NCBI GenBank assembly: GCA_002898795.1
Contig: BEIG01000008.1
Span: 1-51,531, forward strand
Direction of reading: 5' to 3'
DNA length: 51,531 nucleotides
Source of the DNA: a bacterium HR30
GTDB taxonomy: Bacteria > Desulfobacterota > Binatia > HRBIN30
The notes under the pieces were generated by a model. That model searched no databases and was not told the origin of the DNA. It saw nothing but the letters and a program-made list of their open reading frames with translations. This document shows positions 1 to 51,531 of the stretch, piece by piece. Position 1 is the first letter of the stretch. Every line of letters begins with the position of its first letter. Both the position numbers and the translations under genes were made by a program.

Positions 1-1044
1 CAAAATCCAGTCTTTCAGAAGCCGAATCTCGCCGGCCGTTAAACGTGGACGAGCTCGGTCGGCGGAAGGGTTGTGGTACGGCATTCGCAGTCCGTAGGCA
101 TTGGGCCCGAACACAGGGCTGTTCAAGCGGGCTCCTCCTAAAACCTTGAGGTACAACAAGCTACCATCCGGGTCGCCGGGTTTGACCCGCAAGAGCCCAT
201 CGGAAGAAGCGGCAAAGTTGTGGGGCGGTGCGTTGTAAAGGTCGGTGTAAGCTGAACGTCCACCACACGATGGCTTCAAGCACAAGTCGTGTGAGGGTTC
301 GACCGCCCCATGGCAGCCGGCCAGGTTCGAGCACTTGCGATCGAAGATGTGCTTTTGAATCTGTTCGAACGTGCTGGTGACATCGCTACAGGCGCTAATC
401 GGCTGGTTCGTCAAGGGATCGACTGGAGGTTGGCAAACGAGCTTGAACGTGTCTTTGTCTTGGCTCACCCCGGCCGGGCACTTCCCTCCGCTCAAAAGGG
501 AAACCGCGCAAAGCGTGGTTTGCAGCTTCAGGGTGAACGGTCCAAACTTTGGGCCTGCGCTGGTTTGTCGGACTGGAAGGACGACCCGCACGGTTGACCA
601 GCTCGACCAACGGTCGACATCTGCACTCGTCAGCGGAAGTTCCCCGTCGGCAAAAAGTTGAAAGGGTTCGAAATCGGGTACGTGCTTCGGGTGGTCGTCA
701 AAGCTGGGACCGGCGTACGGAATCGCGAAGCTTCCAGCGGGGAAGCTCGAGGGGCTACACCCACCAAAGGCTGTCGAATTGAGCCCGACCCGAACCTGAA
801 AGCTGCACTGGCCTAAAGTCGTGTCGCCGTCGCCGCAGGCAGCGTCTTGATCGCGGCAACGAACGTATTTCGGATTGGTAACCGGCGTGTTCGGAGCCGG
901 ATTGGACTGGAAGACAACCCAGCAGTCGGTCGCAGTCGGGCCACCACCACCGACTTGAGCCGCTACTGGCAACGACAGCGCCAGGACCAGCATGATCATG
1001 AAGCACACGGGGCACCTGAGAACGGAAACGGCGGCTGGCGTCAT
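1..1044 (-). CDS. Secreted Cys-rich protein with cytochrome-c-like/PSD1-type C-terminal segment (3' end beyond window)
   Basis: Open minus frame from ATG at 1044 to the window edge, not in the ORF track because it is truncated: MTPAAVSVLRCPVCFMIMLVLALSLPVAAQVGGGGPTATDCWVV...CSNLAGCHGAVEPSHDLC...RPRLTAGEIRLLKDWIL. CxxCH-like motif (NLAGCHG) and LTAGEIRLLKDWI tail. ATGA overlap with the upstream DUF1501 stop. Confidence 0.75.
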   Translation of the reverse strand, partial: MTPAAVSVLRCPVCFMIMLVLALSLPVAAQVGGGGPTATDCWVVFQSNPAPNTPVTNPKYVRCRDQDAACGDGDTTLGQCSFQVRVGLNSTAFGGCSPSSFPAGSFAIPYAGPSFDDHPKHVPDFEPFQLFADGELPLTSADVDRWSSWSTVRVVLPVRQTSAGPKFGPFTLKLQTTLCAVSLLSGGKCPAGVSQDKDTFKLVCQPPVDPLTNQPISACSDVTSTFEQIQKHIFDRKCSNLAGCHGAVEPSHDLCLKPSCGGRSAYTDLYNAPPHNFAASSDGLLRVKPGDPDGSLLYLKVLGGARLNSPVFGPNAYGLRMPYHNPSADRARPRLTAGEIRLLKDWIL

Positions 1045-2486
1045 GGCAAAAACAAGGGCTGACTGTTGACGGGGTGAACGAAGTCAAACTGGGGCGACGT
1101 CCAGTACTGGGTGGGGTCGCCGGTGTCTAGCTGTAAGAGCGAGGACAAAATCTCGCTCTCGGGAATCGCAAGCCAGTGCTTCAGCACTGCACCGTAAACG
1201 TCGCGGAAATCCGTCGAGCGGTGAGGATCAGAATTGTCCTGTGAGTAAATCGTGTTGCCATCCCACGTCGCGCCGGGGTTGAGAACCCTGCTGTCGGAGA
1301 TGTTGGGGTGATTCCCGTACACCCCGCCGTTGATTTTGCCGCCGACGAGGAATACTGGCCCCTGTGAACCGTGATCCGTGCCATTGTCGTTCTGCTGGGG
1401 TCGTCGGGAAAATTCGCTCCAAATCATCACCAGCACTTTATCCGCAACACCCATGTCGTCGAGGTCGTGGTAAAACACTTCCAAGGCGTCACCGACTTCG
1501 CGGTGCAACCGGTAATGAATCTGGTTGGGGCCAACGGTCCCTTGGTTCGCGTGGGTGTCGTAGCCGCCGTTAGACAGGGCAAAGTGCCGCGCGGTAATGT
1601 TGGGAACACCCTGGACAACGCCGTAAATCACCTTGGCAATTTCACGCAGCCGGCGCGCAGTTCCGGTGTCTAGGTTATTGTACTGCTGTAGCCACGAAGG
1701 ACGGTCGGTTTGGTAAAGGTTGTCCAATGTGGGGTACGCTTGGGTTGCCGTGAGCGTTGCCTGCCCGCTGTTTCCCACATAACGCAGCAACGGCTGGGAG
1801 GATGCCTGGGCAGAAGCGTACACAGCTTGAAACGCCGAAAGTTTTGCCGAGTTGTCGTCGGGATACCAGTCGTCGAGGGGGAACTGGAGTTCCGAGAGAC
1901 GACTCGCCGTCAGCACGCTCGTGACTTGCTGCCGAAACTCCCCGGCCATCCAATAACCCACCGAAAGCCCAGGTATTTGCGACGCCCCGTAGCGCGAGGC
2001 CAGGTAACGGCCAACCCAGCCAGGTCCCATGGCTGCGCGTGACGCAGTTTCCCAAATTGAACGCGACACGGCATGCGAAAGGTTGTACTCCGGGTAGCCG
2101 CACCCCTGAATGATTGCCACTTTGCCAAGCTGATACAGCCGGTGAAGTCCTTCGAGTCCCGGGTGAAGCGCGAGCGGCGTGTTTGTCGGCGGATCGTTGT
2201 CGATTGCGTATGGGCTAAGGACGCTGGGCTCCAGCCTGAGACCCCCTGGGCCCGTGCGTCGCAGTAATTCGTAACTAGCGCGAAAGGTAGCGAAGCTACC
2301 GTTAGCAATCGGGACCACGGTATTGAGCCCGTCGTTTCCGCCATCCAGAAAGAGCGACACTAAAAAGCGATCCCCAATGTCTGCGAAGGCTTTGCGCACG
2401 AGCGGCCGAGCCCAAAGGCCATTGGCCATGAGTCCGCCGGCCAGGAGCCCGGAGCGAATCAGGAAGTCGCGGCGAGAGAGTGACAT
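1041..2486 (-). CDS. DUF1501 family protein, Tat-type signal
   Basis: MSLSRRDFLIRSGLLAGGLMANG Tat motif; FLDGGNDGLNTVVP, NGGYDTHANQ, IWSEFSRRPQQNDNGTDHGSQGPVFLVGG are DUF1501 hallmarks. Confidence 0.92.
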   Translation of the reverse strand: MSLSRRDFLIRSGLLAGGLMANGLWARPLVRKAFADIGDRFLVSLFLDGGNDGLNTVVPIANGSFATFRASYELLRRTGPGGLRLEPSVLSPYAIDNDPPTNTPLALHPGLEGLHRLYQLGKVAIIQGCGYPEYNLSHAVSRSIWETASRAAMGPGWVGRYLASRYGASQIPGLSVGYWMAGEFRQQVTSVLTASRLSELQFPLDDWYPDDNSAKLSAFQAVYASAQASSQPLLRYVGNSGQATLTATQAYPTLDNLYQTDRPSWLQQYNNLDTGTARRLREIAKVIYGVVQGVPNITARHFALSNGGYDTHANQGTVGPNQIHYRLHREVGDALEVFYHDLDDMGVADKVLVMIWSEFSRRPQQNDNGTDHGSQGPVFLVGGKINGGVYGNHPNISDSRVLNPGATWDGNTIYSQDNSDPHRSTDFRDVYGAVLKHWLAIPESEILSSLLQLDTGDPTQYWTSPQFDFVHPVNSQPLFLP

Positions 2487-2501
2487 CCCTACCTCCTCTG
2501 T

Positions 2502-3983
2502 TCAGTGAAGGTGGAACTGGGGCATTTGCAGCACCAAAGCAAATAGCCCGTGAAGCTTGCGGTAGCGCACGTCAGGGTCATTGAGATCCAGGGGACCACC
2601 GAGGTAGTCCATCAGTGCCTGTCGCTCGTTCGCTGTAAGATAATCCCGAATGCCCACGACCTCGGTGACCGCATCGACGATGTCCCCGGGAGCCGTGAGG
2701 CCGAGATTCATCAGGACTTGCGGACGGAGATGATAGGCTTTCGTGCCTCGGGCCATGGCAACGTCTCGTGCGAACGCGTACCGTGCAAGAAGCGTGGCAC
2801 TGTTGATCCAGCCCTCCTCCCAGTCCCAACCAAACACGCTGGGCGGCTCGAAGAGGATTTGGCCCATGTCCGCTAGGTAGCCAGGAACGTTTCCGTACTG
2901 CCCACCCTCGATATACCAGTTGCCCCATTTGTCGCTGCGGGGGTTGACGCGGAGCAGTCGGAGGGTGGACACGACAAAATCCACGGGCCACACGACCGAT
3001 TTTGGTGTGCTGGAAGCAAATGGGGGTGCACTGGCGGTTTCGTAAAAGAAGTCATCCACAAGAATCTCTCGCACGAGCCGCCGGAGGTCCCACGTCACAT
3101 CGAACCCCGAGCGCAGAATCACGCGGTCGATAATCGTGGCATTGTCGGGGTAAGGCGGTAGGGGATGGCCAAAGTATTCGAGCAATTTCTTTGTGATGAA
3201 ACGGGCTACGGTGCTCTTCCCGTCGCTGTCACGGTGCTCGAAGAGAATATCCACGACCTGCGAGATTTCTTGCGGCCCCTCGCCTCCAGGTTGGGTGAAG
3301 TCACGCCCCGCTGGACCAAAGCCACCGCGATTTCGGAAAATCACCTTCGGACCCCGTTCCGCACCGTACTCGCTCATGTAGTCATGCGCCCAGTCATTGA
3401 AGCGCACGCGGTTGCGGCTCCAATCCCAGCCCCAACCAGAGAAGGCACGGGATATTTGCACGATGTCTTGCTGATCGTAGTTCGGCTGCCCTGCAAGGTC
3501 CGTGACCCCAAGGGTGAACAGCTCCATGAGCTCCCGTGCGTAGTTTTCGTTTGGCTGCTCCTTGAAGTTTCGGAAAGTATCCAGGTACTCCATCATGGCC
3601 GGGTCGAGGTTGATCGCCTTCACGAAGTCCTTGAAGTTCCCTTTGCAATGGAGGCGTAGGAGCCGGTTTTGGTCGGCCATCCACTGGTGGTTCTGTACCT
3701 TGTCGTAACCCGTGGCGAAGTGGTCGTGCCAAAACAGCACCAGTTTTTCTTGCAGCGGCACGCGGGTTCGCACCATATACTTCAGCCACGACACGCGACG
3801 CCGCCAGATATCTCGCCCCGCGGGCCGGAATTTAGCGGGCTTGAAGTTCGTCAGTCGGTCGGCAGCCGCTCCGCGAGTGAGGGGGGCAAAAGCTTCCACC
3901 TCGCTCTTGCGCGCGCCAAAGCCCGTGCGGCGGAGTAGGTGCCGTGCATGAAGAGCACCTAACACCGTGTTTTCGTCACCCAT
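2502..3983 (-). CDS. DUF1800 family protein
   Basis: ARHLLRRTGFGARKSEVEAFA, LVLFWHDHFATG, NENYARELMELFTLGVT, FEPPSVFGWDWEEGW are characteristic; adjacent to DUF1501. Confidence 0.92.
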   Translation of the reverse strand: MGDENTVLGALHARHLLRRTGFGARKSEVEAFAPLTRGAAADRLTNFKPAKFRPAGRDIWRRRVSWLKYMVRTRVPLQEKLVLFWHDHFATGYDKVQNHQWMADQNRLLRLHCKGNFKDFVKAINLDPAMMEYLDTFRNFKEQPNENYARELMELFTLGVTDLAGQPNYDQQDIVQISRAFSGWGWDWSRNRVRFNDWAHDYMSEYGAERGPKVIFRNRGGFGPAGRDFTQPGGEGPQEISQVVDILFEHRDSDGKSTVARFITKKLLEYFGHPLPPYPDNATIIDRVILRSGFDVTWDLRRLVREILVDDFFYETASAPPFASSTPKSVVWPVDFVVSTLRLLRVNPRSDKWGNWYIEGGQYGNVPGYLADMGQILFEPPSVFGWDWEEGWINSATLLARYAFARDVAMARGTKAYHLRPQVLMNLGLTAPGDIVDAVTEVVGIRDYLTANERQALMDYLGGPLDLNDPDVRYRKLHGLFALVLQMPQFHLH

Positions 3984-4154
3984 TTCTCCCTCCGCTTCTC
4001 CCTCGCGTGAAACGGCACCCGTCCGCGTAGCGATTTTTGGGCCTTATCGTCGGGCCAGAAACGACATGAGTCAACACCGAACATGGGCCCTCCGTCGAGC
4101 GTTGGGATGATGCAAAGCTGACAGAGTTGCCGGATTTTGGCACGGCTCGGCAGC

Positions 4155-5354
4155 CTAAAGCCGGGCCACCAATTCGGCTAACACCTGCTTTGCCTCGAAG
4201 CTCCTGCGGGCGATGCTTCGGGCTTTCACGCGGTGTCGGTCCGGATCCTGCTCGATCTCCTCGATTGCCGCCGCGGCTTCGTCGAGGTTGGAGACAGCAA
4301 ACAGCCCTTCCCCGGTGGGAAGCAGAAACTCGAAGCCCGTCGGCTGGGTGACCACTGGTCGACCCGCCGCCAGGTAGCAAGCGCTCCGGTCGGAAAACCA
4401 TCCGGTACGTAGGCGAACGTTTAGGTCCTTGGCTGTAGTGAACTCACCAGCGGAGGAAAAAATAAAGTCACGGTACTGGAAAGGGTCAGCCGAAACCACC
4501 AAAGGGTCGATCACATGCCAGCCATGGTGGCGCAGCAAGTCGAGGTCCTCAGGATCCTTGGCAACATCCATGGCAAGTGCGAAGCGTTTCGGGACCCGGC
4601 TGGGAAGTGCCAGGAACCGCTGCCACTCTTGCCGTTTGCTCCAGCCGTAACGCTCGCCTCCGGTAACCACGTCGCGTCGAGCTTCGTGCCAGCGCCCAAC
4701 GGTGGTGAAGGGCGCATCCGGGGGTGGGAGGGGGCTCTCCCAGAGGCGTGTGACAATGGGCTGTCGTGTCGGCAACCAAGCAAAACCACCGGCGGGAACC
4801 GGGCAGTGGCTCGAACCGATGAGCTCTCCGATGGTGAAATGGCGGTCGTGTTCCAAAAGCAGTTCCCGAAGGGCATGGTCTCCCTGTTGGCAACGAAACT
4901 GCGTGTAACCGGGGTCGAGATCGACAAACACTCGTACCGGACGACCCACACGAGGCACTCGTGTGACCGCAGCCAGTGTCACCACCACCCGCGCCCTTTC
5001 CAAGATGCTTTCAAATTCACTTTGCTTCAGCCCGAATCGGCGGCCACTGGTGGCGTCCCAAAAGTGCCAACGCTGCCCAAAACCGTGAGCTTGAAAAAAC
5101 CGGGAGAGGGTTTGCACGCCACGATCGCAAGGCGCAGGAACGCAGCGGGTGACGGGGTCGAAACAGTCGCTAACGAGTTCCGTGTCCTCGTAAAAATACG
5201 CTTCGAACCCGAGTTCCTCGAAGCCGAGTAAGTAGTGGAGGACCTGCCACGCGTATCCACCCAGCGGACAGCGTGCAAAGTACCCGGCGACGACGACAAC
5301 CTCTGGCGATGCCATAGCGCGGAACGCCCCTCGGCCAGTTTCAGACTCCGGCAA
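4155..5354 (-). CDS. Glycosyltransferase-like protein (CgeB-like C-terminal region), tandem paralog 3
   Basis: VVVAGYFARCPLGGYAWQVLHYLLGFEELGFEAYFYED; RTGWFSDRSACYLAAGRPVVTQPTGFEFLLPTGEGLFAV. Start may be the internal ATG (MASPEVVV, 5315). Confidence 0.7.
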   Translation of the reverse strand: MPESETGRGAFRAMASPEVVVVAGYFARCPLGGYAWQVLHYLLGFEELGFEAYFYEDTELVSDCFDPVTRCVPAPCDRGVQTLSRFFQAHGFGQRWHFWDATSGRRFGLKQSEFESILERARVVVTLAAVTRVPRVGRPVRVFVDLDPGYTQFRCQQGDHALRELLLEHDRHFTIGELIGSSHCPVPAGGFAWLPTRQPIVTRLWESPLPPPDAPFTTVGRWHEARRDVVTGGERYGWSKRQEWQRFLALPSRVPKRFALAMDVAKDPEDLDLLRHHGWHVIDPLVVSADPFQYRDFIFSSAGEFTTAKDLNVRLRTGWFSDRSACYLAAGRPVVTQPTGFEFLLPTGEGLFAVSNLDEAAAAIEEIEQDPDRHRVKARSIARRSFEAKQVLAELVARL

Positions 5355-6525
5355 GGTTCAACATTCTCTCCAAAACGACATCCGAATCGAAGTGCTCCCG
5401 TGCGAGCTCACGGGCCTTGCGGGCATGGCGATCGTAGTTCGACTCTACTGCTTGCAATGCTTCGCAAGCCTCCTCGATGGTGGTGAACGACACCAGCCCA
5501 AACCCCGTTGGCAGTACGCGGCTAAAACCTGTTTCTTGTACGATGGCGGGGCGGCCGGACGCAAGGTAACACGCGCTGCGGTCGCTGAACCAGCCGGTTC
5601 GCCCAACGCGGTAACCATTTTTCACCACCGTGAACTCCCCGCGAGAATGGTGGATATAGTCTCGATACGCTGTGGGGTCTTTTGCTTGCACGCGGGGATC
5701 GACAAGGCGCCAGCCTGCTCGAAGCAGCGCGTTCCGGTCGGGCTCGTCGGGGTGGATCGCGAGGCACAGCTCCAGCTCGGCCTGAGTTCGACGAGGCAAG
5801 TCGAGGACGCGAAGGAATTCTTCGCTTTTCTGCCCATACCATTTGCCTTGCCACTCGACTGGGCTGTAGCCACGCCAATCGGCTACGGTGGTGTAGCGCA
5901 GTCCAGGAGGCACCTCAGTGTGCCACGCCTCTAGCACTACCGGTGGAACGGTGGCTTTCCAAGAGATCCCGCACCTGGGCACGTTACACTCCTCGAAGGG
6001 CAGACAGAGGCCAACCGTGAAGTATGCATCGTGGCCCTGCAAATTCATGTCGACGCCGTACTGCTCCTGCCAAATTTGGGTAAAGCCAGGGTCGAGATCC
6101 ACGTAAATGCGTTTAGCCGGGCCTTGCAACACTTCCTGCCGGTGCATGCGCCCGGATAAGTTGAGGATGGCGTCGGCGCTTTTGGCCACGGCCTCTACGT
6201 CTGCGAAGGATAGGCCCACACCGACACTCGGGTCGGAATCCAACCAAAGGGCAGCATGCTCCACCAGATCGAATGCGCGCACAACTTCGAGGAAGTAAGC
6301 CGCGTTGTACGACAGGAGGAGCGGCTTCGGGTTCCATTGCGCGTCGAAGCTGCGCTCCGCCGAGAGTTCCTCCACGTAAAAGACCTCGAAGCCAAGCCGC
6401 TTGAGGCCGAGAACGTATTGGAGAAACGCCCAAGTATTTCCACCTCCGCCAATGGGTTGGGCCGCAATCGCACCGGCGACGAGAATGCGGCCACGACGCG
6501 GTTGATTTGGTGCCTGCGCACTCAT
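5341..6525 (-). CDS. Glycosyltransferase-like protein, tandem paralog 2
   Basis: ILVAGAIAAQPIGGGGNTWAFLQYVLGLKRLGFEVFYVEE; VGRTGWFSDRSACYLASGRPAIVQETGFSRVLPTGFGLV; colinear with both neighbours. Confidence 0.72.
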   Translation of the reverse strand: MSAQAPNQPRRGRILVAGAIAAQPIGGGGNTWAFLQYVLGLKRLGFEVFYVEELSAERSFDAQWNPKPLLLSYNAAYFLEVVRAFDLVEHAALWLDSDPSVGVGLSFADVEAVAKSADAILNLSGRMHRQEVLQGPAKRIYVDLDPGFTQIWQEQYGVDMNLQGHDAYFTVGLCLPFEECNVPRCGISWKATVPPVVLEAWHTEVPPGLRYTTVADWRGYSPVEWQGKWYGQKSEEFLRVLDLPRRTQAELELCLAIHPDEPDRNALLRAGWRLVDPRVQAKDPTAYRDYIHHSRGEFTVVKNGYRVGRTGWFSDRSACYLASGRPAIVQETGFSRVLPTGFGLVSFTTIEEACEALQAVESNYDRHARKARELAREHFDSDVVLERMLNLAGV

Positions 6526-6534
6526 GATTGGCTT

Positions 6535-7707
6535 TCAAGCGAGCCCGCAGTCTACGAGAAGCTGCGACAGAACCCGTTCGGCGGAGAAAAATTGCTCGGC
6601 TAGGGCTCGAGCTGCCTCGCAGTGCTTGCGGTAGTCGGCCTCGATCGAGTCGAAGGCTGCTAAAGCTTCGTCCTCCGTCCCGAAGGTGAAAAGTCCTTCC
6701 CCGACAGGCAAAAAGCGAGAAAAACCCGTGTCTTGCAAGACGACAGGTTTCCCGCTGGCTAGGTAACTCACGCTTCGCGTAGCAAACCACCCGCTTCTCG
6801 TTGCCACATAAGCATTCTTGGCCACGCTCCACTCTGCACGGGAGCGTTGAATAAATCGTCGATAAATGCCCATGGTGCGCGAACAACGGTACCCGTCGCT
6901 GACGCACCATCCGTGCGCTTTTAATTCTGCGCGAGGTGCTGCGCCGGATAAGGCTACCCGGAGTCGCACCGGCGCTCGACGAGGCAGATCGAAGAATTTT
7001 TCGAACTCCACGTTTTTATCCCCGTAATGCTCGTTTCCGATGCGGGGTGGAGTCACGTCGATCTTCCACGACATCACGGTGGTATACCAGCGTGCTTGGG
7101 GGGTGTAGACCAGAGGCCAGTCTTCGAGGCAAATCGGCTGCCGCGTCCGCTTCCACTCGAAACCACACGTTGGCAGCCGGCAATCTTGCCCTCCGAGGTT
7201 TTCCGCGAGGGAAAAGAAATGGGTGTGCGACCGGATGAGCCCGACAGAGAAAAGCTCGTCCTCGTTGGCTACGCCGTTTTCGGCCGCCCACAATTTTGCC
7301 TGGGTGTAGCCCGGGTCTGAATCCAAATAGGCTGTGCAGCGCGCCCCACGGTAGGATTCGCGCAGCCAACATGCTCCGGAGACGTTGAGAAACAAGTCCG
7401 CGTTAGCACAAAAGTCCGTGACCTTTTGCTCGCTCCACCCATAAAGGGACCCATCTACCCCCCGAACGGCCCACTGGTTTGCGCAACGCTTGCTGTGTTG
7501 CCGCAGTGCCGCAGCCAGATAGCGAACGTTGAAAGATGGATCCGCAGTAAAGGTTCCCGCTCGGGGATCGTAAAACCATTGCCCGGTATCTTCGAGGTAG
7601 AGTACGTCGCAGCCCAATGTTTCGAACCCGCGCACGTAAGCCAGGTAGTCCCAGGCGACCCCACCGAGCGGATAGGTGGCCACCAGGCCAGTCACGACAA
7701 CCTTCAT
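6535..7707 (-). CDS. Glycosyltransferase-like protein, tandem paralog 1
   Basis: MKVVVTGLVATYPLGGVAWDYLAYVRGFETLGCDVLYLEDTGQWFYDP; ATRSGWFATRSVSYLASGKPVVLQDTGFSRFLPVGEGLFTF. Confidence 0.72.
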   Translation of the reverse strand: MKVVVTGLVATYPLGGVAWDYLAYVRGFETLGCDVLYLEDTGQWFYDPRAGTFTADPSFNVRYLAAALRQHSKRCANQWAVRGVDGSLYGWSEQKVTDFCANADLFLNVSGACWLRESYRGARCTAYLDSDPGYTQAKLWAAENGVANEDELFSVGLIRSHTHFFSLAENLGGQDCRLPTCGFEWKRTRQPICLEDWPLVYTPQARWYTTVMSWKIDVTPPRIGNEHYGDKNVEFEKFFDLPRRAPVRLRVALSGAAPRAELKAHGWCVSDGYRCSRTMGIYRRFIQRSRAEWSVAKNAYVATRSGWFATRSVSYLASGKPVVLQDTGFSRFLPVGEGLFTFGTEDEALAAFDSIEADYRKHCEAARALAEQFFSAERVLSQLLVDCGLA

Positions 7708-9500
7708 CCCGCTGTTCCTACTTGGGGCATGATGAGCCCGTGGCTGTACAAGCGATAGAAAAACCCTTTGCGCGCGAGCAGTTGCGCGAACGTTCCCCGT
7801 TCGACGATGCGGCCGCGATCCAAGACGAGAATCTGATCCGCTCGCTGCACCGTGGCCAGCCGATGTGCAATGACGAAGGTGGTTCGATTCCGCGTCACCG
7901 TGAACAGAGCGTCGAGGATGGCTGTTTCCGTAGCCAGATCGACGGAAGACGTCGGCTCGTCGAGGATGAGGATGGGCGAGTCCCGCAGGAGCGCGCGTGC
8001 GATGGTTAGGCGTTGACGCTCGCCTTCCGACAAGGTCGTGCCTTGGCTCCCCAAGACCGTCTCGTACCCGTTCGGCAGGCGTTCGATGAAGGAGTGAGCC
8101 TGGGCGAGCCGCGCGGCACGCTCGATCTCGGCTGGCGAGGCCTCAGGTCGGCCATAGGCAATGTTTTCCCAAACGGAGAGCGGAAACACAATGGGCGGCT
8201 GTAACACCATCGTGATCGCTTCCCGTAAAGACCGCAGGGTGAGGTCACGAATGTCGATTCCATCGATCAGGATGCGCCCGACATCGGGATCGTAAAAACG
8301 AGGGATCAAACTCACTAGCGTGCTCTTGCCGGCTCCCGTGGGGCCGACAATGGCGATGAGTTCCCCTGGAGCGGCTTCGAAGTCGATATCCACCAATGTC
8401 TGCTTGCCTCGCTCGTAGGAAAAACTCACGTGTTCGAACCGCACGCGACCGGCGGGTCTTCGGGCAAAAACCCGTGAACCGTCCCTGACCTCGGGCGCCG
8501 TGGCCAGCAGTTCCAGAACGCGCCGCAATCCCGCACGCGCTCCTTGTACCGAGCCGTATGTGGAGAAAATGGCTTGCAGCGGTCCGTACAAGGACGCGAG
8601 GTAGTTGAGAAACACTACCAAGTCGCCGGCGCTCAGGCGCCCGCCCCACACCCGCTGCGTTCCAAACCACAACACCGCGGCGCTACCTGCTGCAAGCAAC
8701 AAGCCGGTGGAAGCGCCAAAGGCGGTTTGCCACAGGTATAGCCGCAAGTGCGCCTGCAAGCTGGCTTCGCTGCGTTCGGTGAATGCGGCATGCTCCTCCG
8801 GTTCCTTGCTAAAAGCTTGCACGACTTTGACCGCCGACATCGTCCGCTGCACGTGGTCGTAGACACGGCTTTCGCGCTCCCGCGCCTCGCGTGCCGTGCC
8901 TGCTAGTTTCCGCTCCATGAGGAACAGGACGGCAACCAAAGCCGGGCATACCGCGGCAGCGAGCGCCGTGAGGAGCCAATCCATCTGGAGAAGCACGAGG
9001 AACATGCCTGCCAGCAGTGTGGCCGACGCCAGAACCGGGAAAACCCCATTCATGGCGAGAGTCTGGATCGCATAGGTGTCGCTGGTCACACGGTAAATTA
9101 GGTCCCCCACCGAGGCGCGCGTGTGGAACGAAAGCGACAAGCGCTGGAGGTGTTGGTACAAGCGGCTGCGTAAGTCGGCCACCATGTTTTGGCCTATGGC
9201 GATCGTGGTGTAGTTGTTCCAAACCTGCACTACGCCAAGAACGGCGTAGATTGCCACCAAGCCTAGTGTGGCCAGGATCAACAATCTGGATCTTTCGGCC
9301 ATGCTGGGGGGAAGCCACGCTGGTGGTTGATTGGGCAGCACGTAGTCCAAGGCGATCTTCAGCGGCCAGGGCTTGGCCAACTCGAGCACCGTGATCAGCG
9401 CCACCTGCGCCAAACCGAGGACAAAGCGCCCCCGATACGGCCAAAGCGCGTTCAACACGAACGGGAGAATCCGCGGCGTGGGCGGCCGAGAATCAGCCAC
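7704..9500 (-). CDS. ABC transporter, fused permease and ATP-binding protein (MsbA-type exporter)
   Basis: Walker A GPTGAGKSTL, signature LSEGERQRL, Walker B ILILDEPTSSVD; six-TM N-domain. GTG start at 9500 (VADSRPPTPRILPF) overlaps the upstream gene by 8 nt and is more likely than 9617. Confidence 0.93.
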   Translation of the reverse strand: MADSRPPTPRILPFVLNALWPYRGRFVLGLAQVALITVLELAKPWPLKIALDYVLPNQPPAWLPPSMAERSRLLILATLGLVAIYAVLGVVQVWNNYTTIAIGQNMVADLRSRLYQHLQRLSLSFHTRASVGDLIYRVTSDTYAIQTLAMNGVFPVLASATLLAGMFLVLLQMDWLLTALAAAVCPALVAVLFLMERKLAGTAREARERESRVYDHVQRTMSAVKVVQAFSKEPEEHAAFTERSEASLQAHLRLYLWQTAFGASTGLLLAAGSAAVLWFGTQRVWGGRLSAGDLVVFLNYLASLYGPLQAIFSTYGSVQGARAGLRRVLELLATAPEVRDGSRVFARRPAGRVRFEHVSFSYERGKQTLVDIDFEAAPGELIAIVGPTGAGKSTLVSLIPRFYDPDVGRILIDGIDIRDLTLRSLREAITMVLQPPIVFPLSVWENIAYGRPEASPAEIERAARLAQAHSFIERLPNGYETVLGSQGTTLSEGERQRLTIARALLRDSPILILDEPTSSVDLATETAILDALFTVTRNRTTFVIAHRLATVQRADQILVLDRGRIVERGTFAQLLARKGFFYRLYSHGLIMPQVGTAG

Positions 9501-12030
9501 TGGTTTGTTCTCCGTTGCTGACCAGGCGAAGCTGCTGCGCAACGATTTCCTGCGCGTGCCACACGGTTTGCCCGAGCCGGAAGCTTTCCACCACGGTAAC
9601 GCCGAGGGTAATGGCAAGCAGGAGCAAGGCCATTTCGCTGATCTCGCGCAAACTGCCGAGCAGGGCTAGGGTGGCGATCGTAACCAGAATTGCCGTAAGG
9701 GAACGGGCAAACCAAGAGGCACGCACACGGCTGCGCGTACGCAGCAAGCGCTTGTTGCCTCCGTGGTTTTCGGCTGCCACGGTGAGCTCCACGCGCGACC
9801 AGAGCCCACGATGCACGGTGATATCATGGTCGCTCCAGCCTTGGTCAACGGCCACCAGGTACTTTCTCGGCGCCAAAAACTCGATCAAGGCGTGAAGGAA
9901 ATTTTCTTTTTCCGTACCGTGCTCGCTCCAAAAGCGCAGCAAAATCTCACGCCGGCGCCACTCGATTTCTGGCCTCTGCGGAACACCGGTAAACTGAATC
10001 CGCGCCGCGCCATTTTGCCCCTGCAGTCGGTAAAGGTAGCGCTGCATGCTCCGCACGAGCGGCCCAAGGTAAATCAGTGCCGCAACCAACAGGCGGCCAC
10101 GCCAGTGGTCAAAACGCGGATCGATCTTCGCCTTCCAAGCGCGGCCGAGAGCGAGGATGGCGGTGAGAACCAGGGGAAGTGCCGCCACGAGACGCCATCG
10201 GCCCGCAAGGAGCGCCCCGGACAGCAAGGTCACACCGAGCAGGTTCCACTCCAAGGTAAAGGGTAAATACGCGAGAAGCGAGGACGGCGTTTCGTAAAGC
10301 GTTTGAAAAAGTCCCCGCCCGAAAACCCCGTAGTAAATGATGGGCCGAGCTGAGAGCAGTGGCAGCCCGATGTCCCCATAGATCCTCCCGATCCATTGCG
10401 ATTGACCGAGCATGTTGAAGCGAAAGGGATGTTTGAAGTAGAGCTGGGCCTCGGCTTGCCCGTAACCCATTTGTTGCTTTAGGTAGGCCCGAATCGTGTT
10501 GCGTCGAAAGTGCCACACCTGAGCGGCCGGACTGAAACCAATCCGGTACCCGGCATCCTGAAGCCGCCAGCACACGTCGACATCGTCTCCGGCTGCTCGA
10601 TGCACGGGGTCGAAGCCACCGATGTGCTCTAAAGCGGATTTCCGAAACGCCATGTTGCAACCGGGGATGTGCTCCGCCACCTCGTCGTCGAGCAGGACGT
10701 GCGTAGGACCTCCGGGGGCGGCAGCCACGTAAGCTGCAGTGGCGGAATCCTCGGGTGGAGGTAGGTTCGGGCCCCCGACGCCAGCAAAGTCGGAGGAGGC
10801 GAATTTGTACGCAAGGTACGTCAACCAATCTGGATCGGCCACACAGTCCGAGTCTGTGTAAGCGACGATCTCGCCACGCGCGGCCTCCAAGCCAGCGTTG
10901 CGGGCTGCACTCAAGCCTTTGTTCGGTTGCGAAAGAAGCCGGAACTCTGGATACCGCCGGGCGATGGCTTCTGTTCCGTCTGTGGAACCATCGTTGACGA
11001 CGATGACCTCGTAGTTCGGATAGCGCAGCTCGCGCAGCGAAGCCAAACAAGCGTCCATCGTCCGTTCCGCGTTGTACGCGCAAATGACCACGGAGATTTT
11101 CGGTGGTTGTGAAAGCGCAGGGGGCAGGGGAGAACGATAGAGCTGCTGCACCGCCTGGAATGCTGGTTTCCGAGAGCGATTCCGATCGACTAGGCCGAAA
11201 GCCCAGTCCTCCACTTGGAAACCGCCGGTAAACCAATCATCGGTCCAGGAAAACACGAACGTTCCAGCTACGCCACACTCGAACGCCGCCCGCAGTTGCC
11301 GACTTAAGATCTCGGCCTGTTGCCTGGTTCCTTCGCGCAGCGAGTCGATTCCAAACTCTGTCAGTACGAGTGGTTTATCGCCAGCGAGATTCTGTAAGCG
11401 TGACAGGTATCGGCGAAAGTCTGCTTCGCGGTGCAAGTACACGTTGAACGCGACAAAATCGACAAAATCGAGTTCGAGGTACTCCGTTGGTGGAAAGTTG
11501 GCGTAGCTGACCAACGCGTCGGGTGCGGCTTGTTTCGCAATCGCATAGAGTTCTCCGAGGAAGCGGGCCACGCGCCGGGGGCCGTGCCAACGGACCACGT
11601 CCGGAGGAATTTCATTGCCAATCAAGATGCCCGCAACGGCCGGATGGTTTCCGAGGTCGTGTACGGCAGTGGTGACCGCCGACCGGATGTCCCTGACGAT
11701 GGCACGATCGTCCAGGAAGCAAACGTGTTGGGTCCACGGGATGCCCACCAAGGTCATCAAGCCGTGTTCCGCAACAAGGTCGAGAAACCACTTGGGGGGC
11801 ACCGTGAACGTGCGCAAACAATTGGCCCCGGGTTCGCGCATGAGCGCGAAATCGCGCAACACCATGTCTCGCTGGGGAAACGGCGCGCCATCCCGCGGCG
11901 CGAAGGGGCCGTACGTTACACCACGAAGATAAACCTTTTCCTGCCCACGGAAGAAAAACTTGCCGGCAGTGCGTAAGCCGCCAACGTCGTAAGCCCACTC
12001 GACACGCCGCGCTACGGAAAGTGAGTGCAT
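9493..12030 (-). CDS. Fusion of GH clan-A-like (GH2/GH5-type) domain with family-2 glycosyltransferase and C-terminal TM region
   Basis: GH: GILIGNEIPPDVVRWHG and KPLVLTEFGIDSLREG (candidate acid/base and nucleophile Glu). GT2: ISVVICAYNAERTMDACLASL, VVNDGSTDGT, AYTDSDCVADPDWL, AAGDDVDVCWRLQDAG. Start assigned to MHSLSVARRVEWAYD (12030); the upstream extension looks non-coding. Confidence 0.85.
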   Translation of the reverse strand: MHSLSVARRVEWAYDVGGLRTAGKFFFRGQEKVYLRGVTYGPFAPRDGAPFPQRDMVLRDFALMREPGANCLRTFTVPPKWFLDLVAEHGLMTLVGIPWTQHVCFLDDRAIVRDIRSAVTTAVHDLGNHPAVAGILIGNEIPPDVVRWHGPRRVARFLGELYAIAKQAAPDALVSYANFPPTEYLELDFVDFVAFNVYLHREADFRRYLSRLQNLAGDKPLVLTEFGIDSLREGTRQQAEILSRQLRAAFECGVAGTFVFSWTDDWFTGGFQVEDWAFGLVDRNRSRKPAFQAVQQLYRSPLPPALSQPPKISVVICAYNAERTMDACLASLRELRYPNYEVIVVNDGSTDGTEAIARRYPEFRLLSQPNKGLSAARNAGLEAARGEIVAYTDSDCVADPDWLTYLAYKFASSDFAGVGGPNLPPPEDSATAAYVAAAPGGPTHVLLDDEVAEHIPGCNMAFRKSALEHIGGFDPVHRAAGDDVDVCWRLQDAGYRIGFSPAAQVWHFRRNTIRAYLKQQMGYGQAEAQLYFKHPFRFNMLGQSQWIGRIYGDIGLPLLSARPIIYYGVFGRGLFQTLYETPSSLLAYLPFTLEWNLLGVTLLSGALLAGRWRLVAALPLVLTAILALGRAWKAKIDPRFDHWRGRLLVAALIYLGPLVRSMQRYLYRLQGQNGAARIQFTGVPQRPEIEWRRREILLRFWSEHGTEKENFLHALIEFLAPRKYLVAVDQGWSDHDITVHRGLWSRVELTVAAENHGGNKRLLRTRSRVRASWFARSLTAILVTIATLALLGSLREISEMALLLLAITLGVTVVESFRLGQTVWHAQEIVAQQLRLVSNGEQTSG

Positions 12031-12335
12031 GCCCTCACTGGATAGCGAAAGCTTTTCATGAAGGAAAACAGACCGGCCACACGGTGCGAATCCGATGAAT
12101 CTTGCCGGGTAACCTTGCCAGGGCTTGGCGAGCCGAGACGAAGAGGTCGAGGCGGTGCCGCCACCTGAAAACAGCATGCTCGAAGATGGATGGTGTTCGG
12201 CAAGCACGGGCACGGGACCCGAGCGCTCGCCCGTGGCCCCCTCGGTTCGGGGGGAGATTTTCCGACTCGTTGCACGTTTATTGCGGCGTAGAAGCGTGAT
12301 AGAAAAAAAACCGTCGACGCAAGGAGACAACACCC

Positions 12336-12869
12336 ATGCTGGACGAGATCTTCTCCGAAGAGGAAGAGATCCAAGCCGAACGCGAAGCAGAGGCAGCTAG
12401 GTTAGGAGCACAAGTGCTGGGGCTACCGATCAAAGAGCTTTCTACTCTGAAGCCGCCGGTTTGCGTTCCGAGAGAGGCTTCCTTGCGGGAGGCGATTCGG
12501 CGCATGAACGAGTCGGGCGTGGGTTGCGTTCTGATCGAGGATCACGGTCGCTTGTGTGGAATCTTTACCGAGCGCGACGTGCTGACGAAAGTTGTCGGCC
12601 AGCCTCTCGACCTCGATCACGAGCAAGTACAAGCGTTCATGACGCCGGACCCAGAGGTGCTCTCGCCCGACGATCGCGTGAGCTTTGCCTTGAACTTGAT
12701 GACCGTCGGAGGCTTTCGCCATGTACCGCTGGTAGACGAGGGCGGCCGACCCGCAGGAGTCGTGTCCATGCGCAACGTGGTCGACTACATGGTCGAAGTC
12801 TTCCGCACCGAAGTGCTAAACCTGCCACCTTCACCCCGCCATCTCGTGCATTCTCGCGACGGCGGGTGA
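12336..12869 (+). CDS. CBS domain-pair protein
   Basis: MNESGVGCVLIEDHGRLCGIFTERDVLTKVV and LMTVGGFRHVPLVDEGGRPAGVVSMRNVVDYMVE; AAGGAG RBS upstream. Confidence 0.9.
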   Translation: MLDEIFSEEEEIQAEREAEAARLGAQVLGLPIKELSTLKPPVCVPREASLREAIRRMNESGVGCVLIEDHGRLCGIFTERDVLTKVVGQPLDLDHEQVQAFMTPDPEVLSPDDRVSFALNLMTVGGFRHVPLVDEGGRPAGVVSMRNVVDYMVEVFRTEVLNLPPSPRHLVHSRDGG

Positions 12870-13031
12870 CGCGGGATCCTTCGGGCAACGGGTGGGCAAA
12901 GCTACACGTTGGGATGCAGCCTGCCGGGGGCCGAACGTGTAAGAAAAGGTGCGGTGTTCTTCTGCCGGTGTGGTTCCGTGCATCCGTTAGTCCGCCATTG
13001 CCCCAGTGGCACCCGAGAGGTTCTGGGCCAC

Positions 13032-15629
13032 TTACAAGTCGGAGCCAGGTTGCAAAAGCTCGAGGTCGTCTCGGTCGAGATGGATGCGTACTACCTTACG
13101 CGACCACGGGTAGAGCAGGGGGGCATTGGGGGGGTCGTGTCGCGCCACGGCAAGGAGCGAGGAGTCATCGATCCAAGCGACTTCAAAGAAATCCAGCTCC
13201 GGGTCGGACCAAGTTTTTACCGTACGCTCGGTTAGGTCCAAGACGTAAACTTGCCGGCGTGTGCGCGGGTACTGACGTGTCGGGGCTGCCGCCAGGGCGA
13301 GGCTACTGCCGTCGGGGCTCAGGGCCATGTCGCTGAGCATGATCGCCCCTTGCACCACGGCACGTGCTGGCGTTGCTTCGCGCGGGACTTCCCAAATGTC
13401 CCACGTGAGCCCATCGGGAAAGCCAACGACAAAGGAGTCGTTCGTCGCGCTCCAATCGACAAAGGGCAGGCTTCCGTCTACGCGCAAAACGGTCTCCAAA
13501 GACTTTTGATTTTCGTTCCACATCAGCAGCGAGCTTTGCCCCGCATCACTCGCCACCACCCCAAGATGGTTCAGATTCGGAAGGGGTAGGATCGCTTCGA
13601 TGGAGCTGTCAGCTACACGCAGAAGCACGTGTGCTCGGCCGGAAGGACCGTAGCGCACTACCTTCTTGCCCACTGCCGCCACAATGGCCCCTCCGTCGGC
13701 AGGCACCGCGGCCGTTCCGGCGCCGACTCGCCGACGGCTACCGTCGGCCTCCAACACAACGACCGTGCCTTGTTCCCGTGTCGGGCCAGCCAAGGTGGTC
13801 ACGAACCACCCGTGCTCAGGGTCGAGGCGCGGAGCTTGGAGAATTCCGCGTTCGAACTCCCACTCCCTCACCTCTCCTCCCGATACCCGCAAACGCGCTC
13901 GAGGCTTGGACCAGGCAAAGGGTTCACCCGTGACGACCAACGTTCCGCGCTCGCTCGGCGCGACGAACAGAGGCTCCGACCGTCGAGGGTAGCGATTATT
14001 TTCGCGGTTGGTGTCTGCCCATTGCAGGAAAGGGTCGACGAGCACTTCGGCCTCGGCATGGTCCAGGCGAATTTCGCTTGGGGGTACGAGCTCCAGACGC
14101 CGCGGCTCGCCCCCACCAGGCTCACGGATGAGCACTGTGACTGGCCACTGCCATTTTGCGTTCCCCGTGTTGCTCAGGACTAAAGTTCCAGGGGCCTGGG
14201 GATCCACGGCGAAGTCTAGGGTTGCTCGGCCTCTGACGAACGCCTCGAAGAAATCCCCCAGGGATCGGCCACTCACCCGCTCGAACACTTCCTGTACCTC
14301 GGAAGCCCCGATCTCCTTGGTTGGGTAGGTTTGCAGAATTTCTCGCAACGCATTGAGGAAAGCACTGTCGCCCACGATGTGGCGCAGCATCCACAGAACG
14401 TACGCTCCCTTGCGGTAAATCGTTTCGCGCCCGCGGGCTTGCGGCAGGGCGTTGTCGAGCACCGTCATTTCGGTGAGCGCCTTTTGCTCCACCGGGTCGT
14501 AAAACTCGCCGAGCAGCCGTTTCACGGCGGCATCTGGCCCGTACACCGTCTCGCTTGCCAGAAGACTGCTTAGCTCGGCAAAGCCTTCGATGATCCACTG
14601 CGCCGCATTTCCCGTGCGTAACCAGCCTCCGGTGACCGTTGCGCCCCACCAACAATGCGCAAGCTCATGAGTCACCAGCCCGAAGCCAGCATCTTCGCTA
14701 GCCAGGGCACGGCGGGGGATGCCAATTCCGCCGGCCCCATCATGAAACGCACGTTGGAGCGTAGGGTGCACGAAAAGGCTGACGACGGGCAGGCGACAAG
14801 CGCCCAACCGGTCGACCAGTGTTTGGTACCCCGTCTCGATGGTGTCGAGCAGAGCAACTGGGTCAAGCTCGTCTCCCTGGGGAACGTATGCGCGTAGCCG
14901 AGTCGCGCCAGCCCAGCGCTCTTGGTATCGGTAGGCGCCGGCCACGAGGCCAAACCCAGCAATCGGTTCGCCGCTTTCCCACCGGTGTTCGCGATGAGTT
15001 CCTCGCCAGTTGACCTCCGTGGCTGTGGTCGTGTCCACCAGTTCCCAGGAGCTTGGTAACTCCACGCGGGCTTCCAGGGAGAAAAAACTCTGAGCGTCCA
15101 ACGGGTACCAAAGGCAGTCCGGACCTAACAAAACTTCAGCGGCGGTAATCCGGCAGTCTTCCGGGTGCAGGCGTGGGCTGCCTTCGTACTCCACCCGGAT
15201 TGCTTGCACAGAGGTGCCAACGCCACTGGATAGAATTTGCACCACAGGCCCGAGTTGGACCCAGGGCACGGGCGTTGGTTCTGCCGTGGAACTTACGTTT
15301 TGGATCCGAAGCACATGGAAACCAGGGTCGAGCAGAAAGTACCAAGCGGCACGTTCGTGCTCGAGGCTGCGGAGGCGCAAGGTGGCCACGGCGACGAGTT
15401 CTCTCCGATCTGGTTCCACTCGGGCTTCGAGCGAGAGAGCTTCGATCTGCTGGCCAGCCACGACGGAATGGAGCCGGGCCAATGCCGCTCGCATCACCGT
15501 CAAGTCTGGAGCGTGCACCGTGTGCCAGCAAAGAAACACCACTACGAGGAGTACCACCGCCACCAGCCACGCGCCCACGTCCACCAACCCCTGGGCAAAC
15601 CGGGCGACTCTTCGAGCCCACGCAAGCAT
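13032..15629 (-). CDS. M1-family-like membrane-anchored metallopeptidase with C-terminal propeller-like region
   Basis: GLVTHELAHCWWGATVTGGWLRTGNAAQWIIEGFAELSS = HExxH-x18-E; N-terminal TM (LVDVGAWLVAVVLLVVVFLCW); C-terminal repeats such as MALSPDGSSLALAA. Confidence 0.85.
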   Translation of the reverse strand: MLAWARRVARFAQGLVDVGAWLVAVVLLVVVFLCWHTVHAPDLTVMRAALARLHSVVAGQQIEALSLEARVEPDRRELVAVATLRLRSLEHERAAWYFLLDPGFHVLRIQNVSSTAEPTPVPWVQLGPVVQILSSGVGTSVQAIRVEYEGSPRLHPEDCRITAAEVLLGPDCLWYPLDAQSFFSLEARVELPSSWELVDTTTATEVNWRGTHREHRWESGEPIAGFGLVAGAYRYQERWAGATRLRAYVPQGDELDPVALLDTIETGYQTLVDRLGACRLPVVSLFVHPTLQRAFHDGAGGIGIPRRALASEDAGFGLVTHELAHCWWGATVTGGWLRTGNAAQWIIEGFAELSSLLASETVYGPDAAVKRLLGEFYDPVEQKALTEMTVLDNALPQARGRETIYRKGAYVLWMLRHIVGDSAFLNALREILQTYPTKEIGASEVQEVFERVSGRSLGDFFEAFVRGRATLDFAVDPQAPGTLVLSNTGNAKWQWPVTVLIREPGGGEPRRLELVPPSEIRLDHAEAEVLVDPFLQWADTNRENNRYPRRSEPLFVAPSERGTLVVTGEPFAWSKPRARLRVSGGEVREWEFERGILQAPRLDPEHGWFVTTLAGPTREQGTVVVLEADGSRRRVGAGTAAVPADGGAIVAAVGKKVVRYGPSGRAHVLLRVADSSIEAILPLPNLNHLGVVASDAGQSSLLMWNENQKSLETVLRVDGSLPFVDWSATNDSFVVGFPDGLTWDIWEVPREATPARAVVQGAIMLSDMALSPDGSSLALAAAPTRQYPRTRRQVYVLDLTERTVKTWSDPELDFFEVAWIDDSSLLAVARHDPPNAPLLYPWSRKVVRIHLDRDDLELLQPGSDL

Positions 15630-15714
15630 GCGCGCGGTTCATACGTATCCTTGCTGGCTCATGTCAATGAGCGCTAGGCCGCTGGCGGTGCGCGCGCGGA
15701 GGCGAAGCAAGTAG

Positions 15715-15743
15715 TTGACAGGCTCGCTCAGGCTCGCGACACT
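15715..15743 (+). promoter_or_regulatory. Possible sigma70-type promoter upstream of the exosortase-like gene
   Basis: TTGACA (15715-15720), 17-nt spacer, GACACT (15738-15743); the -10 match is weak. Confidence 0.3.
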
Positions 15744-15776
15744 TCGAGCGCCCAAAGGCGAGGAGGAACCGGAAAG

Positions 15777-16316
15777 GTGTCGACTTGGACGCGCTGGCTA
15801 CGGGAGCAGTGGTTGGTTGTTCGTGTGGTTGGAACTTTTTTGCTGGTCATTCTCTTGGTTTTCGTGGCCACCGACTACGCACCAGTGGCCGACCGTGTGA
15901 ATTTCGCCGCGTGGTTGGCACAGTTTGCTACGTGGGGCAGCTCGGTTCTGCTGCAGCTCCTCGGCCCGTTTCTAGGCTTTACTGTTGCCGTGGAGGGAAC
16001 CCGAATTAGTGCTGCAGGCTTTGCAGTGGACGTTACGGAAGCCTGCTCGGGCGTGGTTCCGACCGCGATTTACAGTGCTGCGGTGATCGCCTATCCAGCA
16101 TCCTGGAGCGCTCGCTTGCTTGGGTTGCTTCTCGGGGGCGTGGTGATTCACACGTTAAATGTGTTTCGGGTCGTTGGCCTGTTTTTGGTTGGACTGTTTG
16201 CCAACCCGTACTTTCACTACACGCATGTGTACCTGGCTCAGGCCGTGATCATCGTCGCTGCGGTGGCCACTTGGTTGTACTGGGCCCAACGGTTTGTTCA
16301 TGTCCCTAGCCGTTGA
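15777..16316 (+). CDS. xrtH: Exosortase/archaeosortase family protein, exosortase-H-like
   Basis: 179 aa polytopic; FAVDVTEACSGVVPTAIYSAAVIAYPASW (catalytic Cys), VIHTLNVFRVVGLFLVG (Arg), [33 protein letters not shown] (His). Short length and partner gene fit XrtH. GTG start. Confidence 0.85.
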   Translation: MSTWTRWLREQWLVVRVVGTFLLVILLVFVATDYAPVADRVNFAAWLAQFATWGSSVLLQLLGPFLGFTVAVEGTRISAAGFAVDVTEACSGVVPTAIYSAAVIAYPASWSARLLGLLLGGVVIHTLNVFRVVGLFLVGLFANPYFHYTHVYLAQAVIIVAAVATWLYWAQRFVHVPSR

Positions 16317-16917
16317 GCCTCTAAAGTTTTTTGCTCGCCTGCTGCTGGCCTTTGTCGGGTTTTTTGCTGCTTGGCTGGTCGTGGGTCCGGGGTACACACG
16401 CTTCTTGGCGGCGCTGGCTGAGTTGACCGTAAGCGTGGTGGACCGGCCAACGCACGTGTGGTCTGCAGGAACGACGTTGTTCTTTTGGCCGCGAGGTTAT
16501 CAGCCGCCCAACACACCGCCGAGCATCGCTGCGGAGTGGATTCACGCGAACACCATCCTGCTCCTCGCCTTGATGGTGGCCACCCCAGCTTCGACGTGGT
16601 CAGCGAAGATCAAGCGCTCGGCTTTGGCTTTTCTTTTTGTGCTGCTGTGGCAAGTGCTCGATGTTACCTTGGCCATCCAGTTCGGGTACGCGACCCAATT
16701 GGATCCGCACTCTTACACCGCAAGCACGAGATACCGGCTAGCTTTGTTCACGAATTTGGCCATGTATTTGGATACCCAGATTGTCCCCTTCATGATTTGG
16801 GCGGGAATTCATTTTCGGCAATTGCTGGCCATGGCGGGAACGATGAGAGGCGCCGCTGCGGCAGCTCGAGCAGATCAAGAGCAAGGGAAGTCCCGCCCAC
16901 AACGTCATTCCGCGTGA
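16294..16917 (+). CDS. Exosortase-H-associated-type membrane protein
   Basis: 207 aa with several TM segments; overlaps the 3' end of the exosortase-like gene; [36 protein letters not shown]. Assigned by size, topology and linkage. Confidence 0.65.
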
Positions 16918-19900
16918 ATGGACTCCAGCCGCAGGGCACGGCGCGGTACGGACGGTGAGCTACCGGTTGCTTCGATCCACAAAGTGACCGGGCCCGCTAA
17001 CTCCTGGGCGCTGGCGACGGCAACCCGCAGTCGCCCCTCGCTTGCGTGCTGGGCCAAGAGCCGAGCAGACCGATTGTTGGCTCGAAAGCGCGCCCGAACC
17101 GATCGGAGTAGCTTGGGATCGTAACGGACCGTGGCCTCGAAAGCAGTAAACGGTTGCGAAGGGTTGATCTCGTAAGACACTCGGTAGACCAGCCTGTGGC
17201 CACGCCTTACCAGCACCGCGGAGCGCACGTGGAAAGCGGTGGAGATGTGCCGGTTCAAAGCCGATGATGCTTGCCACGACCCGTTCACGTCGCCGAGGAG
17301 CAAGGCGGCAAAGTTTTGCCCAGCCGCGGCTTGGGTCAACGGAGCATACGCTATGGCCCCGGCCACGCATGGGTTTGCAGAGGGTTGCGGTGGAATGATT
17401 TGCTGGTTGGGCACCGGCTCGGGCACCGGCACAAAAACCCAGGGTGAGCCGCAATGGATTGCTGCAGGGAAGGCACTGATCGCGCCAACCACATACTGTA
17501 GGACCAGGGCAGCGTCAGCGGCCGTCACTTCGCTCGAACCATTTACGTCGGCGGCCAAAAGCTCGGCAGCGTCGAGTGGCTGCATCCCCACAAGGTACTG
17601 TAAGATTACCACTGCATCGCTCGCCGTGACCACAGGGGACGACGGCACGAGGGAGAACGAAGGCTCGATTTGAACGGTCCCCATCGGCACCGAGGTCAAA
17701 GCGAAATTGCCACTGGCATCGGTGGTCACTTCGGTCGGTGGGTTCAAAAGCCGGAGGTGAACTCCAACTACCGGCTGTTGGCTCGCGTAGTGTCGAACGG
17801 AGCCAAACACCGAGGTGGTCGGCACGGGCGTACGTGTAGGCGAAGGCGTGAAGGAAGCTGTGCCGGTCGAACTCGGAGTGCTGCTGGGCGACGGGGTGTG
17901 CGTCCAGGTGCCAGTTTGGGTCGCTGTTGGGCTTGCCGTCGGTGATGGGGGTGGAGTGGCAGTTGGAGAGCGAGTTGCTGTGAAAGACGGTGTAGCTGTG
18001 CGTGTGGCGGTAAAGGACACAGTTGCTGTAGGAGTTCGAGTGAAGGTGCCACTTGGTGTCGGCGAAAAAGACGGCGTTGGCGTACGCGTGGGAGAAGAAG
18101 AGGGCGTCGGGCTCGCCGTGGGAGTGAAGCTTGGTAGAGGCGTGTGAGTGGGTGTGGGGCTGGCGGTGTGCGTGCGGGTAAAAGTTTGTGTGGGGCTGGG
18201 TGAGCGCGACGGTGTGGACGTCCATGTTGCTGTTGGCGTTCGGGTAGAGGTGCGAGTGGCAGTCGACGTTGGGGTGAGGGTTAGGCTTGGGGTTGCGGTT
18301 AACGAGGGGGTTGCCGTCGCAGAAGCGGTGGGACTGGGCACCGGCGAAAGAGTTTGGGTGGGTGTCAACGTAATCGTGGGTGTATGGCTCGGGGGCAAAG
18401 TCGGAGTGACCGTTGGCGTGTCGGCGGGCGTTGCGGTGATGCTCGGTGTGGCCGTTTGCGTCGCCGTGGGAGAAGTAGTGGGCGTCAATGTGTAAGTGGC
18501 TGTCGCACTCGGTGTGGCTGTGAAGGAGGGAGTCGAACTCGGTGTGGCCGTTCGGGAGGGCGTTGCCGTTGGTGTTTCGGTGCGCGTGGGAGTGGGCGTT
18601 CGTGAAGGAGTGAACGTGCGGGTTGGGGTCATGGTGTAGGTCGGGCTCGGGGTGCGAGTCGGCGTTGTGGTGAGCGTAAACGTGCGGGTTGGCGATGCGG
18701 TCGGCGTCGAGGTGGGCAAACTGGTATTGGTCCATGTTGCCGTGGGTGTGATCGTGGGCGTAGCTGTTGGGGTGCGGGTATCGGTCGGCGTAAATGAAGG
18801 ACCCGCGTACGGATATACGAACTGCATTGCGGCAATATCGTCGGCCCGGATTTGGGCGCATCGACCGTCGTTGTGAGCCCGAAAGTACATCGTGGCGTCT
18901 TTCAGCGTGAAGTTGGGCTCGGAAGCGTTTTCCGAAGAGTGCCCGAGGCCAATGCTGTGGCCCACTTCGTGAGTCAGTACCTCGGCTACCAGGCACGGAG
19001 TCCAGAAGCTCGGGCATTGGGTTGACCAGCCATCGTTGAGCACGATCTTGCCAGCAGTGATTGCCACGAAGGTGGTGCCGTTGATGGTCTTTTGGTTAGC
19101 GTAGCTGGCACAGTATCCACCGATGCCGAGTGTTCCGGAGCAGCCGCTCGGATCGGCGATCTCGCCTCGTGGGTCATCGAAGATGATTCGATTGAACGCG
19201 CAGCCGCCGTAACCCAGTGGTGTCGGTGTGGGAAAACCCGGGGCCGGCGTGGGCGTGGGACTAATGAGTCCGCCGTAACTCAGAACGAGACCGGCTCCGG
19301 AAACGCTGCTCCAAGCTGCTAGAGCATCGCTCACTGCTTGCATGGAAGCAGCGACGCCGAGGCCAGCGTCGGTGGTGCTCACGTAGGACACGGGTGTGCC
19401 ACTGTCTGCCTCGTGCCAGCGCGCAGGCGGGCTGCCGAGCAGGGTGAACGCCGCTCGGTATTCGTAGAGTGTGTCCTCGGACTCAGACAGCGGAGTAGAA
19501 TCCGGTAGCTGGGCGGAGGTCGCCGCACCCGAGCCAACCGTGCGCCGAATGCGTTCAACAAAGGTCTGCAAATTTTCTTCGTAAGGCGCCGGTGAGGCAA
19601 AACCACCACCCGGGTTGAGGAGTACTGTGCCCTGGCCAAGTTCCCGAACGACGATTGACTCCCCATCACTGTGTCGGCGAATCCCGAATTTGCCCCACCC
19701 AAGAGCGTTGGGCTGCCAGTTCCCCTGCCCATTCCGCACGAGGAACAAGACGACTTCTTCGTGCAGGAAGAACTGCGGCAAGCCGAAAATCCACTCGAAG
19801 CGGTCGCCCACCTGACCGCCAGGCAATTCCACGACAAGGTTGGGGTGGGGGAGCACCCCTTTGAGAACCTCGTACACCTCGATTTCGATCCGAGTGAAGA

Positions 19901-20084
19901 TGCCTCGATCGTCGTCGAGAGCCGATCCGATGGAGCTAACTCGTCCGAGGACGATCGCTTCCGAACTTTCTACCAGCACCTCGTCGCTCATCGGTACGAA
20001 CGTGGTCCCTTCGCTCGTCGAGGCGACGATTGTGAACATCAGGGTGAGCAAGCAGGCTAAGAACAAGGGCAACTTGAGAATCAT
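16905..20084 (-). CDS. Secreted matrixin-like metalloprotease with Thr-Pro-rich linker, dockerin-like repeats and C-terminal cohesin-like domain
   Basis: Signal peptide ([20 protein letters not shown]); [21 protein letters not shown] = HExxHxxGxxH; long TPTxT tract; [24 protein letters not shown]-terminal [18 protein letters not shown]. Confidence 0.85.
17815..18797 (-). repeat. Thr-Pro-rich low-complexity coding tract in the matrixin-like gene
   Basis: Encodes [24 protein letters not shown]...TPVPTT; reads as GTxGGxGT-type repeats on the plus strand. Confidence 0.9.
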
Positions 20085-20189
20085 GAGACGCTACATCGAA
20101 TTCGGGTTCCACCACTTGTTTTTTGCCAGAGGGAAGGGCCAGCTCACAAGCAAGAAATTTTCGGCCCGGCTCAGGTGGCGCCGTGACCG

Positions 20190-23100
20190 CTACTCGACGA
20201 TCGCGCTGACAATCCGAATCCAGGGGGCACGAGGTGCTGTGCTGCCGTCGAACACGAGCCAGGCAACGACTTCGTTTCCGCCCTGGGCTTGCGTACGGGC
20301 CAAAGCAATACCGAGCGAATCGGCATGGACAACGTAGGCGGCGAGAGATTTGTCGCTGTTCGTAGGCAGTGAGACACGTGGCGGTTCGAGTCGCCGGCTA
20401 TCGAACCACACACGGATCGTCGCCGCATTCCACGAACCTTGCGAACTAACCGTGATCGGCACACGCCACCCACCGCGTTTACGGGTCGGTTTCCCCACGC
20501 GGACGAGTGCTCGATCGGGTGTCCTGGTACCTATGTGCCTCGAGCGCGCGACCATTGTCGAGCTTGCAGTATCGAAGCTGCCGTTGCAGTCACCGACGAT
20601 CCCAGCCAAAAAGTCGATGCCGGTTACGTCACTCCTTGCATCGGCGAGCGATACTTGTAGCACCGGATTGCACTGGCCCGTTCGAGCTGGCGTTGGCGTG
20701 GCGATCGGAGGTAGAGCCCCATTCGGTTGAACTGCCCAGGAACCGATGCAGGAGTTGGGGTCGGACGCGCCAACTACATACCTCAAGATGGCTGCAGCGT
20801 CCCCCGCAGTAAGGTCCCCGCTTCCGTTTGCGTCGCACAGGACTTGTTGCATCGGGGTCAACTGTGAAACACCGGTCATGGCCCGTAACACGACCACGGC
20901 GTCGGCGGCAGTGACGATCGCAGTGTTGCCGCTCATTCTTGGAATCAGACCTTGGGCTTCTTCCGGCAGTGGGACAACGCTGACCTCACCGGGAGGAACG
21001 TCTTGGATGTTGTAGATCCCATCCGTGCCCGTGGTCCCACTCCGAGTGACCCCATTGCTATCGGCGCGCACCGGCACGTTGGGAAGAGGGCGATCGGGCG
21101 CAAAATAAGCGACTGCTCCACTCAACCGAATTGCCGCAAGCGTGGGGGTGGGCGACGGGGAGGGGCTTAGGGTTCGTGTTGCTGTGCCGGTAGCAGATGG
21201 GGTGCGCGTGGACGTACTTGTCACCGTTGCCGTCGCCGTACGGCTGGGGGTGAGTGAGGATGTGGGGGAAGAAGATGGTGTTGGCGTGCGCGTCGGCGTC
21301 AGAGTGGGCGTGCTGGAGCTGGTCGGGGTTGCGGAGGGGGTGCGTGTAGGCGTCCAGGTAAAGGTGGGTGTCGGGGTCGCGGTGACGGTGAAGGTACGCG
21401 TCGCGGTAGCGGTTGGTGTGGAAGTGCGTGAAGGGGTGTAAGTGCGTGTCGCCGTGGGGGTCATGGTTGCGGTGGAACTGGGTGTGGCAGTTCGCGTGGG
21501 CGACAGGGTTGGAGTGGGCGTTTGCGTCGGGGTTCGTGATGGCGTCCACGTCAGGGTAGGCGATGGTGTGTTGGTCGGGGTGCGCGTGGCGGTGTGTGTC
21601 GGAGTGTTGGATGGAGTGAAGGTCGGTGTGCGAGTTGGAGTGTCGGTGGGGGTGGACGTGGAAGTGCGCGTGAATGTGGGCGTGAAGGTAAGCGTAAAGG
21701 TTGCGGTGTGTGTTGGCGTGAAGGTTTGGGTTGGGGTTGGTGAGAAGGTTCGAGTTGGCGTGTAAGTTGGTGTCGCGGTTGGCGTCGCCGTCGGGGTTGG
21801 CGTTCGAGTGTTGGTCGGTGTGAAACTATTGGTCGGGGTAAACGTTTGGGTTGGCGTGCGGGAGGGGGTGAACGTCGGTGTCCAGGTTGGCGTCGGTGTG
21901 TGTGTTGGTGTGAACGTGGGCGTAGGTGTCAGGGTCGGAGTCGGGGTCCGCGTTGGAGTCGGAGAATTCGTAGGAGTGAAAGTCGCGGTCGGAGTGTAAC
22001 TCGACGTCGGAGTGAAGCTTGGCGTTGCCGTCGGTGTCGCGGTGAAGGTGGCTGTAGCTGTAGCGGTAGCCTTCGGCGTGGCTGTGGCCGTTGCCGTTGC
22101 CGTGAAAGTTCGGGTGGGCGTGGCACTTGCCGTGAACGTTGCGGTGCGAGTGGGCGTAATCGTCGGCGTCAGTGTCAGAGTTGCCGTTGGTGGCGGCGGG
22201 ACAAGTTCCAAACTGACCGCGCGGACTCTGGCTGCTTCGGGAACCGAAAGAAACAGGTGTCCGTCGCCATCGATGGTGAGTCCCATGACTCGACTGATCC
22301 CGGCGGCCAAGGCGCTGCCCCCGTCTCCCGAGTCGAGGCTCGCGCCCGTGCCGGCCACGGTTGTGATGATCCCTGTGGCCATGTCCACCCGCCGAATCCG
22401 GTAGTTGCCGGCGTCGGCAATGAACAAGTTCCCGAAGCGGTCAAAGGCAATGCGCAGGGGCCCCGAAAGCTGTGCTTGTGTGGCCGGTCCGCCATCACCC
22501 GTGAAACCTGCCCAACCCGTGCCGGCAACCCGCTCGAGGAGGCCCGCACGGATACGCCGCACCACATTGTTGCCCCGGTCGACGAAGTACACGTTACCGT
22601 CGGGTCCAATGGCAACGTCGCTGGGCGAACCCAAGGGTGACTGATCAGCCACAGCTCCGTCGGGCGGATTGCCCCAACTGCCATTTCCCGCGATCGTCGT
22701 GATGATTCCGGCTTCGACCTTACGGATGCGGTTGTTTTGAAAGTCGGCGATGTAGAGAACACTGCCATCAGGGGAAACGGCAACCGCATACGGGTTGGCC
22801 AGTGTGGCTCGAGTTGCCGGGATGTTGTCGCCATTGTAGCCGAACCCACCCGTGCCGGCGATGGTGGAGATCGTACCGGTGGCAGCGTCGAGTTTTCGCA
22901 CGCGATGGCCGCCTAGCTCCACGATGTAAAGGTTGCTGCGTTCATCGCTGTCGACATCGAAAGGATTCGTGAGCTGCGCAGCCACCCCAAGTCCCCCATC
23001 GCCACAGGAGGAGCCCGAGTCGCACGGTGTGCCGTCGCCCGCAACGGTGGTGATCGTACCGGTGAGAGAACTTACCACCCGCAGGCGGTGGTTCGCGCTA

Positions 23101-24419
23101 TCCGCGATGTAAAGCTCGATGCCATTGGCGGCGGCAAGGGGTCGAACCAAGAGCCCGATTGGACCCACCAGGGCATTTTCCGCCGCACCGCCGTCGCCCA
23201 CGCCACCGCCGACGAAAGGAGCAACCGTGCCGGAAGCTAGAATCGCCCGAGCCCGGTTTTCCACATGGGGTGGCTGGGTTACGTACTGACCCACATAAAT
23301 TGAGCCTTTCACCCAGTCTGCCACGAGGCCGGTGAGCATGGCGAAGCTCGTTTCTGTGGCGAGCTGGCCGTCTGGAGATGGGGAACGCACACCGGTTCCC
23401 GCAACGGTTTTGATGATCGATTGCGGTGTAACCACGCCGGCAGTGGCGTCGATGCGGCGTACGCGGTTGTTGCCCACGTCGGTGAAATACAAATTACCCG
23501 CCCAGTCGAACGCCAACCGCCCTGGATTGAAAATCCGGGCGCTAGCGGCCGGGCCGTTGTCTCCGCTGAACCCCTGCACGCCATCTCCCGCTATGGTCGT
23601 GATGATCCCTTGAGAGTCAACACGGCGAATGCGGGAATTCCCATAATCGGCAATGAAGACATTCCCGAAACCATCGAGCGCTACGTGCCACGGGTTAGCT
23701 AGCTTTGCTTGAGTTGCCGGACCGTTGTCACCGCCGAACCCCCACGCACCGGTGCCGGCAAAGGTGGTAATGATTCCGTCGGGTCCGATCTTCCGAATCC
23801 GATTGCCGTCTCCTTCAGCCACGTACAGGTTGCCTGCAGAGTCGAAAGCAACACCCCGAGGACCATTGATGCTCGCTTTGGTAGCAGGTCCACCATCGCC
23901 GCTACTGAACGGCCGGCCATCACCGACGGCGGTGACGATGGTTCCGTCGCGCGAGATTTTCCGGACGCGGTGGTTCAGCGTGTCCGCGACAAACACCGCC
24001 CCGTCGGCCCCGCAGGTGACATCGGTGGGGAAGTTCAGTTGGGCAGCGACAGCCGGCCCGCCGTCGCCGGAAAACCCACGTATTCCAGTACCTGCAACTG
24101 TGTCAATAACCAGCGATTCCAGGTCAACTTTGCGAATGCGATGATTCAGACCGTCGGCGATAAACAGCGTGCGGCCGCACAAGGCCATTCCCCGTGGATC
24201 GACAATGCCGTTGATGGCCAAGCTGCCGTCGCCGACCCCGCCCCCGACCACGGTATCGATTCCGCCCTGAGGTGGAAGGTCGAAAGCCAAACTCGAAGAG
24301 GCAAAAATCAGCCTGGCGAGAACCATCGCTACCAACCCGGTTGCACGGATACGCTCGGGCGCAAAGCGGAAGCGCGGCGGTCGTCGAAAGGAAGTTCTCA
24401 TATCAGGACCTTGGGTCAT
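20190..24419 (-). CDS. Secreted NHL-repeat protein with Thr-Pro-rich linker, dockerin-like and cohesin-like C-terminus
   Basis: Repeated [52 protein letters not shown] units; long TPT tract; [28 protein letters not shown] at 24401 ([11 protein letters not shown]) is an alternative start. Confidence 0.88.
21138..22200 (-). repeat. Thr-Pro-rich low-complexity coding tract in the NHL-repeat gene
   Basis: Encodes [23 protein letters not shown]...SPTPTLA. Confidence 0.9.
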
Positions 24420-24483
24420 TCCGCTTGCCCATCACATCTTCCGTAAGTGCTGAAATTTTCTCGCGGGTCCCTCGCCGAACCGG

Positions 24484-24505
24484 GGCGCAGGTAACCCGCT
24501 GCGCC
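24484..24505 (-). promoter_or_regulatory. Hairpin in the leader/promoter of the NHL gene
   Basis: Perfect 7-bp inverted repeat GGCGCAG / CTGCGCC with 8-nt loop. Confidence 0.5.
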
Positions 24506-24517
24506 AAATCCGTGCCA
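24502..24517 (-). promoter_or_regulatory. Sigma54-like promoter upstream of the NHL gene
   Basis: Minus strand TGGCACGGATTTGGCG; GG-N10-GC spacing with an intact TGGCACG -24 element. Confidence 0.4.
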
Positions 24518-24520
24518 GAC

Positions 24521-24535
24521 GAGGCTACCCGCCTC
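24521..24535 (-). promoter_or_regulatory. Hairpin upstream of the NHL gene
   Basis: GAGGC-TACCC-GCCTC: 5-bp stem with 5-nt loop. Confidence 0.4.
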
Positions 24536-24540
24536 GATAA

Positions 24541-24582
24541 GGCAAACGAGCACAGTGTGCCTACGATCAGCCGCAGTTTGCC
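24541..24582 (-). promoter_or_regulatory. Inverted repeat upstream of the NHL gene, possible activator site
   Basis: GGCAAAC (24541-24547) / GTTTGCC (24576-24582), enclosing palindrome GCACAGTGTGC (24550-24560). Confidence 0.4.
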
Positions 24583-25353
24583 GGCGAAAAAATGCCACCA
24601 TGGTTACGTTGACCGCCGCCCGCACCGACTGTGTACGTCGGCCCCTGCACTGCAAAAGCTAGGGCTTTGACCCCTTGCACATCCAACAACCGCCTCTACC
24701 GCCATCCATTGCCTCGGGTTACGGGCCCAGGGAGCTTGCGGGTTCACAATACATCTCGCAAATCAGCAGGCAAATCAACCAAGAAAATTTGTTGGTTCTT
24801 TGCTGGTGCCAACCGATCCGCCACCGAGTTCGAAGTTTTCAGATGAGCGAAGAAGTGCAGGCACCGAAGCAATGGCCGAAGGGACAGTTTGTGACGCTGT
24901 TCCCTTTGGTCAGGACCATTTTCAGGTAGCGAGCGAGACGCCTGGTTTCGCCGGGAGCGGTTCGGGGCGGCCAGATCAGTGCCCGTAAGGAAAACGCGTG
25001 TGCGAGTGGGCGTGAAAAGCTTTGGACGTGTTGACCTGCACTGGAGGGGGTAGGCGATCCCAACCATGGTCATGCCTGGCGAAGGCGCCGAGCACCTGTC
25101 GCTTCCGAATGAAACTTCATGGACCCAGTCCCTGGTCGCCGCATAAAGAACCGAGGGGTTCGCTCTCGTCGGGGTAGGGTCCCCTATTGACTAAGAAGGA
25201 GGGTGCTGCAGGCGGGGAGACTGCATCCGGCACGGGTGTTTTCGCCGTTTCGTTGGCTTCGTGCTGCGACCTTGACCATCTAAGGTTGCGGTCGCGGTCA
25301 AGTCCGCGAAGGCCGATCTGAGACAAGGAAAAGTGGACACCTTGAAGGCACCA

Positions 25354-25431
25354 TGGTTTGCGAACCCTTGGTGGCTCTTGCGCAAACATTTGTGGTTTGC
25401 GGTTGACATGACCTTGCGCAGCATGATACGC
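25354..25431 (+). promoter_or_regulatory. Candidate promoter/operator of the first sorting-tail gene
   Basis: TGGTTTGCG at 25354-25362 and 25393-25401, with inverted copy CGCAAAC at 25381-25387, then TTGACA (25403-25408) and a weak -10 (ATACGC region). Confidence 0.4.
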
Positions 25432-25504
25432 AGAAGTCCGCTTTTTACGGGTGCTGTTTCGTGCCTGAGGTGAGGGTGGCCTCGCAGCAAGAAGGAGTTT
25501 GCGG

Positions 25505-26782
25505 ATGGTTCGAGGACAAATGAAGCGGGTGGTTGTGGCTGGACGCAGCGTTCTTGGTGGATTTAGCGCATTTGTTGCGGGGACGTTGGGGATTGTGGGG
25601 ACATCTCACGCGCAGTTTAGCCTTGCGTTTAACCAACGAGCCTCGAACGGAACAGTTTACGAAGTGCTTGTGGTGCCAAACCCACCGCTCTCTGCGGGTG
25701 CCGACGAGATGCGGATCACGACCATTGCGGGCTCTACATCTGGTGTGCAATCTTGCTCCTCGACTGGTGGAACCTCCGGCCAAAGCACCGCCGCAGTTGC
25801 TGGCGTAGACCCGAACATTGGCTCCCTGCACCCGTTTACTGCCATCCGCCGTACGAACGTGCTTCAACCGAGTAACGTTTCGTCGGTGACGTTTAGCTCA
25901 GGCGGTGCGGGCCGGCTTACCATTGGAGGCATCGATATTTGTGCGAACTCGGCTGACTGTAGTGGAGGCGATCCCGACGCTTCGATCTTCGACCTCGATG
26001 GCAACGTGGTCGCTGCTGGAACCGTTACGGGGACTTCGGTGCCAGCGGCCTGTATCGCGACGGGTGTCACCGCCCTGTGCTCATCGGGTAGCTTCACCAC
26101 CTTCGGTTTTAACTTGCCACGCGATAGTACGACCAAGGCTTGCCAGAGCCCACCGACGACAAACCGGACAGTGTGCGGAGCGCCTCCGACAGATGGTTTT
26201 ACAGTGCCTCCGGGGCACGTGATTGTTTTTATTTACAACGGAAACCTTGCGAATACCGGTTTTAGTGTCGGGGCTGCAGGTTTCGGTATTGATACGGATG
26301 GTTCCAATAACCCACAGTGCAACGCTAACTCTGTGATTACGGCTGATGGCCAGAACCCCAGTGCTCCACCTCCTCCCCCACCGACGCCGACGAATACGCC
26401 GACGTTGACCCCCACACCGACAGACACTCCCACGCTGACGCCCACGAATACGCCCACTTTGACGCCTACTCTTACGCCCACTTTGACCCCGACTCTGACC
26501 CCGACGCTGACGCCTACGCAAACCCCGACGAACACACCCACCTTGACCCCCACGCCGACCAACACTCCGACATTTACCCCGACTCAAACCCCGACGAACA
26601 CACCAACGCAGACACCGACCCGTACCTTCACGCCGACGCTGACGCCCACGGTTACCCCGTCGCCAACGCCTCCCCCCATTCCGGTGATCCCGTCACCGAT
26701 GTCGCCAGCCGGCTTGACCATGATCGGCGGACTGGCAGCGGCGCTGGTCTGGATGATGCGTCGTGCTATCCGTCGAAGCTGA
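25505..26782 (+). CDS. Secreted protein: unknown N-terminal domain, Thr-Pro stalk, C-terminal sorting-like tail
   Basis: AAGGAG RBS 7 nt before ATG 25505; signal sequence; [35 protein letters not shown]-terminus [38 protein letters not shown]. Confidence 0.85.
26360..26683 (+). repeat. Thr-Pro-rich coding tract
   Basis: Encodes [36 protein letters not shown]. Confidence 0.9.
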
Positions 26783-26820
26783 GGCTTTGAAGAATAAGTA
26801 CTGTTCGGGGCTGCGAGGCT

Positions 26821-28167
26821 GTGAGGAGAACGGAAAGTTATGGGCTTTCACGGTTTCGCAGCGTCGCAGCATTGGCTGCGGTGGTGGCTTGTGCGGTCGC
26901 AGGTAGCGGCGTCGCATATGCGCAACTGAACCAAGCTTCTTCGCAACGAGCGGCTGACGGCACGGTTTACCACGTCATTATTGTCCCGCCCGGACCATTG
27001 AACGCTGGGGCTGAGGAAGTTCGTGTCACTACCTTAGCTGGTGGTGTGCAGGGGTTGATATCTTGCTCGGGGGTGGTGGGCTCACAAGCGGCTGCGGCGC
27101 GGGCACTGGTGGGTGCGGATGCTTCTGTCGGCCAAACCCTTTTTCCTTCGGCGCAGATCTCGCGTACGACCGTGTTGAATCCATCGTCCCTCACCGTTTC
27201 CTTCTCCCCAGGAGGAAGCGGCAGACTCACGTTTGGATCGGGTCCGACCGGGTTGCAAATCTGCCGGAATCCGGCGGATTGTACCGGTCCGGAATCGGTG
27301 GTGAGCCTTGTACCATTGAGCACTGCCGATTCCAGTGTACCGAAGGCATGTGTGCGCTCGAACGTCGGTGCGGGGTGCACAAGCTCCACGGTGACGACGT
27401 ATGGTTTCGGCTTGGATACGAACAATGACGGAACATGTGATTTTGCACCGACGACCGACACGAACATCTGTGCGTCTGCGCCGGCGGATGGTTTTAGTTT
27501 GCCTGCGGGTCGTGCCATCGTGTTCGTGTACGACAGCGGATTGACGAATACAGGCTTTACCATCGGTGCTGCAGGTTTTGGCATCGACACCAATGGCACA
27601 AATGATCCGCAGTGCAGCGCGGGTACCGTCGTGAGCGCAGATGGTCAGAGCCAAAGCGCCCCGCCCCCTCCACCGCCGACCTTCACTCCGACGAACACAC
27701 CCACCGACACCCCAACGCCAACCAACACGCCCACCGAAACTCCAACGGAAACCCCCACATCTACCCCGACGCCAACCCCCACCGACACGCCAACGGCGAC
27801 GCCCACGGACACGCCTACGCATACGCCGACGGACACACCGACCAGCACCCCCACCAACACTCCGACGAACACTCCCACGAACACACCGACTCACACGCCA
27901 ACGCACACACCAACGCCTACCCCAACCGACACTCCCACCCCGACCCCCACGTTTACGCCGACCCATACGATGACCCCGACGCCGACCCCGACTCCGACCC
28001 CAACCCCCACACGCACGCGTACGCCTACACGGACGCCTCCGCCCATTCCGGTTGTGCCATCGCCGATGGCGCCGTCGGGCGTGATCATGATCGTGAGCCT
28101 GCTGGTTGCTCTAGCTTGGCTCGTAAGGCGATCGGCTGGGCCATCGGGTGGCCGTAGGTCACAGTAG
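26821..28167 (+). CDS. Tandem paralog: secreted protein with the same N-domain, Thr-Pro stalk and C-terminal sorting-like tail
   Basis: [48 protein letters not shown] is colinear with the upstream gene; C-terminus [44 protein letters not shown]. Confidence 0.85.
27657..28043 (+). repeat. Thr-Pro-rich coding tract
   Basis: Encodes [36 protein letters not shown]. Confidence 0.9.
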
Positions 28168-28426
28168 CGCCTTCTTCCGACAAGGGAACTGGCCGCTTTC
28201 ATGACGCGCGCCGGGGAAATCTGACGGTCCCTCCTGCGCGTCCTTAGCTGCGTGAGGCTGTTGTCGGTCCAAGCTGAGGTTGCGTGAGGCTGCGACTTCT
28301 CTTGGCGCCAACAGATCCCGGACGGTCAGCTCTGCCCTGGTAGGCAGCGAGTAGTCAACCTGCGCCGCAGGGTGGGGCGGCGAAAAGAAAATCACTTGCG
28401 AAGGCGGGTCCGGTGAGAAACAAGGA

Positions 28427-30934
28427 GTGGCGTCAAGTCGCATGGCCAAAGGATGGCGGGTTGGCATGGGAGGACCAGAAAATCGGTTGAAACTTGTTGC
28501 CCCGGTTCAGTGGGTTCGCGGGGTGTCCCTCGCTTTGCTGCTCGCGAGCACACACGGCCTCCTCCCAGCCGCGCACGGGCAAACGAAAAACGTGGCACTC
28601 CAGCCGCCGAGCGTAGCGGTGCCGGTGTCCGGTACGGTGACCTTGGAGTTGCGGATCGACAATCCGAGCGAAATTATCGGCTATAACTTCGGCATTAGTT
28701 ACGACCCCTCCCTGCTCGCCGTCGATAGCGACTTGAGCTTTAACGCACCGAATTGCCTTGCTCAGGGGAACCGCGCAGACCCTGGCAAAATCTGCATTGC
28801 GATTGCTTGTCCCAATCCGTTGCCCCTGTCGAACACGAAACTCGCCGAGATTGTTTTCCGAGGCGTTGCCAACGGCACGGCCGTGGTGACGTTTGCCAAC
28901 GTCACCTGCGGCTCGAGTAGTGTTCCCGCATGTCTGCTGGAACGGGAGAGTGGTGGTTCCTTTGCCTGTGCAACTTCGGGCACGACATTCCAGATCGGTC
29001 CCACACCGACGCCGACACCAACCCCGACGGGCACGGCGACATCAACGGCAACAGGAACGAACACAGCCACCGTCACGCCCACTCCCACTCGCACGCAGAC
29101 TCCGACGAACACGCCTTCGGTAACTCCAACTGCAACGTTCACTTTCTCGCATACAGCCACCCGCACTGCGACACCGACAGCAAGTTCGACTCCAACGCCG
29201 TCGTTTACGTTCTCGCCTTCACCGACGCGGAGTTTCACACCCACGCGCACCGCAACCACCACACCGACTCAGACGATGACAGGCACTTCGACCCGCACTT
29301 CGACGGCTACTGCCACGGCCACGCATACTCGCACGGTTAGTCCGACTCCGACGGAAAGTGCTTCGCCGACGTTTACGGCGGTGGCGACCAGTACGCGCAC
29401 ACCAACCGCTTCGAGCACTTTTACGCCGAGCGTGACAGGGACCGCTACTCGGACGCCGACCGCTTCGCCCACGGCGACGCTGACCCCTTCGCCCAGTGTC
29501 ACGCCGAGTCAGTCTCCCACTGCAACGCAGACCAGAACGGTCACTCCGACACCCTCACCAAGTTCGAGCCCGACGTGGTCGGCCACGTGGAGTCCAACGT
29601 GGACCAGAACCAGTACGCCCAGCCCAACGCTCACCGCGACGGCCACTGCAACGTCAACCCGCACCCCCAGCGTAACGCCGTCAAACTCGGCTACGCCAAC
29701 GGCCACGTTCACGCCTACTCGGACGCTTTCGCCCACCCTTTCGCCCACACCATCGATTACGCGAACTCCGACGAGCACCATTACCGGCACTCGGCCTCCA
29801 ACGTTCACCCCAACGAGGACGGCGACTGCAACGGGTACATCGAGCTTTTCGCCAACAGCGACGCGTACGGGAACACCGACGCGGACCCCAACGAGCTCGG
29901 CCACACGAACTGCCTCGCCCACGGCCAGCGTGACCCCAACGCCCTCGAACACGGCCAGCTCGAGCCCCACGCGATCCCTCACGCCGACGCCCACAGCTTC
30001 GTTTTCTGAAACACACAGCCCTACCGCGTCTCCAACGCGCACGCCTTCTCTGACTGCAACGCCCTCACCCTCGATTACGGCTACGGCGAGCCTCAGCCCA
30101 ACTGCCACAGAACCGCCGGAGGCATCACCGACATCCACGGGGACACCCACTCAGGAATTCACGGCGACGCGGACAAAGCCACCCACGATTACACGCACGC
30201 CAACGGTAACCCCAACGTTTACGCATTCCCCGCTTCCCACAGCCACGGCTTCTTCGACGCTCACCGCGTCCCCAACGGCAACAGCCACGGACACCGTGGC
30301 GCTTTCTCCAACGGAAACGCCGACCGGTACGGCCACCCCTTCCGAAACTCCGACCGTGCTGCCGTCGCCCACACTCACCCCAACGCTCGAGCCCACGCCG
30401 ACGAGCACGCCCACTTTAGCGGTTAGCCCTACCGCAAGTCCCACCGTGGCCGCATCTCCTTCCTCCACCGCTACCATGACGCCTGAGCCCTCTCCCACCG
30501 AAGAACCATCGCCGACGTTGTCGCCTACGGAGACGACCGCCACACCCAGCGCATCACCGACGGCCGAGGCTACGCATACGCCGGTGACCACTCCACAGGC
30601 TTCGCCCACGCCAAGTGCCACGGCCACCGAGCTTCCGCCTTCGCCAACCCCGACGGCGGAACTGAATCCTTGCCCGGGAGATTGCGACGGCGATGGGCAA
30701 GTAGCGGTTTACGAGATTGTGCGCATGGTGAACATTTTGCTGGAAACTTCTCCTGTGGAAGTCTGCATTGCCGGAGACCTTTGTGGCGACGGACGCATTA
30801 CGGTTGACGAAATCGTCCTTGCTGTTCGCGCGCTACTGCTGGGTTGTCCGTTCCCGGTTTCCCCAGATCGGTGCGCCTTGGAAAACCTTTCGGGGCCGCT
30901 GCAGTTACACGTAGCGGAACAAAGCGTGGGTTAG
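28427..30934 (+). CDS. Secreted cohesin-like domain protein with about 550-aa Thr-Pro/Ser stalk and C-terminal dockerin-like EF-hand pair
   Basis: [44 protein letters not shown]...[12 protein letters not shown] (cohesin-like); C-terminus [25 protein letters not shown]...[26 protein letters not shown]. Confidence 0.85.
28999..30660 (+). repeat. Very long Thr-Pro/Ser-rich coding tract
   Basis: Encodes [23 protein letters not shown]...[11 protein letters not shown] over about 1.66 kb. Confidence 0.9.
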
Positions 30935-32092
30935 GCCGTAAAGGAGTTCCTGTGGTGTCGGCGCCACCACCACGTGCGTGCAATGAGGCGCGTAGTGCAA
31001 AAATGCACTGTCGCCCGTGCCCCAACGGGTTGGATCCTCCGGTTGGACCCAGAGCACGGCGCGGCTGCGATGGCGAAGATCGCGCAGAATCTCCGCACGC
31101 GGAGGACGATGATTGTTGCGTCCATCCCCGAGGATCAGGAGAAGAGTGTTGCGGTCGAGGCTGCGGAGGAGCTCTGTCTGGACGGTGGCTAAAACGTTAC
31201 CGAAGTCGGATCGCGCATAAACGTCGAGTGGAGCTAAGGGCTGAACGTGGCCCGGACCCACTTCCAGCTCTACGGCACGGTCGACGAAGGCAAGAAAAAG
31301 CGCACGCCGAAAATACGGCTGAGCGGCGGCGAGGAGGTGAAGGAAGAACTTGGTCGCATTCGCTACGGAATGCGACATATCGCACAGAGCGACGAGGTTC
31401 AGGTCGCGAGGATGCTTGCGATGGAAGACGGGTCGGGCCAGGAGCCCTGCTGTACTGACGGCCTTTCGGAACGTGGCCCGAAAGTGCAGTGTGCCTCGGT
31501 TGGTTCGCTTCCGTCGCCGCCCCAAACGCCGGCGAAAGATTTCCACCATTTTTCGTAATGCCGGGCCAAAGTCCTCCGGGCCGGCAAAGTCGAGAGCTGT
31601 CCAGGGGCGGTGAAAGAGTTGTTTGTGGGGATCAGCGTGCCCAGGTTCTTCCACGCCGGTTCCGTTCGACCTTTGGGCAGACAATGCAGGCACCACGAGC
31701 TCCGCCCGTGCGCGACGGTCGTACTCGCGAAGAAGGTCCTGGACCGGGCGTTGTCTCCGGCTCGGACGCGGCCGCAAACTCATCGAGTGGTCCTCGTAGG
31801 GCCTTCGCCCCGAGTTGCGGCCACCAGTCGTCACGAGATGGTGCTGGCGTCGGCGCTTTTGGCGCGGGCGACCCGCAGGGAGGAGCAAGGGGAAGAATTG
31901 CTCGAACAGGGCTTCGAACGTTGGCCGGTGCTCCGTGGTTTTCACCAGGCACGCCGCGAGGGTTTCTTTCAGGATGAACCGTTCCACGCCGAGGAGCTGA
32001 ACTCCGCGGAATGCATCGAGCACCTCCGCAGGGCTTATATCGATGCCTTGCGAGCGCAGGGCTTGCACGAAGGCAAATAGGCGTTGCGTCAT
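30905..32092 (-). CDS. VWA domain protein, CoxE-like
   Basis: NLVALCDMSHSVANATKFFLHLLAAAQPYFRRALFLAFVDRAVE; LLILGDGRNNHRPPRAEILRDLRHRSRAVLWVQPED; paired with a MoxR ATPase. Confidence 0.85.
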   Translation of the reverse strand: MTQRLFAFVQALRSQGIDISPAEVLDAFRGVQLLGVERFILKETLAACLVKTTEHRPTFEALFEQFFPLLLPAGRPRQKRRRQHHLVTTGGRNSGRRPYEDHSMSLRPRPSRRQRPVQDLLREYDRRARAELVVPALSAQRSNGTGVEEPGHADPHKQLFHRPWTALDFAGPEDFGPALRKMVEIFRRRLGRRRKRTNRGTLHFRATFRKAVSTAGLLARPVFHRKHPRDLNLVALCDMSHSVANATKFFLHLLAAAQPYFRRALFLAFVDRAVELEVGPGHVQPLAPLDVYARSDFGNVLATVQTELLRSLDRNTLLLILGDGRNNHRPPRAEILRDLRHRSRAVLWVQPEDPTRWGTGDSAFLHYAPHCTHVVVAPTPQELLYGLTHALFRYV

Positions 32093-32109
32093 CGCTTGCT
32101 ACAAGCCCT

Positions 32110-33006
32110 TCAGCGGCCGCTCGAGTTCAGGAGGGAAGTCCAGCGTTGTTGCACGAGGGAAAGGTCTTCTTCATGCTTGATCAGGGCCGTGATGGATGCT
32201 TTTGCGTGCGGGTCATTGAGCTCCTTCACCCCAAGGGCAACTAAAGCCTCCGCCCAAGCTATGGTCTCGGCTACGCTGGGGAGTTTACGGAGGGGAAGCC
32301 GGCGGGCACTTTGCACAAAGCGAACGATGTGTGCCCCGAGCTTTGCTTCGAGCTGTGGTACTTTGAGCCGTACAATCGCTTCTTCCTGCTCCCGTGTTGG
32401 AAAGTCGAGAAAGAAGTAAAGGCACCGGCGGCGCAATGCGTCGGAGAGTTCGCGGCTCCGATTGGAGGTAAGAATCACGGTGGGCGGCTGCTGGGCTCGG
32501 ATGGTGCCAAGTTCGGGAATCGAGACTTGGAACTCGGCGAGGAATTCCAGCAAGAAGGCTTCGAATTCTTCTTCCGCCTTGTCGATTTCATCGATGAGGA
32601 GCACTGCCGGCGGCGAGCTGCGGAGCGCTTTCAGGAGCGGACGATCGAGCAAGTACTCCGCAGAGAAAATTTCCTGCTGCGCTTCGTGCCAGCTTCCGTT
32701 CCGTCCCCCATCGGCCTGCAGGCGCAGTAGTTGCTTGTGGTAGTTCCACTCGTACAGCGCTTTGGATTCGTCGAGTCCCTCGTAACACTGCAGCCGCAGC
32801 AGCGGCCGTCCCAGAGCCTCACTCAAGGCTCGGGCAATTTCCGTTTTGCCTGCCCCAGCCGGGCCTTCTACCAGTAACGGTTTGCCCAGGGTGAGGGCAA
32901 GCCGCAAAACCGTAACGAGGCCGGGAGGGGCGAGGTAGGCTGCGCGAGTCAACTGAGATTCTAACTCTGGATATGGTGGGTGCATTGCTAGCGCCAAGTG
33001 GAGCAC
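32110..33006 (-). CDS. MoxR-family AAA+ ATPase
   Basis: Walker A LLVEGPAGAGKTEIARALSEALGR; Walker B VLLIDEIDKAEEEFEAFLLEFLAE; TSNRSRELSDALRRRCLYFFLDFP. Confidence 0.93.
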   Translation of the reverse strand: MLHLALAMHPPYPELESQLTRAAYLAPPGLVTVLRLALTLGKPLLVEGPAGAGKTEIARALSEALGRPLLRLQCYEGLDESKALYEWNYHKQLLRLQADGGRNGSWHEAQQEIFSAEYLLDRPLLKALRSSPPAVLLIDEIDKAEEEFEAFLLEFLAEFQVSIPELGTIRAQQPPTVILTSNRSRELSDALRRRCLYFFLDFPTREQEEAIVRLKVPQLEAKLGAHIVRFVQSARRLPLRKLPSVAETIAWAEALVALGVKELNDPHAKASITALIKHEEDLSLVQQRWTSLLNSSGR

Positions 33007-33041
33007 CAGTGGGTTGAGGGTTCAACTCGCACCTTTCTGCG

Positions 33042-34013
33042 CTAATGCTTGGCGGGCAGCGGTTTCCGCCCCACCTGGAGCCCAGCCTCGCCCAAGATGC
33101 GCCGGAGGTGCTGAATGCTGATGTCGTTGACGACTCCGCGTTGTACGAGCACGGAACGGAGGGTTCGCAGAGACCACTGATGGCGGGGTACCCCGCACTC
33201 GGCCGGGCGCCTGCTCGCCAAGGAGAGAATGTTGCGGCGGATTTCCGGGGTAAATCTCGTGGGACGCATGGGCTTTCGCGGTGCTTGGATTCCAATAAAG
33301 CCCTGGAGGCGAAACCGCCGAAGCCAGTAACGGACCGACGACGGGGCCATTCCGACTGCGGCTGCGATTTCCGCTTCCTGCAGGCCGTTGGCGTGTGCCA
33401 AAACAATGCGAGCACGTCGCCCAACTTCTGGCTTCGCCCGCTCGAGGAGTTGCTCGAGGGCGGCCCGTTGCTCGGGCGATAGCGTCAACGGTGACGTTCT
33501 CTTTCGTTGCCACAGATCGGAAGGCAAGGGGACGCCACGCAACACCTGCCGTACACTTTCGACACTCAAATGTTTGACTAACCCGCGACGCAGCACATGA
33601 GATTGCAGCCTGCGGAGCGACCAGTTGTCGAACGGTTCCCCCAAGGATCTCGGATGACTCATCGCGATTCGCACGATGGCATCGCGAATGTTGCTGTCGA
33701 CCAGACTACGCCGCCGCCCCGCGTCTTCGGGTCCGAGACCGGCGATTCGCCTCTGGGTAAACCGATGGATCCAGCGCCGCACTGTGGAGCGGTGGACCTG
33801 CAAATCCCCGGCGATTTGCCCGAGCGTTGCGCCCCGCGCCCAAAGCAACACAGCTTGCGCCCGCCGCGCGATGTTTTGTGGTGACTCCTGAGCAATCAAG
33901 TTGAGTTCTGCCCGTTCCTCTAGTGTGAGCTCGAGCGGCTCGAGGCGTGACGCCGCGAAAGACTTCGTGGGCCGTTGGTTGGCACTCCTTCTTTGAGCCA
34001 TGCAGACGCGCAC
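33042..34013 (-). CDS. Duplicated IS630-type helix-turn-helix protein without DDE domain
   Basis: Two tandem copies: IARRAQAVLLWARGATLGQIAGDLQVHRSTVRRWIHRF...WSLRRLQSHVLRRGLV and VGRRARIVLAHANGLQEAEIAAAVGMAPSSVRYWLRRF...WSLRTLRSVLVQRGVV. Start may be MAQRRS at 34001. Confidence 0.8.
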   Translation of the reverse strand: MRVCMAQRRSANQRPTKSFAASRLEPLELTLEERAELNLIAQESPQNIARRAQAVLLWARGATLGQIAGDLQVHRSTVRRWIHRFTQRRIAGLGPEDAGRRRSLVDSNIRDAIVRIAMSHPRSLGEPFDNWSLRRLQSHVLRRGLVKHLSVESVRQVLRGVPLPSDLWQRKRTSPLTLSPEQRAALEQLLERAKPEVGRRARIVLAHANGLQEAEIAAAVGMAPSSVRYWLRRFRLQGFIGIQAPRKPMRPTRFTPEIRRNILSLASRRPAECGVPRHQWSLRTLRSVLVQRGVVNDISIQHLRRILGEAGLQVGRKPLPAKH

Positions 34014-34386
34014 AGCGCTGGCCCAGCTTTATAGAAGGTAGAGTGGTTGAGTGCAAGCAAAACGTGGTTTTGCTCAAACCTCGTCCCAAAACTCTTCTGC
34101 CCACTCAATGGAGTTCTGCCACGGCTGTTCGCACGCCGCCAGCCATGCTGTAAGTACCGCCCGGTCGTGCTCGCGTGCGCTGGAACGCCTTTTCTCGGTT
34201 CGTACGGGTCTTGTCGCTCCGAGTTGACTCATTGCGCCCTCCTGGCCCGCGTAGCGCACGCAAATATTGCGCCACAAAGGCGAGGCGAGACATAGTGTTG
34301 TACCGAACCCGTCCGGTGTCAGAAATGGCCGCGCGGCTTGTATCAAAATTCGAACGATAGAACCGCGCTCGTCAGGTGATCGTCGC

Positions 34387-35046
34387 TTAGCGGGCTTGAC
34401 GCTCGGACTGTTCGAGGAGGCGATCCACGATTTCCACAGTTCGGTTGGCGGCGCGTTCCGCTGCCTCGCTTTGTCTCACTGCGTCCTCTGCCGCGGCAGC
34501 CGCTCGGTCAGCAGCGGCTTCCACCCGGGCAACGAGCTCTTCGAGCGATGGTTTTGTGGGCTGTGACGCTTGCGCTTCTGGTTGTGGCTGGGTGGTCACT
34601 GCAGGAGGGGGCGGGGGCTCTGGTGGGTTAAGAGCAAGTTCGATTTGCAAGCGTTTGCTCGCAGGGATGCCGCCCGAGAACTTCAGCAGGCCCAGGTTCG
34701 GGTAGGATTCCGCCAAGGTGAATGCGCGGCCAAAGTCGACTTCGACGTTACGGCGTAAGTAGTAGAGGCGTACCTCGTAGGAGTCCCAGGGCCACTCGGG
34801 GCGGATTTCCTGCACCTCGGCGTAATCGGGGTACCCGTATTGGTCCAGGTAGAGTCGGAGTTCTTCCATGCGGGCCGCTTCGCGGTCCAGCGTGGCTCGG
34901 GAAATGGGGTAGGGGTCACCAATCTCTGTAATGTAGGGGCGGCGTGCCGGAGTCTCTCGTCGGACCTCCGCCCTCGTCGGTAAGGCGGAAAGGATCAGGG
35001 CCAGGCAAACACTGGATAGCAGCCACTGTTGGTACCTCATGACCAA
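34387..35046 (-). CDS. Hypothetical exported protein with C-terminal Ala-rich coiled coil
   Basis: Signal peptide (QQWLLSSVCLALILSALPTRA); VEAAADRAAAAAEDAVRQSEAAERAANRTVEIVDRLLEQSERQ. Confidence 0.75.
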   Translation of the reverse strand: MVMRYQQWLLSSVCLALILSALPTRAEVRRETPARRPYITEIGDPYPISRATLDREAARMEELRLYLDQYGYPDYAEVQEIRPEWPWDSYEVRLYYLRRNVEVDFGRAFTLAESYPNLGLLKFSGGIPASKRLQIELALNPPEPPPPPAVTTQPQPEAQASQPTKPSLEELVARVEAAADRAAAAAEDAVRQSEAAERAANRTVEIVDRLLEQSERQAR

Positions 35047-35191
35047 ACCTCCTAATCACGGCAGCGTACGGGAGCTCGGGATTACGATCAAGCAAAAATT
35101 TACGGCCCTGTATTTCGAGCGGCTCTTTTGGGGTCTCTTGCTTGCAGGAGCTTTGCGGGGCTAGGAGCCTGCGATACGTTGTGGAGGCCGC

Positions 35192-36241
35192 GTGAGGGCT
35201 GGTGAACGGAGTGAGAGAACGATGGCAATCGTCCGCGGTGAGGAGCTGACCTATACGAAACTGCAATCCATGGATTTCAGTCGCACGCTGTGCCTGCAGT
35301 CCGTTAGCGCTTTGGAAGTCCATGGCCCTCATTTGCCCCTGGGCATGGATTTGTTCATGGCCCGTTGGATGGCGGAAGAGGCAGCTCGCCGCTTTGCCGC
35401 GGCGCACCCCGATTGGACGGTCGTACTCCAGCCCCACTTACCTGTAGGCACAGATGAACTTCCGCTGCCGGGATCGGTGCGGGTTGACCCGCACACGTTT
35501 TATCGTCTTCTTTGGAGCCACGCGCGATCTCTGGTGGAAGCAGGCTATCGGTACATCGTTGTGACGAACGGCCATGGGGGACCACGCCACGCTGCCGCAA
35601 TCGAGCACGTTTGCCGCAAGATCAGCCGCCGCTACGGAGTATCCATGTTTTCCCCGTCCATTCTCGCCTTGCACCGGATCATTACGGGAGAGCGCTTTGC
35701 CGAAGTGGAGTCCATTCTCGGTCGCCCGCTTTCTCCGGAAGAGCGTGCAGGTCTGCTTGCTGGCGAACATGCCGGGGGCTGGGAGACCGCCTTCCAGTTG
35801 GCCGCGAGTCCTGACACCGTAGAACCAATTTGGCAGGGCTTGCAACGCGATGAACCACCCAAGTGGGCAGTACTCAAGCGACTCGCAGAGCGATGGATCT
35901 CGTGGCGGGAGCGAAGTGGGAAGCCGGCCGAAAAAATTCAAGAATTTGTCGATGGAGTTTCCGGTGGAATTGGTTGGTTGCTCAATGCTCGGTACGGGTA
36001 CGGCGGGCCTCCGGTGACTTACAAAGGAACTCCGGCGGTGGCTTCGATCGAACTGGGGCACGCCTTTCGCGAGGTGATGGTGCGCGACTGTTTGGAGATG
36101 ATCGAGCAGGTAACCAAGGGTGTTGTCTCGGCGGAGGCGATCCGCAGCATTGCTTCGGACCACCCGCTGATTCAGCCGTTAGTTTGGCGGCGTGTTGCCT
36201 GGGCTTCCGTTGCGATTGTGCTGGTGCTGTGGTTGCTCTGA
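35192..36241 (+). CDS. Creatininase family protein
   Basis: LCLQSVSALEVHGPHLPLGMDLFMARWMAEEAARRF; VVTNGHGGPRHAAAIE; AGEHAGGWETAFQLA. ATG at 35222 is an alternative start. Confidence 0.88.
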   Translation: MRAGERSERTMAIVRGEELTYTKLQSMDFSRTLCLQSVSALEVHGPHLPLGMDLFMARWMAEEAARRFAAAHPDWTVVLQPHLPVGTDELPLPGSVRVDPHTFYRLLWSHARSLVEAGYRYIVVTNGHGGPRHAAAIEHVCRKISRRYGVSMFSPSILALHRIITGERFAEVESILGRPLSPEERAGLLAGEHAGGWETAFQLAASPDTVEPIWQGLQRDEPPKWAVLKRLAERWISWRERSGKPAEKIQEFVDGVSGGIGWLLNARYGYGGPPVTYKGTPAVASIELGHAFREVMVRDCLEMIEQVTKGVVSAEAIRSIASDHPLIQPLVWRRVAWASVAIVLVLWLL

Positions 36242-36267
36242 CCGACCGAAGGCTGAGAGGAGGAGGC

Positions 36268-37206
36268 ATGCTGTTCGGCTTACACACTGGCCCCCAAAAC
36301 TGTTCGTACGAGGAGCTAGTGGATCTGTGGCGTTACGCCGACAATGCAGGGTTTCATTGGATCTCGGTGTGGGACCATTTTTACCCGGCCATGCTCACGC
36401 CAGAAGACGCGCTGGGGAGTTGTTTCGAAGCCGTTTCGATCATGACGGCCTTGGCCAAGGAGACCCGACACGTGCGTGTTGGCTGCTTGGTGTTTTGTAT
36501 GGCTTATCGGCATCCGGCGGTTTTGGCCAACGCGCTGGCGACCATGGATCACGTTAGTGGCGGGCGCATAGAGGCTGGCCTGGGAGCAGGGTGGAGTCAA
36601 ATCGAGTTCGACGCTTACGGCATCCCCTTTTTACCCATTCGCGACCGTCTGGATCAGCTCGAAGAAGGAATCCAAATCATTCGCTCGCTGTTGACCCAAC
36701 CGGTTTCCAATTTCGAAGGGAGGCACTACCGTGTGCGAGAGGCGAGGTGTGAACCAAAGCCTTTGCAAGATCGGCTGCGGCTTTGGGTAGGCGGGATGGG
36801 AGAGCGGCGGCTACTCCGAATTGCAGCACAATATGCGGACGGCTGGAATGTGCCCTTCATCAGCCCAGAGTTGTTCGGCCAAAAGAACGCTGTGCTGACA
36901 CAATGGTGCGAGAAGCTCGGGCGCGACCCAGCTTCGATCACCCGTACGGTGAACGTTGGGCTAGCCATTGCGCCGAACGAGGTGGAGCTGGCAAAAAAAC
37001 GCGAAGGGTTACGCCAGCAGTTCGGTGCTGCGCTGGAACTGCTCGAACCCGGAATGCTGGTTGGTACGGTGCCACAGGTGGTCGATCGGATCGAGGAATA
37101 TCGCCGTGCCGGGGCGGACTGGATCATCGTTGCGTTGCGAGCGCCGTTCGACCGCGAAGGCTTCCAACTATTTACCGAAGAAGTGACCCCGGCATTTCGG
37201 CGTTGA
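36268..37206 (+). CDS. LLM-class flavin/F420-dependent oxidoreductase
   Basis: MLFGLHTGPQNCSYEELVDLWRYADNAGFHWISVWDHFYP; VGCLVFCMAYRHPAVLANALATMDHVSGGRIEAGLGAGW. Confidence 0.92.
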   Translation: MLFGLHTGPQNCSYEELVDLWRYADNAGFHWISVWDHFYPAMLTPEDALGSCFEAVSIMTALAKETRHVRVGCLVFCMAYRHPAVLANALATMDHVSGGRIEAGLGAGWSQIEFDAYGIPFLPIRDRLDQLEEGIQIIRSLLTQPVSNFEGRHYRVREARCEPKPLQDRLRLWVGGMGERRLLRIAAQYADGWNVPFISPELFGQKNAVLTQWCEKLGRDPASITRTVNVGLAIAPNEVELAKKREGLRQQFGAALELLEPGMLVGTVPQVVDRIEEYRRAGADWIIVALRAPFDREGFQLFTEEVTPAFRR

Positions 37207-37230
37207 AGGTTTGCCCCCCGTGGCCGGTCC

Positions 37231-38187
37231 TCACTTGATCGCCTGAGGGTTTACGGGCGACCCAACAGCACCGGTGATCGGCAGAGGCGGGGCCACAAAG
37301 AGGAATTCGTAGACGCCATCTTCCGCGCAATCCTTGGCGAGCTCCTCCAGATCGAAAATCTCGCCAACTAGCATGCCCATGTGCACAATGGCGACGCAGT
37401 GCAGGGGCTGGAAGCAGTCGGGAGTTTCATTGGGGATCACTTCGGTGCCCCAGGTGTCGGTGGCATAGCCGGCAATCTCGTGCTGAGCGAACCACTCCGC
37501 ACAGCGCAGGCTAAGCCCAGGTGCTGGTCCGCCAGCATATTGCCCCCAGCTTCCTTCCGCCCGTACTTGGGCCAACTGGCCGGTGCGGATGAGCACAATG
37601 TCTCCTCGCTCTAAGGAAACGCTTTGCCGTTGAGCAGCGGCATCGAGTTCCTCGGGTCCGATGGCCTCACCCGGATCGAGCCAAGCTTTGCCAAGCAAAC
37701 GCGGGATATCCAGGAGCACTCCGCGAGACACGATGCTTTGCTTCAGTTTGTCAATGGCATTCGCCCGCGCGCCACTACTCGTCACCCATTCTGGTCCGCG
37801 GTCGTTGTACATCTTGCCGTCGAAGAAGATGTGCGATAGCGCATCCCACTGCGTGGCACACTGAAGGGGCATGGTGATCGCATCGTCGCAGTAGCGTAAG
37901 CCGGGGATGAAGTCCTGCGCCCCGGAGGCGATGTCTCCACCGTCTTGAAGCATGAAATGCAAAGGGTTCACTCTTCCCGCAAAACCCGTTTGAGGTCCTT
38001 GGGAGTCGAACGGGATCGCCAGGGAAAACACCCGCCCGCGACGAACGAGACTAGCCGCGCGAACGATTTTCTCCGGCGTGATGAAGTTCAGGGTACCCAG
38101 CTCATCGTCCTTACCCCAGCGGCCCCAGTTTGACAGCCGCTTCCCCAGTGCACGGACATCCTCAATGGTGAATCGTTGCTGCGCCAT
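37231..38187 (-). CDS. Cyclase family protein (kynurenine formamidase-like)
   Basis: NWGRWGKDDELGTLNFITPEKIVRAASLVRRGRVFSLAIP; CATQWDALSHIFFDGKMYND; LERGDIVLIRTGQ. Start set at MAQQRF. Confidence 0.9.
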   Translation of the reverse strand: MAQQRFTIEDVRALGKRLSNWGRWGKDDELGTLNFITPEKIVRAASLVRRGRVFSLAIPFDSQGPQTGFAGRVNPLHFMLQDGGDIASGAQDFIPGLRYCDDAITMPLQCATQWDALSHIFFDGKMYNDRGPEWVTSSGARANAIDKLKQSIVSRGVLLDIPRLLGKAWLDPGEAIGPEELDAAAQRQSVSLERGDIVLIRTGQLAQVRAEGSWGQYAGGPAPGLSLRCAEWFAQHEIAGYATDTWGTEVIPNETPDCFQPLHCVAIVHMGMLVGEIFDLEELAKDCAEDGVYEFLFVAPPLPITGAVGSPVNPQAIK

Positions 38188-38219
38188 CGACGCCTCCCCA
38201 TGCAATTTCGTTCCGCAAC

Positions 38220-39059
38220 TCAACGGTGCAAAAACACCGGACAACTTGCGTTGCGCAATACGTACTCCGTAGTGCTGCCGAGCACCAGCTCGATGATACG
38301 GCTGTGCCCATAGGCGCCAATGAAAAGCAAGTCGTGCCGATGCTCGCGCAAGTAGTTTGCGATTCGCTCCGGGGCATTTCCCGTTTGTTGCAGCTCGAGT
38401 TTTACCTCGATGGGATACGCCTTCAGGTAGGTGCTCGCTTCCTGCAAAATTTTGTTTCCAGCAGCTTCGTCCCGGTTGACCGTGAGCACGGTGAGGGGAA
38501 GGTGAAGGACCGTGCAGAATTCCGCTGCAGAATGCATAGCGGCCGCAGCACGTTGGCTGCCGTCGTACGCCAGCAAGGGATTTTGGATTTCCTTGAACTG
38601 AAGCGTGCAGACCAACACAGGTTTGGGTGACCGCCGGGTCACGTTTTCCGCCGTGCTCCCGAGCAAGCCTGTGACGAACTTTTCGTTCACCCCGCGGTGG
38701 CCGATGGCGACCAAGTCCGCGGTTTTTGCTGCTTCGGCAATTTCGTTGGGCACGATACCCATTGTGAGGATGGTGTCGTGACGGATGCCAGCTTGGGTCG
38801 CACGGTTACGAAACTCTTCCAGGATGGCCTTGCCGCGCTCGTGGAGGACTTCGCGCATCTTCGAGGAGAAATCCAGGTAGGGCTCGAATCCGAGCGAACC
38901 GGAGATGTCGTGAAAGAAGGAGCCTTCGATGGAGACGATATCCACGACATGCAAGCCGACGACCGTCGCCTCGAGCTTTTCAGCAAGCCAAATCGCGTAG
39001 CGACAGGCCGTGCGCGCGTGCTCCGATCCATCGAGGCCAACCAAAATCGTTTTGATCAT
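38220..39059 (-). CDS. Universal stress protein with two UspA domains
   Basis: MIKTILVGLDGSEHARTACRYAIWLAEKLEATVVGLHVVD; LVAIGHRGVNEKFVTGLLGSTAENVTRRSPKPVLV; LLFIGAYGHSRIIELVLGSTTEYVLRNASCPVFLH. Confidence 0.93.
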   Translation of the reverse strand: MIKTILVGLDGSEHARTACRYAIWLAEKLEATVVGLHVVDIVSIEGSFFHDISGSLGFEPYLDFSSKMREVLHERGKAILEEFRNRATQAGIRHDTILTMGIVPNEIAEAAKTADLVAIGHRGVNEKFVTGLLGSTAENVTRRSPKPVLVCTLQFKEIQNPLLAYDGSQRAAAAMHSAAEFCTVLHLPLTVLTVNRDEAAGNKILQEASTYLKAYPIEVKLELQQTGNAPERIANYLREHRHDLLFIGAYGHSRIIELVLGSTTEYVLRNASCPVFLHR

Positions 39060-39179
39060 AAGACTGCCTGTACCACCGCCTGGCAGCCTTCGACAAGCGC
39101 GCTCGTCTCGTGCAAACGCAAGCTTGAACCGCAGAGAAGCCCTTGCGGGAGAAAGCGATTCGGGGCAGAAGGAGCGACA

Positions 39180-39683
39180 ATGAAGGTAACCGCTTTGGCG
39201 CTAACCGCGCCGAGGCAACGATCCGTGTGGGTGGCGCCGAGAGACTTCGGGACAAAATGCTGGGCGATCCTGGCGACCGCTCTTTTTGTCGTTACGGTTG
39301 GCCGACCACCAACCGGAATCGTGTCGCATCACCATCCGGGAGGTGACTCGGCCCATGCGCACGTGTTCATTGACTCGAACTGGTGGGGGATCGAGCGAGC
39401 GAGCAGATCCCACGAAGTCCTGCCTTTTGCCAGGAACGAGACACCTGTCGACTGGTGGTCCCGACAAGCGACGCCCAAGCGCAAGGGTGTTGGTTTGTGG
39501 CGCCAGGGTGCACTGCCCAACTCGCACGTTCATAGCTTCTCGCCGTTTCACTCCACGCTTTTAGGCACTGCCTCAGGAACGACTGTCTACGAGTGTTCCA
39601 AGGCTGCCCACATCTTCCCGCCCCGGGATCCTTCGCATCCGTTACCGGCAAGGTGGCACTCTCGTGCGCCTCCTGGGAGCTGA
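39180..39683 (+). CDS. Small exported His-rich protein upstream of the TonB receptor
   Basis: ATG 39180 in the longer ORF 38697-39683; hydrophobic segment CWAILATALFVVTVG, then GIVSHHHPGGDSAHAHVF and NSHVHSF; same strand as the TonB receptor. Confidence 0.6.
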   Translation: MKVTALALTAPRQRSVWVAPRDFGTKCWAILATALFVVTVGRPPTGIVSHHHPGGDSAHAHVFIDSNWWGIERASRSHEVLPFARNETPVDWWSRQATPKRKGVGLWRQGALPNSHVHSFSPFHSTLLGTASGTTVYECSKAAHIFPPRDPSHPLPARWHSRAPPGS

Positions 39684-39798
39684 CCCGTTGCGCTGACTCA
39701 AAACAGTCCAGTGCGAAATTGCGGTGGCGGTGGGCTACGGCTCCGTTTCCGTAGGGGCTGGGTCGTCGCCGCTCACCGCCAGTGTCTCGGAGGTGGAG

Positions 39799-42216
39799 GT
39801 GCGCGTGCTCAGTGTCCGTGTTCTTCTCCGTGGAGCTGCTGTGTTCGTCGGCCTAGTTGCAGTTCACGCGGGAGCAATCCAATCGCAGGTCGATCATGTG
39901 CAAGAAGAGGAAGATTCGTCGCCGAAACGCCCGGCGCCGCAAAGTAAAGGCGGCCAACAAGGTAAAGCAGCGCGCCAAGCTGACCTTGGGGCGGTGGTGG
40001 TGCGGGCCAGCCGCCCGTTGAGTTCGGCATCCTCGGAAGAAATCCGCGCCCGCGACTTCTTGTTGCGCCCACGGGGCACATTGCAAGAAATCCTCAACAA
40101 TGTGCCCGGTCTCGTGGTGGCCCAGCATCAAGGGGGTGGCAAGGCGCCGCAGTGGCTTGTTCGCGGTTTCGACGCCGATCACGGGTGGGACTTTGCCGTT
40201 TTCGTCGACGATATGCCCGTGAACCTCGTGTCGCATGCCCACGGGCAAGGGTACGCCGATGTGAACTTCGTGATCCCGGAGACTGTCCAGCGGCTGCAGC
40301 TTTACAAAGGGCCGTACTTTCCGGAGTTCGGGGATTTTGCCAACGCGGGGGCGCTACAAATCGTGACGAAAGACGAGTTTCCCGAACCGTTTGCCCTTGC
40401 CGAAGGCGGTTCCTTTGGCACGCAGCGGTACGTACTGGGCGTATCCCCGCGGCTTGGCGAGTGGGGGAGTCTCCTTGCAGTCCAAGCCTATTTCTCTGAC
40501 GGGCCCTTCGAGCACCCGCAAGATTACTCGCGGTACAATGCGTTCATGAAGTTGCAGCGCGCACTCGGCGAACGGCAAGATCTAGCGATTTCGGGTGGCG
40601 CGTACGCGGGCCGCTGGGATGCTTCTGGTCAAATCCCTCTACGAGCAGTTCGAGCTGGCCGTTTGGCGTTAGCCCCATTGGAGCTAGAGCCCCTGGCGGC
40701 AACGCGCCCGTTCCGCCGCTTCGATGCCATCGACCCCACGGAAGGGGGCGAGACAGATCGGCAATTTCTCGTGACTCGGTATCGGATCGCACCGGGGGCG
40801 GACGAAGAGTGGTCAGCCCAAATTTGGGGCCAACGATACAAGTTGGCGCTCTTCTCCAACTTCACCTTTTACAAAGACACCGGGCTGCGGTTTGTCGAGC
40901 GCTCCGGGCGCGTGGTCGATGTTGCCGGTGAACCCGTGGATGTCCGGCAATTCTATTTGCCCGGCGATGGGATCGAACAAAACGATCGCCGGGTGCTGTA
41001 CGGCGGGCGCGTACAGTACCTCCGCTATTGGTTTGCTCCTGGTGGAAAGGGCCTTCCGCTTCGTACTCGCCTGGCACTGGAAACGAGGCATGACGACATT
41101 AAGCTTCATCTTTACCGGCAGGTTCGGCGCCATCGCTTTTTCCCAGTGAACGCGGTTGCCGTGGAAGAACGCTCGCTGGGTGGCTTCCTCGATCAGCAGA
41201 TCTTTGTGACAGAGTGGTTGCGTCTCGAGGCAGGGCTCCGCGGTGACGTGTTTTTCTTCGATGGGCGCGACCGGCTTCCGCGACGCGTGGGACTTTTCGA
41301 TCCACTGACGAACTCCTGCGTGGGGCAGAACGACCCCAATTTTTGTGCCGTTCGCATTCACGGTCGCGTCGTCGATTCGATCGTCAGTCCCAAGGCAAAC
41401 CTCATCGTTTCTCCTGGACCCAGCACGGACATCTATCTGAACTTTGGCATGGGTTTCCACTCCAATGACGCTCGCAATGCCATTCTCGCAAGGCAGTACC
41501 CGACGCTGGCTGGGCCGCTGCAAAGTCCGCTGACTCGTTCGCTGGGCTACGAGATCGGCGTGCGGACTCGAGAATTGGACCGGCTCGATCTAGCCGCCGC
41601 GCTGTGGCTGCTCGATTTGGACAGCGAACTGGTTTTTTCCGGTGACGCCGGAAACCAGCAAATTGGAGCAGGTGGAACCTTCGAGCCAGCGGGCAAGACC
41701 CGTCGCTGGGGCATCGATTTCGAATCCCGCTATCGTGCCACGAGCTGGTTGTTCTTCGACTACGATTTGGCTTACGCGGATCCTCGTTTTCGCGGCACCG
41801 GGCAGGCGGTCCCACTCGCTCCGACTCTCCTCATGAACGGAGGGGTCACGGTAAGCCCGCTCGATCATTTCGAAGCTGCGTTGCGAGTTCGCTACCTGGG
41901 GGATCGCCCCGCGATCGAAGATCGTTCTCTTACGGCGCGTGGCTACACGCTGATCGATTTGCTCGGACGCTACCGCTGGCGAAACGTCGAGGCATCGATT
42001 GCCTTGTTGAACTTGCTCGACCGGGATTGGCGCGAGGCGCAATTCGCGGACACGTCATGTTTGCTGGAAGAACTGCAGGACCCTGCGCGACACCCCGACG
42101 CGGCCTGTACGATACGGCCCGGATTGCAGGGGACACACCCTGAGCCACCGCCGGACATCCATTTCACACCGGGTAACCCTTTATGGGTGCGAGGAGGGCT
42201 CTCCGTGTACTTTTGA
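39799..42216 (+). CDS. TonB-dependent receptor
   Basis: Plug: RGTLQEILNNVPGLVVAQHQGGGKAPQWLVRGFDADHGWDFAVFVDDMPVNLVSHAHGQGYADVNFVIPETVQRLQLYKGPYFPEFGDFANAGALQIVTK; ends in aromatic (GLSVYF). GTG at 39799 follows a GGAGG RBS; the ORF opens at 39724. Confidence 0.92.
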   Translation: MRVLSVRVLLRGAAVFVGLVAVHAGAIQSQVDHVQEEEDSSPKRPAPQSKGGQQGKAARQADLGAVVVRASRPLSSASSEEIRARDFLLRPRGTLQEILNNVPGLVVAQHQGGGKAPQWLVRGFDADHGWDFAVFVDDMPVNLVSHAHGQGYADVNFVIPETVQRLQLYKGPYFPEFGDFANAGALQIVTKDEFPEPFALAEGGSFGTQRYVLGVSPRLGEWGSLLAVQAYFSDGPFEHPQDYSRYNAFMKLQRALGERQDLAISGGAYAGRWDASGQIPLRAVRAGRLALAPLELEPLAATRPFRRFDAIDPTEGGETDRQFLVTRYRIAPGADEEWSAQIWGQRYKLALFSNFTFYKDTGLRFVERSGRVVDVAGEPVDVRQFYLPGDGIEQNDRRVLYGGRVQYLRYWFAPGGKGLPLRTRLALETRHDDIKLHLYRQVRRHRFFPVNAVAVEERSLGGFLDQQIFVTEWLRLEAGLRGDVFFFDGRDRLPRRVGLFDPLTNSCVGQNDPNFCAVRIHGRVVDSIVSPKANLIVSPGPSTDIYLNFGMGFHSNDARNAILARQYPTLAGPLQSPLTRSLGYEIGVRTRELDRLDLAAALWLLDLDSELVFSGDAGNQQIGAGGTFEPAGKTRRWGIDFESRYRATSWLFFDYDLAYADPRFRGTGQAVPLAPTLLMNGGVTVSPLDHFEAALRVRYLGDRPAIEDRSLTARGYTLIDLLGRYRWRNVEASIALLNLLDRDWREAQFADTSCLLEELQDPARHPDAACTIRPGLQGTHPEPPPDIHFTPGNPLWVRGGLSVYF

Positions 42217-42440
42217 ACGCATGGCTTGCCGGACGATCTACGGCTCGAAGACCGTGGATCGAAGACTTCCACCATGGTCAGGGTTACGAGGGATGGACGT
42301 TTGTGAACGATGCGGTATGGCAAGGGCGGCTGCCGTGATGTCGGTGCACCACGCGCGCGCAGCCCGATGCAGGCAGGTGGCTGCGAGGTATCGATGGCCG
42401 GGTTTGCTAGCGAGGATCGACACGGGTAGATTGCGCTTAC

Positions 42441-43910
42441 ATGGCGGACAGCACATTCCCCTCTCCTGTGGCGACCGACGCGCAAGCGTTGTTCTTCGAC
42501 CAACTTGGGGTTCATCCCCGTTGGTTGGAGGAGAGTGTGGGCAGTGCCTTGCGCCGCCGTTGCGACGACGCCGACTTATACTTCGAGTATCGCACGATCG
42601 AGGCAATCAGCTTGGAAGACGGTTTGGTGAAGTCGGCCTCTCGCCAGGTACGGCAGGGCGTCGGCGCGCGGGTCGTGGTTGAGGACCGAACTGGGTACGC
42701 GCACACCGACGATCTAACGTTAGAAAGCTTGCGGCTGGCAACGCGGGCTGCCGAAGAGATTGCTTGGCAAGGAGGAGAGGCCCGTTCCGTCGCGGTTGCC
42801 TTGGAGCGCCCTAGACACAACTTGTACGCTTTGCATTCCCCTCCGATTTTGGTTCCACCGGAGGAGAAGGTTCGCATGCTGTCGCGGGTGGACGAGTTCG
42901 CCCGCAGCTTCGACCCGCGCATTCGCAACGTTCTTGCCAGCATCGTGGTGGAACACAAGTTCGTTCTCATTGCCACGGCTGAGGGGCGGGCTGTTGCGGA
43001 TGTTCAGCCGCTTGTGCGCATGCAGGTAACGTGCATCGCCGAGGAGAAAGGCAATCGGCAACAGGGAAGCTACGGCGGCGGAGGCCGGGTAGAGTTCGAC
43101 TACCTGAAGGAGAACGAGCGCTACCTACTTTTCACGCGCAAGGCAGCCGAGCAGGCGGTCCGCAACCTGAGCGCGGTGGATGCCCCTGCTGGGGAGATGG
43201 TGGTGGTCCTAGGGCCTGGATGGCCAGGTATCCTGCTGCACGAAGCGGTTGGTCACGGCTTGGAAGGCGATTTCAACCGGAAGGGAGTGTCGGCATTTTC
43301 GGGCCGTTTAGGAGAAGTGGTTGCATCGCCCCTGTGCACCGTTGTCGACGATGGTACGATTCCCAATCGGCGGGGCTCGTTGAATGTGGATGACGAAGGA
43401 ACACCCACGGGCCGAACCGTACTCATCGAGAACGGAATTCTTACCGGCTATTTGCAGGATCGGTTAAACGCTCGTTTGATGGGCATGCGCCCGACGGGCA
43501 ACGGCCGGCGAGAATCATTTGCGCATCCGCCCATGCCGCGAATGACCAATACGTTTTTGCTCCCCGGAGAAAGTGATCCGGAAGAAATCATCCGCTCGGT
43601 GGATCGTGGTCTGTATGCTGTGTACTTTGGCGGGGGGCAGGTGGACATTACCAATGGGAAGTTCGTGTTTTCCGCAAGCGAGGCCTACCTGATCGAGGGA
43701 GGGAAAGTGACCCGACCAGTGAAAGGAGCCACCCTGATCGGCCACGGACCGGAAGTGCTCAAACGAATCACCATGGTTGGTTGTGACCTGGCTTTGGACG
43801 AAGGGATCGGGACGTGCGGCAAGGATGGTCAGTCGGTGCCCGTGGGTGTTGGCCTCCCCACAGTGCGGATCGATGGGCTGACAGTCGGTGGAACTCAACC
43901 CGTGCGCTAA
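42441..43910 (+). CDS. tldD: TldD/PmbA family metalloprotease, TldD
   Basis: LGPGWPGILLHEAVGHGLEGDFNRKG (HEAxGH), VVDDGTIPNRRGSLNVDDEGTPTGRTVLIENGILTGYLQD. Confidence 0.95.
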   Translation: MADSTFPSPVATDAQALFFDQLGVHPRWLEESVGSALRRRCDDADLYFEYRTIEAISLEDGLVKSASRQVRQGVGARVVVEDRTGYAHTDDLTLESLRLATRAAEEIAWQGGEARSVAVALERPRHNLYALHSPPILVPPEEKVRMLSRVDEFARSFDPRIRNVLASIVVEHKFVLIATAEGRAVADVQPLVRMQVTCIAEEKGNRQQGSYGGGGRVEFDYLKENERYLLFTRKAAEQAVRNLSAVDAPAGEMVVVLGPGWPGILLHEAVGHGLEGDFNRKGVSAFSGRLGEVVASPLCTVVDDGTIPNRRGSLNVDDEGTPTGRTVLIENGILTGYLQDRLNARLMGMRPTGNGRRESFAHPPMPRMTNTFLLPGESDPEEIIRSVDRGLYAVYFGGGQVDITNGKFVFSASEAYLIEGGKVTRPVKGATLIGHGPEVLKRITMVGCDLALDEGIGTCGKDGQSVPVGVGLPTVRIDGLTVGGTQPVR

Positions 43911-43916
43911 AAGACC

Positions 43917-45266
43917 ATGCTTCTCCCTGAGATTGCGGAACTCGTGTTGAGTGCAGCGAAGGCGAACGGGGCAACGGCTGCTGATGTGGTGGCCGTGAGC
44001 GGGAGAAGTTTGACCGTCGCCGTGAGGTGTGGGCGCATCGAGAAGGTTGCACAAGCTGAGGAGAAGCAGCTTGGACTTCGGGTATTTATCGGAGCGCGTA
44101 GCGCCGTGGCTGCCACGGCGAACTTTGCGCCGGATGCCCTGCGTGATTTTGCGGCGGCGACATGTGCACTGGCGAAGGTCGTTGCCGAGGATGATTGTGC
44201 TGGGCTACCGCAGATCGAGGCATGCGCGCGCGACTTCCCAGACCTCGGATTGTCGGATCCGCACGTCCGTGCACTTACGCCTTCCGCGGCTCGGCAGCTC
44301 GCGGAGCGAGCCGAGAGCAGCGCGCTGGAGTACGATGCGCGAATCGTGAATTCTGAAGGAGCGGAGTGTTCTACAGAGTTCGCACAAAGCTGGTACGCGA
44401 CGACCAGCGGGTTCGCCGGCGGCTATGAGACGACTGCGGCCAGCGTTTCCGTGGTGCCGGTGGCGAAAAGCTCGCAAGGGATGCAACGCGATTACTGGTA
44501 CTCTGCCGCTAGGCGCGTGGAGCAACTGGATTCTCCCGAGGATATCGGGCGCAGGGCCGCAGAGCGGGCGTTGCGTCGGTTGGACGCAAGAAGCGTCGGA
44601 ACGTGCGAGGTTCCAGTCGTGTTCGATCCGGAAACTGCGGCCTCTTTGTTAGGGCACCTTTCCCAGGCAGTTTTAGGACAAGCGATTTTCCGCGGAACAT
44701 CGTTTCTGGTTGGCCGGCTGGGTCAACGGATTGCGCCCGAATTCGTGAACATTGTCGACGACGGAAGGATCCCAGCTGCTCTCGGATCGAAGCCTTTCGA
44801 TGCCGAAGGCGTGGCCACCCGTCATACCGAGGTGGTGAGAGAGGGACACCTCTGCTCGTACTTGCTCGACTGCTACTCCGCGCGAAGGCTGGGCTTTCCG
44901 GCGAGTACCGGCAGTGCCAGTCGTGCAGTTGGATCGGCACCTTTTGCATCACCCACGAATTTCTTTCTTCTTCCTGGGAAACAAGCGCCGGAGGAAATCG
45001 TTCGTTCCGTCAAACGCGGCCTGTACGTGACCAACCTGATTGGTTTTGGCGTGAATCAGACCACCGGCGATTATTCCCGCGGAGCCAGTGGCATCTGGAT
45101 CGAAAACGGCGCGTTGACGTTTCCGGTGGAGGAGGTGACAGTTGCGGGCAATCTTCTCGAGATGTTTTCTCGGATTGAGGCAATTGGCAACGATCTCGAA
45201 TTGCGACGCCGGGTAGCGGCACCGACGATTTTGATTGGAAAGCTTACCGTGGCGGGACGCGGTTGA
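43917..45266 (+). CDS. pmbA: TldD/PmbA family protein, PmbA/TldE
   Basis: VDSR-type C-terminal half NIVDDGRIPAALGSKPFDAEGVATRHTEVVREGHLCSYLLDCYSARRLG; TNLIGFGVNQTTGDYSRGASGIWIENG; directly follows tldD. Confidence 0.93.
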   Translation: MLLPEIAELVLSAAKANGATAADVVAVSGRSLTVAVRCGRIEKVAQAEEKQLGLRVFIGARSAVAATANFAPDALRDFAAATCALAKVVAEDDCAGLPQIEACARDFPDLGLSDPHVRALTPSAARQLAERAESSALEYDARIVNSEGAECSTEFAQSWYATTSGFAGGYETTAASVSVVPVAKSSQGMQRDYWYSAARRVEQLDSPEDIGRRAAERALRRLDARSVGTCEVPVVFDPETAASLLGHLSQAVLGQAIFRGTSFLVGRLGQRIAPEFVNIVDDGRIPAALGSKPFDAEGVATRHTEVVREGHLCSYLLDCYSARRLGFPASTGSASRAVGSAPFASPTNFFLLPGKQAPEEIVRSVKRGLYVTNLIGFGVNQTTGDYSRGASGIWIENGALTFPVEEVTVAGNLLEMFSRIEAIGNDLELRRRVAAPTILIGKLTVAGRG

Positions 45267-45930
45267 TGTGGCGAGCCAACGCATGGGCGGGGCTGTTCGG
45301 CTGTGGGCGGTGGCTGGGTTGGCGATATTTGTTGGCGGGTGCGCCTGGTTTCGTGCCCGCCCCCCGATCGAGCCGCGGGTGGGGGCCAAACAAGAGGGTG
45401 TTGCCTCCTGGTATGGCCCTGGTTTTCATGGCAACCCTACGGCCAGTGGCGAGGTGTTCGATCAGTATGAACTTACCGCGGCACATCCGAGCCTACCTTT
45501 AGGTACCCGAGTGCTCGTGACCAACCTGGAAAATGGGCGGCAGGTGGAAGTACGCATCAACGATCGGGGCCCGTTTGTCGATGGCCGGGTGGTCGACCTA
45601 TCTTACGCCGCCGCTCGCGTTCTAGGGATGACGCAAGCAGGAACGGCACGCGTTCGCCTCGAAGTCATCGGCTTTGGCGAGCCTAGGCTGCGCGATGGGA
45701 AATATGCCATCCAGGTAGGAGCGTTTGCCGATCGACGCGATGCGGAGCGACTGCGCCGGGCCTTAAGTGCGAGGTTTGCAACGACTCACGTGCAGGCCTG
45801 GCGGCTAAATGGGCGGACTTACTACAGGGTTCGCCTTGGCCGCTTCGAACGCCACGACGACGCTCGCGAGCACGCCCGGCAAATAAAACTGTTGGGTGTG
45901 GCGCCCATCATCGTGCGCTTAGAGGAGTAG
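45235..45930 (+). CDS. rlpA: RlpA-like septal ring lytic transglycosylase with SPOR domain
   Basis: QEGVASWYGPGFHGNPTASGEVFDQYELTAAHPSLPLGTRVLVTNLENGRQVEVRINDRGPFVDGRVVDLSYAAA; SPOR-like YAIQVGAFADRRDAERLRRAL. Lipobox VGGC supports start at 45283. Confidence 0.93.
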   Translation: MESLPWRDAVDVASQRMGGAVRLWAVAGLAIFVGGCAWFRARPPIEPRVGAKQEGVASWYGPGFHGNPTASGEVFDQYELTAAHPSLPLGTRVLVTNLENGRQVEVRINDRGPFVDGRVVDLSYAAARVLGMTQAGTARVRLEVIGFGEPRLRDGKYAIQVGAFADRRDAERLRRALSARFATTHVQAWRLNGRTYYRVRLGRFERHDDAREHARQIKLLGVAPIIVRLEE

Positions 45931-45932
45931 TC

Positions 45933-46583
45933 GTGGGCCGTTTGCTCGTGGCTTGGAAACCGGTCGTCGAGGCCGTGAGCTTGCTGACCATCGCACTGCC
46001 GTTGGCCTTATGGTCGCATTTGCCCGCCGTTTGGATCTTGGTTCCGCTTCTCTACCTCTGGGTGACGAAGCGCGACCTCGATCCGTATGGCATCACCTTG
46101 CGGGGCATCCCTAGTGCGCGTTTTCATCTCGTACTGCTCGTGGGCGTGTTTCTGCCGTACTTGGTGGGACATTACGTGTTTGGAGTATGGTACCTAGGTC
46201 GACGATTTTCTTTGCGCTTTCCAGATGAGTTTCCACAGCTCGTGCTAGAGCACTTGCTGGGAGTGGGCTTGGCCGAAGAGTTTTTCTTTCGGGCGTACAT
46301 GCAGACGGAGTTCGACCGGGTGGCTGGCCTTCGTTGGTCTTTTTTAGGCGCCCGCATCGGCCCGGGACTGCTTTGGGCCAATGCCCTGTTTGCTTTTTGC
46401 CATGTGTTCAACGGAGGGCCCGCACGACTGATCGTTTTCTTCCCTGGTTTGCTTTACGGGTGGCTGTGGGCACGCACGCATAACCTTGTGGTTCCAGCTT
46501 TTTACCATGGATTGAGCAACATCCTCATGAGCGTCATGCTTGCGTCCTTCCGAAATAGCGTCATTGGGTTGCCGCTTGGGTGA
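45933..46583 (+). CDS. CPBP family glutamic-type intramembrane protease
   Basis: GLAEEFFFRAYMQTEFDRV (EExxxR), NALFAFCHVFN, VPAFYHGLSNILMSV (HxxxN); GTG start. Confidence 0.85.
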   Translation: MGRLLVAWKPVVEAVSLLTIALPLALWSHLPAVWILVPLLYLWVTKRDLDPYGITLRGIPSARFHLVLLVGVFLPYLVGHYVFGVWYLGRRFSLRFPDEFPQLVLEHLLGVGLAEEFFFRAYMQTEFDRVAGLRWSFLGARIGPGLLWANALFAFCHVFNGGPARLIVFFPGLLYGWLWARTHNLVVPAFYHGLSNILMSVMLASFRNSVIGLPLG

Positions 46584-46741
46584 CAAAACACGGCCCATCG
46601 CCTTCGTGCGGCATTTGGGCGGCCAAGTTACGACACAGCCCCGTTATCCTGTTGACACTTAGACTGGGTTTGCCCGGTACGCAGATGACAAAGCCTGTCC
46701 CTTGCGGTCACACGGAAACTTGAACCGCCACCTCGGAGTGC

Positions 46742-46757
46742 TGGCCTAGAGCTTGCA
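46742..46757 (+). promoter_or_regulatory. Sigma54-like (RpoN) promoter upstream of pilT
   Basis: TGGCCTAGAGCTTGCA; GG-N10-GC spacing with intact TTGCA -12 element. Confidence 0.6.
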
Positions 46758-46763
46758 TCGAGT

Positions 46764-46784
46764 CCTCACCCGTTCGCGGTGAGG
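46764..46784 (+). promoter_or_regulatory. 5'UTR hairpin overlapping the Shine-Dalgarno of pilT
   Basis: CCTCACC-cgttcgc-GGTGAGG perfect 7-bp stem; the GAGG in the 3' arm lies about 8 nt before ATG 46793. Confidence 0.5.
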
Positions 46785-46792
46785 TCACGACC

Positions 46793-47908
46793 ATGGCAAT
46801 GGACATCACGCAATTATTGAGCTTCGCGCATCGTGAGGGAGCGTCGGACGTACACTTGTCCTCCGGTGAACCGCCGATGGTGCGTATTCACGGGGACATG
46901 AAGCGCATTGAACATCCGCCTCTAACGCCGGACGAGGTTCACCGGATGGTGTTCGACATCATGACCGATTCTGTGCGCAAGCAGTTTCAAGAGACCAACG
47001 ATGTTGACTTTTCTTTTGAGCTGGGGGAGGTCGCCCGGTTTCGCGTCAATGTGTTTCGCACCCGCAAAGGCGAGGCGGCCGTGTTTCGGACCATCCCCAC
47101 GAAGGTCATGACCATCGACGAGTTGGGGTTGCCGCCGGTTATTAAAGAGATTTGCAAAAAGGAGAAGGGGCTAGTGTTGGTGACCGGCCCAACCGGATCC
47201 GGAAAGTCCACCACTTTGGCGGCGATGATCGACTACATTAACGAAACTTACGAGGGACACATCCTGACCATCGAGGATCCGATCGAGTTCGTGCACCGGT
47301 CAAAGAAGTGTCTCGTCAACCAGCGAGAAGTTGGTCCCCACACGATGTCCTTTAACGCAGCGCTGCGCGGAGCACTGCGCGAGGATCCCGATGTGATCCT
47401 GGTGGGCGAAATGCGCGACTTGGAAACCATCTCCCTTGCGCTCACGGCCGCGGAAACGGGACACCTGGTGTTTGCCACCGTGCACACGTCGAGTGCGCCG
47501 AAAACCGTCGACCGCATTATCGACGTATTTCCCGCAGCGCAGCAGGGGCAGATTCGTGCGATGTTCGCAGAGTCGATCCAGGCCATCATCACGCAAACGT
47601 TGGTGAAGAAAAAAGCGGGCGGGCGGATTGCCGCGTTGGAGATTCTCATTGGCACTCCAGCAGTGCGGAACTTGATCCGCGAAAACAAAGTTCACCAACT
47701 GCCATCAGCGCTGCAAACTGGCCAGGCTTGGGGAATGCAAACTTTGGATATGGCCTTGCTCGACCTCGTGGCTCGTGGCCTGGTGACGAAGGAGGAGGCG
47801 CAGTCACGTACTTTGACGCCGAACTTGTTCGGGCCCGAAACTGCGGCGCGCGGTGACGGACGTGGAGGAACGCCGCTTAAGGCAGCGAGACCGTTACTGG
47901 GGCGTTGA
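46793..47908 (+). CDS. pilT: Type IV pilus retraction ATPase PilT
   Basis: SDVHLSSGEPPMVRIHGDMKRI; Walker A VTGPTGSGKSTTLAAMIDYIN; ILTIEDPIEFVH; Walker B DPDVILVGEMRDLETISLALTAAETGHLVFATVHT. Confidence 0.95.
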   Translation: MAMDITQLLSFAHREGASDVHLSSGEPPMVRIHGDMKRIEHPPLTPDEVHRMVFDIMTDSVRKQFQETNDVDFSFELGEVARFRVNVFRTRKGEAAVFRTIPTKVMTIDELGLPPVIKEICKKEKGLVLVTGPTGSGKSTTLAAMIDYINETYEGHILTIEDPIEFVHRSKKCLVNQREVGPHTMSFNAALRGALREDPDVILVGEMRDLETISLALTAAETGHLVFATVHTSSAPKTVDRIIDVFPAAQQGQIRAMFAESIQAIITQTLVKKKAGGRIAALEILIGTPAVRNLIRENKVHQLPSALQTGQAWGMQTLDMALLDLVARGLVTKEEAQSRTLTPNLFGPETAARGDGRGGTPLKAARPLLGR

Positions 47909-47923
47909 CGGAGGCTGCAGCCG

Positions 47924-49102
47924 ATGCCGGATATTCGCGAACTCCTTTCCGAGATGGTCGCGCGCAACGCTTCCGACTTGTACCTCACGGCCGACAGTCC
48001 GCCGGTGTTCCGGGTCGAAGGGGTCAACCAACCCTATGGCACGACCCCTTTGACGCCGCGGGAGGTGGAACTTCTGGCGCATTCGCTGATGAGCGAGCGC
48101 CAGCGGGCGCAGTTCGATGAAAAGCTCGAAATGAATTTAGCGATTGCCTCGGAGCGCTTGGGCCGTTTCCGCATCAACGTATACCGGCAGCGAGGCGTCG
48201 TAGGCGTCGTGATCCGGCAAATCAAAACCCGAATTCCCACCTTGGATGAGCTCGGTCTTCCACCTGTACTCAAAGATATTGCACTCAGTCGCCGGGGATT
48301 GGTGCTGGTCACGGGCGCCACCGGCTCCGGTAAGTCGACCACGTTAGCAGCAATGATCGACTATCGAAACGAAAACTCGACCGGGCACATTTTGACCATC
48401 GAGGATCCCATTGAGTTCATTCACCCCCACAAAAAGTGCATCGTGAGCCAACGCGAAGTGGGCTTCGATACGGTGTCTTTCAACGAGGCGTTGCGGAACA
48501 CGTTGCGACAGGCTCCCGACGTGATTTTGATCGGGGAGGTCCGCGACGTGGAGACGATGGAAGCAGCCATTACCTTCTCCGAAACCGGGCATTTGTGCCT
48601 GGCCACGCTGCACTCGAATAACGCGAACCAGGCGATCGAACGGGTGATGAATTTCTTCCCCGCTTCCCGCCACCCAGAGATTTATTTGCAGCTATCCCTC
48701 AATCTCCGCGGGATCATTTCCCAGCGGCTCGTGCCTGGTGTAGACGGCAAGCGGGTGGCGGCGTTGGAAATTCTGATCGACACGCCATACGTCAAGGAGC
48801 TGATCAAGCGGGGCGAAGTCGACAAACTGAAGGAGGCGATGGAAAACAGCACCCAAGAAGGGGGGCAAACGTTCGATCAAGCGTTGTACGAGCTTTACGC
48901 TCAAGGCCGGATTACCGAAGAGCAAGCACTGGCAAACGCCGACAGCGCCAACAACCTGCGGATCCGCATCAAACAACTGGAAATTGCCCGCAAGCACCCC
49001 GTACAACGGAAGGCTGCGGTGCTAGCAGATACTGGGGGTTTACGCATCGAGGGGAGGGAGCCACCGAGTACGTTGCGGAAGCCCGGAGGGCTTGGGGGCT
49101 GA
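47924..49102 (+). CDS. pilU: PilT/PilU family pilus ATPase
   Basis: ASDLYLTADSPPVFRVEGVNQP; TGATGSGKSTTLAAMIDYRN; IEDPIEFIHPHKKCIVSQREVGFDTVSF; second tandem copy resembling PilU. Confidence 0.93.
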   Translation: MPDIRELLSEMVARNASDLYLTADSPPVFRVEGVNQPYGTTPLTPREVELLAHSLMSERQRAQFDEKLEMNLAIASERLGRFRINVYRQRGVVGVVIRQIKTRIPTLDELGLPPVLKDIALSRRGLVLVTGATGSGKSTTLAAMIDYRNENSTGHILTIEDPIEFIHPHKKCIVSQREVGFDTVSFNEALRNTLRQAPDVILIGEVRDVETMEAAITFSETGHLCLATLHSNNANQAIERVMNFFPASRHPEIYLQLSLNLRGIISQRLVPGVDGKRVAALEILIDTPYVKELIKRGEVDKLKEAMENSTQEGGQTFDQALYELYAQGRITEEQALANADSANNLRIRIKQLEIARKHPVQRKAAVLADTGGLRIEGREPPSTLRKPGGLGG

Positions 49103-49109
49103 AGGGGGG

Positions 49110-49176
49110 CCACCACTCGGACCTTGGGTGGTGGGGGCCCGGGTACGGAATCCTGACGTGGGGCGGCAGGATTCCG
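49110..49176. terminator. Double hairpin between convergent genes, candidate bidirectional terminator
   Basis: CCACCAC/GTGGTGG (49110-49134) and CGGAATCCTG/CAGGATTCCG (49146-49176) between convergent CDSs; no long U-tract. Confidence 0.55.
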
Positions 49177-49203
49177 GCCCGGCCCAACAAGAACCCTAAA
49201 GGT

Positions 49204-49548
49204 CTATTTCTCTGGAACTCGGCGCATCGGCGTGGCTGAGAGCACCCACTCCAAGTAAGGTTGGGAGCCTTCGACCACCTCTAACGCAATCACTTCTGGT
49301 ACGGCGTAAGAGTGCTTCTCGCGTACGGCGGATTCCAAGTCAGCGAAATTTTGGGCAGCCGCTTTGATGAAAAGGAGGTACTCTTCCTCCTTTTGAAGAT
49401 TGCCCTCCCACACGTAAACGGAGCGAATCGGCCCGATGATGTTCACGCACGCCGCCAGTTGCTGCCGCACCAGATGCTCGGCGATTTCCTCCGCTTGCTT
49501 TGGAGTGCTGGTCGTCACCAGTACGACATAGAGTTTGTTCGACGTCAT
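49204..49548 (-). CDS. cutA: Divalent cation tolerance protein CutA
   Basis: YVVLVTTSTPKQAEEIAEHLVRQQLAACVNIIGPIRSVYVWEGNLQKEEEYLLFIKAA...HSYAVPEVIALEVVEGSQPYLEWV. Confidence 0.96.
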   Translation of the reverse strand: MTSNKLYVVLVTTSTPKQAEEIAEHLVRQQLAACVNIIGPIRSVYVWEGNLQKEEEYLLFIKAAAQNFADLESAVREKHSYAVPEVIALEVVEGSQPYLEWVLSATPMRRVPEK

Positions 49549-49563
49549 AGTGGAGTCTCCCCA

Positions 49564-50616
49564 CTAAGTGGAAACGGTGGTGTCCGCTCTTTGGCGTTGT
49601 TGCCAATGTTGGACGATCCAAAGATAATCCATTTCTGCTTGGCGCGGGGGTAAAGGGCGGGGCAGTACGGGCGTGCGGCGAGTGCGCATGCGAACCCACG
49701 AGCGAAGGCGATGGAAGAAACTCTGTTGCCGCGGACGTGGCAGTACCCCACGTTCGATCAGCTCCCACTCCAAGACCTCTCTCACACGTTCATGAAGGTA
49801 ACCGCGACGGCAAATGTCGGCGAGAGAGTTGGCCAGGTGGCGCGGAGTCAAGTTCGCCTCGATCATGATACTGTGGCCCACGTCGGCCACGGCATAGGCG
49901 TCCAGGTGCTGATCTTGGTACAGGCAAGCCGCGCTTTGAAAGTAATCGAAGGTGGGAATCAGCCGAGGGCCAAAAGGCTCGAAGATTTTCGGCGGCGAAC
50001 GTCGCTCGAGATTGATGTAAATTCGCTCCACCGCATCCACTGGCTTGAGCTGGCGAGCAAGCTCCTGTGCTTCTTGGCTCAGTTCCGGATCCACCCCAAT
50101 CCGGTCGAGAATTTGGGGTAGGTCTGCTGCCCCAAGCCTCCCCGCGAGCAGATCAGCATAAAGGGAATAAATGATCGGGTCCGATTCCCAGTCGTCCCCG
50201 AACAGCACCTCGCGGGCATGGTCAGGGAATTCGTTGCGCTGGCGCAGCAGCACCGTGAGCTTGTAGCCCACTTGCTCTCGCAAGTTACGGAAGCGGCCGC
50301 GCATGATGTGCTGGAGCTGGTTCTTGAACGTGATGCCGTCGTACTCCGTGCCGTCGAGAGCCAGCTTCTCCTTGATCGCCTTAGCAATTTGGGGCGGGCT
50401 CGCGGAGATGAAGAATACCCGCACTTCCCGCCCTTGTTGCCGTGCGACCCGGCGCAAATGGCGAATGAGAGTCACCACTCCAGGGACGGTAACTTTGTCT
50501 TCGGGTTTCTCGAACGGAATTTTCACCAAGTCGCGGAAAGTGTCGAACTCGCTACGCAAGTAGGTTTTGTCGAGATCCCACCGGAAAACAATGGGCGTGT
50601 GTTGCGGCGTTGCCAT
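49564..50616 (-). CDS. App1/DUF2183-like (HAD-type) phosphatase domain protein
   Basis: FRWDLDKTYLRSEFDTFRDLV (DxDxT), VRVFFISASPPQIAKAIKEKL, VLFGDDWESDPIIYSLYADLLAGRL. Confidence 0.8.
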   Translation of the reverse strand: MATPQHTPIVFRWDLDKTYLRSEFDTFRDLVKIPFEKPEDKVTVPGVVTLIRHLRRVARQQGREVRVFFISASPPQIAKAIKEKLALDGTEYDGITFKNQLQHIMRGRFRNLREQVGYKLTVLLRQRNEFPDHAREVLFGDDWESDPIIYSLYADLLAGRLGAADLPQILDRIGVDPELSQEAQELARQLKPVDAVERIYINLERRSPPKIFEPFGPRLIPTFDYFQSAACLYQDQHLDAYAVADVGHSIMIEANLTPRHLANSLADICRRGYLHERVREVLEWELIERGVLPRPRQQSFFHRLRSWVRMRTRRTPVLPRPLPPRQAEMDYLWIVQHWQQRQRADTTVST

Positions 50617-50628
50617 CTTGCGAGGTGG

Positions 50629-51531
50629 TTACACGCTTTCTAGCGTTGCTTGAATCTCTCGGACCACGCCATCGCGGACCGCTTTGGCGGCAACCTTGAT
50701 TGCATTGCTCATCGCGCGTGCTTCCGACCGGCCGTGAGCTTTGATGAGTAAATGCTCGAAACCCAGGATCGGTGCTCCGCCATACGCGGTGTAATCGGTG
50801 AGACTGCGAAGGCGCTCGAGCCCACTTTCCAGGACGCGCAAGCCCAGGCGATAACGCCAGCTCTCCCGCGCTGCACTGCCCGCTAGTTCGCTCAAAATAT
50901 CGGCAATACCTTCGAGAAGTTTCAAGACAACGTTGCCTGTGTAGCCCTCGGTGACGATCACGTCGGCCTTACCTTTGATGAGTTCGTGGCCTTCGATGTT
51001 GCCCACGAAGTTAACGCCTGGAACTCGGCTGAGCCGGCGATAGGCCTCGACGAGGGTTTCGCCTCCCTTATTGTCTTCGCTGCCCATGTTCAGTAGCCCC
51101 ACGCGGGGGCTCGGCACCTTGGAAATCCTACGGGCATAGGCGCTGCCCATGATGGCGAATTGCACCAGCTCCGTGGCCTCGCAGCGGATCGTCGCCCCCA
51201 CGTCGAGGAGTAAGGCAAGCTGATCTTGGCCGGGATACTCCGTCTGGCGCGGATAAACCGAGGCCAGAGCTGCACGACGGATACCCGGCAAAGGCCGAAA
51301 GTGGCGCGCGCAAGCGAGCACGGCTGCCCCCGTGTTTCCTGCGGTTACTACAGCGTCGGCCTCTCCACGTGCCACGAGTTGTACAGCCGTGATAACCGAC
51401 GCCCGTGGCTTCTTCTTTACCGCTTCGTGTGGCTCCTCGGCCATGCCAATAGATTGGTCCGCGTGGCAAACCTGAATCCGCTCCGGCCGATATTGAACAC
51501 GATCGAGGTTTGACTGGATTTGTTTCTCGTC
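50629..51531 (-). CDS. plsX: Phosphate acyltransferase PlsX (5' end beyond window)
   Basis: Frame stays open to the window edge: DEKQIQSNLDRVQYRPERIQVCHADQSIGMAEEPHEAVKKKPRASVITAVQLVARGEADAVVTAGNTGAAVLAC; ALLLDVGAT; VGLLNMGSEDNKG; YGGAPILGF. Confidence 0.95.
   Translation of the reverse strand, partial: DEKQIQSNLDRVQYRPERIQVCHADQSIGMAEEPHEAVKKKPRASVITAVQLVARGEADAVVTAGNTGAAVLACARHFRPLPGIRRAALASVYPRQTEYPGQDQLALLLDVGATIRCEATELVQFAIMGSAYARRISKVPSPRVGLLNMGSEDNKGGETLVEAYRRLSRVPGVNFVGNIEGHELIKGKADVIVTEGYTGNVVLKLLEGIADILSELAGSAARESWRYRLGLRVLESGLERLRSLTDYTAYGGAPILGFEHLLIKAHGRSEARAMSNAIKVAAKAVRDGVVREIQATLESV

Follow-up and report, generated by a model that had tools for sequence, protein, structure and literature searches.

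A candidate dedicated exosortase and a tandem pair of stalked proteins sharing an uncatalogued C-terminal tail in an order of Candidatus Binatia

Which of several large secreted proteins encoded beside an exosortase are its targets? This question is raised by contig C8 of a 3.7 Mb MAG (i.e. genome G000) of an uncultured soil and groundwater bacterium belonging to Candidatus Binatia. The window (i.e. the whole stretch of 51,531 nucleotides analysed here) had been described in a first-pass annotation as encoding an XrtH-like exosortase pair directly before five Thr-Pro-linked surface proteins. Comparisons were made with 15 genomes of the order within a set of 148 class genomes (i.e. 133 class genomes outside the order) and with a phylum draw of 295 genomes (i.e. 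297 minus G000 and G007). Relatives in public records were Candidatus Binatia or 'Deltaproteobacteria' MAGs, the closest being CALAMI010000008.1 with an exosortase identity of 85%. An Rfam scan of the window gave no match and no relative was present among the viral contigs searched.

The exosortase gene (15777..16316, forward strand) encodes 179 aa and was classified as XrtH-like, group A, using TIGR04177, PF09721, an alignment of orthologs and a tree clade with support of 97/99. Codons for the putative catalytic residues Cys90 (EACSG; 16044..16046), Arg131 (NVFRV; 16167..16169) and His150 (FHYTHVY; 16224..16226) are located on the same strand. The three signatures had been recognised in the first-pass annotation, and the residues C90, R131 and H150 are invariant across the aligned members of groups A, B and C (i.e. 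orthologs and paralogs); their catalytic role is presumed from general knowledge of exosortases. The overlapping partner membrane protein was also confirmed, as its gene (16294..16917, forward strand) shares 23 bases with that of the exosortase and adjoins group A in 13 of the 15 order genomes, i.e. 13 of the 14 with a group A exosortase, the 14th ending at a contig border. An AlphaFold2 model of the exosortase generated from eight sequences had a pLDDT of 81.6 and consisted of helices with a small strand insert; Foldseek detected no match to this model in the PDB at E ≤ 0.001. The XrtH assignment is marginal, as the window protein scored 86.4 bits against the TIGR04177 cut-off of 86 (a margin of 0.4 bit) and also passed PF09721, whereas the tested group A orthologs scored 67-77 bits (75.4 in G004, 76.7 in G008, 74.8 in G007 and 67.4 in G009, the last scoring better with XrtX than with XrtH). 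Membership of the partner in the XrtH partner family (NF041730, XrtH_assoc) was not supported, with a score of 21.9 bits for the window protein, under the cut-off of 35, and no match for the partners of G001, G008 and G009.

Five large Thr-Pro proteins with different modules are encoded at the locus as described, but the exosortase pair does not directly precede all of them since the matrixin and NHL genes are on the minus strand. The matrixin-like protease (16905..20084, minus strand) has a Thr-Pro tract and a C-terminal module with CarboxypepD_reg-like, dockerin and cohesin-like parts, recognised with Pfam and a module profile; Dockerin_1 (PF00404) passed with 29.1 against 22.9 while Peptidase_M10 reached 23.5 against a cut-off of 24. 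The NHL-propeller protein (20190..24419, minus strand; identified by Pfam and neighbourhood) contains a Thr-Pro tract and a dockerin-like plus cohesin-like C-terminal module, and its gene is divergent from a pair of paralogous genes (i.e. the twins). Downstream of the pair, a fifth gene (28427..30934, forward strand) encodes a cohesin-like head (22.5 for PF00963, under the cut-off of 24.1), a very long Thr-Pro/Ser tract and a dockerin/EF-hand-like C-terminus. PF00404 scores were below 22.9 for both the NHL (15.5) and cohesin-like (13.4) proteins, and a profile of the dockerin-type module matched dockerin structures at 2.7e-11. Twin 1 (25499..26782) and twin 2 (26821..28167), both on the forward strand, each comprise a signal peptide (assigned by eye from the sequence), an uncatalogued head, a Thr-Pro stalk and a C-terminal sorting tail. 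The Thr-Pro stalk alone does not unite these five proteins because such tracts are a general linker of G000, where the TPTxTPTxTP pattern had 181 matches on many contigs and none in a reversed control. All five proteins were considered as exosortase targets and this was rejected, as the matrixin, NHL and cohesin-like proteins of G000 have dockerin- or cohesin-like ends without a sorting tail. The proposal of a five-protein exosortase-linked system was upheld for 25499 and 26821, which carry exosortase-type C-termini, and not for the other three; these two likely targets out of five, and the order-wide conservation of the twins, had escaped the first-pass annotation.

The twin C-termini define a tail family, here termed PSP-CTERM, with the consensus PPIPVxPSPxSPxGLLxI...RR (i.e. 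motif, TM and Arg cluster), in which P1, P4, S8, P9 and G14 are invariant. The tail spans 36 residues in twin 1 (26672..26779, forward strand; profile match E 1.0e-19) and 42 residues in twin 2 (28039..28164, forward strand; E 6.3e-16). Matches to a nine-tail profile were present in each of the 15 order genomes, and a 29-tail profile detected 31 tails in the same 15/15 genomes, all with E ≤ 3.3e-12. No match to the 29-tail profile was observed in the 133 class genomes outside the order (E ≤ 1e-3), nor did a tail search detect any in the 295 phylum-draw genomes (E ≤ 1e-4). Tails are arranged as a tandem pair in 12 genomes; two tails are found on separate contigs in G013, one tail near a contig end in each of G005 and G006, and one extra tail in each of G001, G007 and G012. 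All 31 tails have the motif, a hydrophobic stretch and a net positive end, which together with a secretion signal makes them of the broad PEP-CTERM-like kind. Comparison of 29 tails with NCBIfam and Pfam at E ≤ 10 produced sub-threshold matches only and 0/29 matches to the IPTL models (TIGR04174 / PF18203), indicating that PSP-CTERM is a previously uncatalogued tail with no Pfam or NCBIfam model above cut-off and that an IPTL-CTERM/XrtH assignment is at best marginal.

This tail is borne by unrelated heads. Proteins at the pair position in G003 and G005 have heads without detectable similarity to the others, and further carriers are a cohesin in G012 and a protein with another head in G007 C4; the tail is therefore the constant, portable part. 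A motif, helix and Arg cluster would also suit a generic C-terminal membrane anchor from which nothing is cut. This explanation is improbable, as an anchor has no need of a motif of unvarying Pro, Ser and Gly residues ahead of the helix that is common to unrelated heads, and the only order with the tail is one that also has the exosortase. Extra PSP tails were also present on a stalkless protein in G001 (L103:5204-6592) and on a protein encoded beside a matrixin gene in G007 (L104:8299-10050).

Conservation of the neighbourhood, a check proposed with the original claim, was found as full synteny in the window's genus, from the ABC exporter through to the cohesin-like gene, and as partial synteny in the family and in G007. 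Genes for an MsbA-like ABC exporter, a GT2/GH2-like glycosyltransferase and an M1-type peptidase (7704..15629, minus strand) are conserved neighbours; in family f1, the exporter, the glycosyltransferase (a fusion with a GH2-like domain) and the peptidase are conserved beside the exosortase. Within this family, the group A exosortase and its partner adjoin the matrixin-dockerin gene in G000-G004 and G006, the region being cut in G005. The NHL gene adjoins the twin pair in most order genomes, usually in a divergent (head-to-head) orientation and even when the exosortase is elsewhere, and the pair has a cohesin-like gene nearby in G000-G002, G003, G004, G009, G012, G013 and G014. Group A itself and the pair are separated by 7-12 kb in five genomes representing two families (G000, G001, G002, G004 and G007), a linkage with a chance of ~0.4-0.6% per genome by simple distance.

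A tree of 45 exosortase sequences contained 14 group A and 24 group B rows. Group A is single copy in 14/15 order genomes and scored ≥266 bits in the class search as compared to 122 bits for the next best class protein. Both the exosortase ortholog and the tail family are limited to a single order, where their distributions nearly coincide, and they are neighbours in five genomes, in keeping with the surface-display system first envisaged. A dedicated display system is suggested because every order genome has the tag, nearly always on a pair and usually with the same head on a short and a long stalk. With a probability of roughly 0.7, we propose that this is a dedicated exosortase system, in which the 15777 and 16294 products act on the PSP tails of the tandem pair 25499/26821 with one head kind on a short and a long stalk. 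The weight of the order-wide co-occurrence is limited because it represents one clade and not many independent events. Further observations count against a dedicated group A-pair model. Group A is not near the pair in seven order genomes (G003, G008, G009, G011, G012, G013 and G014), and G010 has the twin pair while neither the group A exosortase nor its partner was detected. Synteny between G010 and G008 diverges before the expected group A site and the G010 contig ends ~4 kb past the last match, which fits either loss or an assembly gap and so the absence may be due to either.

Group B XrtH-like exosortases are present in 15/15 order genomes, including G010, and hence fit tail presence at least as well as group A. 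The PSP tails could be processed by the group B enzyme (i.e. C55 in G000), leaving group A with another substrate and an adjacency due to chance or shared regulation. Because B is also order-wide, the distribution by itself gives no basis for preferring A, but linkage to the pair favours A, as it is A and not B that is near the pair in the five genomes, and IPTL-type tails elsewhere offer B other possible targets; we consider processing by group B unlikely. The G000 group B copy (C55:10743-11204; L001, L108) is encoded with a partner-like membrane protein and adjoins an apolipoprotein N-acyltransferase-like gene, and no sorting target was identified near this exosortase.

The locus could also be simply the known XrtH/IPTL-CTERM system, with PSP tails that are drifted IPTL-CTERM sequences. 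The narrow pass of the window exosortase with the XrtH model is consistent with this explanation, as are the shared general shape I-P-x-(L/V)...S-P-x-G-L and the true IPTL tail of the cohesin next to the pair in G003 (PF18203 22.7/20.8). However, no PSP tail matches the IPTL models, the tested group A orthologs have low XrtH scores and canonical IPTL tails coexist elsewhere in 9/15 order genomes. In G010, one such tail gene directly precedes a different exosortase, with C101 (L105:1804-3918) containing an IPTL-CTERM gene, then a group C exosortase (XrtH 92.8 bits) and then a partner-like gene. Drift from IPTL-CTERM is on balance doubtful, though less so than processing by group B. Group C was found in G010 and G008, and these loci are candidates for dedicated systems serving a further type of tail; a tail-bearing gene is likewise 5' of the group C copy in G008 C11 (L124). 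Three XrtH-like groups coexist in the order with at least two tail types, and the near one-enzyme, two-target form of the proposed group A system makes exosortase specificity testable within one order. The literature search found no paper that names IPTL-CTERM together with an exosortase, uses XrtH as the name of one or mentions exosortases in Binatota; key papers may lie outside that search.

The most surprising part of the system is the pattern of the twins. The head of twin 1 (25613..26377, forward strand) has no Pfam, NCBIfam or PDB relative and that of twin 2 (26923..27687, forward strand) was located by head comparison. Profile searches of Pfam and PDB with the twin heads found nothing, Kemp eliminase matches of the head profile were dismissed as chance and an AlphaFold2 model from three sequences was unusable (pLDDT 31). 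Using a simple composition rule for stalk borders, stalks of ~95 aa and ~120 aa were obtained for twins 1 and 2, respectively. In 11/11 complete pairs, the shorter of the two stalks belongs to the upstream copy, with ratios of 1.3 to 4, a pattern that is conservation among related genomes and not 11 independent events.

Heads and tails of the twins have different histories. In genera other than that of the window, both heads from one genome are mutual closest relatives (52-95% in local alignments) and same-genome heads pair as sisters in a head tree wherever both were included; both copies in G003 carry a head without detectable similarity to other heads. Between species of genus g7, heads are 33-46% identical as compared to 75-81% for the exosortases. 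Tail identities in groups g1, f3 and g7 are 70-74% for the same position in different genomes, as compared to 53-58% between positions and 53-62% between the members of a pair. In two groups, tails track gene position, whereas the heads of one genome resemble each other and differ strongly from those of other genomes. At the DNA level, the twins of G009 and of G010 are mostly 80-98% identical over their heads, but identity drops to ~40-60% at the signal peptide and on approaching the tail; the same kind of pattern, less sharp, was observed in G011, G014 and G008. Two in-frame stops occur inside the Thr-Pro stalk of the second G009 twin (L096:9475-11010), reflecting assembly error or decay. From these sequence comparisons, the twin duplication looks old and the heads homogenised, which suggests head-restricted gene conversion as the best reading, with selection for sameness as a possible alternative. 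Homogenisation is not universal because the window's own genus keeps differing heads that are orthologous by position, with 78-88% identity between genomes (local alignments) and 48-55% between twins. For surface proteins, the combination of one head on short and long stalks, homogenised heads and position-specific tails is evolutionarily unusual, and the architecture points to a function needing both heights. A tentative idea, which we hold with less than even confidence, is that the dedicated exosortase presents a single, rapidly diverging recognition head at two set heights, with head-confined gene conversion keeping the twins alike, as for a surface involved in self-recognition or cell-cell adhesion.

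The first-pass annotation had suggested a surface display or scaffold system, and in one reading all five Thr-Pro proteins would form a single scaffold, a cellulosome-like surface complex that the exosortase anchors. Dockerin-type modules on the matrixin and NHL proteins and a cohesin-like protein in the locus are in favour, as are the cohesins with sorting tails encoded next to the pair in G003 and G012, which pass PF00963 (29.2 and 26.2, respectively, against 24.1) and carry IPTL and PSP tails, respectively; the G004 cohesin has a weaker tail-like end. Against this scaffold are the lack of a sorting tail on the window cohesin-like protein, the genome-wide Thr-Pro tracts and cohesin/dockerin specificities that are unreadable from sequence. 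Using cellulosome criteria, the seven locus genes encode no multi-cohesin scaffoldin and no glycoside hydrolase, and one N-terminal cohesin-like domain was scored. Such a scaffold is possible but not favoured, and the idea concerns the dockerin/cohesin modules. The locus resembles noncellulosomal cohesin-dockerin modules (i.e. a cellulosome-type interaction) in having Dockerin_1 on the matrixin protein and, in relatives, cohesins next to the pair, but differs in that the modules here are attached to an NHL propeller and a protease.

In the proposed group A system, the twins would be secreted by their signal peptides and retained in the membrane by the PSP tail. From the published exosortase model (PMC1569441, PMC3237569), we infer that exosortase 15777 and partner 16294 would form a membrane complex recognising PPIPVxPSPxSPxG, the TM helix and the Arg cluster, cut the twins at the motif and pass them to a surface acceptor, with the outcome that one head kind is displayed on two Thr-Pro stalks, one short and one long. 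The NHL and matrixin proteins would probably join the same surface assembly through cohesin-dockerin contacts and not by sorting. This system looks like a variant of XrtH/IPTL-CTERM (TIGR04177, TIGR04174/PF18203, NF041730), in which the exosortase would serve a single tandem pair bearing an uncatalogued tail. Both have a short Cys/Arg/His exosortase, an overlapping partner and a motif-TM-Arg tail on secreted proteins, but here the tail is outside the IPTL models, the exosortase orthologs and partner are under cut-offs and there are usually two tandem targets per genome. Similarities to PEP-CTERM/EpsH are the tripartite C-terminal signal, secretion signal, glycan-synthesis neighbours and diverse target heads. 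The glycosyltransferase and exporter genes beside the exosortase in family f1 are in line with the association of exosortase with EPS (PMC1569441). In contrast, one tandem pair is found here versus a median of eight PEP-CTERM targets per genome, and the sigma-54 motif described for proteobacterial PEP-CTERM genes (PMC1569441) is not enriched in the window, where matches were at chance level only. Single-target sorting enzymes tend to adjoin their target as a 'dedicated system', and one genome has two consecutive targets near its rhombosortase (PMC3237569). The rhombosortase/GlyGly-CTERM system thus resembles this locus in pairing an enzyme with one or two neighbouring targets, but its enzyme (a rhomboid protease) and motif are unrelated to those here. 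The present locus adds an uncatalogued sorting-signal family and a candidate enzyme in an uncultured class.

Other features were noted around these loci. In family f4, Thr-Pro proteins encoded near the pair have a GGCAV...RRRR end, similar to cysteine-containing MYXO-CTERM tails (L096:12421-15021, L098:6676-9252, L099:5022-7445 and L102:9706-10641), and the two that were scanned have beta-propeller heads. Adjoining DUF1501 and DUF1800 genes are present at 1041-3983 of the window, with similar genes beside the G003 exosortase region (L046).
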